NCBI RefSeq assembly: GCF_021732705.1
Contig: NZ_JAKFUM010000002.1
Span: forward strand, 186,001-250,000
Origin: Nevskia sp.
GTDB lineage: Bacteria; Pseudomonadota; Gammaproteobacteria; Nevskiales; Nevskiaceae
Direction: 5' to 3'
DNA length: 64,000 nt
Part shown: one piece after another, positions 1 through 64,000 of the stretch
Layout of the letters: each line of letters opens with the position of its first letter
Position numbering within the stretch: the stretch's first letter is position 1
Program-made: the position numbers and the translations under genes
The notes under the pieces: generated by a model
Told to the model about the DNA's origin: nothing
Database searches by the model: none
The model's input: only the letters and a program-made list of their open reading frames with translations

Positions 1-101
1 CAATCAAATCGGCCGTGCCGATCTGGAAGGAAGAACACTATCTCGACGGCGAGGCGCGCTTTCTCGAAGGCGTGCCGATCCAGCCGGTGGAATCGCTGTG
101 A
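1..101 (+). CDS. moaE: Molybdopterin synthase catalytic subunit MoaE, C-terminal end (partial)
   Basis: Only the last 32 codons lie in the window. They read as the usual MoaE tail: a KSAVPIWKEEHY stretch, then a short acidic segment and the end at VESL. MoaE is the large subunit of molybdopterin synthase, which inserts the dithiolene sulfurs into cyclic pyranopterin during molybdenum cofactor synthesis. The Lys in the VPIWK motif is the conserved one of the family. moaC follows on the same strand after a repeat-bearing spacer, which supports the call. The 5' end lies before base 1. Confidence 0.85.
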   Translation, partial: IKSAVPIWKEEHYLDGEARFLEGVPIQPVESL

Positions 102-117
102 GTGTCGCCAAGGTCCC

Positions 118-200
118 GTCGTCCCCGCGCAGGCGGGGATCCAGTCTTGCCGACTTCGGTACCGCGCGCACCGTGGATTCCCGCCTTCGCGGGGATGACG
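118..200. repeat. Paired REP-like palindromic repeat (facing copies)
   Basis: Two copies of a roughly 27-base element face each other. The left copy is at 118-144 (core GTCCCCGCGCAGGCGGGGAT) and the right copy, inverted, at 173-200 (core CCCGCCTTCGCGGGGATGAC). Each is itself a short GC-rich hairpin. The same family recurs at 11915-12014 as a pair and at 46799-46824 as a single copy. It resembles the widespread CCCGC-loop-GCGGG intergenic repeats of Proteobacteria. It lies between moaE and moaC. Confidence 0.85.
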
Positions 201-264
201 CCGGAAGTGACCGTCGTCCCCGGTCTTCGCCTGACACCCACCTTTTGAATTCGCTGAAAGCCCC

Positions 265-696
265 ATGAGAGACGTCAGCCCCAAGGAAGTGACCCTGCGC
301 GTGGCCGTGGCGCAGGCGGTGGTCGACGTGCCGCCGGATGTGCTGCAGCGCCTGAAGGACCGCACGCTGGACAAGGGCGATGCGCTCGAGATTTCCCGCG
401 CCGCCGGCATTCTGGCCGCCAAGCGCACCTGGGAACTGCTGCCGCTGTGCCATCCGATTCCGGTCGAGCGGCTTGATCTCACGTACACCTTCGGCGCTTC
501 CAGCGTCACGGTGCTGGTCGAAGTGGCGACCCACGCCCGCACCGGCATCGAGATGGAAGCGCTCACCGCCGCGAGCGTGGCGTCCCTGTGCCTGTACGAC
601 ATGCTGAAGCCGCATGCCGGCACCGACCTGCGCATCCGCGATGTGCTGCTGCTGAAGAAGACCGGCGGCAAGTCCGGCGATTTCCTGCGCGCCTGA
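265..696 (+). CDS. moaC: Cyclic pyranopterin monophosphate synthase MoaC
   Basis: MoaC converts the MoaA product 3',8-cyclo-GTP into cyclic pyranopterin monophosphate in molybdenum cofactor synthesis. The 143-residue product carries the family signatures: DVSPKEVTLR near the start, LLPLCHPIP around residues 59-67, GIEMEALTAASVASLCLYDM around residues 94-113, and a KTGGKSGDF tail. It is shorter than the usual 155-165 residues, because the N-terminal LTH-type segment before MVDVS is missing. An in-frame stop lies about 10 codons upstream with no start in between, so the short form is what the sequence encodes. It follows moaE, as is common for moa genes. Confidence 0.95.
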   Translation: MRDVSPKEVTLRVAVAQAVVDVPPDVLQRLKDRTLDKGDALEISRAAGILAAKRTWELLPLCHPIPVERLDLTYTFGASSVTVLVEVATHARTGIEMEALTAASVASLCLYDMLKPHAGTDLRIRDVLLLKKTGGKSGDFLRA

Positions 697-719
697 CGCG
701 CGCCTCCCCCACCAGGATC

Positions 720-1136
720 ATGACCATGTCCGTTGACGCCACCCGCAAGCTCCTCGCCGACTACTACGGCGCCTTCAACCGCCGCGACTGGCCGACGTTT
801 CTCGGCCTGCTGACCGACGACGTCATCCACGACGTCAACCAGGGCGGCCGCGAAATCGGCAAGGAGGCGTTCGGCAAGTTCATGGACAAGATGAACCGCT
901 CGTACTCCGAGGAGATCGTCGACATCTCGATCAACGTCAATCTCGACGGCTCGCGCGCGGCAGTCGAATTCCTCGTGCTCGGCAAGTACCTGAAGACCGA
1001 CGAAGGCCTGCCGGAAGCGAACGGCCAGACCTATCGCCTGCCGGCCGGGGCCTTCTTCGACATTCGCGACGGCAAGGTCGCCCGCGTCACCAACTACTAC
1101 AACCTGAATGACTGGTTGAAGCAGGTCGGGGCCTGA
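720..1136 (+). CDS. SnoaL-like / ketosteroid isomerase-related protein (NTF2 fold)
   Basis: A 138-residue protein with the layout of the SnoaL/NTF2-like fold: an N-terminal helix (LLADYYGAFNRRDW), then a short helix and curved sheet (LLTDDVIHDVNQGG), and a closing strand (DIRDGKVARVTNYYN). Members act as small-molecule isomerases, cyclases or hydrolases, or only bind ligands, so the substrate cannot be read here. ATG codons occur at 720 and 726; the first, in a GATCATG context after moaC, is used, but 726 is equally possible. The gene is 23 bases downstream of moaC and may share its transcript. No signal peptide is seen. Confidence 0.8.
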   Translation: MTMSVDATRKLLADYYGAFNRRDWPTFLGLLTDDVIHDVNQGGREIGKEAFGKFMDKMNRSYSEEIVDISINVNLDGSRAAVEFLVLGKYLKTDEGLPEANGQTYRLPAGAFFDIRDGKVARVTNYYNLNDWLKQVGA

Positions 1137-1177
1137 GAGCCACATCTTTGCGTTGAGAAACAGCAACGGCAACCGTT

Positions 1178-1335
1178 AAACGCGGAGGCGCAAAGGGAAA
1201 AGAAAGGACGCAAAGAAAATTGTCGATAAAGCTGAAAGTCGACGCGCGGGCCGTACCGCGCTTCGGCAAAAGGCTTTCGCTGTCCCTCTCTTTGCCGTTC
1301 TCCTCTTGGCTGTTCTTTGCGACTTTGCGTTGAAC
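1178..1335. repeat. Purine-rich intergenic repeat, two inverted arms
   Basis: The spacer between the SnoaL-like gene and the GNAT gene holds two diverged copies of one repeat in opposite orientation. The left arm (about 1178-1220) contains AACGCGGAGGCGCAAAG and GGACGCAAAGAAAA. The right arm (about 1282-1335), reverse-complemented, contains CAACGCAAAGTCGCAAAG and GGCAAAGAGAG. This A/G-rich strand with repeated CGCAAAG words is unlike the neighbouring coding sequence. No gene is seen in 1137-1376. Confidence 0.7.
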
Positions 1336-1376
1336 TTTTGACGTTGCTTTTCAAGCAATCACGAGCGCACGGCCCG

Positions 1377-1982
1377 ATGCCTGAACTCAGAATCGAACAA
1401 CTCCGCGGCAGCGAGATCGCGCGCCAGATCGACGCGCTGGCCGACGTGAGGATCAACGTGTTCCGCGCGTTCCCGTACCTGTACGAAGGCTCGCGCGCGT
1501 ACGAGGCGCATTACCTCGATCTGTACGTGAACTGCCCGCGCAGCCTCGCGATCCTGGTTTGGGATGGTGATCGCTGCATCGGCGCCTCGACCGTGCTGCC
1601 GCTGGCCGATGCCGGGGCCGAGGCACAGGCACCGTTCATTGCCGGCGGTCATGCGATCGACGAGATCGACTACTTCGGCGAGTCCGTGTTGCTGCCCGAA
1701 TATCGCGGCCACGGGTTGGGCGTGAAGTTCTTCGAACTGCGCGAAGCGCATGCGGCGGCGCTGGGCCTGAAGGTCTGCGCGTTCTGCGCCGTGCAGCGGC
1801 CGGACGATCATCCGGCCAGGCCCGCCGCCTACGTGCCGAACGATCGCTTCTGGGGCAAGCGCGGCTACGTCAAGGCGCCGGAAATCGTCACCACGTTCTC
1901 GTGGCCGGATATCGGCGAAACCGAGAACACCGCGAAGCCGATGACGTTCTGGCTCCGTCGCCTGCCGGACGCCACGTCATGA
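1377..1982 (+). CDS. GNAT family N-acetyltransferase
   Basis: A 201-residue protein with GNAT features: an N-terminal strand-helix (LADVRINVFRAFPYLYEG), a central FGESVLLPEYRGHGLGVKFF segment matching the acetyl-CoA pyrophosphate-binding R/Q-x-x-G-x-G/A signature, and a C-terminal strand. The start at 1377 (MPELRIEQL) is preferred because upstream in-frame codons run into the intergenic repeat. Its stop overlaps the ATG of the nitrilase gene (ATGA), so the two are probably translated as a pair; GNAT and carbon-nitrogen hydrolase domains also occur fused. The acceptor substrate is unknown. Confidence 0.88.
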   Translation: MPELRIEQLRGSEIARQIDALADVRINVFRAFPYLYEGSRAYEAHYLDLYVNCPRSLAILVWDGDRCIGASTVLPLADAGAEAQAPFIAGGHAIDEIDYFGESVLLPEYRGHGLGVKFFELREAHAAALGLKVCAFCAVQRPDDHPARPAAYVPNDRFWGKRGYVKAPEIVTTFSWPDIGETENTAKPMTFWLRRLPDATS

Positions 1983-2875
1983 GCATCACGCCGAGCCGCG
2001 TGTTCACGGTGGCGGCGGCCCAGTTTCCGGTGTTCTCGCCCGGCGCCTGGGACGATGTCGAAGCGCTGGTCACGCGCTGGGTGATCGAAGCGGTGGGCCG
2101 CGGCGCGAAGCTGCTGGTGTTCCCGGAATACGGCTCGATGTCGCTGGCGCATCTCGATGCCGCCACGCGCTCGGACCTGCATGGCCAGATCGCAGCGATG
2201 CAGCGGCATCGCGACGCCTGGAAGGATCTGCATGTCGCGTTGGCGCAGAGGCACCGCGTCTACATCGTCGCCGGCAGCTATCCGTGGACGCTCGACGACG
2301 GCCGCACCGTCAACCGCGCGTGGTTCTGCGCGCCGGACGGCACGGCGGACTATCAGGACAAGTCGGTGATGACGCGCTTCGAGCGCGAGCAGTGGAACAT
2401 CGCGTCCTGCCCGCCGCTGAAAGTGTTCGACACCGCGCTCGGCAAGATCGCGATCAACATCTGCTACGACTCGGAATTCCCGCTGCAGGCGCGTGCGCAG
2501 TGCGAAGCCGGCGCGGAAATCATTCTCGTGCCGAGCTGCACCGACACGCTGGCCGGGTACTACCGGGTCAAGGTCGGCGCGCAGGCGCGGGCGCTGGAAA
2601 ACCAGTGCTACGTGATCCAGTCGCCGATCGTGGGTGAAGCGGCGTGGTCGCCGGCAGTCGACGTCAACATCGGCAGCGCCGGCGTCTACGGCCCGCCGGA
2701 TCGCGGCTTTCCGGACGACGGCGTGATCGCCCTCGGCCCGCTGAACGAGCCGCTGTGGCTCTACGCCGAGATCGACCCGGCCAGGGTCGCCGACGTGCGA
2801 GAACACGGCGCAGTGCGGCCGTTCCGGCACTGGCCGGAGACCGAGCACGTCGCCGTGAGCACCGTCCGGCTGTAG
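1979..2875 (+). CDS. Carbon-nitrogen hydrolase (nitrilase superfamily)
   Basis: A 298-residue nitrilase-fold amidase. The Glu-Lys-Cys catalytic triad is visible: Glu in FPEYGSM (about residue 46), Lys in YQDKSVMTRFEREQW (about residue 127) and Cys in INICYDSEFP (about residue 162). These enzymes hydrolyse amides, nitriles or carbamoyl compounds, or act as amidases on damaged metabolites; the substrate cannot be told here. The start overlaps the stop of the upstream GNAT gene by four bases, which suggests translational coupling and a joint role. It has no signal peptide and should be cytoplasmic. Confidence 0.92.
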   Translation: MSITPSRVFTVAAAQFPVFSPGAWDDVEALVTRWVIEAVGRGAKLLVFPEYGSMSLAHLDAATRSDLHGQIAAMQRHRDAWKDLHVALAQRHRVYIVAGSYPWTLDDGRTVNRAWFCAPDGTADYQDKSVMTRFEREQWNIASCPPLKVFDTALGKIAINICYDSEFPLQARAQCEAGAEIILVPSCTDTLAGYYRVKVGAQARALENQCYVIQSPIVGEAAWSPAVDVNIGSAGVYGPPDRGFPDDGVIALGPLNEPLWLYAEIDPARVADVREHGAVRPFRHWPETEHVAVSTVRL

Positions 2876-2981
2876 CCCAGCGTTCGCAGCTGGATCACAG
2901 GGTCGATCACGCCGCCTAAACTGAAGCGCGTCTGCGGATCGCTCGTCGCCACTCGCCCCTCTCTTCCCGCCTCCCACCTGC

Positions 2982-4409
2982 ATGACCACCCCCACCCACA
3001 AGCAGCTGCTGACCCTGCAGCGGATGGAAATGTCGCTGGTGCGCGCGGTGCTGGCGCTGCCGAGCTTTCTCGTCCATCGCGAATACAGCCAGCTGCGCTA
3101 TCTGCTGAGCTTCGCCCGGCTGCACGTGTTCGCGCCCGGCGGCGTCGACGGCAGCCCGCGCCGCGCCGATGTCGAACTGGCGCAGGACATCATCGCCCCG
3201 CTGCGCGAGCAGGTGCTGGCCCATCTGTTCAAGCCGCTGCGGCGCGAGGACAAGCCGGATGCGCGGCTTGGTGGCGCGCTCGAAGCGCTGCGCGCGCTGT
3301 ATCCGTCGCTGGTGTCGTCCCGGCGCACCCTGCTGCGGCGGCACCAGAACGATTTCTCCGAAGCCGAGCTCGATGCCGAAGTCGGCCGCAAGGCGCTGGT
3401 CACGATCGCCGGCGGCGGTGGCGGCGCCGGCTATGTCTACATCGGCGCGGCGGCGCGGCTCCGGGCCGAGGGCAAGGCCTCGGACTATCTGGTCGGTGCC
3501 TCGATCGGCGCCCTGATCGGTGCCTTCCTGACCCGCTCCCGCCAGCTCGACATCGACGCCGTGCTCGACTGGGCCAAGTCGCTGAAGACGCGGGACATCT
3601 TCGCGCCGACGCACGTCGGTGCCGCGCACACGCTGCCGGGCCTGATGCGCCTGCACCTGTCCGGCATGCAGCGCACGATGAGCCACCCGGACGGCACGCC
3701 GCTGCGGATCAGGGATCTCGAGATTCCGTACGAGGCGGTGATCGCCGGCGTCCGCAAGAGCATCTACGACCACATGCCGGCGACGATGCGCGAGCTGATC
3801 GGTGCGCGCATCCGCGGCCGGCGCCTGTCGCGGCTGGTGACCGAACGCATGCTGCTGGTCGGCACCTTCTTCAACCCGCGAGTCGTGAAAGCGATCGTGC
3901 TCGGCCGCGACGACGCGACGCGCGACCTGCGCGTGATCGATGCCGTCGGCCTGTCGGCGGCGATTCCGGCGGTGCTGCAGTACGAGCCGCGCCAGCGCGA
4001 CGCGATCAGCGACAGCATCCTCGCCGACCTGCGCCAGCAGCACGACGTGGCGCTGTTCGCCGATGGCGGCGTCGCGGCGAACGTGCCGGCGCGCATCGCC
4101 TGGGAAGGCGTGCACGGCGGCCGCATCGGCACCCGCAACGCGTTCTATCTGGCGCTGGACTGCTTCCACCCGCAGTTCGATGCCCGCCACCTGTGGCTGT
4201 GGCCGGTGACGCAGGCGGTGCAGCTGCAGCTGCCGTCGCAGCGCCCGTACTTCGACTGGCTGATGCGCTTCGAACCGACGCTGTCGCCGGTCAATCTGCT
4301 GCCGTCGGCCAGCGATTTCGACCTTGCGTTCCAGTGGGGCTGGAATCAGGCCGACGTGATGATGCCGTTCCTGCTGAAAGCGCTCGAACCGATCGAATGG
4401 GTGCCGTGA
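2982..4409 (+). CDS. Patatin-like phospholipase
   Basis: A 475-residue patatin-family lipid acyl hydrolase with an N-terminal extension of about 135 residues of the DUF3336 type. The oxyanion GGGGGAGY loop follows at about residue 145, the nucleophile serine lies in GASIGA (about residue 169), and the catalytic Asp in FADGGVAANVP (about residue 354). The Ser-Asp dyad is complete. Proteins of this layout hydrolyse phospholipids or neutral lipids; no signal peptide is seen, so it is probably cytoplasmic or membrane-associated. A 106-base spacer separates it from the nitrilase gene. Confidence 0.9.
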   Translation: MTTPTHKQLLTLQRMEMSLVRAVLALPSFLVHREYSQLRYLLSFARLHVFAPGGVDGSPRRADVELAQDIIAPLREQVLAHLFKPLRREDKPDARLGGALEALRALYPSLVSSRRTLLRRHQNDFSEAELDAEVGRKALVTIAGGGGGAGYVYIGAAARLRAEGKASDYLVGASIGALIGAFLTRSRQLDIDAVLDWAKSLKTRDIFAPTHVGAAHTLPGLMRLHLSGMQRTMSHPDGTPLRIRDLEIPYEAVIAGVRKSIYDHMPATMRELIGARIRGRRLSRLVTERMLLVGTFFNPRVVKAIVLGRDDATRDLRVIDAVGLSAAIPAVLQYEPRQRDAISDSILADLRQQHDVALFADGGVAANVPARIAWEGVHGGRIGTRNAFYLALDCFHPQFDARHLWLWPVTQAVQLQLPSQRPYFDWLMRFEPTLSPVNLLPSASDFDLAFQWGWNQADVMMPFLLKALEPIEWVP

Positions 4410-4437
4410 CGCGCGGCAACGCCGGACGCGCCGCCGC

Positions 4438-5595
4438 GTGATCGGCCTCGACCCGAGCATCCGCTTCGGGCCGTGGAGCACCACGCTCGGGCTGGGCGCG
4501 CTGTTCGGGCTGGTGGTGGCGCTGCTGCTGCTCGGCACGCGGCGCAACCGCAGCGCGAACCGGCTGCTGGCGGCACTGATCCTCGTGCTGGTGCTGCTGC
4601 TGATGCCGTACGTGATCGGCTTCGCCGGCTTCTACGACGCCTATCCAGGCCTGAGTTTCGCGCCGTTCGGCTGGGCGCTGGCGATCGGCCCGCTGTTGTA
4701 CCTGCACGTGCTGCGGCAGACCTCGTCCCGCCTGCCGCCCGGCTGGGGCTGGCATCTGCTGCCGGTCGCCGTGAAGATCGTCTACACGACGGTGATCTTC
4801 GTGCAGCCGCTGCCATTCAAGGACGACTGGGATACGCGCATCCATTCCCCGATCATCAGCCCGATCGAAAACGTGCTCGCGTTCGGCGGCATGGCGATCT
4901 ACCTGGTGCTGGCCTGGCGCGTGCACCGCCGCTACCAGCGCTGGCTCGCCGACCATGTCAGCAACCGCGAGGAATTCCGCCTGACCGCCCAGCGCAACGT
5001 GCTGATCGCGCTCGGCATGCTCGTGTTCGTCTGGATGCCGTACGACCTGATCGGCACGCTGCTCGATTTCAACTACTTCGACCGCTACCCGCTGTACGTG
5101 CTGATGGCGGCACTGGTCTGCGCGCTCGGGCTCGAAGGCTGGCGCAACGCCGAACTGCGCTACCCGGTGCCGGATGATCTCGCCGAAGCCGCGCCGGCAT
5201 CGTCGAAGCCCGAGCCGCCGGCTGCGGCCGAGCCACCCGAAGCCGCCAGCCGCGACTGGTCCGCCGACGGCGCACGCTGGTACGCGAAGACTCGCGACGC
5301 CGGCTGGTGGCGCGATCCCGAGCTGAACGTCGAGCGGCTGGCGCGGCATCTCGGCACCAACACCGCCTACCTGTCCCGCGCGTTCAATGACGGGCTGGGT
5401 GTCAGCTTCAATGACGGGATCAACCGCCTGCGGGTCGAGGCCGTGCAGGCGCAACTGGCGGACCCCTCCGACACGCGCGACCTGCTGGAGATCGCGTTCG
5501 CCGCCGGCTTCAGCTCGAAGTCGAGCTTCAACCGGGTATTCAAGGCGCAAACCGGCGAAACGCCGTCCCGTTTTCGCGAAAAAGCCCGCGGCTGA
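4438..5595 (+). CDS. Membrane-anchored AraC-family transcriptional regulator
   Basis: A 385-residue protein in two parts. About residues 10-235 form seven or so hydrophobic segments (for example LFGLVVALLLLG and LILVLVLLLMPYVIG). An Ala/Glu/Pro linker then leads to a C-terminal HTH_18 AraC domain (about residues 275-385) with two helix-turn-helix units: LARHLGTNTAYLSRAFND and LLEIAFAAGFSSKSSFNRVF. The start is GTG at 4438, 28 bases after the patatin stop; no upstream ATG fits. Such regulators sense a signal in or near the membrane. The S41 peptidase gene begins 112 bases downstream and is a plausible target or partner. Confidence 0.9.
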   Translation: MIGLDPSIRFGPWSTTLGLGALFGLVVALLLLGTRRNRSANRLLAALILVLVLLLMPYVIGFAGFYDAYPGLSFAPFGWALAIGPLLYLHVLRQTSSRLPPGWGWHLLPVAVKIVYTTVIFVQPLPFKDDWDTRIHSPIISPIENVLAFGGMAIYLVLAWRVHRRYQRWLADHVSNREEFRLTAQRNVLIALGMLVFVWMPYDLIGTLLDFNYFDRYPLYVLMAALVCALGLEGWRNAELRYPVPDDLAEAAPASSKPEPPAAAEPPEAASRDWSADGARWYAKTRDAGWWRDPELNVERLARHLGTNTAYLSRAFNDGLGVSFNDGINRLRVEAVQAQLADPSDTRDLLEIAFAAGFSSKSSFNRVFKAQTGETPSRFREKARG

Positions 5596-5707
5596 GCGCC
5601 CTCGGCGTCCCAATTCCCGAATTTCACGCCGGTTTCCCGCTTTCAGGACGCCGGTTCGAGGGCCGCAGGCGACGCTGGGGCACCTTTCCGAACCCGGACA
5701 CCCTGCA

Positions 5708-7189
5708 ATGATTCGCGCCCTGCTCGCTGCCGCCCTGCTGACCGTCACCACGGCCCTTGCCGCGCCGCTTCCAAGCCAACCACACGCCAAGCCGCTGACG
5801 GCCGCCGATGCCCAGCGCGACCTGCGCATCCTGCGCAAGGCCCTGGTCGAGATTCATCCGGGCAACGACCGGTACGTGACGCTCGACGCGCTCGAAGCCG
5901 AATTCGCCCGCGCGCAGGCCGAGGTCGCGAACGGCGCGACGCAGGGCCAGATGGTCTTGATCGCCAGCCGGCTCGCCGCCTTCGTCCGCTGCGGCCACAC
6001 CTGGACCAATCCGCTGAACCAGCGCGGCGACGTGCAGGCCGCGGTGTTCGGCGCCGCCGACAAGCTGCCGCTATGGCTGAAGCGCGTGGCCGGGCGCTAT
6101 CTGGTAACGGCCAGCAGCGATCCGCGGATCAAGGCCGGCGACGAACTGCTGTCCATCGAAGGCCGCGCGATGACGGCACTGACCGCCGAGATGCTGCCGT
6201 ACCTGCGCGCCGACGGCAGCAGCGACGGCAAGCGGCTGGCGCAACTCGATACCGACAGCAACGGCGGCGCGCTCGATCGGCTGTTGCCACTGCTGCACGC
6301 GCCGGTCAACGGCCGGTACACGCTGCAAGTCGCAAATCTATCGGGCAAATCCCGCGTCGTGACGGTGGCCGCGACGAGCGTCACCGCGCGCGACGCGCTA
6401 TTGGCCAGGCGCGGCATCCAGCCCCGCCGCGACGACTGGGCGTTCCGGGTCGATGCCGACGGCATCGCCGTGCTGACGATGCCGACCTTCGCGTTCTGGA
6501 ATGACCCGTTCGACTGGAAGGCCGCCATCGATCGCGCGTTCGCCGAAGTCGATTCCGGCCGCGTGCGCGGGCTGGTGCTGGACCTGCGCAACAACGAAGG
6601 CGGCAGCGACACGATCGGCGACACCGTGCTCGCGCACCTGATCAAGGCGCCGTACACCAAGCCGGCTGCGGTGCCGTACGTCCGCTACGAGCGCATGCCG
6701 TACACCTTGTCGCGCTACTTCGACACCTGGGACTACGACTACTTCGACCGCACCGGGCAGGTCACGAAGCTGGCCGAGCGCTGGTACCGCGCCGACAACC
6801 GCGTCGAGCCCGCAGAAGTGATCCAGCCGATTCCGGGCTTGGTCGCCGCCGGCAAGGTGCCGACAGTCGCGCTGACCGGCCCGCAGATGAGTTCCGCCGG
6901 CTACATCATCGCGCGCGACCTGCGCGACAGCGGCGCGGCGCATCTGATCGGTCGCACCACCGGCGGCAATCGCCGCGGCCTGAACGGCGGCGAACTGGCC
7001 TGGCTGACCCTGCCGGCTTCAGGTGTGGCGGTCGACATCCCGCTGATCAGCTGGCGCCCGACGAGCGATCAGCCGGACATCGGCATCGTGCCGGACCTCG
7101 ACGTGCCGGAGGATTTCGACGCCGCCCGCGCCGGGCGCGATGTCGACATGGAAGCCGCCCGGGCCTGGCTGGCAGACGCCGCGCGCTGA
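5708..7189 (+). CDS. Exported S41-family (tail-specific) peptidase
   Basis: A 493-residue protein starting with a signal peptide (MIRALLAAALLTVTTALA, cleavage near residue 19). The mature part contains a PDZ-like region and a C-terminal S41 peptidase domain. Visible S41 motifs are VLDLRNNEGGSDTIGD (about residues 292-307), TGPQMSSAGYIIARDL with the likely nucleophile Ser (about residues 390-405), and IGRTTGGNRRGLNGG. It probably acts in the periplasm on unfolded or C-terminal-tagged substrates, but this short group is poorly characterised. The ATG at 5708 is chosen because it yields the signal peptide. Confidence 0.88.
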   Translation: MIRALLAAALLTVTTALAAPLPSQPHAKPLTAADAQRDLRILRKALVEIHPGNDRYVTLDALEAEFARAQAEVANGATQGQMVLIASRLAAFVRCGHTWTNPLNQRGDVQAAVFGAADKLPLWLKRVAGRYLVTASSDPRIKAGDELLSIEGRAMTALTAEMLPYLRADGSSDGKRLAQLDTDSNGGALDRLLPLLHAPVNGRYTLQVANLSGKSRVVTVAATSVTARDALLARRGIQPRRDDWAFRVDADGIAVLTMPTFAFWNDPFDWKAAIDRAFAEVDSGRVRGLVLDLRNNEGGSDTIGDTVLAHLIKAPYTKPAAVPYVRYERMPYTLSRYFDTWDYDYFDRTGQVTKLAERWYRADNRVEPAEVIQPIPGLVAAGKVPTVALTGPQMSSAGYIIARDLRDSGAAHLIGRTTGGNRRGLNGGELAWLTLPASGVAVDIPLISWRPTSDQPDIGIVPDLDVPEDFDAARAGRDVDMEAARAWLADAAR

Positions 7190-7198
7190 GCCGTCGGG

Positions 7199-8041
7199 CT
7201 AGCCGTCGCCGAGACGCTTGCGGAACAGCAGCAGCGAGAACGCCGCGTTCGTGGCCAATGCCGCGCGGCGTTCGAGCGCGGCGCGGCGCTCGGGCTTCGC
7301 CTTCCAGACGTAGGGCGTCATCGCGAGCAGCGCGCGCAGCTGGTCGCCGGTCAGCGCCAGTTCGGCGCGGACGTCGACCCGGTCGACCCGGTCGAAGCGC
7401 TCGCCGAAACTGGCGATGAACTTGTCCGGCGCATGCGGCTGCACGTCGTCGAACAAGCCGGCGCGCAGCGACCACAGATGATCCGGCGCCGGTGTCACCA
7501 CCAGCACGTGGCCGCCGACGCGCAGCGCGCGGTGCATCTCGTCGACATGCAGCTGCGTGAACAGGCAGGTGATGACGTCGAGCGACGCTTCCTCCACCGG
7601 CAGCGCCGCGCCACTGCCGACGATCCACGTGATCTCCGGGCAGGCAATCGGCGCGTAGGCCTTGGCCGCCATCCGCACCGCCGGCTTGGCGATGTCCAGA
7701 CCGATGATGTCGCTGGCGATGTCCGGGAAGGCGCTGGTGTACCAGCCTTCGCCGCAGCCGATGTCGAGCAGGGTTTCCGCGCGCAATGGCTTCAGCATCG
7801 CGAGCACGGCGGACCGCAGTGGCTGGTAGTGACCGGCGTTGAGAAAGGCGCGGCGCGCGGCCAGCGACTCGGCACTGTCGCCCGGGTCCTTGCTGGCCTT
7901 CTGCTGCACCGGCAGCAGGTTGATGTAGCCCTCGCGGGCAACATCGAAGCTGTGCCGGTTCGGGCAGGTCCAGGTCTTCGGCGCGCGATCCAGCGCCTGC
8001 TGGCACAGCGGGCAGACGATGGTCAGCCGCGGGGTCAGCAC
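7199..8041 (-). CDS. rlmA: 23S rRNA (guanine-N1) methyltransferase RlmA-like
   Basis: About 280 residues. The N-terminal zinc finger has Cys in CPLCQ and TCPNRHSFD, followed by REGYINLLP, typical of RlmA. The SAM-binding Rossmann core then starts with LLDIGCGEGWYT and continues to GLDIAKPAVRMA. RlmA methylates N1 of G745 of 23S rRNA, or a neighbouring G in related enzymes. No ATG lies near the conserved N-terminus, so GTG at 8041 (VLTPRLTIVCPLC) is proposed. It then overlaps no more than the 3' edge of serS upstream, and the two form a minus-strand pair. Confidence 0.88.
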   Translation of the reverse strand: MLTPRLTIVCPLCQQALDRAPKTWTCPNRHSFDVAREGYINLLPVQQKASKDPGDSAESLAARRAFLNAGHYQPLRSAVLAMLKPLRAETLLDIGCGEGWYTSAFPDIASDIIGLDIAKPAVRMAAKAYAPIACPEITWIVGSGAALPVEEASLDVITCLFTQLHVDEMHRALRVGGHVLVVTPAPDHLWSLRAGLFDDVQPHAPDKFIASFGERFDRVDRVDVRAELALTGDQLRALLAMTPYVWKAKPERRAALERRAALATNAAFSLLLFRKRLGDG

Positions 8042-8063
8042 GCTGGGCGCGTCGTGCGCGGAC

Positions 8064-9446
<1,383 letters not shown>

Positions 9447-9830
9447 TCAGCCGACTTGGCGTCCGAGCCACAGGCCGATCGCGCAGGCCGCGAGGCTCAA
9501 CACGACATTCGCCGCGATGTTCGCAAACGCCGCCGCAGCCGCGCCATCGCGCCACAGCAGCATCGTCTCGACCGAAAACGCCGAGAACGTGGTGAAGCCG
9601 CCGAGGATGCCGGTGGTCAGGCCGAGCCGCAGCGGGTCCGACAATGCCCCCGGCTTCGCCAGCGCATAGGCCGTGATCGCGCCCATCGCCAAGCCGCCGA
9701 CGACATTGACCAGCAAGGTGCCCCATGGAAAGCCGGGCGCTGCGGCACGCAGCAGCGTACTTGCGACATAGCGCGCCACCGACCCGAGCGCGCCGCCGGC
9801 GGCGACCGTCAGGATCGTGATGAGGTTCAT
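9447..9830 (-). CDS. crcB: Fluoride exporter CrcB (Fluc family)
   Basis: A 127-residue membrane protein with four predicted transmembrane helices. It carries Fluc hallmarks: GGALGSVARY near the N-terminus, GTLLVNVVGG in helix 2 and GGFTTFSAFSVE in helix 3. CrcB forms a dual-topology dimeric channel that lets fluoride leave the cell. The ATG at 9830 is used. Its start overlaps the stop of a 22-codon open frame (TGA inside CCATGA), so translation may be coupled to upstream frames. No fluoride riboswitch consensus was found upstream. Confidence 0.93.
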   Translation of the reverse strand: MNLITILTVAAGGALGSVARYVASTLLRAAAPGFPWGTLLVNVVGGLAMGAITAYALAKPGALSDPLRLGLTTGILGGFTTFSAFSVETMLLWRDGAAAAAFANIAANVVLSLAACAIGLWLGRQVG

Positions 9831-9895
9831 GGGATGTGGACTTCTGCACCATGGGTGCAAGGCAGCAAGCCCATCTCGCGCCAGTGATCACTCAT
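9827..9895 (-). CDS. Possible 22-residue leader peptide overlapping crcB
   Basis: A 22-codon frame begins with an ATG inside the end of the 83-residue upstream gene (ATGAGTGA overlap) and ends with a TGA that overlaps the crcB ATG (ATGA). The peptide starts MSDHWREMGLLP. The two overlaps chain the three frames in a way that would suit translational coupling. It is equally possible that this is chance. There is no homology to judge it by. Confidence 0.3.
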   Translation of the reverse strand: MSDHWREMGLLPCTHGAEVHIP

Positions 9896-10139
9896 GTTCG
9901 TGCGCCATCGAGTTTTCATTGATGGAGTCCTTGAACATCAGGATGGACGCTTCTACCGTCGCGAGATCGACGTCTTTCGCGAAAACGGTCATGTAAGTAC
10001 GACGCTCCGAGTCGTCCCGGAATATTTCCATGACGCAACATTCGTCGACATAGGTTTCGAGGCCGATGCCGTCTCTGGAGCCAACATCGCTCGCGACCAA
10101 ATAGCTGATGCGTGGTGCCGATTTCACTTCCGCGTTCAT
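9888..10139 (-). CDS. Conserved-looking small protein of unknown function
   Basis: An 83-residue protein, not recognised. The start is supported by a strong Shine-Dalgarno match (GAGGAGG about 11 bases before the ATG). The sequence has a mixed strand/helix character (ISYLVASDVGSRDGIGLETY; MEIFRDDSERRTYMTVFAKDV; ATVEASILMFKDSI), with two adjacent Cys in DECCVME and a His/Glu-rich end. No signal peptide or membrane segment is seen. It lies between an orphan VapB-type gene and crcB, in a small block that seems inserted between rarA and crcB. A frame on the opposite strand was judged a shadow. Confidence 0.6.
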   Translation of the reverse strand: MNAEVKSAPRISYLVASDVGSRDGIGLETYVDECCVMEIFRDDSERRTYMTVFAKDVDLATVEASILMFKDSINENSMAHEHE

Positions 10140-10244
10140 CCTAGGCCCAACCTCCTCATTTCGAACACGCTCGCTAAAGCCTAGGCATTGAATCTGCTGA
10201 GTTTTGTGCCAGCATCCAGAGCCGAATCAGGAAATCTTCAACCG

Positions 10245-10454
10245 TTAATCAGCGGGCTGCCGCGGCCATTGCCGGCTGTCCTCACCATGACCGTCCCACG
10301 CGATGGAGCCGCGCAATTTGCGCAGTTCCTGCTGATGATGGGCTCGGATCAGCATGCGCAGGCCATCTTCAATGGCCTGCTTGCGACTGAGTGCTCCGGT
10401 CACGGACATCGCATCGCGCATCAAGCTGTCATCGATTTCGAGCCGGATTCGCAT
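10245..10454 (-). CDS. VapB-type (DUF2191) antitoxin, no toxin partner seen
   Basis: A 69-residue protein with the VapB/DUF2191 pattern: N-terminal ribbon MRIRLEIDDSLMRDAM, then TGALSRKQAIEDGLRMLI (ribbon-helix-helix DNA-binding region), then LRKLRGSIAWDG, the segment that normally blocks a VapC toxin. A good ribosome site (AGGTGAG) precedes the ATG. VapB proteins bind their promoter and neutralise a PIN-domain RNase encoded just downstream. Here only about 105 bases separate the stop from the next gene, and that gene is not a PIN protein. It is therefore an orphan, either a remnant or a free-standing regulator. Confidence 0.85.
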   Translation of the reverse strand: MRIRLEIDDSLMRDAMSVTGALSRKQAIEDGLRMLIRAHHQQELRKLRGSIAWDGHGEDSRQWPRQPAD

Positions 10455-10509
10455 CGAATCTCACCTGCAGGTTGGGGTCAGCAAATCATGAACGAGCGAT
10501 GGTGTGCCG

Positions 10510-11814
10510 TCAGCGCGTCGGCTTCTGCCGCGCCACCGCCCGCAACTGCGCCAGCCGCTCGCCGATCTTGATCTCCAGACCTCGCGGCTTCGGGCTGTAG
10601 AACTCGGTGCCGAGCAGCGCGTCCGGCAGGAACTGCTGGCCTTCGGCGACGCCGCCGTCCTCGTCGTGGTCGTAGCGGTAGCCATCGCCATAGCCGAGGT
10701 TCTTCATCAGCTTGGTTGGGGCATTGCGAATGTGCAGCGGCACGTCGAGCGAACCGTGCTTTTCGACCGCCGCGCGCACGTTCTTGTACGCCCGATAGAC
10801 CGAGTTGCTCTTCGGCGCCACCGCCAGATAGACCACTGCCTGCGCCAGCGCCAGTTCGCCTTCCGGGCTGCCGAGGCGCTCGTACGTGTCCCACGCGGCG
10901 ATGCACATGGCCTGCGCGCGGGGATCGGCGAGGCCGATGTCCTCGACGCTCATCCGTAGCACGCGGCGGGCGATGTAGGCGCCGTCGACGCCGCCATCGA
11001 GCATGCGCGCGAACCAGTACAGCGCAGCGTCCGGATCGCTGCCACGCACGGATTTGTGCAGCGCGCTGATCTGGTCGTAGAAGTTCTCGCCCTGCTTGTC
11101 GAAGCGGCGCAGGCCCTTGCCGATCAGCTTGTCGAGCAGTGCATCGTTCTTGTCACCCGCGGCGCGGCTCAGTTCGACCGCGGTTTCGAGCAGGATCAGC
11201 GCCCGTCGCGCGTCGCCGTCGGCCGAGTCGGCGATGCGCGACAGCCAGCTTTCGGGAATGGCATCGGCCGCCTGCCCCATGCCGCGCTCGGTGTCGGTCA
11301 GCGCCCGCAGCAGCAGGCCGCGGATCGCGGCTTCATCGAGCGAACGCAGCACGAACACGCGCAACCGGCTGAGCAGTGCGCCGTTCAGCTCGAAGCTCGG
11401 GTTTTCGGTAGTGGCACCGATCAGCGTGACGGTGCCGTCCTCGACATACGGCAGCAGCGCATCCTGCTGGCTCTTGTTGAAGCGATGGATTTCATCGATG
11501 AACAGCACCGTACGGCGCGGCGGCTTGGCGTTGCGCTCCATCTGCGCGTTGACCATCGCCTCGCGTATGTCCTTCACGCCGGCCATGACCGCCGACAGCG
11601 TCAGGAACTGTGCATCCGAGTGGTTCGCGATCATCCGCGCCAGCGTGGTCTTGCCGACCCCGGGCGGGCCCCAGAACACGATCGACGGAATCCGGCCGGA
11701 TTCCATCGCGATGCGCAGCGGCGAACCGGGGCCTAGCACGTGTTCCTGCCCGACGACTTCGTCGAGCGTGCGCGGGCGCATGCGTTCGGCCAATGGCGCG
11801 TGAGCGTTCATCAC
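10510..11814 (-). CDS. rarA: Replication-associated recombination protein A (RarA/MgsA)
   Basis: A 434-residue AAA+ ATPase related to clamp loaders. Visible are LAERMRPRTLDEVVGQEHVL at the N-terminus, Walker A GPPGVGKTTLARM (about residues 49-61), Walker B FIDEIHRFNKSQQD, the sensor region LIGATTENPSFE, and the C-terminal tetramerisation part (MLDGGVDGAYIARRVLRMS). RarA acts at stalled replication forks and single-strand gaps. Length and motifs match the family fully. In related bacteria it stands next to lolA, as it does here, with a repeat pair between the two. Confidence 0.97.
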   Translation of the reverse strand: MMNAHAPLAERMRPRTLDEVVGQEHVLGPGSPLRIAMESGRIPSIVFWGPPGVGKTTLARMIANHSDAQFLTLSAVMAGVKDIREAMVNAQMERNAKPPRRTVLFIDEIHRFNKSQQDALLPYVEDGTVTLIGATTENPSFELNGALLSRLRVFVLRSLDEAAIRGLLLRALTDTERGMGQAADAIPESWLSRIADSADGDARRALILLETAVELSRAAGDKNDALLDKLIGKGLRRFDKQGENFYDQISALHKSVRGSDPDAALYWFARMLDGGVDGAYIARRVLRMSVEDIGLADPRAQAMCIAAWDTYERLGSPEGELALAQAVVYLAVAPKSNSVYRAYKNVRAAVEKHGSLDVPLHIRNAPTKLMKNLGYGDGYRYDHDEDGGVAEGQQFLPDALLGTEFYSPKPRGLEIKIGERLAQLRAVARQKPTR

Positions 11815-11914
11815 GGGATTATCGCCGTTGTCGGTGAATCATCGCGCGGGCGCCGGCGTTGCGGATCGCCGCGTTTCGCGGCGAGACCCCTCATGAAATG
11901 CCGCCCGCCGAATC

Positions 11915-12014
11915 CGTCATTCCCGCGAAAGCGGGAATCCATGAACCGCCGTATCGCGCGTAAGCGTCAAGCGATGGAAGCAAGCGCTGGATTCCCGCCC
12001 TCGCGGGAATGACG
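11915..12014. repeat. Paired REP-like palindromic repeat (facing copies)
   Basis: The two copies face each other across 46 bases. The left copy is at 11915-11941 (CGTCATTCCCGCGAAAGCGG core) and the inverted right copy at 11988-12014 (CCCGCCCTCGCGGGAATGAC core). The family is the same as at 118-200. It fills the spacer between lolA and rarA. Confidence 0.9.
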
Positions 12015-12042
12015 AGGTTGAAGGGGGCGGCGCGTGGCCGAC

Positions 12043-12747
12043 TCAGTGCTTGTCGACCGTCGCCCCAGCCTGCGGCGCGCTGTCGCCATCGACCACTTCG
12101 GTACCCTTCGGCGGCGTGAACTGGAACTGCTTCGCGTCGATCGGCTGATTGGTCTTCGTGGCACTGAACTGCACCACGGACGAGCCGCCGATCGGGTCTT
12201 CGAAGCGCATCTTCTGCGGTGCGCCGGACTTGTCGAGCGTCAGTTCGATCAGCTTGAAATCGCCGTCCTTCGCCTTCGGCAGCAGGCGTACGACGCGCCA
12301 GTCGGCATTGCCGGCGCTGTCGCTGCCGCCGTCCTGGACGATGAAGGCCTCGGTCAGGCCGCCGCGCTGCGACAGCAGCGCCGCCGGCGTGCCGGCCAGT
12401 GCCGTGCGGGCATTGCGGACGGTCACCTGATTGAGGTCCGGGTCATAAGCCCACAGCTTGCTGCCATCGCAGATCGACAACTGCTCGTACGGCTTGACGT
12501 AGGCCCAGCGGAAACGGCCGACGTCCGAAGCCTTGGCACCCGGCGGTGGCCGCGACAGCAGAAAGCTGCCGTTGGAGCGCCCGGTGACCTTGCCGCGCTC
12601 GTCGGTCTGGACCTGCTCGAAGGCGGCATCGAAGGTCTGCACGCCATCGACGAAGCGCTTCAGCGCGTCCTGAATCGACTCGGCACGGGCCGTGCCGGAC
12701 AGCAGCGCGAGCGAGACCAGCAGCAGCGATGACAGCGTCTTGACCAT
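12043..12747 (-). CDS. lolA: Outer-membrane lipoprotein carrier protein LolA
   Basis: A 234-residue periplasmic chaperone that takes lipoproteins from the LolCDE complex and hands them to LolB at the outer membrane. It has an N-terminal signal peptide (LLLVSLALLSGTARA, cleavage near residue 22), then the LolA beta-sheet pattern: QTFDAAFEQVQTDERG, FLLSRPPPGAKASDVGRFRW, YEQLSICDGSKLWAYDPDLN and a closing F.FTPPKGTEVVDG. Its place between ftsK and rarA is the common order in Xanthomonadales. A terminator at 12862-12885 separates it from the upstream lipoprotein gene. Confidence 0.95.
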   Translation of the reverse strand: MVKTLSSLLLVSLALLSGTARAESIQDALKRFVDGVQTFDAAFEQVQTDERGKVTGRSNGSFLLSRPPPGAKASDVGRFRWAYVKPYEQLSICDGSKLWAYDPDLNQVTVRNARTALAGTPAALLSQRGGLTEAFIVQDGGSDSAGNADWRVVRLLPKAKDGDFKLIELTLDKSGAPQKMRFEDPIGGSSVVQFSATKTNQPIDAKQFQFTPPKGTEVVDGDSAPQAGATVDKH

Positions 12748-12861
12748 GGGCGGAGCGTGCAGTCCTTGTCGATTCGGGGCTTCAAATTATCGCCGGGATG
12801 CTGAGGCCCTGCTGAACCGGCCGGCAGCCCGATGCGCTTCGATCGCCGATCGACACCCAAG

Positions 12862-12885
12862 AAAAAAGGCCCCGAAGGGCCTTTT
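12862..12885 (-). terminator. Rho-independent terminator of the SRPBCC lipoprotein gene
   Basis: Nine-pair stem AAAAGGCCC/GGGCCTTTT around a CGAA loop. Read on the minus strand it ends in a run of T, directly downstream of the gene at 12917-13501 and upstream of lolA. Confidence 0.9.
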
Positions 12886-12916
12886 CTCGTGCTGCAGTGG
12901 AACGGGAAACGAAGGC

Positions 12917-13501
12917 TTACTTCGTTTCGAGCAGCTTCTTCAGGTTGTCGAGACCCGAGGTGTACACGCCTTCGATCGCGGTGGTCGCGGTCGCGTCATC
13001 GGCGCCGTTCGCCTTGAACTTGCTCGACCAGGTCACAGTGGCCGACTTGCCATCGGCATCGGCGGCCACGGCGAAGGTCGACGAGTAGCCGGCGACCGGC
13101 AGCGGGCCTTCGAGGATTTCGTACGAGAAGGTCTTGGCGGCGTCATCGAGGGCCGTCAGCTTTTCCTTGATCGTGGCCGGGGTTTCGCCGGCCAGCGTCA
13201 GCACGCGCACGGCGCCGACGGTGTTGTTGGTGCCTTCGACGATTTCCGACTTGGCGATGGCCGGGTGCCAGGTGCCGAGGCCATTGAAGTCCTTGGTCTT
13301 GGCCCAGACGGCGTCGGCGGTGGCGGCGATCGTGATCGACTTCGAGACCGACAGCTCGGCGGCGGCAGCCGGAGCAGCTTCGGCAGCCGGGGCAGCTTCA
13401 GCCGGCGCAGCCGGGGCGGCTTCCGGAGCCGGGGCCGGCTTGCAGCCGACGGCGACGATCGAAACCAGAGAAATGGCAGCAGCGGCGTAGATGGACTTCA
13501 T
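12917..13501 (-). CDS. SRPBCC-family lipoprotein
   Basis: A 194-residue protein starting MKSIYAAAAISLVSIVAVGC: a signal peptide ending in a lipobox (VAVGC, Cys20). An Ala/Pro/Glu-rich linker follows (about residues 21-48), then an SRPBCC (Bet v1/polyketide cyclase-like) domain of about 145 residues with the usual start (SKSITIAATADAVWAKTKDF) and the long C-terminal helix (TAIEGVYTSGLDNLKKLLE). The fold binds hydrophobic ligands; the ligand is unknown. It would sit in the periplasm, tethered to a membrane. It has its own terminator and lies between ftsK and lolA, where many relatives have no gene. Confidence 0.87.
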   Translation of the reverse strand: MKSIYAAAAISLVSIVAVGCKPAPAPEAAPAAPAEAAPAAEAAPAAAAELSVSKSITIAATADAVWAKTKDFNGLGTWHPAIAKSEIVEGTNNTVGAVRVLTLAGETPATIKEKLTALDDAAKTFSYEILEGPLPVAGYSSTFAVAADADGKSATVTWSSKFKANGADDATATTAIEGVYTSGLDNLKKLLETK

Positions 13502-13695
13502 GGACAGTGTTCCTCTCGGGGACGTTTTGCAGTGATGTTGGGGCCAGCGATCGACGACCGTGATCGCCCGGCGGCGTCTTTTTTCGGCCCCGGGGAGCCG
13601 AAACGCGGCGTAATTTGACACAGCGCGCGGGCCCGCGAAAGGCAAGCGGCGCAATCGGACTATCGATGGAAGGCGCGCCAGACCCGAAGGACGGG

Positions 13696-16374
13696 CTAAT
13701 CGCGACCGCCCGGCGCCAGAATCTCGCGATTGCCGCCGGGCCCGCTTGGCCCGACGATGCCGGCCGCTTCCATCTGTTCGACCATCCGCGCCGCGCGGTT
13801 GTAGCCGATCGACAGCCGCCGCTGCACCCACGAGACACTGGCCTTGCGCGTTTCCAGCACCACGGCGACGGCCTTGTCGTACAGCGGATCGGATTCGGCT
13901 TCCGCGGCCGACGGATCCGGCGCTTCGCGCTGTTCGGGTTCGCCGGCGAGAATCTCCGGCAGGTAGTTCGGCTCGCCGACCTGCTTCAGGTACGCCACGA
14001 CCTTGTGCACTTCGTGGTCATCGACGAACGCGCCGTGCAGACGCTGGATGCGCGAGGCACCGATCGGGCGATACAGCATGTCGCCATGGCCGAGCAGCGT
14101 TTCCGCGCCCATCTCGTCGAGGATCGTGCGGCTGTCGATGCGGCTGGCGACCTGGAACGCGACGCGGCTCGGGATGTTGGCCTTGATCAGGCCGGTGATG
14201 ACATCGACGCTCGGGCGCTGCGTGGCGACGATCAGGTGGATGCCGGCGGCACGCGCCTTCTGCGCGATGCGGGCGATCAGCTCCTCCACCTTCTTGCCGA
14301 CGACCATCATCATGTCGGCCAGCTCGTCGATGATGATGACGATGTGCGGCAGCGGCTCCAAGGTCAGCGGGTCCGGAGCGCCGACCAGGTCGGTGTCGGC
14401 GAACAGGTCCGGCACAGCCGACAGCGGATCGACGATCGGCTCGCCGCTTTCGATCGCGTCGAGCACCTTCTTGTTCATGCCGGCGAGGTTGCGCACGCCG
14501 AGCGCGGACATCAGCCGATAGCGCCGCTCCATTTCCGCCACGCACCAGCGCAGCGCGTTCGCGGCGTCCTTCATGTCGGTGACGACCGGCGTCAGCAGGT
14601 GCGGAATGCCCTCGTAAACCGACAGCTCCAGCATCTTCGGGTCGATCAGGATCAGGCGCAGCTGCTCTGCCGTCGACTTGAACAGCATCGACAGGATCAT
14701 CGCGTTGATCGCCACCGACTTGCCGGAGCCGGTGGTGCCGGCCACGAGCAGATGCGGCATCTTCGCCAGATCGACCGCCAGTGGATGGCCGGCGATGTCC
14801 TTGCCCATGCCCATCGTCAGCGGCGAGGACCCGCTGGTGTACGACGACGACGCGAGAATCTCCGACAGGCTGACCATCTCGCGCTTCTGGTTCGGAATTT
14901 CGAGGCCGATCACGCTCTTGCCTTCGATCACCTCGACCACCCGGACCGATGCCACCGACATCACGCGTGCCAGATCGCGCGACAGGTTGGTGATCTGCGA
15001 CCCCTTCACGCCGGACGCCGGCTGCAGCTCGAAGCGCGTGATCACCGGGCCCGGCATGGCATCGACCACTTCGCCCTTGACGCCGAAACTGGCCAGATGC
15101 CGTTCCAGCTCGCGCGACAGGCGATCGATCTCTTCCGGCGTGTAGCGACGCCCGCCCGGCTTCGGCGGGTCGAGCAGATACAGCGGCGGCAGCGGATCGC
15201 CGTTGTAGGCCGGCATCGGCACGGCATCGGGCTTGGCCAGCTTCTTCGGCTTCGGCGCGTTCGGCGGCGGCATCATGGTCGCGACCGTGGCCGGCACCGG
15301 CGCGGGAGTCGGGGCCGGCTCGACGTACGGCTCGGCTTCAGGTTCGAACCTGATGTCCGAAGCCCACGGCGGAGCAGCGTCGGCGTCCAGCATCGCGGCG
15401 TCGGCTTGCACGACAGCCATCGGCACCGCCGGACGTTCGGCTGCCGACGGCAGGTCCTCGTCGTCATCCGGCGCGAAGCTGGCAATCGCTTCGGCGCGCG
15501 CATCGGCCTCGGCCAGCGTCGGCGGCGTTTCGCCGAGCGTCGGCATCGCGCGCGCGGCGCTGACCGGTTCGGGCACGGCGAGGTCGAGTTCCGGCGTGTC
15601 GAGCGACGGCTCGACCCGGTTCCGGCGGCGGCGTGGCTCCTTGACCACCGGTTCGTCGAGCGTGGTGTCCACTTCGTCGCCGATCACCGATTCGGCGATG
15701 ACCGTGCGGCTGGCCTGCCAGCGCTCCCACAGCTTCAACGAATGGCCCCCGACGAAATCGAGCACGGTCATCCACGAAAAGATCATCGCCAGCGGCAGCG
15801 CGGTGACGAACAGGGTCAGCAGCACCAGGGTCGCGCCAACCGGATTCAGCACGCTCTTCAGGCCGCTGCCGAACAGGCTGCCGGCGATGCCGCCGCCGCC
15901 CTGCGGCAGCCAGCGGCTGGCGTCGCCCCCGTACAGCGCGGCAAGTCCGGCCAGAGACAGCGCGGCGATGAACCAGGCGGTGGCACGCACGCCGATCGGC
16001 AGATGCAGCGGCGCGGAAAAGCCCTGGAACGCGCGCAGGCCGAGCCACATCACCGCCCAAGGCGACAGGAACGCAACGTAGCCGACGCCGCTCAGCAGCG
16101 CGTTTGCCAGCCAGGCGCCGGCCGCACCGGCCAGATTGCGGGTATCGCCGCCGACGCCGGACGACGACCAGCCCGGATCATCCGGATGGAAGCTGACCAG
16201 CGCGACCAGCAGGAACAGGGCAAGGCCGGCGCAGCCCAGCAGGACGGCCTCATTCGGCAGTCGTTCGATCCACGTGGCATCGGCGGCGGTCGCGCTGGCA
16301 GCCCCCTTCCGTGTCAACGGTTTGGCGGCTTGTTTCTTGCTTCCGAAGCTGAAGAATCGAGCGATCGAGGGCAC
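13696..16374 (-). CDS. ftsK: DNA translocase FtsK
   Basis: About 892 residues. The N-terminal part has four transmembrane segments ([17 protein letters not shown] and others), then a Pro/Ala/Glu-rich linker (about residues 230-390). The RecA-like motor has Walker [13 protein letters not shown] (about residue 540) and the Walker B region [14 protein letters not shown]. The C-terminal gamma winged-helix is [24 protein letters not shown]. FtsK pumps DNA toward dif at the septum and activates XerCD. GTG at 16374 ([14 protein letters not shown]) is proposed as start; an upstream ATG at 16494 would add an atypical stretch across the promoter region. The linker is short compared with E. coli FtsK. 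Confidence 0.95.
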
Positions 16375-16539
16375 GGTGGCGGGGCTTGCGAGGTCGGCCG
16401 AGTATATCAGCGGCTCCCGCGCCAACCGGCCGTCGCTCGGCCAGCCGGCACCGGCCACCACTTGTACGTTTCGTCTCTTGAAAACGGTCGGCAAAGGCTC
16501 ATTCTTCGATCATCAGGAATTCAATTCGGGAGCAAGGCC

Positions 16540-16872
16540 ATGTCGATGGAAGTTCGTCATTACGTGCTGGCACCCAGTGGCGAGATCCGCGAGTTCTCGC
16601 CGGAGGAAGCCGCGCTGATCGCGGCCGGCTCGAACCGTCTTCCGGAGTTCGCCGAGCGCCGCGTCCGCTACCTGCAGGTCTCGTGGGATGACGAAGCCGC
16701 GACCGAACTGAAGATTCAGACGGCCGGTGCCGCGATCAAGTTCGACGCCGAAGGTCGGCTGGCCGAAGCGGCTCCGCCGTCCGAGGACGAGAAGATCTCG
16801 CGCTTCGAGCACGACACCTGCGTGCAGTGGGCGCTGCGCGGCGCGGAAGTCGCCGCGCTGACGTTCCACTGA
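16540..16872 (+). CDS. Small protein of unknown function
   Basis: A 110-residue protein, not recognised. It begins MSMEVRHYVLAPSGEIREFSPEEAA and is rich in acidic residues, with one Cys. No signal peptide or membrane segment is visible. It starts at ATG 16540, with a purine-rich site before it, and is divergent from ftsK with 165 bases between them. A TTGAAA-type box upstream might be part of a promoter. It sits where several related genomes place trxB (from memory), so it may be a lineage-specific gene. Coding character fits its neighbours. Confidence 0.7.
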   Translation: MSMEVRHYVLAPSGEIREFSPEEAALIAAGSNRLPEFAERRVRYLQVSWDDEAATELKIQTAGAAIKFDAEGRLAEAAPPSEDEKISRFEHDTCVQWALRGAEVAALTFH

Positions 16873-16934
16873 TCGTTCGCTGCTGACCGCCGGGATCGCC
16901 CCCGGATCACCTGCACCGGAGTCCCGTTTCGCGC

Positions 16935-18107
16935 ATGCGCGTCCGACACCTCGAACGCGCCTCGGCGCTGTCAGCCGATATCTGGGATGCGCTGTTTCCC
17001 GCCAGCTATCCGTTCACCCGTCACGCCTTCGTTGTCGCGCTGGAAGAACACGGCTGTGTCGGACCCGAGATTGGCTGGTCGCCATGTCACACCGTGCTGT
17101 CGGATGACGAAGGCATCGCCGCGATCGCGCCGATGTACGCCAAGGGGCACTCGTACGGCGAATTCGTCTTCGACTTCGCGTGGGCCGATGCCAGCCGCCG
17201 CATCGGCCGGCCGTACTACCCGAAGCTGATCAACGCGATTCCGTTCACGCCGTGCAGTGGTCCGCGGCTCGGCGCGCGTGACGACGCCGCCCGGCGCCAG
17301 CTCGCGGCGCGCCTGCCGTCGGTCGCCAAGGCGTCCGGCCTGTCCGGCTTTCACGCGCTGTTTCTGGATGAGGCCGACTTTGCCGCGTATCGCGATGCCG
17401 GCATGGTCGAACGCAACGACGTGCAGTTCCACTGGTACAACGCGCCGGCTGCGGATGGCCGCGCGGGCTACGCCGATTTCACGGCGTTCGTGGCGACATT
17501 CACCAGCGACAAGCGCAAGAAGATCCTGCGCGAGCGGCGCCGCGTGGCGGAAGCCGGCATCCGCTTCGAGGTCCGTCCGGGCGATGCCCTGAGCGAGGCC
17601 GAGTGGCACCGGGTCTACGCGCTGTATGCGAACACCTACGCCGAACGAGGACAGGCGCCCTATCTGACGACAGAATTCTTTCTCGACTACGGACGACAGC
17701 CGAATACGCCGGTTAGACTCGTGCTCGCTTGGGAGGGCACGACGATGGTGGCAGTCGCGATCACGCTGGAGGGTGGCGATACGCTGTACGGGCGTCACTG
17801 GGGCGCGGCCGACCACTACCACAGCCTCCATTTCGAGACCTGCTACTACCAGGGCATCGACTACTGCATCGCAAGGGGACTGCGACATTTCGATGCCGGC
17901 GCCCAGGGCGAGCACAAGCTGTCGCGCGGCTTCGTGCCGACGATCACCCGTTCGATGCACTGGCTGGCCGAGCCGCGGCTGTTCGAGGCGGTGGCCGATC
18001 ATCTGGAACGCGAGCGCGAGTACGTCGGCCAGCGCGAGGCCCTGCTCGACGAACATTCCCCGTACAAGCGCGTGGCGGGCACGACGCCCGCCGCCAACGA
18101 TGGCTGA
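16935..18107 (+). CDS. FemAB-like acyltransferase (DUF482 / peptidogalycan biosynthesis-type protein)
   Basis: A 390-residue protein of the DUF482 family, built from GNAT-like domains and related to FemAB peptidyltransferases. Typical parts are FTRHAFVVALEEHGCVGPE near the N-terminus, PFTPCSGPRLGARDDAAR (about residues 107-124), KRKKILRERRRVAEAG, and the C-terminal GAQGEHKLSRGFVPTITRS with WGAADHYHSLHFETCYYQGI. The reaction is not established; transfer of an aminoacyl group from aminoacyl-tRNA is a family-based guess. It is eight bases upstream of aat, which does use aminoacyl-tRNA, and the two are almost certainly cotranscribed. Confidence 0.9.
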   Translation: MRVRHLERASALSADIWDALFPASYPFTRHAFVVALEEHGCVGPEIGWSPCHTVLSDDEGIAAIAPMYAKGHSYGEFVFDFAWADASRRIGRPYYPKLINAIPFTPCSGPRLGARDDAARRQLAARLPSVAKASGLSGFHALFLDEADFAAYRDAGMVERNDVQFHWYNAPAADGRAGYADFTAFVATFTSDKRKKILRERRRVAEAGIRFEVRPGDALSEAEWHRVYALYANTYAERGQAPYLTTEFFLDYGRQPNTPVRLVLAWEGTTMVAVAITLEGGDTLYGRHWGAADHYHSLHFETCYYQGIDYCIARGLRHFDAGAQGEHKLSRGFVPTITRSMHWLAEPRLFEAVADHLEREREYVGQREALLDEHSPYKRVAGTTPAANDG

Positions 18108-18115
18108 ACCGCGAC

Positions 18116-18892
18116 ATGGATAATCCCGTCCGCCTGCACTGGCTCGATCCGCGTGATCCGAACCAGCCATTCCCGGCCCCGAACCGCGCGATGCGCGATC
18201 CGAACGGCCTGCTCGCGATCGGCGGGGACCTGTCGGTCGCACGTCTGGTGCGGGCGTACTCCGGCGGAATCTTCCCGTGGTACAACCCGAACGAGCCGAT
18301 CCTGTGGTGGTGCCCGGACCCTCGCGCGGTGCTCGCGCCGGGCGATTTCCACGTGTCGCACTCGCTGGAGAAGCGCATCCGCAAGCCGGATTACGCGGTC
18401 AGCCTCGATCGCGCGTTCGGTGACGTGCTCGAAGGCTGCACCGCCACCCGGCGCGGCAGCCACGGCACCTGGCTCGGTGCCGACATGAAACGCGCGTATG
18501 TCGAACTGCGAGAAGCCGGCCACGCTCATTCGGCGGAAGTCTGGCGAGACGGTCGCCTGATCGGCGGGCTGTACGGCGTCGCGCTCGGCCGCGCGTTCTT
18601 CGGCGAATCGATGTTCTCGACCGAGACCGACAGTTCCAAGCTCGCCCTGTACTGGCTGTGCCAGCAGCTGAAGGCCTGGGATTACGAGCTGATCGACTGC
18701 CAGATCGCATCACAGCATCTCAAGACGCTCGGCGCGGTCGAGATTCCGCGCGAGCGCTTCCTGCAGCGCCTGCGTGCCGCGCTCCAGCATCCGGGCCGCA
18801 GCGGCCACTGGCGCTATGAGATTCCGGTGCCGGATGGCGACACCCATCTGAGCGGGCCGCATCGCGCCGTCGCGGCGCGGGAGACGCAGTGA
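18116..18892 (+). CDS. aat: Leucyl/phenylalanyl-tRNA-protein transferase
   Basis: A 258-residue enzyme that adds Leu or Phe from charged tRNA to proteins with an N-terminal Lys or Arg, marking them for ClpS-ClpAP. Hallmarks: FPAPNRAMRDPNGLLAIGGDL, YSGGIFPWYNPNEPILWWCP (about residues 45-64), and the FFGESMFSTETDSSKLAL block (about residues 162-179). The ATG at 18116 gives the usual length. It stands in FemAB-like-aat-bpt-infA, with clpA and clpS nearby, so both transferases and the adaptor/protease of the N-degron pathway are clustered. Confidence 0.98.
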   Translation: MDNPVRLHWLDPRDPNQPFPAPNRAMRDPNGLLAIGGDLSVARLVRAYSGGIFPWYNPNEPILWWCPDPRAVLAPGDFHVSHSLEKRIRKPDYAVSLDRAFGDVLEGCTATRRGSHGTWLGADMKRAYVELREAGHAHSAEVWRDGRLIGGLYGVALGRAFFGESMFSTETDSSKLALYWLCQQLKAWDYELIDCQIASQHLKTLGAVEIPRERFLQRLRAALQHPGRSGHWRYEIPVPDGDTHLSGPHRAVAARETQ

Positions 18893-18926
18893 TTCCTCGC
18901 GCATCGTTCTTGCATCGAATTCCTTC

Positions 18927-19646
18927 ATGAGCATGCAAAGCCTCCGCCTGCTGATGGGAAGCGCCCACGCCTGCGGCTATCTGCCGGAGCGCCACGCCTG
19001 CAGCGCCTTCGTCGACCCGGCGTTCCCGCTGGAGCCGGCGCTGTACGGCGCCCTGCTCGATCAGGGCTTCCGCCGCAGCGGCGACTACGCCTACCGGCCG
19101 ATGTGCCTGAACTGCCGTGCCTGCCAGTCGGCCCGGATCGTCGCCGACGAATTCGTGCCGGATCGTGCGCAGCGCCGCTGCGCCCGGCGCAATCTCGATC
19201 TGAACCTGACGATTTCGACCCGACTGACCGACGAGCACTACGCGCTGTATCGGCGCTATCTGGCGTCGCGTCATCGCAATGGCGGCATGGACCCGGACGA
19301 TGCCGAGGCCTTCCGCGAGTTCCTCGCCTGCGGCTGGGGCGCAACCGAATTCTGGGAATTCCGCCTGGGACCGGACGCCGACTCGCCGCTGATGGCGGTC
19401 TCGGTCGTCGATCGCATTCCGCGCGGGCTGTCGGCGGTCTACACATTTTTCGAGCCGCAGGCGCCCGAGCGCGGCCTCGGCACCTACGCGATTCTGGCGC
19501 AGGTCGAGCGCGCGAAAGCCGAGGGGTTGCCGCATGTCTACCTCGGCTACTGGGTGCCGGGCAGCGCGAAGATGGATTACAAGAAGCGCTTCCACCCGCT
19601 GGAAGTGTTGCGCAACACGGGCTGGCAGCGGCTGCCGGACGACTGA
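18927..19646 (+). CDS. bpt: Aspartate/glutamate leucyltransferase Bpt (arginyltransferase family)
   Basis: A 239-residue ATE-family transferase. The N-terminal domain has paired Cys (CLNCRACQSARI around residues 60-71) and the YRPMC motif; the C-terminal GNAT-like domain has the VYTFFEPQ, GLGTYAILAQVERAKAEGL and YLGYWVPGSAKMDYKKRF blocks. Bpt adds Leu to proteins with N-terminal Asp or Glu in the bacterial N-degron pathway. Length and motifs match the family. It lies 34 bases after aat and 115 before infA. Confidence 0.95.
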   Translation: MSMQSLRLLMGSAHACGYLPERHACSAFVDPAFPLEPALYGALLDQGFRRSGDYAYRPMCLNCRACQSARIVADEFVPDRAQRRCARRNLDLNLTISTRLTDEHYALYRRYLASRHRNGGMDPDDAEAFREFLACGWGATEFWEFRLGPDADSPLMAVSVVDRIPRGLSAVYTFFEPQAPERGLGTYAILAQVERAKAEGLPHVYLGYWVPGSAKMDYKKRFHPLEVLRNTGWQRLPDD

Positions 19647-19761
19647 GCCGCGCGCGAAGCCATCGCTTCCGCGCGTCTGGACCCGGCATCGGGGTTGACA
19701 ACGCATTGCCAGTCCGGTGCGCTTCCCGGATAATCCCCGCTCCCCAAACTCTGTGGCCCTA

Positions 19762-19980
19762 ATGGCAAAAGAAGATCACATCGAAATGCCCGGCATCGTC
19801 GCCGAAACGCTTCCGAACACGACGTTCCGAGTCAAACTCGAAAACGGCCATATCGTCACCGCCCATATCTCCGGGCGCATGCGCAAGAACTACATCCGCA
19901 TCCTGACCGGTGACAAGGTCACGGTTCAGCTGACGCCGTATGACCTGACCAAGGGTCGCATCACGTTTCGCGACAAGTGA
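19762..19980 (+). CDS. infA: Translation initiation factor IF-1
   Basis: The 72-residue product begins [20 protein letters not shown] and carries the single S1/OB fold of IF-1, ending in [14 protein letters not shown]-1 binds the ribosomal A site during initiation. The ATG at 19762 gives exactly the family length. It follows aat and bpt, as in many gammaproteobacteria. A lipoprotein gene starts one base after its stop. Confidence 0.98.
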
Positions 19981-19981
19981 C

Positions 19982-20371
19982 ATGGTCCGGGCGCTGACGT
20001 TGGGATTGCTCCTTTCGTTGGCCGCCTGCGACAAGCAGAAGCAACAAGAACGGCTCAAGGAAGCCGGCATCGACCCCAATTCTCCAGTCGGTGTCATCGC
20101 TGCAATCCCGACCAGCGACAACATCGAGAACACTCGGCTGTTGCTGACGCAGCCCGCGGTGCTTGCGGGAAAGATAGTGCAACCGCTGCAGGATTCGATT
20201 CCTTCCGACGAGATCGTCCAAATCCCGCCTCAGACCATCGAATCCTGCTTCGAGAAGTCCGGGAAAATCATCAACGAAGTCTTCGCGAAATGCCGCCGTG
20301 GCAGCCGCGAGCGGTGGCACGTCTATCGCGACGGCCGACGCGTGTTCATTCAGGAACTGCCGGTCAACTAA
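19982..20371 (+). CDS. Predicted lipoprotein of unknown function
   Basis: A 129-residue protein starting MVRALTLGLLLSLAAC: a short signal peptide with a clear lipobox (SLAAC, Cys16). After Cys come Asp, Lys and Gln; an Asp at +2 is an inner-membrane retention signal in E. coli, so it may stay on the inner membrane. The mature part has two further Cys (ESCFEK and AKCRRG) that could form a disulfide. Not recognised. It starts one base after the infA stop, which suggests coupled translation with a housekeeping gene. Its codon use is a little less GC-biased than its neighbours. Confidence 0.75.
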   Translation: MVRALTLGLLLSLAACDKQKQQERLKEAGIDPNSPVGVIAAIPTSDNIENTRLLLTQPAVLAGKIVQPLQDSIPSDEIVQIPPQTIESCFEKSGKIINEVFAKCRRGSRERWHVYRDGRRVFIQELPVN

Positions 20372-20398
20372 TCGACGGTTTCCCATGGCGCCATTCAA

Positions 20399-20425
20399 GA
20401 AAAAGCCCGCTTTCGCGGGCTTTTT
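20399..20425. terminator. Bidirectional rho-independent terminator
   Basis: A-run, stem GCCCGC/GCGGGC around TTTC, then T-run. It sits between the convergent infA-lipoprotein unit (plus) and clpA (minus) and can serve both. Confidence 0.93.
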
Positions 20426-20442
20426 CATTTTGCAGCAGCGAC

Positions 20443-22731
20443 TCAGGCCGGCTCGACCACCGGTGCCGCCTTTTCCTTCGCTTCGATCTCGAAGCCGATC
20501 TTGTCGTCGTCGGTGACCTTCACCGTCACGCGGCCACCATGGGCGAGCTTGCCGAACAGCAGTTCCTCGGCGAGCGGGCGCTTGATGCTTTCCTGGATGG
20601 TGCGCGCCATCGGGCGAGCACCCATCTTGACGTCGTAGCCGTGCTCGGCGAGCCAGTCGCGAGCTTCCTGCTCGACTTCCATCACGACATGCTTCGCCGC
20701 CAGCTGCTCTTCCAGTTGCATCAGGAACTTGTCGACGACACGGGCGATCTCGGTGCGGCCGAGCGGCGCGAACGGGATGATCGCGTCGAGACGGTTGCGG
20801 AACTCCGGCGAGAAGCCGCGGCGGATCACTTCCAGCGCGTCGGTAGAGTGGTTGGCCTCGGTGAAGCCGATGCCGCGCCGCGACGATTCCTCCGCACCGG
20901 CGTTCGTCGTCATCACCAGGATCACGTTGCGGAAGTCCGCCGCGCGGCCGTTGTTGTCGGTCAGCGTGCCGTGATCCATGACCTGCAGCAGCAGGTTGAA
21001 CACATCCGGATGCGCCTTCTCGATTTCATCGAGCAGCACCACCGAATGCGGGTGCTTGATCACGGCCTCCGTCAGCAGGCCGCCCTGATCGAAGCCGACA
21101 TAGCCCGGAGGCGCGCCGATCAGGCGCGACACGGTGTGCCGCTCCATGTACTCCGACATGTCGAAGCGGATCAGCTCGATGCCAAGCTGGCTCGCCAGCT
21201 GGCGCGTGACTTCGGTCTTGCCGACACCGGTCGGACCGGCCAGCAGGAAATTGCCGATCGGCTTGTCCGGATTGCCGAGGCCGGAGCGTGCCAGCTTGAT
21301 GCACGACGCGAGCGTTTCCACCGCGTGGTCCTGACCGAAAATCACGAGCTTCAGATCGCGTTCGAGCGTCGCCAGTCGGTCCTTGTCGTTGCTCGACACG
21401 GACTTCGGCGGAATGCGCGCGATCTTGGCGATGGTTTCCTCGATGTCGCGAACCTGCACGGTCTTGCGGCGCTTGGCCTCGGGCAGCAGGCGCAGGCGGG
21501 CCGCGGCTTCGTCGATGACATCGATCGCCTTGTCCGGCAGATGCCGGTCGGTGATGTGCTTGGCCGCCAGCTCGACCGCGCTGCGGATCGCGCCGCTGGT
21601 GAAGTGCACCTGGTGGTGCTCTTCGAAGCGGGCGCGCAGGCCTTCGAGAATCTGGATCGTTTCCGGCACGGTCGGTTCCGGCACGTCAACCTTCTGGAAG
21701 CGGCGCGACAGCGCGCGATCCTTCTCGAAGATGCCGCGGTATTCCTGATACGTGGTCGAGCCGATGCAGCGCAGTTCGCCGTTGGCCAGCATCGGCTTCA
21801 GCAGGTTCGAGGCGTCCATGACGCCGCCGGAAGCGGCACCGGCGCCGATGATCATGTGGATCTCGTCGATGAACAGGATCGCGCCCGGGGTGCGGGCCAG
21901 TTCCTGAATCACGCTCTTGAAGCGCTTCTCGAAATCGCCGCGGTACTTGGTGCCGGCGATCAAGCTGCCGAGATCAAGGCTGAACACGACGCCGTCCTTC
22001 AGCAGTTCCGGCACGCGGTTCTCGGTGATCAGCCAGGCCAGGCCTTCGGCGATCGCGGTCTTGCCGACGCCGGCTTCGCCGACCAGCAGCGGGTTGTTCT
22101 TGCGCCGACGGCAGAGCGTCTGCATGACGCGCTCCATCTCGTGCGCGCGGCCGATCAGCGGATCGATCTGGCCCCGGATGGCGCGCTGGTTCAGGTTGAC
22201 CGCGAACTGCTCGAGCGCGGACTTGCCGCTGCTCTTGCCGCCGTCGTCCTTGTCCTCGGCCTCGTTCTGCTGCTCCTGCGGCGCAGCCGGCTGATTGTTC
22301 TTGGCAATGCCATGGCTGATGTAGTTGACGACGTCGAGCCGCGTCACGCCCTGCTCGTTCAGCAGGTAGACGGCATGGGTGTCCTTCTCGGCGAACAGCG
22401 CCACCAGCACGTTCAGGGTCGAGACGCGCTTCTTGCCGGAAGCCTGCACGTGATAGATCGCACGCTGAAGCACCCGCTGGAACGACAGCGTCGGCTGCAC
22501 TTCCTGATTGCCGGCGGCGTCCTTGTTCGAGTGGATGTTCTGGGTGATGTACTCGCGCAGCCCGGTTTCGAGCTTGTCGAGATCGCCACCGCTGGCGGTC
22601 AGCACTTCGCTGACGTTGGAATCGGACAGCAAGGCCAGCAACAGGTGTTCGACGGTCAGAAGTTCGTGACCATCGCTGCGTGCCGCCAGAAACGCGGCAT
22701 CGAGGGCTTTCTGCAGTTCGTCGCTGAGCAT
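20443..22731 (-). CDS. clpA: ATP-dependent Clp protease ATP-binding subunit ClpA
   Basis: A 762-residue Hsp100 unfoldase. The N-terminal double Clp_N repeat (residues 1-145) docks ClpS. Two AAA+ modules follow: D1 with Walker [13 protein letters not shown] (about residue 217) and D2 with [15 protein letters not shown] (about residue 497) and [16 protein letters not shown]. The ClpP-binding IGL-type loop is expected between the D2 motifs. ClpA unfolds substrates, including N-degron proteins delivered by ClpS, into ClpP. Unlike the usual adjacent clpS-clpA pair, it is about 2.5 kb from clpS here, with two plus-strand genes in between. Confidence 0.98.
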
Positions 22732-23074
22732 GATCGCTTCCTGATTAATGGCTGAACATCACAGTGGGGCCGGGGGCTACCTTTTCCAGTCCCATCATGC
22801 ATCGGTTTCCCGCGGATTGGGAACACGCAAAAGACGCACCACGTCAACGGAAATGAATAGCCGCAGGCTATGCCCTGCCCACGTCCCGGCAGACGGTATT
22901 GATGCTGGTCATGGACGTATGGACAGGCCTCGAAGATCACGCCTCAATGCGGTTTCCGCAACGCTGAACGGCGTTCCGACACCGGACGCAGCGTTGCACT
23001 ATCCGTCAAAAATACGACGGCGCAACTGACAAAAAGCGGCGGCTCGATCCGCCACTCGCCATTGGAGGATGCTC
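22732..23074. other. Gap between clpA and the lipase gene: divergent promoter region
   Basis: This 343-base gap separates two divergent genes. I see no convincing gene in it. It must hold the clpA promoter (leftward) and the lipase promoter (rightward). A small inverted repeat GGCGG/CCGCC at about 23038-23053 lies just before the lipase ribosome site. Base composition is somewhat less GC-rich than in the flanking genes. Confidence 0.5.
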
Positions 23075-24085
23075 ATGCCTTTACTTCATCGATTCAGAAT
23101 TTTTGCGGCGCTGCTGCTGCTCGGCTTCGGCGGCGCGGCTCAGGCCATGCCCTGCCTGATCTTCGTTCACGGCAAGTCCACCAACACTGGGACCTTTACC
23201 AGCTACACGACGGCCCGCAACTACTGGGTCAACGGGTCGGCCGATTTCGTCCGCACCGCCACCCGCAACCTCACGGTTCCGTACTACGTGGTCGGCTACA
23301 ACGGCACGCAGCGCTATTACGAGAACAATGCCGCCGGTGAAGTGGCGCGCGAAATCGTCGCGGCGACCAATGGCGTGGCCGATGGCGGCGGTCGTCGCTG
23401 CGCCACCACCTTTGCCAACGGCGGCACGTTCGTCGTCGTCGCCCACAGCATGGGTGGCACGGTGATGGACTACATTCTCGGCAACAACGACGCCAGCGAT
23501 CCGAACTTCAATTTCGGCGGCGCGCCGTTCTCGACGGTGGCAGCACGGGTCAGCTACGTCATCACCACCGGCGGCGCCCATCGCGGCTCGCAGGGTGCCG
23601 ATGCGGTCTGCGGACAGTCGAGCGGCGGCTGCAACTTCGCCGCCAGCTTCATCCAGAGCTGCGATGACGCGACCTACTGGCTGCGCTCGGGCGAAGACGT
23701 GCAGGTGCGCAACTTTGCCAATGCCCCGGCGCGGCTGATCTATCTGACCGGCGGCTACGAAGCGATCTTCGGCGCCAGCGTCTGCCTGTCCGGTGAAGAC
23801 GACGGCGTGGTCCAGTACGCCTCGCAGTACGCGTGCGGCGGCTCGGCCGGCGCCAGCTACGACAACAGCAACGTCTGCCGCAACAACGCGAAGCAGGAAA
23901 CCAGCGGCTTCCGCAATCTCGACGCCGCCCACGAGAACCACAGCGACGAGCGCGACGACAGCGATTCCGACGTGCGTCGGTCGATCCCGGATGGCAACTG
24001 GCAGTGCAACGGCGTCGCCTGCGCACCGAACACCCAGGTGCAGAGCTCGATGACCACCGCGCGCTACATCAGCACGCTGTACTGA
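23075..24085 (+). CDS. Secreted lipase / alpha-beta hydrolase
   Basis: A 336-residue exported protein. The signal peptide (FAALLLLGFGGAAQA) is followed directly by PCLIFVHGKSTNTG, the oxyanion-hole HG motif of alpha/beta hydrolases. The nucleophile lies in VVAHSMGGT (A-H-S-M-G-G, about residues 127-134). Later GGAHRGSQGAD and several Cys (at least eight) suggest disulfides in the mature protein. Two ATGs are possible, 23069 and 23075; the GGAGG at 23064-23068 has proper spacing only to 23075. It lies 17 bases before a second exported protein gene and splits clpA from clpS. It is a likely type II secretion substrate, by inference from the gsp genes downstream. Confidence 0.85.
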   Translation: MPLLHRFRIFAALLLLGFGGAAQAMPCLIFVHGKSTNTGTFTSYTTARNYWVNGSADFVRTATRNLTVPYYVVGYNGTQRYYENNAAGEVAREIVAATNGVADGGGRRCATTFANGGTFVVVAHSMGGTVMDYILGNNDASDPNFNFGGAPFSTVAARVSYVITTGGAHRGSQGADAVCGQSSGGCNFAASFIQSCDDATYWLRSGEDVQVRNFANAPARLIYLTGGYEAIFGASVCLSGEDDGVVQYASQYACGGSAGASYDNSNVCRNNAKQETSGFRNLDAAHENHSDERDDSDSDVRRSIPDGNWQCNGVACAPNTQVQSSMTTARYISTLY

Positions 24086-24102
24086 TCCCGGAATCCCGAT
24101 CC

Positions 24103-25143
24103 ATGAAAATCCAGACTCTCGTTGCACTGGCTGCCGGCATCGTTGCCAGCTCCGCTGCCGTGGCCCAGACCGCGGTCAACGCCACGCCGCGGCCGCTGGC
24201 GGAAGAAGCCGCCGCCGCCTACCGCGATCAGGCGCGCTACCCGCGTTCGTCGCGGCCGATCCTCGACGCCGTCGATCCGATCCTGAAGAAGCGCGAAATC
24301 TCGAAGCAGACCCTGCCCGGCCCAAACGGCGAAGGCCCGTTCCTGTCGGTGTGGACGTCGGCGCTGTCGTACGAGCCGGGTGAAACCGCCGAGCTGTATG
24401 CGGAGCTGACCGATGGCCCGACTCGCGCGCCGAGCCTCGCCAACCTGCTCGACAAGACCCGCCGCGACGAAGCGCAGACCATCACCGCCAAGCTGATCGC
24501 CGAAGAGAGCGGCCTGCTCGGCGAAGTGACGTATCGCGACGACGGCCAGAACGGCGATCGTCGCGCCGGAGACCGCATCTACACCGCCCGCTTCACGATG
24601 CCGCAGGCGCGGGCGCCGGAAGCCGGGTTCGCCGAATCGATCGCGGTGCATGTGCAGGCAGTCACCGCGCGCGACGGCGCGCGTGCCGCGCTCGGCGGCC
24701 TCCTGTACTCGAACCCGGGTGCGCAGCTGACCGGCCGTTACAAGGACACGATGCGCGACGGCAACCTGGTGATGTCAGCGGAAATCGACGTGAAGACGCC
24801 GGGCCGCTATCACATCGCCGGAACGCTGGCCGGCAAGGTCGGCCGCCTCGCAGGCGAGCGTCCGATGGCCTGGGCCCAGAACGCGCAGCTGATGACCGCC
24901 GGCAAGCAGTGGATCGACCTGCCGTTCTACGGCCTGATCTTCCGCGACATGGACACCGCCGGCCGCTACACGCTGAGCTCGGTCACGCTGACGTCGGCGC
25001 TCGGCATGCCGAACGCGATGTCGTCGGTGCGGCGCGATGTCCATCAGACGCGCAGCTACGCGCTGGCGGAGTTCCTCGCCCGCCCGTTCGGCGACACGCA
25101 GCTGCTGGAGTCGGTGAAGCGCCTCGAGAACAGCGCCAACTGA
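24103..25143 (+). CDS. Exported protein with choice-of-anchor X-like domain
   Basis: A 346-residue protein with a signal peptide (MKIQTLVALAAGIVASSAAVA). The central part has an Ig-like pattern: SYEPGETAELYAELTDG, then TYRDDGQNGDRRAGDRIYTA, the DDG-x2-GD-x2-AGD-x2-Y motif seen in choice-of-anchor X and similar extracellular domains. The function is unknown. It starts 17 bases after the lipase gene and ends at a strong terminator, so the two form an operon. A role as lipase-specific partner or surface adhesin-like protein is conceivable, but the sequence does not show it. Confidence 0.75.
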   Translation: MKIQTLVALAAGIVASSAAVAQTAVNATPRPLAEEAAAAYRDQARYPRSSRPILDAVDPILKKREISKQTLPGPNGEGPFLSVWTSALSYEPGETAELYAELTDGPTRAPSLANLLDKTRRDEAQTITAKLIAEESGLLGEVTYRDDGQNGDRRAGDRIYTARFTMPQARAPEAGFAESIAVHVQAVTARDGARAALGGLLYSNPGAQLTGRYKDTMRDGNLVMSAEIDVKTPGRYHIAGTLAGKVGRLAGERPMAWAQNAQLMTAGKQWIDLPFYGLIFRDMDTAGRYTLSSVTLTSALGMPNAMSSVRRDVHQTRSYALAEFLARPFGDTQLLESVKRLENSAN

Positions 25144-25152
25144 GCTGACGAA

Positions 25153-25187
25153 AAAGGCCGGGCGGATCGTCCGATCCGTCCGGCCTT
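25153..25187. terminator. Bidirectional terminator between the lipase operon and clpS
   Basis: A near-perfect inverted repeat of about 16 pairs (AAAGGCCGG-CGGATCG and its complement) with A and T flanks. It ends the plus-strand lipase unit and faces the convergent clpS. Confidence 0.9.
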
Positions 25188-25248
25188 TGCGTTTTCGAAG
25201 GACTGTTGCCGCGAAACAGGACCACCGCTGCCGGCGCCGGTCCGCCGT

Positions 25249-25578
25249 TCAGGTCTTTTCCATCACCGTCAGCAGCGGGTGGTGGTTCTTGCGGGCGAAG
25301 CCGTTCGCCTGCGCCACCTTGGTTTCGGCGATCTCCGCCGGATAGATGCCGGCGGTGCCGCGGCCAGCCTGATGCACCTGCAGCATGATCTGCACCGCCT
25401 GCTCGCGCGAGTGGTGAAAGAACGTCTGCAGCACCTGCACGACGAATTCCATCGGCGTGAAGTCGTCGTTGATCATCACCACCTTGTACATCGGCGGCTG
25501 TTGCAGGCGCGGTTTCGCCTCCTCGACGGCGAGGCCACTGCCGGAATCCTGGTCGGTACGGGTATTGCGATCAGCCAT
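25249..25578 (-). CDS. clpS: ATP-dependent Clp protease adaptor ClpS
   Basis: A 109-residue adaptor. After a flexible N-terminus comes the ClpS core: PPMYKVVMINDDFTPMEFVV (about residues 28-47) with the Asn-Asp-Asp residues that bind the N-degron amino group, then FFHHSREQAVQIMLQVHQAG and the C-terminal KVAQANGFARKNHHPLL. It hands proteins with N-terminal Leu, Phe, Tyr or Trp to ClpAP. Its normal partner clpA lies about 2.5 kb away on the same strand, beyond two inserted plus-strand genes. Confidence 0.97.
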   Translation of the reverse strand: MADRNTRTDQDSGSGLAVEEAKPRLQQPPMYKVVMINDDFTPMEFVVQVLQTFFHHSREQAVQIMLQVHQAGRGTAGIYPAEIAETKVAQANGFARKNHHPLLTVMEKT

Positions 25579-25805
25579 GAGAGAAGTGTACCGCAGAGCA
25601 ATTGCGTCAAGACCTCTGACAATGCGGCGGCTGCCGCGGCATTCAAGCTACCCGGCGACGGCAGCGGATCGGCGGTGATGGGCCTGCCGGCGGCGCAAGG
25701 TCGACAGCACGGCCGCTGGCCCCGGCGCCAGCCTGTCTGAACCTGCGTCAAGACCCGCAGTCCGGGCCATGCAGCAAATGTTCCCGCCCGTCACAAACCC
25801 CCGTT

Positions 25806-26729
25806 ATGATGCTGATGATGGCTACTTTTTCCCCGCCCAGACTCAATACCCTGCCCGCCTCGGTGCCGGCGCTGTACGCCCGCTACGGCCGACGGCTGCC
25901 GGAACTGGCGAGCCTCGTGCTGGTCATCGTCATCGCGAAACTGGCGGCGCAGCTGCTGTGGGCGCTGGTGCCGACGCCGGAAGCCGCGCGCTGGCAGCCG
26001 GCCCCGCCGACGCAGCCGAAAGTCACCGCGGCCGCCGGCGTCGACCTGAACCGCATTGCCGGCGCACACCTGTTCGGGCAGTACACGGCACCGTCGGACC
26101 CGGCGCTGAGCGATCTGGCCAACGCGCCGGAAACCCAGCTCAACCTGACCCTGCTTGGCATCCTGTCGAACGGCCGCAACAACAAGGGCTCGCGAGCGCT
26201 GATCTCGACCCAGGGCGGCGAAGAAAAGCCGTACTCGGTCGGCGACGACGTCGGCCGCGGCGTGCAGCTGCAGGCGATCTTTGCCGATCGCGTGATCCTG
26301 TCGCGCGGCGGCAAGCTCGAAACGCTGCGTCTGGACAAGGACAGCACCGGTGGCCTGCCCGGCCTGCCGCCGCAGCAGCTGCAGGAGGAAACCGGCCAGG
26401 CCGACGGCGGCGCTGCCGAATCGCTGGCCGCGATCCGCACGCAGCTGCTGACCGATCCGTCGAAGGTCGCCGACTACATCCGCGTGCAGCCGGTCAACAA
26501 CGGCAGCGGCATCAGCGGCTACCGCATCTACCCGGGCCGCGATCGCTCGGTGTTCGCCGCTGCCGGCCTGCGCCCGGGCGACATCGTGACCTCGGTCAAC
26601 GGCGTGGCGCTGAATGACCCGTCGCGCTCGCTGCAACTGCTGTCCGATCTGAGCCAGAGCCCGCAGATCAACCTGACCGTCGATCGTGGCGGCCAGCCGC
26701 AGAACTTCAGCCTCAACCTCGCCCAATAA
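25806..26729 (+). CDS. gspC: Type II secretion system protein GspC
   Basis: A 307-residue inner-membrane protein. One transmembrane segment (LASLVLVIVIAKLAAQLLWALV, about residues 35-58) is followed by a Pro-rich linker, the HR domain (GVDLNRIAGAHLFGQY; LNLTLLGILSNG) and a C-terminal PDZ domain (FAAAGLRPGDIVTSVNG). GspC links the inner-membrane platform to the secretin GspD and takes part in substrate selection. Several ATGs lie in the first five codons, so the exact start is uncertain. It heads gspC-gspD-gspE-gspF. Confidence 0.95.
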   Translation: MMLMMATFSPPRLNTLPASVPALYARYGRRLPELASLVLVIVIAKLAAQLLWALVPTPEAARWQPAPPTQPKVTAAAGVDLNRIAGAHLFGQYTAPSDPALSDLANAPETQLNLTLLGILSNGRNNKGSRALISTQGGEEKPYSVGDDVGRGVQLQAIFADRVILSRGGKLETLRLDKDSTGGLPGLPPQQLQEETGQADGGAAESLAAIRTQLLTDPSKVADYIRVQPVNNGSGISGYRIYPGRDRSVFAAAGLRPGDIVTSVNGVALNDPSRSLQLLSDLSQSPQINLTVDRGGQPQNFSLNLAQ

Positions 26730-26795
26730 CACCCGCGCCGCACGGACGCGCCGTATCGTCCGGCTGCCGAATCGCCGCTCAGCCCGAAGCCCGCC

Positions 26796-29048
26796 ATGAA
26801 TGCACGCAACACCCTGAAAACGCTAGGCCTCGCGCTGCCATTGGCCGCCGTCGTCGCCCTGTCGGCCGGAAGCTCCTGGGCGCAGGGCCGCAGCCGCGGC
26901 GCGGAAGTGACGCTGAACCTGAAGGACGCCGAAATCTCGACGCTGATCGCGACCGTCAGCGAGGTCACCGGCAAGAACTTCATCATCGATCCGCGCGTGC
27001 GCGGCAAGGTCACCGTGGTCTCGGCGACACCGATGGATGCCGCCGGGGTCTACCAGACGTTCCTGGCCGTGCTGCAGGTGCAGGGTTTCGCGGCGATTCC
27101 GGCAGGGGATGCGATCAAGATCGTGCCGGAAACGAATGCCCGCACCGACGGCGGCGGCCTGATCTCGAACGGGCGCGGCGTGCCGCTCGACGAAATCGTG
27201 ACCCACGTCTACACGGTGCAGAACGTCTCGGCGTCGCAGCTCGTCGCGATCCTGCGGCCGCTGATTTCGCAGAGCGGCCACTTCGCCGCGTATGCCGGCA
27301 ACAACTCGCTGATCATTTCCGATCGCGCCTCGAACGTCGCCCGCATCGAGCGCCTGATCCAGCAGATCGACCAGAGCGGCGACCGCGAAATCGACGTCAT
27401 CAAGCTCGAGAACGCCGCCGCGACCGATGTCGTCCGCATCCTCACCACTCTTTCGCAGGCCAGCAAGCAGGCCGACCCGACCGCGCAGGCCGGCACCACG
27501 ATCGCCGACGAACGCAGCAACAGCGTGCTGATCAGCGGCGAGAAGTCCGAGCGCGCGCGCATGGCCGAGATCGTGCGCAAGCTCGATGCGCCCGGCCCGA
27601 GCGGCGGCGACACCCAGGTCTTCTATCTGAACTACGCCAGCGCCGAAAATCTCGCGCCGATCCTCGAAGGCTATGCCAAGGGTTCGAGCTCGACCTCCCG
27701 TGCCGGCGCCGGCGGCGCGGCCGCCACCATTCCCGGGCAGGCCCCCGGTGCCGCGGCGCCATCCGGTGGCGGCGGCAGCCCCGACGGCACCCGCGTGATC
27801 GCCGACAAGGACACCAACTCGCTGGTCGTCACCGCGACGCCGAAGGCGATGCTGGCGATCCGCAACGTCATCAATCAGCTCGACATTCGCCGCCGTCAGG
27901 TGCTGGTCGAAGCGATCATTGCCGAAGTCAGCGCGACCAAGGCCAGCGAACTCGGCCTCGACTACGCGGCGTACAGCCCGAACACCGGTGCGATCACCGG
28001 CATCCTGAACCAGTCGACGCAGAGCGCGCTGTCGAGCCTCGGCACCGCCGCGGCCGGTGCCGCGACCGGGGGTGCCAGCACCCTGGTGACGGCGGCGGCC
28101 TCGCTGATCGGCCAGGGCGCGACGGCGGCCGGTGGCGGCTTCACCTCCGGCGGCTCGTTCTTCGCCGTGCTGCTGCGGGCACTGGCCTCCGACGGCGACA
28201 CCAACATCCTGTCGACGCCGCAGCTGACCACGCTCGACAACGAGGAAGCGAAGCTCAGCGTCGGCCAGGAAGTGCCGTTCCTGACCGGCAGCTTTTCGAA
28301 CTCCGGTTCCGGCGGCAACAACGGCTCGGTCAACCCATTCCAGACGATCGAACGCAAGGAAGTGGGCCTCAAGCTCGGCATCACGCCGACGATCAACGAA
28401 AACAACGGCCTGAAGCTGAAGATCGACCTCGAAAGCTCGGGCATCGCCAGCGGCGGCGCCGGCACCGCGAGCCTGATCACGAACAAGCGCACGGTCACCA
28501 ATTCGGTGTCGGTGGAAGGCGACCAGATCCTGTTCATCGGTGGCCTGATCGACAACCAGCTGACCGATTCGCAGAGCCGCATCCCGCTGCTGTCGAGCAT
28601 TCCGGGCATCGGCGCGCTGTTCAAGTCGCGTTCGGTGCGCAAGGCCAAGACCAACCTGATGATCTTCATCCATCCGGTGATCCTCGACGACCGCAGCGAC
28701 GCCGATTACTACACGAAGAAGCGCTACGACGGCGTGCGCAATGCCGAAGTCCGCGCCGCGCAGGGTGCGGTGCCGCTGATCGGCGGTGCCCGCCCGGTGC
28801 TGCCGCAGTTCGATGGCTACGACGTGCCGCCGCCGGCAGCGCCGAAGGCCGCCGATGCCGCCCCGGCCGGTCCATCGGCATCGACTGCTCCGGCAGCCGT
28901 CCCGCCGTCTGCCGATGCCGCCCCGGCCGCCGCCGCAGCGCCGGCCCCCGCGACGCCGACGGCGGAAGCGCCGGCGGCCGCGCCGTCTGCCAGCCCGTCC
29001 ACCGCACCCGCACCGGAAGCAGCGCCGGCACCGGCCGCCACGCCGTAA
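26796..29048 (+). CDS. gspD: Type II secretion system secretin GspD
   Basis: A 750-residue outer-membrane secretin with a signal peptide (LALPLAAVVALSAGSSWAQG). The N0 domain starts at VTLNLKDAEISTLIATVSEV; N1-N3 repeats follow (YTVQNVSASQLVAILRPL; IKLENAAATDVVRIL), then the secretin core with VGQEVPFLTG and the C-terminal VEGDQILFIGGLIDNQ, IPLLSSIPGIGALF and NLMIFIHPVIL. The last 90 or so residues are an unusual Ala/Pro-rich tail in the place of a typical S domain. It forms the exit pore for folded exoproteins. It is 66 bases after gspC. Confidence 0.97.
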   Translation: MNARNTLKTLGLALPLAAVVALSAGSSWAQGRSRGAEVTLNLKDAEISTLIATVSEVTGKNFIIDPRVRGKVTVVSATPMDAAGVYQTFLAVLQVQGFAAIPAGDAIKIVPETNARTDGGGLISNGRGVPLDEIVTHVYTVQNVSASQLVAILRPLISQSGHFAAYAGNNSLIISDRASNVARIERLIQQIDQSGDREIDVIKLENAAATDVVRILTTLSQASKQADPTAQAGTTIADERSNSVLISGEKSERARMAEIVRKLDAPGPSGGDTQVFYLNYASAENLAPILEGYAKGSSSTSRAGAGGAAATIPGQAPGAAAPSGGGGSPDGTRVIADKDTNSLVVTATPKAMLAIRNVINQLDIRRRQVLVEAIIAEVSATKASELGLDYAAYSPNTGAITGILNQSTQSALSSLGTAAAGAATGGASTLVTAAASLIGQGATAAGGGFTSGGSFFAVLLRALASDGDTNILSTPQLTTLDNEEAKLSVGQEVPFLTGSFSNSGSGGNNGSVNPFQTIERKEVGLKLGITPTINENNGLKLKIDLESSGIASGGAGTASLITNKRTVTNSVSVEGDQILFIGGLIDNQLTDSQSRIPLLSSIPGIGALFKSRSVRKAKTNLMIFIHPVILDDRSDADYYTKKRYDGVRNAEVRAAQGAVPLIGGARPVLPQFDGYDVPPPAAPKAADAAPAGPSASTAPAAVPPSADAAPAAAAAPAPATPTAEAPAAAPSASPSTAPAPEAAPAPAATP

Positions 29049-29058
29049 GCTGCCCGCC

Positions 29059-30552
29059 ATGGAAGCTGCCAGCACTGCCCTGCGCCGGCCGCCGTTCGCG
29101 TTTGCGAAACGGCATGGCCTGATCGTCGCCGATGACCTCGGCGATGCCGTCGAACTCGTCTGCCGGCCCGGCATCAGCATCGATGCCGTGCAGGAAGCAC
29201 GGCGCTTCGTGCGCCGCCCGGTCAAGCTGAAGAACGTCACGCTCGATGAATTCGATGCGCTGCTGCAGCGCACCTACGAAGGCCAGACCGGCGCGAGTGC
29301 CGCGCTCGCCGACGGCCTGGAGGAAGACAAGGCCGATCTCGACACCCTGAGTCAGGCGCTGGCCGAAGCCCAGGATCTGCTCGAAACCGACGACGACGCG
29401 CCGATCATCAAGTTCATCAACGGCTTGCTGGTCGAAGCAATCAAGGAGAACGCGTCCGACATCCACATCGAGACCTTCGAGACCCGGGTGACGGTGCGCT
29501 TCCGCATCGACGGCGTGCTGCGCGAAATCCTCAATCCGCCGCGCTCGCTGGCGCCGAAGATCGTGTCGCGCGTCAAGATCATGGCCAAGCTCGACATCGC
29601 CGAGAAACGCCTGCCGCAGGATGGTCGCATCAGTCGCGCGTTCGGCGGCCGCAAGGTCGATGTCCGTGTCTCGACCATCCCCACCGGCGGCAATGCCGAG
29701 CGCGTGGTGATGCGTATTCTCGACAAGCAGGCCGAGCGACTGGACCTCGAGCAGCTCGGGCTCGGGCCGGTGCAGACCGCGACGCTGAAGCGGATCATCA
29801 ATCGCCCGTACGGCATCATGCTGGTCACCGGCCCGACCGGCTCCGGCAAGACCACCACGCTGTATTCGGCGCTGTCGACGCTCAATGACCGCAGCCGCAA
29901 CATCATGACGGTCGAGGACCCGATCGAGTACTACATCGACGGTGTCGGCCAGACCCAGGTCAACCTGCGCGTCGAGATGACCTTCGCCAAGGGCCTGCGC
30001 GCGATCCTGCGTCAGGACCCGGACGTGGTGATGGTCGGCGAAATCCGCGACCTCGATACCGCGCAGATCGCCGTGCAGGCATCCCAGACCGGTCACCTCG
30101 TGATGTCGACCCTGCACACCAACACCGCCGTCGGCGCCGTCACCCGCCTGCGCGACATGGGGGTGGAGCCGTACCAGTTGTCGTCGTCGCTGGTCGGGCT
30201 GATGGCGCAGCGCCTCGTCCGCACCTTGTGCAAGCACTGCAAGGCGCCGTACCAGCCGAAGCTGGCCGAACTGGAACAGCTCGGCGTGCCGCAGATGACC
30301 GATCTGGTGCTGTACAAGCCGGTCGGCTGCCCGCAGTGCCGCCACACCGGTTTCGCCGGCCGCAGCGGCATCCACGAGATCATCGAAGTCGATCGCCGGC
30401 TGGAATCGCTGATCCACGACAACGCCTCCGAGCAGATTCTCGAAGCCGCCGCGCGCGAGCGCAGCCCGGGCATCCTGCAGTCGGGCCGCAACAAGGTCAT
30501 CGCCGGCGACACCACGCTGGCCGAAGTGCTGCGCGTGACGATCGAGGAATAA
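29059..30552 (+). CDS. gspE: Type II secretion system ATPase GspE
   Basis: A 497-residue cytoplasmic ATPase. The N-terminal N1E-like region is followed by the core: ASDIHIETFETRVTVRFRID (about residue 133), Walker A TGPTGSGKTTTLYSAL (about residues 257-272), the Asp box, Walker B MVGEIRDLDTAQIA and the His box. The tetracysteine zinc module near the C-terminus is present (CKHC and CPQC). It powers pseudopilus assembly. The ATG at 29059 lies 10 bases after the gspD stop. The same frame stays open further upstream over the Ala/Pro tail of gspD, but this is a GC-rich shadow. Confidence 0.97.
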   Translation: MEAASTALRRPPFAFAKRHGLIVADDLGDAVELVCRPGISIDAVQEARRFVRRPVKLKNVTLDEFDALLQRTYEGQTGASAALADGLEEDKADLDTLSQALAEAQDLLETDDDAPIIKFINGLLVEAIKENASDIHIETFETRVTVRFRIDGVLREILNPPRSLAPKIVSRVKIMAKLDIAEKRLPQDGRISRAFGGRKVDVRVSTIPTGGNAERVVMRILDKQAERLDLEQLGLGPVQTATLKRIINRPYGIMLVTGPTGSGKTTTLYSALSTLNDRSRNIMTVEDPIEYYIDGVGQTQVNLRVEMTFAKGLRAILRQDPDVVMVGEIRDLDTAQIAVQASQTGHLVMSTLHTNTAVGAVTRLRDMGVEPYQLSSSLVGLMAQRLVRTLCKHCKAPYQPKLAELEQLGVPQMTDLVLYKPVGCPQCRHTGFAGRSGIHEIIEVDRRLESLIHDNASEQILEAAARERSPGILQSGRNKVIAGDTTLAEVLRVTIEE

Positions 30553-30559
30553 GCGCGTC

Positions 30560-31786
30560 ATGGCGGCCTACGAATACAGCGCGCTCGACGCTCGCGGCCG
30601 CCAGCTCAAGGGGCTGATCGAAGGCGATACCCAGCGTCAGGTGCGCCAGACGCTGCGCGAACGCGGCCTGACGCCGCTCGACATCAAGGAAGTCGCCGAG
30701 AAGGCACTGCGCAGCACCAGCGGTGGCGGTTTCAGCCTGAACCGCGGCGGCAGCTTCAATTCCACCGAACTGTCGCTGTTCACCCGTCAGCTGGCCACGC
30801 TGACCCGCTCCGGCCTGCCGCTCGATGAAGCGCTGGCCGCGGTCTCGCAGCAGAGCGAATCCAAGCGCGTGCAGCGCGTGACCCTCGGCGTGCGCTCGCG
30901 GGTGACCGAAGGCAACAGCCTGGCCCGCGCGATGAGCGATTTCCCGGGTGCCTTTCCGACCCTGTTCCGCGCCACGATCGAAGCCGGCGAATCGGCCGGC
31001 AAGCTCGATTCGGTGCTCGAGCGCCTCGCCGACTACGCCGACCGTTCGCAGGCGATCAAGAGCAAGGTAATGCTCGCGACGTTCTACCCCGCGACCTTGA
31101 CCCTGGTCGCGATCGGCGTCATCAGCCTGCTGATGTCGTACGTCGTGCCGAAGGTCGTCGGCGTGTTCGACTCGATCGGCGCCGACCTGCCGCCGCTGAC
31201 CAAGGGCCTGATCGCCAGCAGCGAGTTCCTGCAGAACTACGGCCTGATGCTGCTGCTGGCACTGATCGCCGGCATCGTCGTCTTCACCCGCGCGCTGAAG
31301 AACGATGCCTTCCGCCGCAAGTATCACCTGTGGCTGCTCAGCGTTCCGCTGATCGGCCGTCTGGTGCGCGGCGCCAATACCGGCCGCTTCATGCGCACGC
31401 TCGGCATCCTGTTCGGGGCCGGCGTGCCGATTCTCGATGCCATGCGCATCGGCGCGCAGGTGGTCGAGAACCTGCCGATGAAGGAAGCGATCGACGCGGC
31501 GGCCAAGCGCGTTCGCGAAGGCGCGTCCCTGAACAAGTCGCTGGCCGAAAGCCGCCTGTTCCCGCCGATCACGATGCACCTGATCGGCTCCGGCGAAGCC
31601 TCCGGCAAGCTCGACGAGATGCTCGACCGCGCCGCCGAGAACCAGGAAAAGGAACTCGAGACGCTGATCGCCGCGCTGATGAGCCTGTTCGAGCCGGTGC
31701 TGATCCTGACCATGGGCACCGTCGTGCTGCTGATCGTGCTCGCGATCCTGCTGCCGATCTTCAACCTGAACCAGCTGGTCCAGTAG
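30560..31786 (+). CDS. gspF: Type II secretion system inner-membrane protein GspF
   Basis: A 408-residue polytopic protein with two T2SSF domains (about residues 70-195 and 273-395) and three transmembrane stretches: ATLTLVAIGVISLLMSYVV, LMLLLALIAGIVVFT and ILTMGTVVLLIVLAILLPIF. It begins MAAYEYSALDARGRQLKGLI, the family signature. GspF is the platform protein that GspE acts on. It is seven bases after gspE and is the last gsp gene in this block. gspG and the rest are not found anywhere in the window. Confidence 0.97.
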   Translation: MAAYEYSALDARGRQLKGLIEGDTQRQVRQTLRERGLTPLDIKEVAEKALRSTSGGGFSLNRGGSFNSTELSLFTRQLATLTRSGLPLDEALAAVSQQSESKRVQRVTLGVRSRVTEGNSLARAMSDFPGAFPTLFRATIEAGESAGKLDSVLERLADYADRSQAIKSKVMLATFYPATLTLVAIGVISLLMSYVVPKVVGVFDSIGADLPPLTKGLIASSEFLQNYGLMLLLALIAGIVVFTRALKNDAFRRKYHLWLLSVPLIGRLVRGANTGRFMRTLGILFGAGVPILDAMRIGAQVVENLPMKEAIDAAAKRVREGASLNKSLAESRLFPPITMHLIGSGEASGKLDEMLDRAAENQEKELETLIAALMSLFEPVLILTMGTVVLLIVLAILLPIFNLNQLVQ

Positions 31787-32051
31787 CGCCGAGCCATCGC
31801 CGCAGCGCGACCCGGCCCCACCGGCGCGGCGATGGCGACCCTCCCGGCATCCGCGGTCAGACCGCGGGCAGACCGCGAGCAGACCGGGCGCACGGCGTGG
31901 GCACACCGGGAAGTTTTCCCATGGGCCTCCGACCAGGCATTGCCTAGCATCCCCCGACATCGCCCGACACGGGCATGAGCGCTGACCGGCACTCGGCAGC
32001 CTGACGTGACACCAGATCACGACCGCAAGTCACTCGGGGAGCACTATTCGG

Positions 32052-33989
32052 ATGAATTCGCCGCTGGCGGGCTGGCGCTGCCTCGCGCGCACGGGCGGGT
32101 TGAGCCTGTGCCTGCTGCTGGCCGGCTGTCCGGACGATGACGGCCGGGCCGCGACGCCGCCGCCGGCACCGCAGGCATTCGGCGGCGTCATCGCCCTTGC
32201 CGGGGAGATTCCGACCACGAGCGTCACCATCGGCGGCAACGGCGTGTCGCCGCGCTCGACCCGTGCCGATGCCGATCGTCGCTACCGCGTGTCGGCGTCC
32301 GGCCTGACCGCTCCGGTGGTCATCCGCCACGAACTCGGGCCGACCTACGCCGTCGCCGCGACCGTCGGTGCGGTCGGCAATGTCAGCACGCTGACCCAGC
32401 TTCAGGCGCTCGAAGCGCTGCGCGATGAACCGGAAACCGTGCTGCAGAACGCGCTCGACCCGGTCAGCCGCGGCGTCGCCGTCGACTACTCGCCGCTGAC
32501 GCCCGCCGGGCTCGATCGTGCCCGCCGCCGCGTCGCCAGCCTCGTTGCCGAACGCTTCAACTACACCTTGCCCGCAGCCATCGCCAACGCCGACTTCGTC
32601 TCGACGCCGTTTGCCGCGGTCGCCGGCGATCCCACGTTCGATGCCTTGGTGGCGCTCGACACTGCGATCGCCGCGTCCGGCACCGACCTCGCAAGCTTCA
32701 CCCGCAGCCGCGCGCGCGAACTGGAACCGTGCCGCCGCTTCTTCCTCGACCTGAGCCTGCCGCAGGGCCTCAACGAGTTCTGCGCCAACACCCGCGAAAC
32801 CATCGCCACCGGCGGCGGACGACGCGAGTACCGGCAGGTGGCCCGCGACGGCGCCACGCTCGTCATCGCCGCGGACGGCACCGGCATTCTGGACGCGGCG
32901 CTGTCGCTGGCCGACGGCCGCAGCTTCACCTGCAGCGGCAGCGGACCCGGCGCCGGCACCTGCGCCGGGCTGACCGCGATGCCGGAACAGGCCGATGGCA
33001 GCCGCACGCTGGTGTTCGCGGCGCTGGCCCTGATCGATGCCGGCACCGGCGACCGCGCCGTGCTCGATGGCCGCTTCGTCACTGCGATTCCCGGCCTGCC
33101 GCCACTGGATTGCGATGGCGCCGCCCGCAGTCCGCAACCGCTCTATCGCGTCGATGACGACGGCAGCATCAGCGGCGTCTGCATCGGCCTGCAGCCCAGC
33201 GATGCCGGCGAACGGACGCTGTACGGCACCGTCTTCGGCAGCGAACCGGAACTGGAACTGCTGGCCGATGACAGCACCTTGCACGGGCTGACGATTTATC
33301 AGCGCGGGGCCCTTGGCGCGCCGGTGGCGCAGTACCGCTGCGTGGCACCGGCCTGCACCGGCTACCGCGTCACGCCGTTCTTCCCGCTGCCCGGCTTCCC
33401 GCGGGTGCGCGAGTTGGTGCTCGACAACACGCCGGTGACGCGCGTCGGCCTCGGGCCCGGCAGCACGAGCCAGCGCCTGCGCGGACGCTTCGTCGTGCTG
33501 TTCGGCAGTGCCCGGGGGCGACCCGATTGCAGCCGCTCGCCCGAAACCGAGCGGGTCCGGGCCCGGGTCAGCACCGAATCCGCCGATTGGGATGTCTGCC
33601 CGCCGTACGATCTGGTCGAGAACCAGCGCGTCACCGTGCGCCGTGTGCTGCCGGCCGATTTCGGCGGCCGCTATCTCGGCGGCACCGTCTACGAATTCCG
33701 CAATGCGCTGAACAGCAGCGGCCAGATGCTGGTGGTGACCACGCTCGGGCTGGTCCGCCGGGTCGAATACGGCCGCAGCGAAGCCGAACGTTTCGTCTGC
33801 GAAGACCTGCAATGCCGGGGCGCGCGGTTCGGCGCGGCCGATGCCAGCAGCGCCCATCCGATCACCTTCGCCGGAACCACGCTGGTCGACCAGCGGCTCG
33901 ATGGCTCGGCGACCGATCGCAGCGTGACGCTCAACGGCGCGCTGCGCTCGGCACCGGATTGCCTGCTGAACGAGGCCGGCTGCCCGTGA
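32052..33989 (+). CDS. Lipoprotein with repeated Cys modules, unknown function
   Basis: A 645-residue protein. The signal peptide ends in the lipobox LLAGC (Cys26), so it should be lipidated. About residues 40-225 form a carboxypeptidase-like beta start and helical region. From residue 244 to the end there are three diverged modules of about 100-120 residues, each with a Cys pair followed by Gly or a nearby Gly: C294/C304, C430/C435 and C583/C588. The first contains GGRREYR (about 255-261). The same module occurs twice in the protein at 37938-38858. The stop overlaps the GTG of the TonB receptor (GTGA), so both are probably made together. I do not recognise the family; a surface-exposed or periplasmic partner of the receptor is the obvious guess. 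Confidence 0.8.
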   Translation: MNSPLAGWRCLARTGGLSLCLLLAGCPDDDGRAATPPPAPQAFGGVIALAGEIPTTSVTIGGNGVSPRSTRADADRRYRVSASGLTAPVVIRHELGPTYAVAATVGAVGNVSTLTQLQALEALRDEPETVLQNALDPVSRGVAVDYSPLTPAGLDRARRRVASLVAERFNYTLPAAIANADFVSTPFAAVAGDPTFDALVALDTAIAASGTDLASFTRSRARELEPCRRFFLDLSLPQGLNEFCANTRETIATGGGRREYRQVARDGATLVIAADGTGILDAALSLADGRSFTCSGSGPGAGTCAGLTAMPEQADGSRTLVFAALALIDAGTGDRAVLDGRFVTAIPGLPPLDCDGAARSPQPLYRVDDDGSISGVCIGLQPSDAGERTLYGTVFGSEPELELLADDSTLHGLTIYQRGALGAPVAQYRCVAPACTGYRVTPFFPLPGFPRVRELVLDNTPVTRVGLGPGSTSQRLRGRFVVLFGSARGRPDCSRSPETERVRARVSTESADWDVCPPYDLVENQRVTVRRVLPADFGGRYLGGTVYEFRNALNSSGQMLVVTTLGLVRRVEYGRSEAERFVCEDLQCRGARFGAADASSAHPITFAGTTLVDQRLDGSATDRSVTLNGALRSAPDCLLNEAGCP

Positions 33990-36900
33990 GCCGTCCGGTC
34001 TGGCTGGCCGGGGCGCTGCTGTGGCTGACCGCGCCGGCCGCCCTCGCGGCCGACAGCCGCGCCAAGTCGCCGCCGCAAACGCCGCAGGTGGTGCCGCTGT
34101 CGGGACCGGACGAAGGCGATGCGCCGACCCGGTCGCCCAGCGGCAGCGCCGATGTCGCGCCGCCGGCGACGATTCCGGCGCAGCCGGACGCCGTGGTCGC
34201 GGTGCCGGCGGTGAAGCTCGGCACCGTGGCCGTGAAGGGTCAGCGTCGGCCGGTGCAGGTCGGCCCGCTGCCGGGGCTGAACCTGACCCGCGACCAGATT
34301 CCGGCCGCGCTGCAGAGCGCCACCGCCGCGGACATCGCCGAATCGCGCGCGCTGAGCCTGACCGATTTCCTCAACACGCAGCTGCAGTCGGTCAACGTCA
34401 ATGATTTTCAGGGCAACCCGTTCCAGCTCGATCTGAGCTTCCGCGGCTTCACCGCCGGGCCGCAGGTCGGCACGCCGCAGGGCCTGTCGGTGTTCTTCGA
34501 CGGCACCCGCGTCAACGAGCCGTTCGGCGATGTCGTGAACTGGGATCTGATTCCGCTGAACGCGATCGACCGGCTCGATCTGTTTCCCGGCTCCAACCCG
34601 GTGTTCGGCCTGAACACGCTCGGCGGCGCGATCGCGCTGCGCAGCAAGAGCGGCTTCACCGCACCCGGCGTCAGCGCCGACGCCAGCGGCGGCTCGTTCG
34701 GACGGCGGCAGGCGAAGGCGGCCGTCGGCGCCAGCCACGGCCCGCTGGCCGGCTTCGCGGCGCTGACCTACTTCGCCGAGGACGGCTGGCGGCGCAACTC
34801 GCCCAGCGAGGTGCAGCAGGGCTTCGCCCGTGCCGACTACGAGCTGGGCTTCGGCCAGATCACCGCGAGCGCGCTGCTGGCCGACAACGATCTGGTCGGC
34901 AACGGGCTGGTGCCGATCGAGGATTACGAAGCCGACCGCCGTGCGGTCTACACCTCGCCCGATCGCACCCGAAACCGGCTTCACCAGTTCAACCTGTCCG
35001 GGCTGTTCGAACTGACGCCGACCTTCAACCTGACCACGCAGGGCTATCGCCGCGACAGTCGCCGTCGCGGCGTCAACGGCGATGTCTACGAGGCGTTCGA
35101 CGACATCGGTCCGAGCAGTCCGCTGGGCAACCGCTTCATCCGCAATGGCGACCAGCCGATCTGCCAGTACGCCGACACCGATGGCGACGGCCGGCCCGAC
35201 ACGCTGTCCGACGGCACCACGCAGGCGCCGCCGCTGAACGATCCGTTCCGCACCGGCCAGTGCGAGAACGTGCAGTACGCCGGCACCCCGCGCAATGGCG
35301 CCTACGTGACCCGCGATGGCCAGTTCGGCGTCGGCCCGGGTGTGCCCGACGGCTCGCCCGTGGGCCTGCTGACGCGGACCCGCATCGGTCAGGTCACCTA
35401 CGGCGGCGCGGTGCAGGCGAACTGGAATCTCGACCGGCATCGCCTGCTGATCGGTGCGTCGGTCGACAGCGGCCGCGCCGGCTATTCGGCCGAGCAGCAG
35501 CTCGGCCTGATCGACGCCCAGCGGCGCGTGTTCACCGATCCGTCGCAGGTCGATGAACTGTTCCGCGCCGCGCAGATTCCGCTGACGATCAATCGCTTCA
35601 ACGGCACGTCGCGCACGCTCAGTGCCTATTTCAGCGAGACCTGGACCGCGCGCGACAACCTGTTCGTGACCGTGGCCGGCCGCTACAACTGGACCCGCGT
35701 GCACAACGAGGTCGATGCCCGCATCGGCATCGACCTGCACGAAGTGGTCAATCGCCTGCCGACCTTCATCCTGTGCCCGGAGAACGACGTCGCCTCGTGC
35801 CCGTCGACGCTCGGGCCGGTGGTGATCAACGACCTGTCGCGGGAGACGCTGGCGCCGACCGAGGAGCGCTTCACTTTCTCGTCGCTGAATCCGTCATTCG
35901 GCTTCAACTGGCTGCCGTGGAAGGACCTGAACCTGTTCGGCAACGTCTCGCGCGGCGCGCGGGCGCCATCGGTGATCGAGCTCGGCTGCGCCTTCGACGC
36001 CACGCCGGTGGTGATCGTGCCGGCGTTCGTCGATCCGGCCACCGGCGTCAACGTGCCGGCGCAGACCGCGCCGCGCAGTCTCGTCGGCCCGACCTGCAGC
36101 CTGCCGACCTCGCTGTCCGGCGATCCGTTCCTGCCGCAGATCCGCTCGCTGTCCGGCGAAGTCGGCGCCCGGGGCCGGGTGTTCGGCGGCGTGCAGTGGA
36201 ACCTGAGCATCTATCAGACGGACATCCGCAACGACATCTACTTCGTCGGCGCCTCGCCGTCGCGCAGCTACTTCGACACCATCGACAAGACCCGTCGGCG
36301 CGGACTCGAACTGGGTTTCAAGGGCCGCTGGCGCTGGTTCGACTACAAGTTCGGCTACGCCTACACGGCGGCGACGTTCGAGTCGGAGTTCTTCGTGCTG
36401 AGCCCGCACAACGCGAGCGCCGACTTCAACCGCACCAATGCCGGCAGCGGCAGCGGGCCGACCGCCACCTCGAACAACGGCCTCGGCACCTTCCGCACGA
36501 TCCGGGTCGAGCCGGGCGCGATCCTGCCGGCCAGCCCGCTGCACAACCTGAACCTGAATCTCGATTTCGCGCTGACCGAACGGCTGAAACTGGGCCTGAC
36601 CACGGTGTTCCATTCGAAGTCCTTCGTGCGCGGCAACGAGAACAACGCGCACAGCCCGACCGGCACCGATCAGGTCACCGACGGCTTCGGGCCGGTGACC
36701 GATTTCGGCAGCTTCAATGGCGGCCGTCCGTTCACCACGCAGGGCTCGCTGCCGGAGTACGCGGTGGTCAATCTCGATCTGACCTGGCAAGTGCTGCCGA
36801 CGCTGTCGATCTACGCGCAGGTGACCAACGTCCTCGATCAGGACTACGCCAGCGCCGGCCGCCTGGGCATCAACCCGTTCGTGGCCGGACCGAACGGCGC

Positions 36901-37024
36901 GCGCGGCGACAACGGCTTCAACTACAACTCGATCGAGCACCGCAACACGACCTTTGTCGGTCCCGGTGCGCCGCGCGGCTTCTTCGCCGGCCTGAACTAC
37001 GACTTCCGGTTTGCCCCGCCGTGA
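33986..37024 (+). CDS. TonB-dependent outer-membrane receptor
   Basis: A 1012-residue receptor. A signal peptide (WLAGALLWLTAPAALA) starts at the GTG at 33986, followed by a Pro-rich spacer and a TonB-box-like stretch (VKLGTVAVKG, about residue 75). The plug domain (about 95-220) has LQSVNVNDFQGNPFQLDLSF, DGTRVNEPFGD and LNTLGGAIALRSKSG. The 22-strand barrel follows, ending in YDFRFAPP, with Phe near the end. Some loops are long and contain Cys pairs (CQYADTDGDGRPDTLSD; CPENDVASCPS), one of them with a calcium-binding-like DTDGDGRPD sequence. The substrate is unknown; no Fe-S, heme or vitamin genes lie nearby. It overlaps the upstream lipoprotein by four bases. Confidence 0.92.
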   Translation: MSRPVWLAGALLWLTAPAALAADSRAKSPPQTPQVVPLSGPDEGDAPTRSPSGSADVAPPATIPAQPDAVVAVPAVKLGTVAVKGQRRPVQVGPLPGLNLTRDQIPAALQSATAADIAESRALSLTDFLNTQLQSVNVNDFQGNPFQLDLSFRGFTAGPQVGTPQGLSVFFDGTRVNEPFGDVVNWDLIPLNAIDRLDLFPGSNPVFGLNTLGGAIALRSKSGFTAPGVSADASGGSFGRRQAKAAVGASHGPLAGFAALTYFAEDGWRRNSPSEVQQGFARADYELGFGQITASALLADNDLVGNGLVPIEDYEADRRAVYTSPDRTRNRLHQFNLSGLFELTPTFNLTTQGYRRDSRRRGVNGDVYEAFDDIGPSSPLGNRFIRNGDQPICQYADTDGDGRPDTLSDGTTQAPPLNDPFRTGQCENVQYAGTPRNGAYVTRDGQFGVGPGVPDGSPVGLLTRTRIGQVTYGGAVQANWNLDRHRLLIGASVDSGRAGYSAEQQLGLIDAQRRVFTDPSQVDELFRAAQIPLTINRFNGTSRTLSAYFSETWTARDNLFVTVAGRYNWTRVHNEVDARIGIDLHEVVNRLPTFILCPENDVASCPSTLGPVVINDLSRETLAPTEERFTFSSLNPSFGFNWLPWKDLNLFGNVSRGARAPSVIELGCAFDATPVVIVPAFVDPATGVNVPAQTAPRSLVGPTCSLPTSLSGDPFLPQIRSLSGEVGARGRVFGGVQWNLSIYQTDIRNDIYFVGASPSRSYFDTIDKTRRRGLELGFKGRWRWFDYKFGYAYTAATFESEFFVLSPHNASADFNRTNAGSGSGPTATSNNGLGTFRTIRVEPGAILPASPLHNLNLNLDFALTERLKLGLTTVFHSKSFVRGNENNAHSPTGTDQVTDGFGPVTDFGSFNGGRPFTTQGSLPEYAVVNLDLTWQVLPTLSIYAQVTNVLDQDYASAGRLGINPFVAGPNGARGDNGFNYNSIEHRNTTFVGPGAPRGFFAGLNYDFRFAPP

Positions 37025-37108
37025 TCGGCTCGATCGTCCGGCTTCACCCACCGTCGTCCGGAATCTCCGGTCGGCGGTCATTTCCCTAGGTACGACAGGA
37101 GTCTCCCC

Positions 37109-37897
37109 ATGCGTCATGCCCCGCTGTATTCCGCCGTTGCCGCCGCCGCGCTGTCGCTGGCGGCAGCCCCCAGCCACGCCGTCGGCTTCGAGACGGTGAC
37201 CAGCACCGGTACGCCGGTGCTGACCCTGTGCGCCGGCACCGAGTCCAACCCGAATCCGACCAACAACGTCTGCCGCGTGTTCGGCAACCTGCCACAGGGT
37301 CGCTTCGCCGGCACCCTCGCCGGCCGTCAGGGCCTGTGGCGCCTCGTGCGTTCGAACCTCGGCCAGAACATCGTGGCCAATGGCACGGTCATCGGCCGGC
37401 TCGACGATCAGGTCTGGCAGCGCAACAACACCAACGAATACGTGTTCGGCATGCGCGTGACCCTGGTCAACGCGCAGTGGACGCCGCCGGCTTCCGTGTG
37501 CGGCAGCGCGACCGAGCCGGACTACTTCGAGATCAACGACATGTTCCGCAGCGGCTTCGGCGCGGTGCAGAACCTGTCGGTTGCCTATCGTCAGGGCAAT
37601 GCCGAGGAAGGTGCCTGGCTCGCCGGTCGCACGGCGCAGGGCCTGAACCAGTACGCCGGCTCGCCGGATGGCCTGAATCCGCTGCGCAACAACAGCTTGG
37701 TCGACTTCCGGACCGACGTGAACTTCGAGGATCCGGATGGCACTTCGGTGTTCAACTCGTCGTTCATGCTGGTCACTGCGACCTTGCCGAACGGCGTGAC
37801 CACGAACCCGGTGGCGAATGCCGTGCGCCTGTATCAGGGCGGCGAGGAAGGCCAGTGCCAGTTCTCGGTGAATCTGTCCGGCTTCCAGCCGAACTGA
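37109..37897 (+). CDS. Exported protein of unknown function
   Basis: A 262-residue protein with a good ribosome site (AGGAG) and a signal peptide (SAVAAAALSLAAAPSHA, cleavage near residue 24). The mature part is mostly beta by pattern and rich in Asn, Gly and aromatic residues (YVFGMRVTLVNAQW; FRTDVNFEDPDGTSVFN). It has four Cys (about residues 41, 55, 132 and 251), which could form two disulfides. Not recognised. It lies 84 bases after the TonB receptor gene and 40 before the second Cys-module gene. An extracellular binding protein or receptor partner is possible, but this rests on position only. Confidence 0.75.
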   Translation: MRHAPLYSAVAAAALSLAAAPSHAVGFETVTSTGTPVLTLCAGTESNPNPTNNVCRVFGNLPQGRFAGTLAGRQGLWRLVRSNLGQNIVANGTVIGRLDDQVWQRNNTNEYVFGMRVTLVNAQWTPPASVCGSATEPDYFEINDMFRSGFGAVQNLSVAYRQGNAEEGAWLAGRTAQGLNQYAGSPDGLNPLRNNSLVDFRTDVNFEDPDGTSVFNSSFMLVTATLPNGVTTNPVANAVRLYQGGEEGQCQFSVNLSGFQPN

Positions 37898-37937
37898 GCC
37901 TGCGGCAGCGCGCAGCCCGGCCCGCTGGTCTCCGGTC

Positions 37938-38858
37938 ATGACCGGGCGAGCGGCGCTGGTCTGCGCGCTGCTGCTGGTGGCGCTGCTGGCCGGCGTGCTG
38001 TGGTGGCCGGCCGAATCGCTATCGCCGCCGGCGGCCGGTTCGATCGCAGCACCGCCAACGGATTCTGGCGCGCCGGTCCCGGTGGCGACCGGTGGCAGCG
38101 CCACGGCGGCTCCGCTCGCGACACTGGCGGCCGCCGGAGACTGTGTCGAACCGTCTGCCGGCGTGAACCTGACGATCGGTGCGAACGTGCTCGGTCTCTG
38201 CGTCGGTCCGGCGCAATCCACGCAGAACGGCGGCCGGCGCGAACATCGGTATGTCGCGGCCGACGGCGGTTCGCTGACGATCAGCGCCGAAGCCGGCGCT
38301 GTCGCCAGCATCGTCATCGCTGCCGGCAACACGGCGACGGCCATCGACGCCGCCTGCGACGGCGCAGGCTGCAACGGCGCCACGCTCGGCCCGGCCGATG
38401 CCGATGGCCGGCAGGACCTGAGCCTGCGTGGCGTGCAGCTGACCGCCGCCGACGGCCGCGTCGTGCTGCTCGAAGCCCGCCTGCGAACCGGCCCCGGGCT
38501 GGCCTGCGCCGATGTCGGCATCAGCCTGCTGTACAGCGATCAGCGCAGCGCCTACTTCTGCCCGCTCGGCGGTGGCGGCACGATCTGGCCGGACGACGAT
38601 CACGCCGTGCACACCGTGCGCTCGTTCGACGGCGAGACGATCAGCATCGACACGGATGCCGCGAATCGCGTGATGGCCGTCCGCTATGGCACGTTCGCCT
38701 GTCGCCGTGCCGCTTGCCGCGGCGCGACCTACGACGGCGCCCGCACGTTGCAGTTCGCCGGCACGCGGCTCGATGGCCCGGATCGCGGTGGCGGTGCCGA
38801 ACTCAGCGTGCAGCTCGATGGCCGCATCGTGCTGCCGGCAAGCAGCGTGATCGAATGA
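37938..38858 (+). CDS. Membrane-anchored or exported protein with two Cys modules, unknown function
   Basis: A 306-residue protein with an N-terminal hydrophobic segment (ALVCALLLVALLAGVLWW), probably a signal anchor because no clear cleavage site follows, then a Pro/Ala linker to about residue 65. Two modules related to those of the lipoprotein at 32052-33989 follow. Module 1 (about 88-190) has GGRREHR, C140 and C145 then G; module 2 (about 208-305) has C255 and C260 then G, with LQFAGTRLDG after it. It closes the lipoprotein-receptor-secreted protein group. The function is unknown. Confidence 0.75.
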   Translation: MTGRAALVCALLLVALLAGVLWWPAESLSPPAAGSIAAPPTDSGAPVPVATGGSATAAPLATLAAAGDCVEPSAGVNLTIGANVLGLCVGPAQSTQNGGRREHRYVAADGGSLTISAEAGAVASIVIAAGNTATAIDAACDGAGCNGATLGPADADGRQDLSLRGVQLTAADGRVVLLEARLRTGPGLACADVGISLLYSDQRSAYFCPLGGGGTIWPDDDHAVHTVRSFDGETISIDTDAANRVMAVRYGTFACRRAACRGATYDGARTLQFAGTRLDGPDRGGGAELSVQLDGRIVLPASSVIE

Positions 38859-38885
38859 CGCGCGGCGAGCGGCCGGCCGACGCGG

Positions 38886-40151
38886 TCAGCGCACGCTGGC
38901 CGAGGACGGTGTCGGTGCCGATGCCGGTTCGAGCGCTGCGCTGACCACCTGCAGCTCCGCGTTCGGCGTCAGCCGCAGGTACAGGCACCACAGTGCGAAG
39001 CCCGCTCCGGTCATCGCGGCGGCGGCCAGCGCCAGCCCGATCGGCGAGGCATGGACCAGCGGTGCCACCACGCCGGACACGACCGCCGACACGGCGAGGC
39101 TGATCGTCGCCTGCACCGAGGCCGCGGCTCCACGCACCGCCGGGAAGCGGTCGAGCATCAGCAGGGTCAGCGTCGGGAACGCCAGGGTCACGCCAATGCC
39201 GATCACGCCGATCGGCAGCACGAACCACGGCACCATCGGAGCCAGCAGGGCACTGCCGGCCAGATTCAGCGCCGTGCCGAGACCCATCAGCGAAAACCCG
39301 ATGGTGACGGTGCGCACCGGTGTCAGCTTGCCGGCCATGCGCGCGGACGTGGCCGAGCCCAGCATCATGCCGGCGATCACCGGCACGAACAGCCATGCGA
39401 ACTGCCGTTCGTTCAGGTGCAACAGGTTCAGCACCACCGACGGTGCCGCGGCGATGTAGGTGAACAGCGCGCTGAAGTTCAGCGCCGCACCGAAGCCGAG
39501 CAGCATGAAGCGGCCATCGCGCGCCACGCAGCGATAGGTGCGGCCGAGCGGTCCCCAGGCGAGACGCGTGCGCCGTTCGCGCGGATGCGTTTCCGGCAAT
39601 GCGGCGAGCGCGGCCAGCACCAGCAGCACGGTGAAGCCGGCCAGCAGCCAGAAGATCGCGCGCCAGCCGGCCGCGCCAAGCACGAAGCCGCCGACGATCG
39701 GCGCGATCGCCGGCGCGAAGCCGAAGATGAAGCTGACCTGCGACATCAGGCGCTGGGCATCGGCGCCGTCGTAGCGATCGCGAATGATCGCGCGGCCGAC
39801 GATCATGCCGGCGCCGGCGCAGACGCCCTGCATCGCGCGGTAGACCAGCAGCAGCTCGTACGACGGCGACAGCGCGCAGCCGACCGTCGCCAGCGCGAAC
39901 AGGATCAGCGACCACAGCACCACACCGCGCCGGCCGTAGGCATCGGACAGCGGTCCGTGCAACAGCGACATCGCCGCGAACGCGATCAGATAGACGCTGA
40001 GCGATTGCTGCATGACTTCCGGGCTGACGCCGAAATCGGCTTCCATCGCCCGGAACGCCGGGAAGAAGGCATCGATCGTGAACGGCCCGAGCATGGCCAT
40101 GCCGGCGAGGATCGGCGCCAGCAATCGCGGGTTGGCGCGGAAGCGGTTCAT
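38886..40151 (-). CDS. Bcr/CflA-family multidrug efflux MFS transporter
   Basis: A 421-residue MFS transporter with 12 predicted transmembrane helices. Family marks are LGPFTIDAFFPAFRAMEADF at the N-terminus, GPLSDAYGRRGVVLWSL (loop 2-3 motif A), and YRAMQGVCAGAGMIVGRAIIRD (motif C region). Members export drugs such as bicyclomycin or chloramphenicol, or small peptides and sulfonamides. The ATG at 40151 (MNRFRANPRLL) gives the usual length. It is 13 bases after plsX, in the spot where fabH or other fab genes often follow plsX. Confidence 0.92.
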   Translation of the reverse strand: MNRFRANPRLLAPILAGMAMLGPFTIDAFFPAFRAMEADFGVSPEVMQQSLSVYLIAFAAMSLLHGPLSDAYGRRGVVLWSLILFALATVGCALSPSYELLLVYRAMQGVCAGAGMIVGRAIIRDRYDGADAQRLMSQVSFIFGFAPAIAPIVGGFVLGAAGWRAIFWLLAGFTVLLVLAALAALPETHPRERRTRLAWGPLGRTYRCVARDGRFMLLGFGAALNFSALFTYIAAAPSVVLNLLHLNERQFAWLFVPVIAGMMLGSATSARMAGKLTPVRTVTIGFSLMGLGTALNLAGSALLAPMVPWFVLPIGVIGIGVTLAFPTLTLLMLDRFPAVRGAAASVQATISLAVSAVVSGVVAPLVHASPIGLALAAAAMTGAGFALWCLYLRLTPNAELQVVSAALEPASAPTPSSASVR

Positions 40152-40164
40152 CGGCAACGCGGCC

Positions 40165-41205
40165 CTAGCGGGCGGCGGACTGCGGCACGGTGACCAGCGT
40201 ATCGGCCAGAAGCCGGGAAATGCGCGCCGGCACGTCGTGCTCGACTGCCCGCATCGCCACCGTGATGGCATTGGCGAACGCCAGCGCATCGGCACCACCA
40301 TGACTCTTGATCACGGTGCCGTTCAGGCCGACCAGGCTGGCCCCGTTGTACAGGCGCGGATCGAGCCGCTGCTGGATCCGGCGCAGCACCAGATACGCCG
40401 CCGCGCCCATCAGCTTGGTGGCGGCGTTGCGCTCGAATTCCTCGCGCAGGAAGCGCCCGATCATTTTCGCGACGCCTTCCATGGTCTTCAGCGCGATGTT
40501 GCCGACGAAGCCGTCGCAGACGACGACATCGACCGGATTCAGGTAAACGTCATTGCCTTCGATGAAGCCGCCGTAGTTCAGCTTCGGCGACGCCGAGATC
40601 AGCGCGGCCGCCTGCTTGACCGTCTCGTTGCCCTTGATCTCTTCCTCGCCCATGTTCAGCAATGCCAGCCGCGGCCGCTCGATGCCGTGCAGGGCCGTGA
40701 CCATCGCCGAACCCATCACCGCGAATTCGAACAACTGCTCCGGCGTGCACGCGGCGTTGGCACCGAGATCGAGCACGTGGGTGCTGCCTTCGACCGTCGG
40801 GAACGGCGAAATGATCGCCGGGCGGTCGATGCCGGGCAGCGTCTTCAGCACGAACTTGGCGATCGCCATCAGCGCGCCGGTGTTGCCGGCGGACACGGCG
40901 GCCTGGGCGCGACCGGCTTTCACCAGATTGATCGCGACCCGCATCGACGAATCCTTCTTGTTGCGAAGCGCCTTCGACGGCGCTTCATCCATCGCCACGA
41001 CTTCCGAAGCCGGCTCGATCGAGACCCGGGGGTCCTGACCGTATCCGTGAGAAATCAGTGACTTGCGCAGCTCGGCTTCGTTGCCGACCAGAATCAGGTT
41101 GAGCTGCGCATGCTGGTCCAGCGCGCGCACGGCCGCTTCGACCACGATCGGATGACCGTGGTCGCCGCTCATGGCGTCGAGAGCCAGCAGGACAGGCGCG
41201 GTCAT
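40165..41205 (-). CDS. plsX: Phosphate acyltransferase PlsX
   Basis: A 346-residue enzyme that makes acyl-phosphate from acyl-ACP for phospholipid synthesis. It starts LLALDAMSGDHGHPIVVEAA, with the typical N-terminal DAMGGD-like motif (here DAMSGDHG), and has AAVSAGNTGALMAIAKFVL (about residues 98-116) and DGFVGNIALKTMEGVAKM near the C-terminus. It forms the yceD-rpmF-plsX unit on the minus strand. No fab gene follows. Confidence 0.97.
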   Translation of the reverse strand: MTAPVLLALDAMSGDHGHPIVVEAAVRALDQHAQLNLILVGNEAELRKSLISHGYGQDPRVSIEPASEVVAMDEAPSKALRNKKDSSMRVAINLVKAGRAQAAVSAGNTGALMAIAKFVLKTLPGIDRPAIISPFPTVEGSTHVLDLGANAACTPEQLFEFAVMGSAMVTALHGIERPRLALLNMGEEEIKGNETVKQAAALISASPKLNYGGFIEGNDVYLNPVDVVVCDGFVGNIALKTMEGVAKMIGRFLREEFERNAATKLMGAAAYLVLRRIQQRLDPRLYNGASLVGLNGTVIKSHGGADALAFANAITVAMRAVEHDVPARISRLLADTLVTVPQSAAR

Positions 41206-41273
41206 GAGAGTGTCATGAAGGCACCGGCGCGGCGGCTGTCAGGCGGGGGCCGTTCAGCGCACCGCGAAGAAGC

Positions 41274-41471
41274 TCAGGCTTCTTCGGAAACTTCGACCGT
41301 CTTCAGCTCGATCACGCGCTTGCCGCGGTAGAAACCGTCGGCGGTGACGTGATGACGCAGATGGGTCTCGCCCGAGGTCGAATCGACCGACAGGGTCGGG
41401 CCGGTCAGGGCGTCATGGGCGCGGCGCATGCCGCGGCGGGAACGGGACTTCTTGGATTTTGCGACAGCCAT
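41274..41471 (-). CDS. rpmF: 50S ribosomal protein L32
   Basis: A 65-residue basic protein starting [20 protein letters not shown], followed by the conserved [21 protein letters not shown]. It has no zinc-binding Cys, so it is of the Cys-less (C-) type found in E. coli. The ATG at 41471 is fixed by the conserved MAV start. It sits between yceD and plsX, the standard order. Confidence 0.98.
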
Positions 41472-41618
41472 GGGGAACTCCGGTGGGCACAGGGATCGCC
41501 CAGGGGCGCGAATTCTACCCTGATTGTCCTGGAAAGTGTGCGGCAATCACGACCGGCCGCCAGGCCGGCGACTGTCTGGCGGATGGGCTCGTGTCCGGCG
41601 CCGCGCGCGGCGACCGCA

Positions 41619-42074
41619 TCAGCCGGGCCGGCAGTCGTCCTGCTCGCAGCGCGGTGCGTACGGCAGCGCCAGCAGCACTTCTTCCTCGACCACCGTGTGG
41701 AACATCAGCTGGTCGTCCTCGATCAGCCACGGCTCGGCGTCCTTCAGCACACGGTTTTCCTCGTCCTCGTTGAACACGAGGCGCAGGTCGACGATGGTGT
41801 CGAGCGGCATCAGGAAGGGGCGCAGGCAGCGCTGGCAGATCAGCGGCAGCTGGCCGGTGACCGTGCCTTCGAGCTTCGGCGCACGGTTGGCATCACGCCG
41901 CAACTGCAGGTGAACGTGGAGATCGACGGTGTCGTCGACCACCGCCGCCTTCAGCCGCTCCAGCCGCGCCACCGGCAGCGTGCCCTCGTAGATCGCTTCG
42001 CGCGCCAGCGCACTGGAAACCTTGGCGTGCAGCGGCAGGATGCGTTTCTGGGGTTCTCGAATTTCTGGGGTCAT
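41619..42074 (-). CDS. yceD: YceD/DUF177 family protein
   Basis: A 151-residue protein of the DUF177 family, with the paired-Cys motif LICQRCLRPF (about residues 82-91) and an acidic C-terminal half (VVEEEVLLALPYAPRCEQDDC). Relatives are linked to 23S rRNA accumulation; the biochemical role is not settled. The ATG at 42074 is preferred over 42107, because it leaves a longer divergent promoter gap to maf. It precedes rpmF and plsX, as in most gammaproteobacteria. Confidence 0.92.
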   Translation of the reverse strand: MTPEIREPQKRILPLHAKVSSALAREAIYEGTLPVARLERLKAAVVDDTVDLHVHLQLRRDANRAPKLEGTVTGQLPLICQRCLRPFLMPLDTIVDLRLVFNEDEENRVLKDAEPWLIEDDQLMFHTVVEEEVLLALPYAPRCEQDDCRPG

Positions 42075-42116
42075 CGTCAGTGCATTATCGACCGCCCTCA
42101 TCGACAAGACAAAAGC

Positions 42117-42713
42117 ATGCTTCCGATCACTGCCGATTCACCGCTGATCCTCGCCTCCGGCTCGCGCTATCGCGCCGAGCTGCTGTCCCGGCTCGGCCTG
42201 CCGTTCGTGGCGATGCCGTCGCAGGCCGATGAAACGAGGCTGCCGCGCGAATCGCCGCTGGCGCTGGCGCGACGACTGGCCGAGGCCAAGGCGCGGGTCA
42301 TTTCCCGGCACCATCCGGACCGCTGGGTGCTCGGTTCGGATCAGGTCGTGGCCTGCGGCGATGAGGTGCTCGGCAAGCCCGGCACACGCGAAGCCGCCAT
42401 CACCCAGCTGCGCCTGCAGTCCGGCCGCAACGTCGAGTTCATCACCGCCGTGGCGCTGATCCATGAGGCGACGGCGACGATCCTGCGTCATGTCGACCGC
42501 ACCCATGTCCGCTTCCGGGCGCTGGGCGATGACGAAATCGCACGCTATGTCGATGCCGAGCCGGCGTTCGACTGCGCCGGCAGCTTCAAGAGCGAGGGCC
42601 TCGGCATTGCGCTGGTCGATGCCATCGAAAGCGAGGACGCCACCGGCTTGGTCGGCCTGCCGCTGATCGCGGTGCGGCGCATGCTGGCGGAAGCCGGTCT
42701 GGCCATTCCGTAA
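42117..42713 (+). CDS. maf: Maf-like nucleotide pyrophosphatase (YceF-type, m7GTP)
   Basis: A 198-residue Maf protein. The N-terminal LILASGSRYRAELLSRLGLPF holds the Ser-x-R motif, followed by DETR, VLGSDQVVACGDEVLGKPG and a closing GLPLIAVRRMLAEAG. Maf enzymes hydrolyse modified or canonical nucleoside triphosphates; next to yceD the m7GTPase subgroup (YceF) is the most likely. It is divergent from yceD with 42 bases between starts. Confidence 0.93.
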   Translation: MLPITADSPLILASGSRYRAELLSRLGLPFVAMPSQADETRLPRESPLALARRLAEAKARVISRHHPDRWVLGSDQVVACGDEVLGKPGTREAAITQLRLQSGRNVEFITAVALIHEATATILRHVDRTHVRFRALGDDEIARYVDAEPAFDCAGSFKSEGLGIALVDAIESEDATGLVGLPLIAVRRMLAEAGLAIP

Positions 42714-42743
42714 TCCTGCCGGCGGCCGATCCGCTGGCGGTGG

Positions 42744-43415
42744 TCATTCGCGGGTGAACGCCGCAAGCTCCGCCAGTTCCCGTTCGGCGCGGACGATCCG
42801 CCCGCCGAGCGCGCTGTCGCGCAGCCACTGGCCCCAGCGGTTCGCGGCCGGATCGCGCCCGGCACGGGCGATCAGCCGCAAGCCGGCGATGACCAGACCC
42901 AGACAGGCGAAGCCGCTGGCGATGAATCCGGCCACCACGCCCGGCGCATGGCGCCAGAGATCGGCCCCGATGCCGCCGAACAGCACCAGCGTCAGCGGAA
43001 TCCAGATGAAGCAGCCCAGACTGGCGAACACCGGCCACTCGACCGACAGCTTCCAGCGCGCGAGCTGCGCCATCCGCTGCCGGATCGCCAGCAGCGGCGC
43101 GCCGTAGTCCAGCTGCCGCAGGCGCAGCATCGTGTGGATCGAGAACGCGATCAGCAGCACGCCGTAGCCGTGCAGCGCGAGCCCGCAGATCAGCCACTGC
43201 AGCTCGGCGCGATGGGCAACCCAGTACGGCGCGAAGATCAGGCACAGGATCACGCCGGTCAGCAGCTGCAGGCCCTGACCGAGCAGCAGCCAGCGCAAGC
43301 TTCGCTGGATGCCGCCGAGCCGCGACTGCCGCTGCCGGCCGAGTTCCAGCGCGTCGAGCCGCTCGACCCGGCGATCCAGCACGTGCCAGGCGGCTTTCAG
43401 GTCATCGAGTTCCAT
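42744..43415 (-). CDS. Four-helix membrane protein paired with an ECF sigma factor
   Basis: A 223-residue protein. A short cytoplasmic start (MELDDLKAAWHVLDRRVERL) resembles small membrane proteins found next to sigma factors in Xanthomonadales. Four transmembrane segments follow (WLLLGQGLQLLTGVILCLIF; LICGLALHGYGVLLIAFSI; ASLGCFIWIPLTLVLF; VVAGFIASGFACLGLVIAG), then a soluble tail. No zinc anti-sigma motif (HxxxCxxC) is seen. Its start overlaps the sigma factor stop by 14 bases, so a regulatory partnership is likely but unproven. Confidence 0.75.
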   Translation of the reverse strand: MELDDLKAAWHVLDRRVERLDALELGRQRQSRLGGIQRSLRWLLLGQGLQLLTGVILCLIFAPYWVAHRAELQWLICGLALHGYGVLLIAFSIHTMLRLRQLDYGAPLLAIRQRMAQLARWKLSVEWPVFASLGCFIWIPLTLVLFGGIGADLWRHAPGVVAGFIASGFACLGLVIAGLRLIARAGRDPAANRWGQWLRDSALGGRIVRAERELAELAAFTRE

Positions 43416-43980
43416 CGGGGCGGGCTCCGGTCGGGTTCGGCTTCGGGTCGGGTTTCGGGTTGGGATGGGCGTCGGCAGGCGCCGTCAGGCGCGTCCGCAG
43501 CTGCTGCTTGATGCGGCTGATCCGGGTGGCGACATTGGTTTCGCTGATGCCGACGATGTCGGCGATCTCGGCGTAGCTGCGCTCTTCGAGCAGCAGCAGG
43601 ATCAGCGCGCGGTTCAGCGGTTCGAGAGTGTCGATGAGCGCCTGCAGCACACGCAGACGTTCGTCCCCGTCGTCATCGGCCGGCATCGCGGCCAGGCCCG
43701 GGAATGCGTCGATCGGCGCCAGCGGCGCGGTGAGGCGCTGCTCCCGGCGCAGGAACGAGATGCCGACGTTCAGCGCCACCCGGTACAGCCAGGTCGAGAA
43801 GCGACGGCTGTCGTCGTAGCTCGGGAACGCGCGCCAGAGCTGGATCGTGATGTCCTGCGCCAGATCGTGGCGATCGTCGGCGCTGCGGGCATAGACACTC
43901 GCCACCTTGAACACGATCTTCCGATGCGCGTGCAGCAGCGCCTCGAATCGCCGCTCCCGCGTGACATCCCGCTGCTTCAT
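43402..43980 (-). CDS. ECF RNA polymerase sigma factor
   Basis: A 192-residue sigma-70 family protein. Region 2 is seen in DRHDLAQDITIQLWRAFPSY and the following FSTWLYRVALNVGISFLRRE; region 4 (helix-turn-helix) in EERSYAEIADIVGISETNVA. A short disordered Pro/Asp-rich tail follows. ATG 43980 (MKQRDVTRERR) is preferred to the upstream 44037. It is the first gene of a two-gene unit with the membrane protein at 42744-43415. The target regulon is not evident. Confidence 0.93.
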   Translation of the reverse strand: MKQRDVTRERRFEALLHAHRKIVFKVASVYARSADDRHDLAQDITIQLWRAFPSYDDSRRFSTWLYRVALNVGISFLRREQRLTAPLAPIDAFPGLAAMPADDDGDERLRVLQALIDTLEPLNRALILLLLEERSYAEIADIVGISETNVATRISRIKQQLRTRLTAPADAHPNPKPDPKPNPTGARPDGTR

Positions 43981-44064
43981 GCCGATCTCTTGCCGTCCTG
44001 TCACCTGCATGATTCGCAGCGGCCGCGAAAAAATCACGGCGATCGACGAGGTTTCGATCGGCGG

Positions 44065-44721
44065 TCAGCGCATCAGGCCGTTCAGCCAGTCCGGCAGATG
44101 GCCGACATGCGGCAGCACCGCCGCCGCACCCGCGCGCTGCAGACGCTCCGGCGCGTGCACGCCGCAGGACACGCCGAGCGCCGGCACGCCGAGGGCGCGC
44201 GCCATCGCCACGTCGTATTCGGTGTCGCCGATCATCAGCGCCCGCTCGGCCGCAACGCCGGTTTCGCGCAGGATTTCCTCGAGCATCCGCGGATGCGGCT
44301 TGTCGGCCGTTTCGTCGGCGCAGCGGCTGGTCTCGAACAGCGGCCGGATGTGGTGATGCACGTCGAGCGCGCCATCAAGCCCGGCGCGCGGCTTGCCGGT
44401 GGCGACCGCCAGCCGGTAGCCGCCGGTGTGCAGCGCATGCAGCGCATCTGCCGCGCCGTCGAACAGCGGCGCGATGTAGATCGCGGTCGGGTTCGCGCGG
44501 CGATGCTGCATCAGCATCTTCATCAGCACCGGCGTCTCGATGTCCGGATACAGCCGCTGCATGCCATCGGCCAGGCCGAGGCCGATCAGCTCGGCAATCT
44601 GCTGATCCGCGCGCGGCGGCAGGTTCAGATCGCGGATCGCGATCTGCATGCTGGACACGATCTCGCCGGCGGAATCGGCGAGGGTTCCGTCCCAGTCGAA
44701 AATCAACAAATCGAATTGCAT
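44065..44721 (-). CDS. gph: HAD-superfamily hydrolase, phosphoglycolate phosphatase-like
   Basis: A 218-residue HAD protein. Motif I is FDLLIFDWDGTLADSAGE (about residues 3-20), motif II is in the LAVATGKPRAGL stretch, and motifs III/IV are PHPRMLEEIL and MIGDTEYDVAMARALGV. The cap domain lies between. It probably dephosphorylates a small metabolite such as 2-phosphoglycolate. It is downstream of rluC on the same strand, as usual. A 13-codon duplicate of its start sits between the two genes (44818-44859). Confidence 0.9.
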   Translation of the reverse strand: MQFDLLIFDWDGTLADSAGEIVSSMQIAIRDLNLPPRADQQIAELIGLGLADGMQRLYPDIETPVLMKMLMQHRRANPTAIYIAPLFDGAADALHALHTGGYRLAVATGKPRAGLDGALDVHHHIRPLFETSRCADETADKPHPRMLEEILRETGVAAERALMIGDTEYDVAMARALGVPALGVSCGVHAPERLQRAGAAAVLPHVGHLPDWLNGLMR

Positions 44722-44756
44722 TGCGCTCCCCGAGCCATCCATGGCGGATTGTCCGG

Positions 44757-44817
44757 CCCGGCATCCGTGCCGGGCGTTCGATCACGCTGCGAGCCGTGCT
44801 CGCAAAGCCGCGTGATC
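44757..44817. repeat. Nested hairpins in the rluC-gph spacer
   Basis: Two inverted repeats. The first is CCCGGCA-TCCG-TGCCGGG at 44757-44774. The second, at 44780-44817, is a nested hairpin: outer arms GATCACGC/GCGTGATC and inner arms TGCGAGC/GCTCGCA around CGT. They lie between gph and a duplicated gph start and may be a small mobile hairpin element. Confidence 0.75.
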
Positions 44818-44859
44818 TCACCCGTCCCAGTCGAAGATCAGCAGGTCGTACGCCGCCAC
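44818..44859 (-). pseudogene. Truncated duplicate of the gph start
   Basis: Reading on the minus strand from a GTG at 44859, the codons give VAAYDLLIFDWDG and then a stop. This matches MQFDLLIFDWDG at the true gph start, including the motif I Asp residues, but ends right where a hairpin element begins. Several third positions differ from the intact copy, so the duplication is not recent. It begins four bases after the rluC stop. Confidence 0.7.
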
Positions 44860-44863
44860 GCGT

Positions 44864-46384
44864 TCAGCGCCCGGGCCCGAGCACGTCGAGAAACTCGCGC
44901 AGCTCCTCGGTCATCGGCGCGTTGATGATCAGCTTGCCGAACTCGCCATCGGCCGGCAGCTGCAGGAAGTGCGAGTGCAGGAACATGCGGCGCAGGCCCT
45001 TGTCGCGGATCGGCTTCTGATCGTCACGCAGGCCGTACTTGCGGTCGCCCGCCACCGGATGGCCGAGCGCCAGCGCGTGCACGCGGATCTGGTGCGTGCG
45101 GCCGGAGAAGATGTGCACTTCGCAAAGCGTGGCGTCCTTGTAATGCGCCTGCGGCACGAAGCGCGACTTCGACGGCTTGCCGTCTTCCTCGTCGATGTCG
45201 ATGAAGCGCTCGCCGCCGGGGATCGAGCGCTTGACCAGCGCCGCGTCGACATCGCGCGCCCCGCCCTGCAGCCGGCCGACGATCAGCGCGAAGTAGCGCT
45301 TGTCGGCCAGACCTTCACGGAACGCGCGCTGCGCGCGCAGCAGGCCCGGCCGGGATTTCGCCAGCAGCAAGACGCCGCTGGTGTCGCGGTCGAGGCGATG
45401 GGCGAGTTCGAGGAAGTCGTACTTGCCCCAGCCACGCGCGGCCTCGATCACGCCGTAGGCGATGCCGGTGCCGCCATGCGACGCGAGTCCCGCCGGCTTG
45501 CAGATCGCGAGGTAATGCTCGTCCTCGTACACGATCGCTTCGCGCAGGCGATTCAGCACGGCATCCGGCGCACGGATCTGCTCGCTCTTCTCCGCAATGC
45601 GGACCGGCGGGATGCGGATTTCCTGATCGAGCGCGATCTTGTGGTCCGGCTTGACCCGGCCGCCGTCGACCCGCACCTGACCGGAGCGCAGGATCAGGTA
45701 GACATGCGACTTCGGCACGCCGGGCAGGCGCTTCATCAGGAAGTTGTCGATGCGCTGACCGTCCTCGTTCGCCGTGACCTTTACGTGCAGCACCTGCGTC
45801 GGCAGCGCTTCGGCCGGGGCCTCGGTCGACTTCGACGGCCGGTTGGCCTTGGTAAACTTCGGGGCTGACACCTTCTTCGTCGCCGGCTTGCTGCCGAAGC
45901 GGGCGCCAGGCCTGCCGGTCGACGGACGGCCCCCGGACGGCCGCGGCGGCCGCGCCGCCGCCGGCTTGCCGTCACCATCGCGAACCGGAGCCGGTCGCGC
46001 AGCCGCCGACGGGCGCGCGGTCGAACGAGCCGGAACTCCCTCTTTCGAGCGAGGCGGCGGCGCGTCGTTCGCCGCCGCAGGCGCCGGACGGCCACCCGCG
46101 CGGCGATCGTCGCGTGCCGGACGGCCGTCGCGAGCGGCGGCGCGGGCATCGCGATCGGGCCTCGGGCTCGGTGCGGCCGGGCGTCCCATGAACTCGGCGT
46201 AACCGGCGGAGTTCAGCACCGTTTCACGCCTTTTCGGCGCCGATGCGCCCGTTCTGGCGCTTTTCGGGCGGGCCGAATCCGGTCGCGATGTCCGCGATTT
46301 CGCGGATTTTGGCGCTGTTTTGACGGCAGATCGCGTCGTGTTGGCCGATCTTGCGGCTGGCTTGCTGGGAGTTTTGCGATTCAC
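44864..46384 (-). CDS. rluC: 23S rRNA pseudouridine synthase RluC/RluD-type, with long basic N-terminal extension
   Basis: A 506-residue protein. The last 310 residues are a complete RluC-like enzyme: S4 domain (GQRIDNFLMKRL; ILRSGQVRVDGGRV), the catalytic core with LAHRLDRDTSGVLLLAKS (active-site Asp in the RLD motif) and a C-terminal HTHQIRVHALALGHP-like block (TRTHQIRVHA type). The first 195 or so residues are a low-complexity Lys/Arg/Pro/Ala-rich extension, whereas RluC is normally about 320 residues. A later Met at residue 66 would still leave 130 extra residues. RluC makes pseudouridines 955, 2504 and 2580 in E. coli. It is divergent from rne, as in E. coli. Confidence 0.92.
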   Translation of the reverse strand: MNRKTPSKPAARSANTTRSAVKTAPKSAKSRTSRPDSARPKSARTGASAPKRRETVLNSAGYAEFMGRPAAPSPRPDRDARAAARDGRPARDDRRAGGRPAPAAANDAPPPRSKEGVPARSTARPSAAARPAPVRDGDGKPAAARPPRPSGGRPSTGRPGARFGSKPATKKVSAPKFTKANRPSKSTEAPAEALPTQVLHVKVTANEDGQRIDNFLMKRLPGVPKSHVYLILRSGQVRVDGGRVKPDHKIALDQEIRIPPVRIAEKSEQIRAPDAVLNRLREAIVYEDEHYLAICKPAGLASHGGTGIAYGVIEAARGWGKYDFLELAHRLDRDTSGVLLLAKSRPGLLRAQRAFREGLADKRYFALIVGRLQGGARDVDAALVKRSIPGGERFIDIDEEDGKPSKSRFVPQAHYKDATLCEVHIFSGRTHQIRVHALALGHPVAGDRKYGLRDDQKPIRDKGLRRMFLHSHFLQLPADGEFGKLIINAPMTEELREFLDVLGPGR

Positions 46385-46760
46385 GGTGATCTCGGCATGC
46401 GCCGGGTGATCCCGACGAGGGTGGGTGCAGATGCCGAGTCAGCTTCGGCGAAAACAATCTCGATTGACCGTGTCGCGCCGGAATCGGCCGGGCAAGAACC
46501 GGGAAAACGCGGTGACGATCGTCCCTGTTTCGTTACCGGAACGGCCCCTTGCCGATGATCAACAGGCTGCGCCATGCCTTTGAGTGGCAACGAAAAACGC
46601 TACCTTGGTCGAGGAATTGTATGGCACACTCCGGAATGTTTGCCGCGACAGCGGCCGACATCCACCCGGCGGCGGACACATGTCCATGCCGGGTCTTTTG
46701 GCGGGTCAAACGGCAGGCATGGTAGCAAACCGCCCGCCTGGTCAGCGCCGAATCAAGTCC

Positions 46761-46780
46761 GTCGACCACGGTTGGTCGAC
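46761..46780 (+). promoter_or_regulatory. Perfect hairpin in the rne leader
   Basis: GTCGACCA-CGGT-TGGTCGAC: eight pairs around a four-base loop, about 150 bases before the rne ATG. Possible RNase E autoregulatory element, by analogy with E. coli. Confidence 0.5.
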
Positions 46781-46798
46781 GCTCCGTACACATCCAGC

Positions 46799-46824
46799 GT
46801 TCCCGCGCGAGGCGGGGATGAATC
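46799..46824. repeat. Single REP-like palindromic repeat
   Basis: Core TTCCCGCGCGAGGCGGGGAT, same family as at 118-200 and 11915-12014 but unpaired. It lies in the rne leader. Confidence 0.75.
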
Positions 46825-46932
46825 GACGATCGAATCCAGTCATCTTCGTAACGATCGAGGCGCGCCACAGACGCGCCGCATCCCGTTTTGCGCGGTCGAG
46901 CGTGTCAACAGACAGCAATCGAGACCGCATCA

Positions 46933-49900
46933 ATGAAAAGAATCCTGATCAACGCCACACAGCGCGAGGAATTGCGCGTGGGCATCGTCGACGGGCAGAA
47001 GCTTTACGACCTTGACATCGAACTGGCCTCGCGTGAACAGCGCAAGTCCAACGTCTACAAGGGGAAGATCACGCGCGTCGAGCCGAGCCTCGAAGCCTGC
47101 TTCGTCGATTACGGCGCGGAACGTCACGGCTTCCTGCCGCTGAAGGAAATCCACAAGGACTACTACCGCTCGACCGCCAGCGGCGCCGGCAAGGGCAACA
47201 TGCGGGAACTGATCGCCGAGGGTTCGGAGATCATCGTCCAGGTCGAGAAGGAAGAGCGCGGCAACAAGGGCGCGGCACTGACCACCTACGTCAGCCTCGC
47301 CGGTCGCTATCTGGTGCTGATGCCGAACAACCCGAAGGCCGGCGGCATCTCGCGTCGGGTCGAGGGCGAAGAACGCGAAGAAGCGCGCGAAGTGCTGAAC
47401 GCGCTGGTGATCCCGGAAGGCATGGGCATCATCGTCCGGACCAACGGCATCGGCCGCGCCGCGCCGGAGCTGCAGGCGGACCTCGACAACCTCGCCGGCA
47501 CCTGGAACGACATCTACGCCGCCGCCAAGGAACTCCCGGCGCCTTTCCCGCTGTACAAGGAAAACAACGTGGTGCTGCGCGCGCTGCGCGACTACCTGCG
47601 CCCGGACATCGGCGAGGTGATCGTCGACAACGTCGAGATCTACGAGGAAGCGCGCACCCAGATGCAGCGCTCGATGCCGGCCGAGCTGAACAAGCTGAAG
47701 CTGTACCGCGACGACATTCCGCTGTTCTCGCGCTATCAGGTCGAAAGCCAGATCGAATCGGCCCACGAGCGCATGGTGCGCCTGCCGTCGGGCGGCTCGA
47801 TCGTGATCGACCCGACCGAGGCGCTGACCTCGATCGACATCAACTCGGCCAAGGCCACCGGCGGTGGCGGCATCGAGGAAACCGCGCTGCAGACCAATCT
47901 GGAAGCGGCCGAGGAAATTGCCCGCCAGCTGCGCCTGCGCGATCTCGGCGGCCTGATCGTGATCGATTTCATCGACATGAACTCGACCAAGAACCAGCGC
48001 GAAGTCGAGAAGGCGATGCAGGAAGCCTGCGAGATCGACCGCGCGCGCGTGCAGGTCGGCCGCCTGTCGCGCTTCGGCCTGCTCGAGATGAGCCGTCAGC
48101 GTCTGCGCCCGTCGCTGTCCGAACACACCCAGATCGCCTGCCCGCGCTGCGAAGGCCGCGGCCAGATCCGCTCGGTCGAATCACTGGCGCTGGCGGTGCT
48201 GCGCCTGATCGAGGAAGAGTGCATGAAGGACCGCACCGGCCGCGTGATCGCGCAGTTGCCGGTCGACGTCGCCACCTACCTGCTGAACGAGAAGCGCGGC
48301 GTCATCGCCGAGCTGGAATCGCGCTACATGGTGGTGGTGTCGCTGGTTCCGAACGAGACGCTGGAAACGCCGAAGTACGAGATCACGCGCATTCGCGCCG
48401 ATCATCTGACCCAGGACAACAACAACGGCCTGAGCCACCGTCTGGCGCAGGATTTCCGCGCCGACGCCCGCGCCGCGATGATGCCGAGCGGCACGCCGAC
48501 GGCGCCGCGCAGCGCTTCCGGCGAAGCGGCGGTGAAGCAGATGCTGCCGAACGCCCCGGCTCCGTTGCCGCTCGATGCGCCGGATCCGACCGTCGCTGCA
48601 GCGCCCGTGGCGGCCGCGATGCCGGCACCGGTGGCGGTGCTGAAGCCGGTCGCCAGCGGCGGCGGCTTCTGGGGCTGGCTCAAGCGCCTGTTCGGCGGCG
48701 GCAGCAGCGAGCCGGCACCGGTCGAAACGCCGGCGCCGAAGTCCGCGCGTCCGGGAGCGCAGGGCCAGCAGCCGCGGTCCGACCGCAATGGTCGTGACGG
48801 CGGCCGCGACGGCAGCCGCGATGGTCAGCGCGACGGTGGCCGGGGCGACGGTCGCCGCGACGGTCGTCCGCAGGACGGCCAGCGCCGCGATGGCAACCGC
48901 AACGAGGGCCGCGGCGACAACCGCGGACCGCGTCCGCAGGACGGCCAGCGCCGCGACGGTCAGCGTGACGGCGGCCGCGATGGTGGCCGTGATCGCGACC
49001 GCAACGGCAACGACGCGCGCGGCGATGGCGGCAACCGCCCGCCGCGTGACGGTCAGCAGGGCCAGCAGCCGCGCGGCGAACGTCCGCCGCAGCAGCCGCG
49101 GGGCGAGCGTCCGCCGCAGCAGCCCAAGCCCCAGAACCAGAACCCGAATCCGCGCCAGAACGCCAATCCGAACGGCGGCCAGAACAGCGGCCAGAACAGC
49201 GGCCAGAACGGCAACGCCGCCAACGGCGCTGCGGCTGCGCCAGCGGCCACCGGTGAGGCGCTCGCCACTGCAGCCGTGGTCACCGCCGTCGCCGCACCGC
49301 AGGTGTTCGGCGACGTTGCAGCGCCAGTGGAAACGATGTCCGACCTGATGGCGACGACGCCGGTCGACGGCGAAGCGGCCGACGGCGCGCAAGCCGCCGG
49401 TGCCGGCGAAACCCGCGAAGGTGGTGGCCGTCGCGGTCGCCGTGGCCGGCGCGGTCGTGGTCGCGGTCGCAATGGCGAGAACGGCGAAGCCCGCAATGCC
49501 AATGGCGCGCCGGGCAGCGAAAACGCCGCCGGCGATGACAGCGGCAACGGCGCGGACGACGGCAGCGATGACGCCGACGCCGCTGGCCTGAACGTGGCCG
49601 ACGACACCTCGCCGATGTTCGACCCGGCCGCCATTGCGCCGCGCGCCGGCAGTGACGAGCCGGGCTATGCCCCGCGCCGCGACCAGCGCCCGGTCCGCAT
49701 CGAGGTCGCGCCGGAAGCCGACGCGGCAGTCGACGCGATCGCCGTCCGCGATTCGGCGCCTGTGGCCGTAGCGGCCGTCGTGGCCGAAGCCCCGGCGGTC
49801 GCTGAAGCCGCGGCCGTGGCCCCGGCTGCAGAAGCGGTCTCGACGGCACCGGTCGAAGGGGTGACGGACGCGCCCGCCGTGGTCGAAGCGCCGGCAGTGC

Positions 49901-50415
49901 CGGTGATCGCGGATGCGCCGGCAGCGGCGGCCGATGCAGTCGCGGCAACCGCAGCCAGCGACGCGCCGGCGGCGGAAGCCGTGGTGGCCGAAGCGCCGGC
50001 TGCCGCAGCGGTCGAGTCGGCGCCTGCGCCGACGATGGCACCGGCGTTCGTTGCCGACATGCCGGCCGCAGCGCCGGTCGTCGCCGACGCCGCTCCAGCA
50101 GCCGTCGACGTGCCCGCCGCGCCGGTGGTCGAAACGCCGGTGGTCGAAGCGGTGGTCGCCGCGGCCGTCGTCGCACCGGAAGTGGTGGCGGAAGTCGCGC
50201 CCGTCGCCGAGGCAGCCGCGTCCGCAGCCGAAGTCGCGGCCGCGCCGGAAGCGCCGGTTGCAGTCGCCGCCGCAACGGAAGCGCCGGCCGAGCCGGCAGC
50301 AGCGGCCGATGCCGACGCGGCGCCGGTCGTGAAGAAGGCTGAAATCGCGGCGGCTGCGGCCGTTGTCGTGGCGGCCGTCGAAACGGACGCGAAGAAGCCG
50401 GACACCGCCGGCTGA
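46933..50415 (+). CDS. rne: Ribonuclease E
   Basis: An 1160-residue endoribonuclease. The N-terminal catalytic half matches RNase [22 protein letters not shown]1 domain ([18 protein letters not shown]), DNase-like core with [15 protein letters not shown] (Asp near 303) and IVIDFIDM (Asp near 346), and the zinc link CPRCEGRG (C403/C406). From about residue 520 on the protein is low-complexity: an Arg/Gly/Asp/Gln-rich block (about 615-740, RNA-binding character), Asn/Gln repeats ([11 protein letters not shown]), an Arg/Gly block ([15 protein letters not shown]) and a long Ala/Val/Glu/Pro tail. This is the scaffold for RNA and degradosome partners. The gene ends at a strong terminator. Confidence 0.97.
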
Positions 50416-50476
50416 GCCGGTCTGGCGCGGGCCTCGATCGATCGCGATCAAGCCTCGCGCCAGCACGCAGCGACGC

Positions 50477-50517
50477 AAAAAAGCCGCGCCGATCTCCTCG
50501 ATCGGCGCGGCTTTTTT
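50477..50517. terminator. Bidirectional terminator after rne
   Basis: Stem AAAAAAGCCGCGCCGAT/ATCGGCGCGGCTTTTTT (17 pairs) around a seven-base loop. It ends rne (plus) and the convergent lipid A/Kdo operon (minus). Confidence 0.95.
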
Positions 50518-50538
50518 CATGGCCGGTGCGCGGCGCGG

Positions 50539-51228
50539 CTACTCGCGCCGCAGGATCCGGTCGACCAGCTGGTTGGCCCAGAAATTCGACTTGAACGAGG
50601 CGCGCACGGCCGCCGCGTCGTAGTGATTGGCGACCCAATCGCGGAACGTGGCACCCGGGTGGGCGTCGCGCCAGTCGCGCCAGCTGTAGAAGAACTGATC
50701 GAGCACGCCGGTCTTCGCGGCCTTGATGTGGCCGTGACGCCAGAAGTCCATCTGCCGCATCGCGCTTTCCACCGGCTCGCCGCGCATCATCAGCCAGATC
50801 GTCGACACCAGCCCGGCACGGTCGGCGCCGGACTTGCAGTGGATCAGCAGCGGCTTCGGCAGGCTCTCGAGCAGATCCATGATCGTCAGCACCTGTTCGG
50901 CCTTCGGCTCGCTGCGGGAGGCGATCGGGAAATGCACGAGCGTCAGGCCGATGCGCTTGCAGGTGTCCCATTCCAGCTGGTTCGAGCCGAGATGGGTCTC
51001 GTTGCCGCGCAGGCTCAGCACGGTCTTGATGCCGGCGCGCTTCGCCGCGCGCAACTGATACGGCATCGGGTGCCCGCAGCGATGCAGTTCCGGCGTCACC
51101 GCCAGCCGCGTGTTGTAGATGAAGCGGAACAGCGAGTGATCGACGAAAAGCATGTTGAGCCAGGCCTTCACGCGCGCCCAGCCACGGAGCAGCGGGACGT
51201 CCGGCGGCGGCAGCGGTTGCTGGCTCAT
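50539..51228 (-). CDS. Dual-specificity/tyrosine phosphatase-like protein
   Basis: A 229-residue protein with the cysteine phosphatase P-loop LLIHCKSGADRAG (C-x5-R, about residues 131-143) and the preceding KTVLSLRGNETH and LVHFPIASRSEP strands of the DSP fold. The general acid is probably the Asp/Glu-containing loop before it. Substrate unknown: phosphotyrosine or a phospholipid/sugar phosphate. ATG 51228 overlaps the kdsB stop (ATGA), so it is the last gene of the msbA-lpxK-Trm112-kdsB operon; kdsB-phosphatase pairs are known in relatives. Confidence 0.88.
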   Translation of the reverse strand: MSQQPLPPPDVPLLRGWARVKAWLNMLFVDHSLFRFIYNTRLAVTPELHRCGHPMPYQLRAAKRAGIKTVLSLRGNETHLGSNQLEWDTCKRIGLTLVHFPIASRSEPKAEQVLTIMDLLESLPKPLLIHCKSGADRAGLVSTIWLMMRGEPVESAMRQMDFWRHGHIKAAKTGVLDQFFYSWRDWRDAHPGATFRDWVANHYDAAAVRASFKSNFWANQLVDRILRRE

Positions 51229-52028
51229 GCGCGAACTTCCAGCGCGGCAGCGACGGCTTCCAGATCGGCTTCGGTATCGACGCCACGCGGTGGCGGCACG
51301 GCCGAGATGCCGACGCGAATGCGCAGGCCCGCTTCCAGCGCGCGCAGCTGTTCCAGCGCTTCGCACTGTTCGAGCGACGACACGGGCAGCCCGCTGAACC
51401 GGCGCAGCGCCCCGACGCGATAGGCGTACAGGCCGATGTGGCGGAACGCGAGCCCGGCCGGCAGCGGCGAAGTCGGGCTCGTCCCTTCCCGCTTCCACGG
51501 AATCGGCGCGCGCGAGAAATACAGCGCGTGACCGTTCGCGGACATCACCACCTTGACGACATTCGGGTTCAGCCAATCCTGCAGCTCATGCAGCGGATGG
51601 CACAGCGTGGCGATGTCGGCCGTGGCATCGCTGGCGAGCAGCTGCGCGGCTTCGAGCACCATCGCCGCCGGCATCAGCGGCTCGTCGCCCTGCAGGTTGA
51701 CGACGATGGTGTCGTCCGGCCAGCCGGCGGCGGTGGCGATCTCGTTGACGCGATCGGTGCCGGACTGATGCGCCGGATCGGTCATCCGCACGTCGGCGCC
51801 GAACGCTGCGCAGGCGGCGCGGACTTCCGCGTCGTCGGTCGCGATGATCACGGCATCCGGCGCGGCATCGGGCATCGTCATGGGGCCGACGACGGCGCGC
51901 GCGGCTTCCCAGGTCCATTGCACCAGCGGCTTGCCGGACAGCGTGCGGAGCACCTTGCGCGGCAGGCGGGTCGAGCCGAGCCGCGCCGGAATCACGATTC
52001 GGAACGGCGGTGGAGCAGCCACGCTCAC
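51225..52028 (-). CDS. kdsB: 3-deoxy-manno-octulosonate cytidylyltransferase
   Basis: A 267-residue CMP-Kdo synthetase that activates Kdo for lipopolysaccharide core synthesis. It has [18 protein letters not shown] at the N-terminus, [12 protein letters not shown] (about residues 87-98), [11 protein letters not shown] with the catalytic Asp, and [16 protein letters not shown]. The start is GTG at 52028, overlapping the Trm112-like stop (GTGA). It is cotranscribed with lpxK and msbA. Confidence 0.97.
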
Positions 52029-52204
52029 TTCAGTTCGTCATCGCCGAGCGGGCGCGCTTCTTCCTCGAGCATCACCGGAATGCCGTCGCGCACCGGGTAC
52101 GCGAGGCGCGAGGCCTTGCACCACAGCTCCTGCACGTCCGGATGCCAGGTCAGCGGCCCCTTGGTCACCGGGCAGACGAGAATGTCGAGCAAGCGCTTGT
52201 CCAT
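52025..52204 (-). CDS. ycaR: Trm112-family small protein (YcaR-like)
   Basis: A 59-residue protein starting [20 protein letters not shown] and ending with an acidic tail. It has the Trm112/YcaR fold pattern but only two Cys, as is common in Proteobacteria. Trm112 proteins activate methyltransferases in other domains; the bacterial role is unclear. The reading frame is complete, with overlaps to kdsB, and lies 16 bases after lpxK. This msbA-lpxK-ycaR-kdsB order is standard. Confidence 0.92.
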
Positions 52205-52219
52205 GGATTCAGTCAGGTT

Positions 52220-53233
52220 TCAGTGAGGTGTCAGTGAGATCTTGCGGGGGAGACCGGACAGCAATTTTCGCACATGCGCCGTGTCGGCCTCGCCGAACCG
52301 CGCTTCCGCCGGCACGCACCACAGGCCTTGGCGCGCGAACGCCGCGCACTTCACTGCGTCCTTCTCGGTCATCAGCACCGGCAGGTCGTCACCGAACGCA
52401 AGATCGCTCGGGACGTAACGATGGTGATCCGGGAACGGTTGCGGAATGACGACAAGGCCCTGCGCTTCCAGCGCCGCGAAGTAGCGCGGCGGATGACCGA
52501 TGCCGGCAACGGCGTGCACGGTCCGCCCGGCGAAGGCCGACAGCGCGCGCGCGTCGCCATCGACCAGCGACAGTGCGTTCTCGATGACCAGCTGCATCGC
52601 GAACTGCGGCCGGCCGTGCGCCGGCAGCGGCGATCGCAGCGTGCCGTTGACGATCACGGCATCGACGCTCGCCAGACGCGATGGCGCATCGCGCAGCGGC
52701 CCGGCTGGCAGCCGCGCGCCATTGCCGAGCCCGCGCGCGCCGTCGACGACGCAGAATTCAAGATCGCGCGCCAGCCGGTGATGCTGCAGGCCATCGTCGG
52801 CGATCAGCAGATCGACCCCGTCTTCTTCGATCAGCAGCCGCGCCGCCGCCACCCGATCCGGTGCCACCGCCACCGGCACGCGCGTGCGCCGCGCGATCAG
52901 CGCCGGCTCGTCGCCGCAGGCGGCGGGATCGCTGCTCGCGGTCACCCGCAGCGGGTACTGCGCGGCTCGTCCGCCGTATCCGCGGCTGATCACGCCGGGC
53001 CTGAAGCCGAGGGCGAGCGCCTGCTGCACCAGCCAGATCGTCACCGGCGTCTTGCCGGTGCCGCCGACGCTGAGGTTTCCGACCACGATCACCGGTACCG
53101 GCAGCCGCACGGCTTGCGCCCGTGTCGTCGCCGCGATGCGATCGGCGATCAGGCCGTACAGCGCGGCCAGCGGCCGCAGCGGCAGCGGCGCGGGTTCCGT
53201 CGAATACCAGCGCTGTTCGAGCCACGCCTTCAC
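52220..53233 (-). CDS. lpxK: Tetraacyldisaccharide 4'-kinase LpxK
   Basis: A 337-residue inner-membrane kinase that phosphorylates the 4' position of the lipid A precursor. The N-terminal LAALYGLIADRIAATTR is followed by the P-loop VVGNLSVGGTGKTPVTIWL (about residues 50-68), VISRGYGG, and DLLIADDGLQHHRLARDLEF with the DDGLQH motif. Its start overlaps the msbA stop by four bases. Confidence 0.97.
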   Translation of the reverse strand: MKAWLEQRWYSTEPAPLPLRPLAALYGLIADRIAATTRAQAVRLPVPVIVVGNLSVGGTGKTPVTIWLVQQALALGFRPGVISRGYGGRAAQYPLRVTASSDPAACGDEPALIARRTRVPVAVAPDRVAAARLLIEEDGVDLLIADDGLQHHRLARDLEFCVVDGARGLGNGARLPAGPLRDAPSRLASVDAVIVNGTLRSPLPAHGRPQFAMQLVIENALSLVDGDARALSAFAGRTVHAVAGIGHPPRYFAALEAQGLVVIPQPFPDHHRYVPSDLAFGDDLPVLMTEKDAVKCAAFARQGLWCVPAEARFGEADTAHVRKLLSGLPRKISLTPH

Positions 53234-55002
53234 GCCGCAACCGGCTCGTCCCGGAACTGCAGCCGATGCAGCGCCGCGTAGGCGCCATCGCGGGCGATCA
53301 GTTCGGCATGCGTGCCCTGCTCGACGATGCGGCCCTGATCCATCACCACGATGCAGTCCGCGCTCTGGATCGTCGACAGCCGATGGGCGATCACCAGGGT
53401 CGTGCGGCCACGCATCAGTTCGGTCAGCGCCTGCTGGATCGCGCGTTCGGATTCGGTATCGAGCGCGCTCGTCGCCTCGTCCAGGATCAGGATCGGCGCG
53501 TCCTTGTACAGCGCGCGGGCAATGGTCAGGCGCTGCTTCTGGCCGCCGGACAGGTTCGCGCCATCCTGCCCGAGCACGGTGTCGAGCCCCTGCGGCAGCG
53601 CGGCGATGAATTCCCAGGCATGGGCGCGGCGCGCGGCCTGCTCGATGCGCTCGCGGCTGACGTTCTCGCTGCCGTAGGCGATGTTGTCGGCGATGGTGGC
53701 GTTGAACAGCACGATGTTCTGATCGACCAGCGCGATCTGCCGCCGGAGATCGCTCAGCCGATAGTCGCGCGCGTCGAAGCCATCGAGCAGCACGCGGCCG
53801 GCGCGCGGCTCGTAGAAGCGCGGAATCAGCGACAGCAGGGTCGACTTGCCGCTGCCGGAGCGGCCGACGAAGGCCACGGTCGAACCCGGGGTGACGTCGA
53901 GCGTCACGCCGGCGAGCGCGTCGCGGCCGTCCGCGTCATACGCGAAACGCACGTCGTCGAAGCGCAGCGCGCCATTGGCGCGGGCCAGCGCGCGCGTGCC
54001 GCTGTCCTGCTCGACCGGCGTGTCGAGAAAGCGGAACAGGTCGGCACCGGCGACGAGGCCGCGCTGCAGGCGCTCGCTGATGCCGGTCATCGAGGCCATC
54101 GGAGCGCGCAGGCTCAGCATCGCGGCGATGAACGAGGCGAACGTGCCGGCGGAGACCGTCTCGATCATGCCCGGCGCGGTCGCGACATAGACCAGCATCG
54201 CCACGCCGATGGCGGCGATCACTTCCAGCGCGCTGTTGCTGGCGGCACCGCTCGCGGTCATCTTCAGGCTCTGCCGGCGCAGGTAGTCGTCCATGCGGCG
54301 GAAGGCGTCGAGCACCACTTTCTCGCCGCCGTAGAGCTTCAGGATCCGGCGACCGGTGATCGCTTCGTCGGCCGAATGCGTGATGCCGCTGACCGAGTTC
54401 TGCACGCGGGCGGACAACTTCCGGAAGCGCCGGTTGACCCAGGTGATCGAGCCGCTGACCAGCGGCGCGATGATCAGCGTGAACAGCGCCAGCTTCCAGC
54501 TGGTCCAGAACATCAGGCCGAGCAGCCCGAGCGCCGACAGGCCGTCCTTGATGATCGAGGTCAGCACGCCGGTGGCGCTGTCGGCGACCTGCCCGGCGTG
54601 ATAGGTCAGCTGCGTCTGCAGATCGGCATTGCGCGCCTTGTCGTGATGCGTGACCGGCACCAGCAGCAGGTGCTCGAACACCTCGCAGCGCAGCCGCGAC
54701 ACCACCCGCTGGCCAACGGCGGCGATGCCGTAAGCGGCGGAAAAGCCGGCCAGCCCGCGGAGCAGGAAGATGCCGAGAATCGCGAACGGCATGATCGCGA
54801 TCACCTTCGGATCACGCTCGACGAAGATCGAATCGATCAGCGGCTTGATCAGCCGCACGAAGGTGATGTCGGTGGCGGCGAACGTCACCATGCCGATGAC
54901 GGCGAGCAGGAACAGCCGCCAGTGCGGCGCGCCGTAGCGCAGCAGACGGCGCCAGACGGCCGATGGACGATAGGGGTCGCGATTCGCGGCAGGAGCACTC
55001 AT
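53230..55002 (-). CDS. msbA: Lipid A export ABC transporter MsbA
   Basis: A 590-residue half-transporter: six transmembrane helices (about residues 20-310), then an ABC domain with Walker A VGRSGSGKSTLLSLIPRF (about residue 377), signature NLSGGQKQRLTIARAL, Walker B ILILDEATSALD, and His switch IAHRLSTI. It flips lipid A-core across the inner membrane. It heads the lpxK-Trm112-kdsB operon. exbB/exbD, often upstream in relatives, are not here; a divergent HIT gene is. Confidence 0.96.
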   Translation of the reverse strand: MSAPAANRDPYRPSAVWRRLLRYGAPHWRLFLLAVIGMVTFAATDITFVRLIKPLIDSIFVERDPKVIAIMPFAILGIFLLRGLAGFSAAYGIAAVGQRVVSRLRCEVFEHLLLVPVTHHDKARNADLQTQLTYHAGQVADSATGVLTSIIKDGLSALGLLGLMFWTSWKLALFTLIIAPLVSGSITWVNRRFRKLSARVQNSVSGITHSADEAITGRRILKLYGGEKVVLDAFRRMDDYLRRQSLKMTASGAASNSALEVIAAIGVAMLVYVATAPGMIETVSAGTFASFIAAMLSLRAPMASMTGISERLQRGLVAGADLFRFLDTPVEQDSGTRALARANGALRFDDVRFAYDADGRDALAGVTLDVTPGSTVAFVGRSGSGKSTLLSLIPRFYEPRAGRVLLDGFDARDYRLSDLRRQIALVDQNIVLFNATIADNIAYGSENVSRERIEQAARRAHAWEFIAALPQGLDTVLGQDGANLSGGQKQRLTIARALYKDAPILILDEATSALDTESERAIQQALTELMRGRTTLVIAHRLSTIQSADCIVVMDQGRIVEQGTHAELIARDGAYAALHRLQFRDEPVAA

Positions 55003-55134
55003 CGCGAAATGGTAGCAGTCGCGTTCCGTCGTCTAAGATCGCCCTGCCGCGCGCGGCCGTGATCACGGGTGCCGAGCGCCCGCGGCCGCCGCGTCCCGCC
55101 CACCGTCATTCGCCGCCCTCCACCAGGAACCGCC

Positions 55135-55500
55135 ATGTCCAGCCCCCCGGCACCCAGCGCTGCCAAGACGCTGTTCGAAAAGATCATCGCTCGCGAGATT
55201 CCGGCGACGATCGTCCATGAGGACGATCTCTGCATCGGGATCCGCGACATCAATCCGACCGCGCCCGTCCACATCCTGCTGATTCCGAAGAAGCCGATGC
55301 CGCGCCTGTGCGACGCCGTGCCCGAAGATCAGGCCCTGCTCGGCCACCTGATGCTGAAGGCCACGGCGATTGCCGAGGCCGAAGGCTATGGCGACGCCTA
55401 TCGCCTCGTCGTCAACAACGGCGCCGCGGCAGGACAGAGCGTGTTCCATCTGCACCTGCACATCATCGCCGGCCGCCCGCTGAAGTGGCCGCCGGGCTGA
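55135..55500 (+). CDS. HIT-family (HINT-like) nucleotide-binding protein
   Basis: A 121-residue HIT protein. LFEKIIAREIPATIVHEDDL at the N-terminus, HILLIPKKPMPRL in the middle and the histidine triad QSVFHLHLHIIAGRPLKWPPG at the end. Such proteins hydrolyse adenosine phosphoramidates or related bonds. ATG 55135 with an AGGA ribosome site is chosen. It is divergent from msbA. Confidence 0.95.
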   Translation: MSSPPAPSAAKTLFEKIIAREIPATIVHEDDLCIGIRDINPTAPVHILLIPKKPMPRLCDAVPEDQALLGHLMLKATAIAEAEGYGDAYRLVVNNGAAAGQSVFHLHLHIIAGRPLKWPPG

Positions 55501-55540
55501 GCGGACCGACGAGCACCGGCCCCGAGGAGGCCCACGCGCC

Positions 55541-56545
55541 ATGACGCGATCGATCACCCGCCGCTGGCTTCCCGTGCTGGCCGTCATCGGCATCGTCCTG
55601 GGCCTCGCTGCCTGCAGCAGCGCCACGCTCGATGGCCCCGGGCCGGCGCTGCGCATCACGCAGTCCGATCTCGATCAGGCGCTGCGCTGCATCACGCCCA
55701 GCGCCGCGGCGCCGGCCACGCCCAGCGGGCGCAACCCGGTGCTGCTGATCCACGGCACCGGGATCACCGCCAGCGAAAGCTGGGACGGCAACTATGCGTC
55801 CACCCTGCCCGCGCTCGGCTACGCGACCTGCACCGTGCAGTTGCCGAACCGTGCGCTGGATGACATCCAGCTTGCCGCCGAATACGTCGTCGCCGCCGTG
55901 CGCCAGCTGCGCCGCGACCACGGCCGGCGAGTCAATCTGCTGACCCACAGCCAGGGCGCGCTCGAAGCGCGCTGGGCCCTGAAGTACTGGCCGGACATCG
56001 CCGGTGCCGTCGACGACTTCGTGTCGATGGCCGGCTCCAATCACGGCACGCCGACCGCGGACGTCATCTGCCTGCAGACCATCGCCGCCTGCACGCCGGC
56101 GATCCAGCAGCAGCGCCCGAACGCCAATCTGCTGGCGGCACTGAACGCCAACGAAAGCGTGCCGGCCGGTGTTTCGTACACCAGCCTCTACAGCCTGACC
56201 GACGAGATCGTCACCACCCTGCCGCCGAACTACTCGCCGGCGGTCAATGGCGCGACCAACCTCCTGATCCAGAGCCTGTGCCCCGCCCGGCTCGTGACCC
56301 ATCTGCAGTTCCTGACCAGCGGCGCGGTCTATTACGCCGTGCTCGATGCCTTCGAGCATGACGGCCCGGCCGATCCCGCGCGGATCGATACCGCCACCGC
56401 CTGCCTGAGCCTGTCCGCGCCCGGCGTGCAGCTGAACGACTATCTCGCCGCCAACGGCACCAGCTATCTCGCGGCGCTGCTGTCGGTCGCCACCGGTCGC
56501 GGCGCCGAAGAACCGCCCCTGCAGGCGTACGCCGCACCGCGCTGA
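55541..56545 (+). CDS. Lipase-like lipoprotein related to Candida antarctica lipase B
   Basis: A 334-residue protein with a signal peptide ending in a lipobox (LGLAAC, Cys25). The mature protein is an alpha/beta hydrolase: PVLLIHGTGITASESWDG (oxyanion region), then the nucleophile in LLTHSQGALEARWALKY. The motif is T-H-S-Q-G, where the first Gly of GxSxG is Thr, exactly as in CALB (T-W-S-Q-G), and FVSMAGSNHGT follows. The catalytic Asp/His are probably in the LYSLTDEIV and LVTHLQFL segments. Several Cys suggest disulfides. It would be tethered to a membrane or the surface. Its neighbour is a DUF6624 protein. Confidence 0.85.
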   Translation: MTRSITRRWLPVLAVIGIVLGLAACSSATLDGPGPALRITQSDLDQALRCITPSAAAPATPSGRNPVLLIHGTGITASESWDGNYASTLPALGYATCTVQLPNRALDDIQLAAEYVVAAVRQLRRDHGRRVNLLTHSQGALEARWALKYWPDIAGAVDDFVSMAGSNHGTPTADVICLQTIAACTPAIQQQRPNANLLAALNANESVPAGVSYTSLYSLTDEIVTTLPPNYSPAVNGATNLLIQSLCPARLVTHLQFLTSGAVYYAVLDAFEHDGPADPARIDTATACLSLSAPGVQLNDYLAANGTSYLAALLSVATGRGAEEPPLQAYAAPR

Positions 56546-56597
56546 CCGCCTTCGCGGCATCGATTCCATAACCACAAAAGCACTTCGAGGAGAAACC

Positions 56598-57350
56598 ATG
56601 TCATCCACCGCCCACCGCGCGATCCGTCGCGCGCTGCTGTCCACCGTGCTGGTCGCGGCACCCGCGTTCGCCGCCGATCCCGCCCCTGCCGCCGGCCTGA
56701 CCGGCTGCCCGCCGTTCGAAGAACTGCGCAAGCAGGAAAGCGAGAAGATCGCGGCGAAGGAGGTCAAGACACCGGAAGCGAAGCCGACGAAGCCGGAGCT
56801 GCGTGCCGAACTGCTGGCCATGAAGGACAAGGACCAGCAGGCCCGCGCCAATGCCGCCGCCAACGCCAAGGCCAATGGCGGACGCCCGGAAACCGCGCTG
56901 ATCCTCGCGATCTTCCAGGCCGATCAGGACAACACCCGGCGCATGCGGGAACTGGTCGATGCCGGCGAGTTCCCGAATGCCGCGCAGGTCGGTCGCGATG
57001 GCATTCGCGCCGCGTGGCTCGTTGCCCAGCACGCCGACAAGGATCCCGAACTGCAGCAGAAGCTGCTGAAGCTGCTGGAACCGCTGGCTGCCAAGGGCGA
57101 GATCGTGCCGCAGGATTTCGCGATGCTGGTCGATCGCGTCAACACCACGCAGGGCAAGCCGCAGGTCTACGGCAGCCAGTTCCGCTCGGTCGGCGGCATC
57201 AGCCATCCGCAGCCGATCGACGACGCAGCCGGCCTCGAGAAGCGCCGTGCCGATGCCGGCCTGATCCCGATGCGCGACTACGGCTGCCTGCTGCAGCAGT
57301 TCCACGGCATTCCGGTGGATCTCACGCCGCACGCCAGCGTCATCCGCTGA
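56598..57350 (+). CDS. Exported protein with DUF6624-like domain
   Basis: A 250-residue protein with a signal peptide ([13 protein letters not shown]). A charged segment (residues 40-65) leads into a domain of about 150 residues with the DUF6624 pattern: [16 protein letters not shown], a central [20 protein letters not shown] helix, and [26 protein letters not shown]. Function unknown. ATG 56598 follows a good AGGAG site. It is 52 bases after the lipase gene on the same strand. Confidence 0.8.
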
Positions 57351-57423
57351 ACCCGTGCCGGGCGAATCGCGTGACGATCCGCCCGGCTTCTCTTCTCTTG
57401 CCAACCGTGACCGACACCCTCGC

Positions 57424-57864
57424 ATGAGCGACGACGCCCGCGCCCGCTACCCGCACTTCCTCGCCATTCCCACGCGCTGGAAGGACAACGACGTCTACGG
57501 CCACGTCAACAACATCGACTACTACTCGTTCTTCGATACCGTCATCAATCACTATTTGATCCGACACGGCCAGCTCGACATCCACCGTGGCGCGGTCATC
57601 GGCTTCGCCGCCGAATCGCACTGCAAGTACCTGAAGTCGCTGGCCTATCCGGAAGTGGTCGATGCCGGCCTGCGGGTCGCGAAGCTCGGCAATTCCAGCG
57701 TCCGCTATGAAGTCGGCCTGTTCCGCGAAGGCGATCGTGAGCCTGCCGCCGAAGGCTGGTTCGTGCACGTCTTCGTCGACCGCGAAACGCAGAAATCCCG
57801 CCCGATTCCGGAGGCCATCCGCAGCGCGCTGACCGCGCTGCTGGTCCCGTCCGCCACGCCCTGA
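57424..57864 (+). CDS. Acyl-CoA thioesterase, 4HBT hotdog family
   Basis: A 146-residue hotdog-fold thioesterase: [20 protein letters not shown] (about residues 18-37) holds the Asp of the active site and the HVNN motif of the YbgC/4-hydroxybenzoyl-CoA type. It probably hydrolyses acyl-CoA esters; the substrate is unknown. Start ATG 57424. It lies directly upstream of an alcohol dehydrogenase gene with 25 bases between. Confidence 0.9.
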
Positions 57865-57889
57865 CCCCCCGCCGAACCCGACTCTCGCC

Positions 57890-59026
57890 ATGATCAAGAC
57901 CCGCGCCGCCGTCCTTCGCGAAATGGGCCTGCCGGCTCCGTATGCCGTCTCCAGGCCACTGCAGATCGACACCATCGACCTCGCCCCGCCCGGCCCCGGC
58001 GAACTACTGGTCAAGGTCACTGCCGCCGGCCTGTGCCACTCGGACCTCAGCGTGATCGACGGCACCCGCCCGCGCGTGATGCCGATGGCCCTCGGCCATG
58101 AAGCCGCCGCCACCGTCGTGGAGTGCGGCGCAGGCGTTTCCGGCTACCAGCCGGGTGATGCCGTCGTGTTCTCGTTCGTCCCTGCCTGCGGCCACTGCCA
58201 GCCCTGTGCCACCGGCCGCGCAGCGCTATGCGAACCGGGTGCGAAGGCCAACGTCGCCGGCACCCTGCTCAGCGGCGCGCGACGACTCAAGTTCCCGAAT
58301 GGAGGCGTCGAGATCAATCACCATCTCGGCGTGTCGGGCTTCGCCGAATACGCCGTGGTCGCCGCCGCATCCGCGGTCAAGATCCGCCCCGGCCTCGCGC
58401 CGGAGATCGCCGCGCTGTTCGGCTGCGCCGTGCTGACCGGCGTCGGTGCCGTGGTCAACACCGCCAGGGTCACCCCCGGCTCGACCGTCGCGGTCTTCGG
58501 CCTTGGCGGCGTCGGCCTCGCCGCCCTGCTCGGCGCCCGCGCCGCCGGCGCCGGCACCATCGTCGCAATCGACCTGCTGGACTCGAAACTCGAACTGGCG
58601 AAATCGCTCGGTGCCACGCACGTCATCAACGCGAAAACGTCGGCCGATGTCGTCGCCGCAATCCGCGAAGCCACCCATGGCGGCGCCGAGTTCTCATTCG
58701 AAAGCGTCGGCAACGAACGGGTGCTGCAACAGGCCTACGCCGCCACCGCGCGCGGCGGCACGACCGTGACGATGGGCCTGCCACACCCGTCCAAGCAGTT
58801 CACGATCCCGGCCGTCAGCCTGACCGTGGAAGAGCGGACGGTGAAAGGCTCCTACATGGGCTCCGCCGTGCCCAGCCGCGATATCCCGCGCTTCGTTGCG
58901 ATGTACGACGCAGGCCTGCTGCCGGTGGATCGCTTGCTGACACACCGCTTGCGGCTGGAGGACATCAACGAGGGGTTTGATGTGCTGGCGCGGGGCGAGG
59001 CGGTGAGGCAAGTGCTGGTGTTCTGA
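57890..59026 (+). CDS. Zinc-dependent alcohol dehydrogenase (MDR family)
   Basis: A 378-residue medium-chain dehydrogenase. Catalytic zinc ligands are seen in GLCHSDLSV (Cys, about residue 46) and GHEAAATVVECG; the structural zinc site in CGHCQPCATGRAALC (about residues 100-114). The NAD-binding Rossmann motif is VFGLGGVGLAALLGARAAGA (about residues 201-220). Substrate and direction unknown. It may be cotranscribed with the thioesterase. Confidence 0.93.
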   Translation: MIKTRAAVLREMGLPAPYAVSRPLQIDTIDLAPPGPGELLVKVTAAGLCHSDLSVIDGTRPRVMPMALGHEAAATVVECGAGVSGYQPGDAVVFSFVPACGHCQPCATGRAALCEPGAKANVAGTLLSGARRLKFPNGGVEINHHLGVSGFAEYAVVAAASAVKIRPGLAPEIAALFGCAVLTGVGAVVNTARVTPGSTVAVFGLGGVGLAALLGARAAGAGTIVAIDLLDSKLELAKSLGATHVINAKTSADVVAAIREATHGGAEFSFESVGNERVLQQAYAATARGGTTVTMGLPHPSKQFTIPAVSLTVEERTVKGSYMGSAVPSRDIPRFVAMYDAGLLPVDRLLTHRLRLEDINEGFDVLARGEAVRQVLVF

Positions 59027-59120
59027 TCGCCCGAGTGTTTATACGTTGCAAATACGGTCGAATTGGCCTCGGCACATGATTGCTGAAGGCATCTAGAGCC
59101 GCCTGAACAAGGATCGGCCG

Positions 59121-59465
59121 ATGACCATCGCTAGGCTGCGCATCCCGGTCAAAATCGTCGAATCGCTGAAGGAACCACCTCCCAAGCCCAGTTACAGCGG
59201 CAAGCAAGTACTGCTGAAAGACTGTATTAGCGAATGCCTGTGCCGTGATGAAACCAAGTGTTTCTTCGCGTCGGTAGAGCAGTCAGCGGATGCCTTGCGA
59301 AAGCCCGACGCACCAAATGGTTGCTGGGAGATACGCCGCGAGATTTGGCCGCTCGAAAAAGCTAAATTATTTGAACCCGGCCTATTAAATCTCGGAGCCT
59401 GCTCCCTTAGGTTCGTTCCTATTTTTGGATGGCTAGGATCGCTCACGAGTCGTGCGGTAGGATAG
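59121..59465 (+). CDS. Possible small protein, start of the AT-rich island
   Basis: A 114-codon frame with a plausible ribosome site (AAGGA, seven bases before ATG). The product has six Cys (for example DCISECLCRDETKCF) and is not recognised. It ends 30 bases before the AAA ATPase gene. Base composition lies between the GC-rich neighbours and the AT-rich ATPase. It may be a real small partner of the ATPase or a degraded remnant. Confidence 0.35.
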   Translation: MTIARLRIPVKIVESLKEPPPKPSYSGKQVLLKDCISECLCRDETKCFFASVEQSADALRKPDAPNGCWEIRREIWPLEKAKLFEPGLLNLGACSLRFVPIFGWLGSLTSRAVG

Positions 59466-59495
59466 CTAATTGCCACCACTACAAGAGGTAAATGT

Positions 59496-60752
59496 ATGAG
59501 CTCTGGTGATCAAAGAGATATTAACGCTGTATTTACTCCTCGCAGGAATGATGTCAATGCGAAAATGTATGTAGACAGAGCAGATCTTGAAAAAGCTCTA
59601 ACCAACGCAGTTAGCCGCTCTACACACTTGTTGCTCTTCGGCGAGAGCGGCAATGGAAAGTCTTGGCTCTACAAAAGAGTTCTTGAGATAAATAAAATTA
59701 ATTACGTAGTCGCCAATTGCGCAAACGCGTCAATGAAGAGATCGCTCGTGGCAGAAATATGCTCCGTCGCACTACCGTCTGGGACTGCTATAAAGACATC
59801 GTACAGTGAAAAAAAAGGTGCGGAAGTAAAAGCATTTGGATTCGGCGGAAACCTAGGCCACGAAGAAAAATATGATGTCAAACAGCCCGATCCTCTGTAT
59901 TCCGCATTTGAGGCTCTGTACTCATCCGCTAACGGTAAAACGTCTGTCATCGTATTTGATAATTTAGAACAAATATTTTCTTCTTCCGAATTAATGGCGG
60001 AACTTGCAAGCCTGATAATTTTGTTAGATGACTCTCGATATGCCAAGCTAAATGTAAAGTTTTTGATTGTGGGAACGCCAACAGGAATTCTTGATTACTT
60101 TCAAAAATCACCCAATATGGAGTCAGTTGCAAACAGAGTCACAGAATTGCCAAAAGTAGATTGTCTTAGCCATAGTCAAGTTCACCAACTAGTACATAAA
60201 GGGTTTGTTTTACTGCTGCAAGCGAGGATAAGTGCAACACAAGTAGATGATTTAGCCTCGCATATTTTTAACGTCACTCTTGGTGTTGCACAACGCGTGC
60301 ACGAGTACTGTGAAACTCTTGCATATCTAATGCGGGATAGAAACTGGAACTACGAAGCTACTTATCTAGCTCAGGCTGATAAAGTTTGGCTAATGAATGG
60401 GCTTCGGCAATCCTATTCAGTGGTCGAAACTCATCTTAATAGCAAGAACACGGCGATTGCACGAAAAAATCAAGTTATATTTTCGATTGGCAAGGTTACC
60501 TCGCATCAATTTGACAGTAGCAGTATTGAAGGCTTAATCAATAGCCATTTTCCTGAGACTGTCCCAAATACAAATATGGGTTTGGGATCTATATTAGGAG
60601 AGTTATCGAAAGGCGAGACTCCGCTTTTAGTAAAAAACTTAAAAACAAATCAGTACAGAGTTAAAGATCCTCGATTTGTAATGTGTATTAGAGTAATGCT
60701 TTACAAGGATCGCGCCGGTCGAGTCGCTCGCAAACAATTTACTGCCTCGTAA
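59496..60752 (+). CDS. Solitary AAA ATPase, AT-rich, likely horizontally acquired
   Basis: A 418-residue P-loop ATPase. Walker A GESGNGKS at residues 49-56, Walker B VIVFDNLE at 151-158 and the sensor-1-like LIVGTP at 190-195 are clear. The C-terminal quarter (about 330-405), ending YRVKDPRFVMCIRVML, looks like a winged helix of the Orc/Cdc6-type AAA class. No signal peptide. A good ribosome site (AGAGGT) precedes the ATG. By eye the gene is about 42% GC, with many AAA, AAT and TTA codons, against close to 70% around it. No operon partner is certain. A defence ATPase or DNA-maintenance protein is possible; the sequence does not decide. Confidence 0.85.
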   Translation: MSSGDQRDINAVFTPRRNDVNAKMYVDRADLEKALTNAVSRSTHLLLFGESGNGKSWLYKRVLEINKINYVVANCANASMKRSLVAEICSVALPSGTAIKTSYSEKKGAEVKAFGFGGNLGHEEKYDVKQPDPLYSAFEALYSSANGKTSVIVFDNLEQIFSSSELMAELASLIILLDDSRYAKLNVKFLIVGTPTGILDYFQKSPNMESVANRVTELPKVDCLSHSQVHQLVHKGFVLLLQARISATQVDDLASHIFNVTLGVAQRVHEYCETLAYLMRDRNWNYEATYLAQADKVWLMNGLRQSYSVVETHLNSKNTAIARKNQVIFSIGKVTSHQFDSSSIEGLINSHFPETVPNTNMGLGSILGELSKGETPLLVKNLKTNQYRVKDPRFVMCIRVMLYKDRAGRVARKQFTAS

Positions 60753-60753
60753 A

Positions 60754-60783
60754 CTGATCGCCGAGCGAACCCTCCGCGATCAG
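60754..60783. repeat. Inverted repeat at the right edge of the AT-rich island
   Basis: CTGATCGC and GCGATCAG as perfect eight-base arms around 14 bases, starting one base after the ATPase stop. It could act as a weak terminator. The left arm also resembles a stretch at 59023-59035 at the end of the dehydrogenase gene. Confidence 0.6.
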
Positions 60784-60881
60784 TAACGTAACGTTCGCTC
60801 TGCGCACGCTGCAGTAGTGCCACGAGACGAGGCTGCGCCGCAGAACGAGCGTCGGAGCCTCGGACCGCCCGGCTGGCCCGA

Positions 60882-61739
60882 TCAACCCGCGGTGAACACC
60901 CGCTCCTCGGTCCGGCGCATGGTTTCCCGCAAGCCGCTGTTCGATTCGATGAAGCGCAGCGGATTCCGGATCAGCAGGCTGCGCGAGTTTTCCGCCAGCA
61001 CGCGGCTTTCGAGATAGCGGGCGCTGCGCTTGTCGTCCTTCGTGGCCAGCTGACTGCGGCCGAGCTTGCGAGCCGCCGCGTCGCGATAGATGACATGGGA
61101 CCGTTCGAACCATTCTGCGAGGCCTACGCGGATGGCGCCGCGCAGATGGCTGACGCTCCCGGCTTTCTCGCCGAGCAGCCGGCCCATGGTGCGGACGGCG
61201 GTCGCGAATTCGGCCTTGAGGCCGGGCTTGCCGTTTTCGGCTTCGGAATCGGCCTTGTTGAAGCAGGCCGGCAGGCTGCTGGTGTCGGCGAAGGCTTCCA
61301 TCAATTCGCCGCTGAGCCGGAAGGCATCCGGCAGCTTCACATCGCGGTCGATCAGGTCCCAGGAGTTGTGGCCGTTGATCAGCAGGTTGCCGGGCAGCAG
61401 ATGCGCAGCTTCCTGACGGAACGCGTGCGCCGTCAATGGCGCATTGGCTGCGCCGCTGCCGGGCGCGGTGTCGATCGACAGCGCACTCGTCTTCTGCAGC
61501 CGTGCGGGACCGGCTGCGATCGAGGATTCGGTCCAGTGCTTGCCGAGCCAGACACGCGCGGCGGCAAACAGCAGCATCGCCTTGCAGACCGCTTCGGCCT
61601 TGGCGATGGCGACGTCCTGCGCCACGGCTTCGAGCCGGCCGTGTTGATCGAGCGTGCGGCCACCATGGCCATCATCGACCCAGTCCTTGAGATCGACGAT
61701 CAGATCGGACTGGCTGTAGCTGAAGCTTCGAGTAGCCAT
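60882..61739 (-). CDS. Protein of unknown function
   Basis: A 285-residue protein, not recognised. It begins MATRSFSYSQSDLIVDLKDW and is mostly helical by pattern, with many Ala, Lys and Arg (ICKAMLLFAAARVW-like helices; LGRSQLATKDDKRSARYLE). Few Cys, no signal peptide or transmembrane segment. Start ATG 61739 is preferred to 61748 because a GAGG site lies about ten bases upstream of it. It is followed downstream by the AT-rich island and lies 196 bases beyond the pdh-type terminator, as a single minus-strand gene. Confidence 0.7.
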   Translation of the reverse strand: MATRSFSYSQSDLIVDLKDWVDDGHGGRTLDQHGRLEAVAQDVAIAKAEAVCKAMLLFAAARVWLGKHWTESSIAAGPARLQKTSALSIDTAPGSGAANAPLTAHAFRQEAAHLLPGNLLINGHNSWDLIDRDVKLPDAFRLSGELMEAFADTSSLPACFNKADSEAENGKPGLKAEFATAVRTMGRLLGEKAGSVSHLRGAIRVGLAEWFERSHVIYRDAAARKLGRSQLATKDDKRSARYLESRVLAENSRSLLIRNPLRFIESNSGLRETMRRTEERVFTAG

Positions 61740-61934
61740 GGCATTCATGCCTCGTGCGGCAGGTGGATGGGCACGCGTGACGTCGATGCAACCGCGCAAA
61801 CGGTAAACCGGGCGGCTGGGCTTTTGCCAGTGACGTGATGTGACAGGGCGTGCCTGCGCTGAGCGCGCGACGCGTCGTCGCGCCGGAATCGCCCAGCGCT
61901 TGTGCGCGGCGCACGCGTTGATGGCGCTGCGCAA

Positions 61935-61968
61935 GAAAAAGGCGGGGTTGCCCATCGGCAATCCCGCC
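61935..61968 (-). terminator. Terminator of the E1-beta/E2 genes
   Basis: A 12-pair stem (GGCGGGGTTGCC with GGCAATCCCGCC, one G-U pair) around a four-base loop. On the minus strand it ends in five T. It lies just after the E2 gene. Confidence 0.92.
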
Positions 61969-61993
61969 TCGGTCCATCAACCGCGTCGGGCGA

Positions 61994-63148
61994 TCAGACC
62001 GGCAACTGCATGTCCGCCACCATCGCCGACAGGAAGCGCGTGGCTTCGCCGCCGGTGACGCAGCGGTGGTCGAAGCTGACGGAGAGCGGCACGATCTTCG
62101 AGATGACGATCTGGCCGTTGACCGGCACCACGGCGTCGCGGATCGAGCCGGCGGCAACGATCGCGACGGTCGGCGGCACGATCACCGGCGTGGCGTATTT
62201 GCCGCCGAAGCGGCCGAAGTTCGACAGGGTGATGGTGTAGCCGCGCAGTTCCTCGGCCGGCACATTCCGGCTGCCGACGGCTTCCTTCATCTTGATGAGA
62301 CCGGCGCGCAGCGAGTCCGGGCTGCGGCTGGCCACGTCCTGCAGCACCGCCACGAACAGGCCTTCCGGGGTGTCGACGGCCACGCCGAGGTGGATCTTCT
62401 CCAGCACGCGACGGCCGATCTCGGCCTGGTCGTACCAGGCGTTCAGCGACGGCTGCGCCTTGACGCCGGCGACCAGCGCGCGGATCAGGCGGATGGTCAG
62501 GTCCTGCTTGCCTTCCCACGCATGCAGCACCGCGTCGTCGGTGACGGTGGTCGGCATCACTTCATCGCGGGCCTGCGCCATGCTCAGCGCCATCGCCTTG
62601 CGCGGGCCACGCAGCTTTTCCATCGGGCCGACGTCGGTCAGGATCTTGTGCACGCGCTGCACGTCCGGCGCGGTGATCATGCCGTCCGGGCCGCTCGGCG
62701 TGACGATGGTCAGATCGACGTTCAGGCGATGCGCCAGTGCGCGCACGGCCGGCGTCACCTTGATGCCGGCGGCGGTGCCGACGGTGGTGGCCTTCTCGGC
62801 GACAACATCGTTGCTGCTCTTCATCGCGCCGACGACGGTGCCGGTATCGGTGATCGCGCCCGTGCGCGCACCGCCGTGGTCGACCACTGCCGCCGGTGCG
62901 GCTTCGGCGGCGGCATCGCCTTCGAATTCGACCAGCGGCTTGCCGACATCCATCGTGTCGCCGACCGCGCCGAACAGCTTCTTGATGACGCCGGCCTGCG
63001 GGCTCGGCACTTCGACGACGGCCTTCGCGGTTTCGACCGCGAGCAGCGGCTGGTCGACGGCGACGGTGTCGCCGACCTTGACGTGCCACTCGCGGATATC
63101 GGCTTCCTGCAGGCCTTCGCCCAGATCGGGGAGTTTGAAAATGCTCAT
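61994..63148 (-). CDS. Dihydrolipoamide acyltransferase (E2) of a 2-oxo-acid dehydrogenase
   Basis: A 384-residue E2. One lipoyl domain (residues 1-78) with lysine in the VETAKAVVEVPSP motif, a peripheral-subunit-binding domain (about 128-165, VTPAVRALAHRLNVDLTIV) and the catalytic domain (about 180-384). Near the C-terminus the motif reads SFDHRCVTGG: the catalytic His is present, but the Asp of the usual DHRxxDG is Thr. It transfers an acyl group from lipoamide to CoA. The E1-beta gene lies 38 bases upstream on the same strand. Pyruvate or branched-chain oxo-acid specificity cannot be told. Confidence 0.93.
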   Translation of the reverse strand: MSIFKLPDLGEGLQEADIREWHVKVGDTVAVDQPLLAVETAKAVVEVPSPQAGVIKKLFGAVGDTMDVGKPLVEFEGDAAAEAAPAAVVDHGGARTGAITDTGTVVGAMKSSNDVVAEKATTVGTAAGIKVTPAVRALAHRLNVDLTIVTPSGPDGMITAPDVQRVHKILTDVGPMEKLRGPRKAMALSMAQARDEVMPTTVTDDAVLHAWEGKQDLTIRLIRALVAGVKAQPSLNAWYDQAEIGRRVLEKIHLGVAVDTPEGLFVAVLQDVASRSPDSLRAGLIKMKEAVGSRNVPAEELRGYTITLSNFGRFGGKYATPVIVPPTVAIVAAGSIRDAVVPVNGQIVISKIVPLSVSFDHRCVTGGEATRFLSAMVADMQLPV

Positions 63149-63186
63149 GTGTTTCGGATTCCTGAATGCTTGAATGGGGCGGCGGC

Positions 63187-64000
63187 TTACTTCGGCGCGA
63201 TGTCGAACACCTTGCGCACTTCGCGCAGGATGCGGTCGACATCCGGGATGTAGACGCGCTCCTGCTTGGCGAGCGGCATCACGGTGTCGTAACCGGCCAC
63301 GCGCATCACCGGGGCGAACAGGGTCAGCAGGCCGTGTTCGGCAAGATTCGCCGCCACTTCGCTGGCCCAGCCGCCGGCGCGCGGCGACTCGGAGACGATC
63401 ACGCAGCGGCCGGTCTTGGCCACGCTTTCGAGGATCGTGTCCATGTCCAGCGGCTTGAGCGTGGCGATGTCGACCACTTCGGCGCTGATGCCTTCTTCGG
63501 CAAGACGGTCGGCCACGAGCCGCGTGTCGTGCATCATCGCGCCCCAGCTGACCAGCGTGATGTCGGTGCCTTCGCGGTCGATGAAGCAGGTATCGAGCGG
63601 CAGCGCTTCGCCGGTGTCTTCGACCGGCTGCTTGAACAGGCGATACAGGCGCGTCGGTTCGAGGAAGATCACCGGGTCCGGGTCGCGGATCGCGGCCAGC
63701 AGCAGGCCGTAGGCGCGCGTCGGACTGCTCGGCGACACCACGCGCAGGCCCGGCATGTGGGCGAAGGTCGTTTCCAGCGATTCCGAGTGGTGTTCCGGCG
63801 CGTGGATGCCGCCGCTGTTCGGCGCGCGGATCACCATCGGGCAGGTCAGGCGGCCGCGCGTGCGATTGCGGTAGCGCGTGGCGTGGTTCACGACCTGATC
63901 GACACAGGGATACAGGAAACCGGAGAACTGGATTTCGGCCACGGCCTTGATGCCCTGCGTCGACAGGCCGATCGCCATCGCGGCCACCAGGGTTTCGGCC
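63187..64000 (-). CDS. 2-oxo-acid dehydrogenase E1 component, beta subunit (partial)
   Basis: The last 270 or so codons are in the window; the start lies beyond base 64000. The transketolase-like C-terminal half is clear: AVAEIQFSGFLYPCVDQVVN, then MVIRAPNSGGIHAPEHHSES, and GLRVVSPSSPTRAYGLLLAA. The C-terminal domain has VVDIATLKPLDMDTILESV and GRCVIVSESPRAGGWASEVA. With E1-alpha (outside) it decarboxylates a 2-oxo acid and acylates the E2 lipoyl group. It is cotranscribed with E2. Confidence 0.94.
   Translation of the reverse strand, partial: AETLVAAMAIGLSTQGIKAVAEIQFSGFLYPCVDQVVNHATRYRNRTRGRLTCPMVIRAPNSGGIHAPEHHSESLETTFAHMPGLRVVSPSSPTRAYGLLLAAIRDPDPVIFLEPTRLYRLFKQPVEDTGEALPLDTCFIDREGTDITLVSWGAMMHDTRLVADRLAEEGISAEVVDIATLKPLDMDTILESVAKTGRCVIVSESPRAGGWASEVAANLAEHGLLTLFAPVMRVAGYDTVMPLAKQERVYIPDVDRILREVRKVFDIAPK

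What the first reader, a model, noticed from the sequence alone, without database searches (positions are those of the whole stretch)
32052..38858. A ~100-residue Cys module repeated five times in two proteins on either side of a TonB receptor
Three modules occur in the lipoprotein at 32052-33989 and two in the protein at 37938-38858. Four have C-x4-C-x-G (C430/C435, C583/C588; C140/C145, C255/C260); the fifth has a longer Cys spacing (C294/C304). Each is followed within 10-20 residues by a hydrophobic strand such as ITFAGTTL, LQFAGTRL or LVFAALAL. Two modules also share GGRRE(Y/H)R. I know no named domain with this layout. Repeats shared by a lipoprotein and an anchored protein in one locus suggest co-evolution.
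Basis: seen in the sequence. Interest (0 to 1): 0.8.

Follow-up and report, generated by a model that had tools for sequence, protein, structure and literature searches.

The report
New disulfide module beside TonB receptor
Two neighbouring cell-envelope proteins of a Nevskia-like bacterium share five copies of a protein building block that matched no catalogued domain we searched, and they probably serve as helper parts of a nutrient-uptake gate, although what it carries is still unknown.

Summary
Lipoprotein P1 (32052-33989) and anchored protein P2 (37938-38858) carry five homologous modules: all 10 module pairs beat 40 column shuffles each in profile-profile alignment. Each module has four Cys, not two (C1-x16-22-C2-x46-66-C3-x4-C4), in roughly 120-155 residues; besides the lipid Cys, these are the only Cys conserved in all complete exported parts. 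The 'long' C294/C304 spacing is an insertion in this genome alone.

Nothing in Pfam, NCBIfam or PDB sequences matches above noise. A single-module model is confident (pLDDT 89.6, pTM 0.82): an all-beta meander without a significant PDB match.

The 3+2 set occurs in 7 of 18 genomes of the genus; elsewhere only weak fragments matched. It belongs to a cassette, P1 - TonB receptor - exported protein MID - P2, between gspF and an MFS-type gene that are neighbours in some relatives. Receptor and MID relatives also occur together in another family, without the modules. Best reading: disulfide-stabilised binding or docking domains serving one TonB receptor; substrate unknown. In five relatives a giant secreted protein with a degenerate nuclease domain heads the cassette.

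The parts
32052..33989 (+). P1: 645-aa predicted outer-membrane lipoprotein (lipobox LAGC, Cys26, +2 Pro; sorting rule recalled), N-terminal domain about residues 27-226, then three modules
   Evidence: Translation; orthologs in 6 other genomes; lipobox seen in 7 of 7, six and the seventh (G013, on a separate contig)
32724..33113 (+). P1 module I (C227, C244, C294, C304; 5-residue insertion between C3 and C4)
33108..33530 (+). P1 module II (C354, C377, C430, C435)
33525..33986 (+). P1 module III (C493, C516, C583, C588) plus tail C637/C644, a tail pair otherwise seen only in G016
33986..37024 (+). TonB-dependent receptor; inferred GTG start overlaps the P1 stop (GTGA)
   Evidence: Pfam PF00593 6.1e-35 and PF07715 8e-12 for the ORF 33527-37024; junction read
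37109..37897 (+). MID: 262-aa protein with a signal peptide by eye, unknown family, four conserved Cys (41, 55, 131, 250); one or two copies per cassette
37938..38858 (+). P2: 306-aa protein, N-terminal signal anchor by eye (helix 5-18 in the model, low confidence there), linker of low confidence, then two modules
38136..38507 (+). P2 module A (C69, C88, C140, C145)
38499..38855 (+). P2 module B (C190, C208, C255, C260); modelled alone at pLDDT 89.6, pTM 0.82
31907..31918 (+). CGGGAAGTTTTC, conserved short motif upstream of the cassette, possible operator or promoter element
   Evidence: 1 exact hit in 404 kb of the same contig; exact in 6 of 7 cassette loci, 1 mismatch in the seventh
25806..31786 (+). 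Upstream neighbours gspC, gspD, gspE, gspF (type II secretion)
   Evidence: Pfam T2SSC, Secretin, T2SSE, T2SSF
38886..40301 (-). Downstream neighbour, MFS-type transporter (name from its sequence, not from a family search); with gspF it marks the insertion site

Best explanation
P1 and P2 are accessory envelope proteins of one TonB-dependent uptake cassette. Their common part is a new small beta domain, probably held by two disulfides (C1-C2 closing a hairpin, C3-C4 closing a one-turn helix), that arose by old duplications before the seven genomes diverged and now stands 3+2. It shows no invariant charged or His residue, so it most likely binds rather than catalyses: the same ligand is taken up by P1 at the outer membrane and by P2 on the periplasmic side, with the receptor (and its older partner MID) between them, or P1 and P2 dock to each other across the periplasm at the receptor. 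Shown: homology, Cys pattern, gene set, restriction to one genus in the samples searched, purifying selection, insertion site. Inferred: disulfides, topology, binding role, hand-over. The substrate is unknown.
For: Module homology. Exactly 12 module Cys in mature P1 (6 of 6 complete orthologs; plus two tail Cys in the window and G016) and exactly 8 in exported P2 (7 of 7), apart from the lipid Cys. C2, C3 and C4 align in 30 of 30 module rows; C1 aligns in 26, and in the four others a Cys lies one residue on. Single-module model pLDDT 89.6, pTM 0.82, with a three-residue helix between C3 and C4. Five copies in each of 7 genomes, E <= 2.4e-20 (30 of these 35 copies built the profile, so they match by construction); next best 0.009. 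In the order, orthologs of P1, P2, MID (E<=1e-4) and the receptor (E<=1e-100) were found in the same 7 genomes, besides one partial P1 hit in G070. P1 stop overlaps the receptor start. dN/dS among the closest genomes: P1 0.15-0.51, P2 0.19-0.48 (five genomes), receptor 0.06-0.20, MID 0.10-0.23 (four genomes), PlsX control 0.10-0.35: selected proteins, P1/P2 changing faster than receptor and MID. In G153 and G282, from another family, MID relatives lie beside receptor genes 48-49% identical to this one in the plug part and 29% in the barrel part.
Against: No binding, localisation or disulfide data. P1 could face either side of the outer membrane. P1/P2 contact is a guess from shared domains; the modules may simply be a convenient stable fold. 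Pair P1_II/P1_III is weak (probability 35%). No significant fold relative, so no function can be borrowed. The cassette was not found in 11 of 18 genus members (completeness 84-98%). Between the window or G016 and the other genomes dN/dS of P1 and P2 is 0.64-0.96 with dS 0.7-1.2, near saturation, so constraint over that distance is uncertain.
Confidence: 0.5

Rival explanations
1. The cassette is a surface nucleic-acid capture or uptake system: a GlyGly-CTERM protein with a degenerate nuclease domain binds DNA or RNA at the surface, and P1, P2, MID and the receptor bring fragments in.
For: In 5 of 7 loci the gene before P1 encodes a protein of about 1950-1960 aa with LTD, nuclease-like and ExeM/NucH similarity. 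Exo_endo_phos passes its cut-off in G009 and G010 but not in G005 (3 of 5 copies scanned). Its stop overlaps the P1 start in the two loci whose junction I compared (G009, G005). TIGR03501 GlyGly-CTERM reaches its cut-off in 2 of 5 copies. GlyGly-CTERM proteins are processed by rhombosortase, and VesB is secreted by type II secretion (titles and abstract openings of PMC6219818, PMC13393428, PMC12369372; not opened).
Against: The gene is absent from the locus in the window and in G016. All 5 copies have replaced the Asn, the Glu and the S and H of the final SDH that the paralog in the window's own genome keeps (GD(F/L)N and another DH are kept), so it is probably not a nuclease. ExeM/NucH scores 65.5-82.8 bits against a cut-off of 300. 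In Shewanella, ExeM seems to stay with the cytoplasmic membrane (PMC6085458, passages), so display at the surface is not assured. No Pho, Fur or Zur site within 3 mismatches.
Confidence: 0.15
2. A TbpB/HpuA-type bipartite receptor: P1 is a surface lipoprotein that captures a metal- or haem-bearing protein for the TonB receptor.
For: Lipoprotein gene overlapping a receptor gene; P1 changes faster than the receptor; all-beta modules. Slam-dependent partners such as LbpB and HpuA contain eight-stranded barrels (PMC7857515, passages).
Against: No Pfam match to any TbpB/HpuA domain. P2 carries the same domain but looks inner-membrane anchored, for which I recall no counterpart in those systems. No Fur-like site within 3 mismatches. 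Slam was not searched for.
Confidence: 0.15
3. P1 and P2 are assembly or quality-control factors for the neighbouring type II secretion system or for export of MID or the giant protein, not uptake proteins.
For: The cassette lies directly after gspC-D-E-F; P2 has a GspC-like layout (one N-terminal anchor, then periplasmic domains; recalled comparison); lipoproteins can be type II substrates (PulA, PMC7857515 passages).
Against: gspF was found in 18 of 18 genus genomes, the cassette in 7, so it is not needed for secretion itself. The receptor is the most conserved part of the cassette.
Confidence: 0.12

Closest known systems
Slam-dependent lipoprotein plus TonB receptor pairs (TbpB-TbpA, LbpB-LbpA, HpuA-HpuB)
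   Same: Lipoprotein with beta domains encoded next to a TonB receptor
   Different: No Pfam match; smaller Cys-rich modules in tandem; same module in a second, anchored protein; extra exported partner MID; Slam not tested
ZepA (PEP-CTERM zinc exoprotein, PMC10957091; abstract and passages seen)
   Same: One MID relative outside the genus has a VPLPA-CTERM tail above cut-off and lies beside a TonB receptor gene; zepA neighbourhoods also hold TonB transporters
   Different: No His beyond the putative signal peptide in 9 of 9 MID copies (cleavage placed by eye), so the H-X2-9-H-F/Y-H zinc motif is absent; the window MID has no CTERM hit
Lipocalin-like and designed beta barrels, LolB, SP_0198
   Same: Several of the first Foldseek hits are small meander barrels; the P2 model also hit a designed barrel, 6d0t, at probability 0.99, TM-score 0.42 by target
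   Different: None significant: best E 0.12 for the module and 0.021 for 6d0t
ExeM/NucH extracellular nucleases
   Same: LTD, nuclease-like domain and GlyGly-type tail in the giant protein that heads five of the seven cassettes
   Different: Far below the family cut-off and with key site residues replaced; not in the window locus

Membership tests
TonB-dependent receptor (PF00593 + PF07715) | Barrel and plug domains above Pfam cut-offs | tested here: met
   122.4 bits vs 27 and 46.1 vs 23.9 for the ORF 33527-37024
Bipartite TbpB/HpuA-type system | Lipoprotein bears a TbpB/HpuA/LbpB domain | tested here: not met
   No Pfam family for P1 or P2 at E<=1
Bipartite TbpB/HpuA-type system | Lipoprotein gene adjacent to a TonB receptor gene | tested here: met
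   GTGA overlap in the window; neighbours in orthologous loci
Bipartite TbpB/HpuA-type system | Slam translocon in the genome | not tested
ZepA zinc exoprotein | H-X2-9-H-F/Y-H motif | tested here: not met
   His positions of 9 MID copies; motif from PMC10957091 passages
ZepA zinc exoprotein | C-terminal PEP-CTERM | tested here: not met
   Window MID has no NCBIfam hit; of four distant relatives one passes VPLPA-CTERM (27.9 vs 25.35 bits) and one falls below it (22.0)
Lipocalin/calycin fold | Significant structural match | tested here: inconclusive
   609 hits with E<=10, none <=0.001; second aligner unavailable
ExeM/NucH nuclease (giant protein of 5 relatives) | NF033681 cut-off 300 bits | tested here: not met
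   65.5-82.8 bits in 5 copies
ExeM/NucH nuclease (giant protein of 5 relatives) | Catalytic Asn, Glu, His of the EEP fold (assignment recalled; compared with the own-genome paralog) | tested here: not met
   Asn, Glu and the S and H of the final SDH replaced in 5 of 5 copies, kept in the paralog G000:C16
GlyGly-CTERM (TIGR03501), giant protein of relatives only | Score of 15.5 bits or more | tested here: inconclusive
   15.5 and 15.6 bits in G005 and G002; not reported at E<=0.1 for G009, G010, G013

The most novel reading that the evidence does not exclude
A new disulfide domain family, with a meander topology not represented in the PDB, arose inside one bacterial genus and was installed on both envelope membranes around a pre-existing TonB receptor-MID pair, forming a trans-envelope relay that, together with a catalytically dead nuclease displayed on the surface, captures and imports nucleic acid or another polymer.
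Probability: 0.08. Interest if true: 0.85.

Novelty: new variant of a known kind. Interest (0 to 1): 0.52.

Why it matters
A domain with a confident predicted fold, a strict four-Cys signature and a fixed 3+2 copy number, yet found only in one genus in the samples searched, is a good case for how new protein domains appear. It is tied to a defined gene cassette, so its function is testable: sharing one domain between an outer-membrane lipoprotein and an apparently inner-membrane-anchored protein beside a TonB receptor predicts a ligand relay or a direct bridge, an arrangement I do not recall from described TonB systems.

Tried and rejected
Pfam, NCBIfam and PDB-sequence searches of P1, P2, MID and module profiles: noise only (best module hit in Pfam E 0.016 in 3 of 30 members, in PDB 0.31). 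Foldseek of P2 (PDB, viral) and of module B (PDB): no hit with E<=0.001. Recent duplication of modules at DNA level: best local score of P1 against P2 is 61.5, above the maximum of 54 in 200 codon shuffles, but as a long gapped alignment out of module register, so I do not read it as a recent copy. Diversifying selection on P1/P2: not supported, dN/dS <1 in every pair computed, up to 0.96 for distant, near-saturated pairs. ZepA identity of MID: rejected. Pho, Fur and Zur sites upstream of six cassettes: best matches had 4 or more mismatches. A FastTree run of the modules printed nothing. Rows dropped: P2-search hits in G010:C37, G005:C23 and G098 (Arg-rich or unrelated frames when read); weak module-profile hits in G385, G390, G017, G032, G064, G082 (E 0.004-0.09); MID-profile hit in G254 (E 0.009, two stops); partial P1 hit in G070 (9e-6, N-terminal domain only). 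Alignment A1 left out 5 of the 35 module copies. Literature: 'Nevskia' + 'TonB-dependent' (4 papers), 'PEP-CTERM' + 'TonB-dependent' (13 papers, 12 listed), TonB + extracellular nuclease terms (14 papers, 12 listed): no title or abstract opening shown described this cassette. Opened: PMC10957091 (outline with abstract, passages), PMC7857515 (passages), PMC6085458 (passages). Two of my notebook lines are superseded by this report: the G014 gap is 18, not 19, bases, and gspF and the MFS gene are on one contig in 5, not all 7, cassette genomes.
Full report
OBSERVATION. With orthologs from six other genomes I cut five module profiles of seven rows each and compared them pairwise. The 10 pairs score 29.3-74.3; the largest of 40 column-shuffled scores for any pair is 22.1. 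Eight pairs have hhalign probability >=94%, P1_I/P1_III 81%, P1_II/P1_III 35%. Of 15 comparisons with other parts of P1 and MID, 14 give <=15.8 and one gives 27.5 over eight identical columns, where my slice overlapped module I; 25 comparisons with reversed profiles give at most 25.9. The repeats are real; the P1_II/P1_III pair alone would be marginal.

ANATOMY. The unit is larger than reported and has four Cys: in the window C1-x16-22-C2-x46-66-C3-x4-C4 (x9 in module I). Positions are 227/244/294/304, 354/377/430/435, 493/516/583/588 in P1 and 69/88/140/145, 190/208/255/260 in P2. Outside signal or anchor segments, P1 orthologs have exactly these 12 plus the lipid Cys (six complete proteins; the window and G016 add two tail Cys) and P2 orthologs exactly these 8 (7 of 7). 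C2, C3 and C4 are invariant in the 30 rows aligned; C1 aligns in 26 and is shifted by one residue in the other four. The alignment A1 used 30 of the 35 known copies: I left out the two P2 modules of G009 and the three P1 modules of G013. The long C294-C304 spacing is an insertion in the window only. GGRRE, shared by P1 and P2 here, is not kept in P1 orthologs. Apart from Cys no residue is invariant; an Asp before the last strands is in 20 of 30 rows, and no charged or His residue is invariant.

STRUCTURE. P2 with 7 rows gave pLDDT 71.4, pTM 0.47; the two modules show a similar order of strands with a short helix at C-x4-C. Module B alone with the 30-row alignment gave pLDDT 89.6, pTM 0.82: eleven strands and a three-residue helix between C3 and C4. 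C1 lies just before the first strand and C2 right after the second, so a bond between them is plausible, but no coordinates are given out and distances were not measured. Foldseek against PDB gave no hit with E<=0.001 for either model. The first hits of the module include small meander barrels (designed barrels, SP_0198, LolB) at E>=0.12 and TM about 0.3; the P2 model hit a designed barrel at probability 0.99, E 0.021, TM 0.42 by target. BFVD gave nothing significant for the P2 model.

DISTRIBUTION. In the order (85 genomes) the profile finds 35 copies: five in each of seven genomes of the window's genus (18 searched), E <=2.4e-20, 30 of them by construction; the next hit is 0.009 and broken by a stop. 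In 369 genomes of the class two others match at 0.004-0.005 in fragments; in 398 of the phylum only the own genome matches at E<=0.01. Only 10-11 candidates per genome were scored in the last two, so distant copies could be missed. In the order, orthologs of MID (E<=1e-4) and of the receptor (E<=1e-100) were in the same seven genomes. In 100 relatives at E<=0.001, P1 and P2 were found in these seven plus one further genome each: G070 for P1 (9e-6, N-terminal domain only) and G098 for P2 (4e-4, a low-complexity frame).

CASSETTE. Order: P1 - TonB receptor - MID - P2, all on +. The inferred receptor start GTG (33986) overlaps the P1 stop. Upstream are gspC, D, E, F; downstream on - an MFS-type gene and plsX (both named from sequence, recalled). 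gspF and the MFS-type gene were found in 18 of 18 genus genomes. Among the seven cassette genomes they lie on one contig with the cassette between them in five; in G009 and G013 contig breaks intervene. Among the 11 others, four have 18-148 bases between the two matches (G014 18, G004 34, G011 97, G008 148), five have 2.1-3.1 kb (in G015 an AsmA-like gene; the other four not examined), and in two they are on different contigs. So the cassette sits in a site that is empty in relatives. MID is present twice in G002, G005, G013 and probably G009, where one copy is cut by contig ends. dN/dS among the closest genomes is 0.15-0.51 for P1, 0.19-0.48 for P2, 0.06-0.20 for the receptor, 0.10-0.23 for MID and 0.10-0.35 for plsX as control; for the window or G016 against the others P1 and P2 reach 0.64-0.96 at near-saturated dS.

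OLDER PARTNERSHIP. In the class sample (369 genomes) MID's profile matches three genomes besides the own: G153 (1.5e-7) and G282 (6.5e-5), one genus of another family, with two copies each, and G254 (0.009, two stops, dropped). In each of G153 and G282 one copy lies beside the plug end of a receptor gene (48-49% identical to the window's over about 300 residues) and the other beside a barrel end (29%), each receptor piece running off a contig end, so this may be one receptor flanked by two MID relatives. One relative carries a VPLPA-CTERM above cut-off, one below. No P1 or P2 match was found in those four pieces at E<=1e-4, nor module hits in the class search. So receptor plus MID looks like the older unit, and the modular P1/P2 like additions of this genus.

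THE GIANT GENE OF RELATIVES. In G002, G005, G009, G010 and G013, not in the window or G016, P1 is preceded by a gene of about 1950-1960 aa: signal peptide by eye, LTD, nuclease-like domain, PKD, many repeats, then a Ser/Gly-rich tail, hydrophobic stretch and Arg cluster (GlyGly-CTERM at cut-off in two of five). Against the paralog of the window's own genome (G000:C16), all five have replaced the Asn, the Glu and the S and H of the final SDH of the nuclease site, while other site motifs remain (site assignment recalled, comparison computed). dN/dS of 0.13-0.23 (three genomes) suggests a working non-enzyme.

FOOTPRINT. CGGGAA[GC]TTTTC lies upstream of the first cassette gene in six of seven loci and with one mismatch in the seventh (G010), occurs once in 404 kb of the window's contig, and is absent from the two cassette-free loci fetched. 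Its resemblance to an ECF sigma -35 element is recalled, not tested.

MECHANISM AND VERDICT. I take P1 and P2 as accessory, ligand-binding or docking proteins of a TonB-dependent uptake cassette (0.5). Homology, Cys pattern, gene order, site and selection are shown; disulfides, sides of the membrane, ligand and hand-over are inferred. The nearest functional analogues are lipoprotein-TonB receptor pairs such as HpuAB and TbpBA, but membership is not met by domain content and Slam was not tested. The domain itself is undescribed in the libraries searched. I rate it a new variant of a known kind with moderate interest; the bolder relay reading remains open.

Noticed in passing
L030:4695-10574, L028:13831-19719, L027:13902-19763, L033:724-6582, L029:221-6064: Giant secreted LTD/ExeM-like protein heads the cassette in five relatives; nuclease-site Asn, Glu and the S and H of the final SDH are replaced in all five copies while the own-genome paralog (L056) keeps them: a likely conserved pseudo-nuclease.
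   Followed up: partly
window 31907-31918; also L026, L027, L028, L030, L033, and L057 with one mismatch: CGGGAASTTTTC conserved upstream of the cassette in otherwise divergent intergenic DNA, once in 404 kb of the contig; possible ECF-type promoter or operator.
   Followed up: partly
L050, L051, L052, L053: Distant MID relatives, one with a VPLPA-CTERM sorting tail above cut-off, beside pieces of receptors of the same kind in another gammaproteobacterial family: a receptor-exoprotein pair I found no description of.
   Followed up: partly
L054:3744-6392 (G014): Empty site: gspF directly followed by the MFS-type gene, 18 bases between the two matches.
   Followed up: yes
window 32052-33989, C637/C644: An extra C-x6-C tail pair exists only in the window P1 and (as C-x5-C) in G016.
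   Followed up: no
L055:3605-5602 and L030:2384-4396: AsmA-like gene after gspF in some genus members, weakly similar to a GspN model (22 bits, cut-off 50).
   Followed up: no
L051:7773-8810: A putative PEP-CTERM-like protein and a large TPR-like protein (4837-7776) lie downstream of a MID relative, suggesting an exosortase-type region (from sequence only).
   Followed up: no
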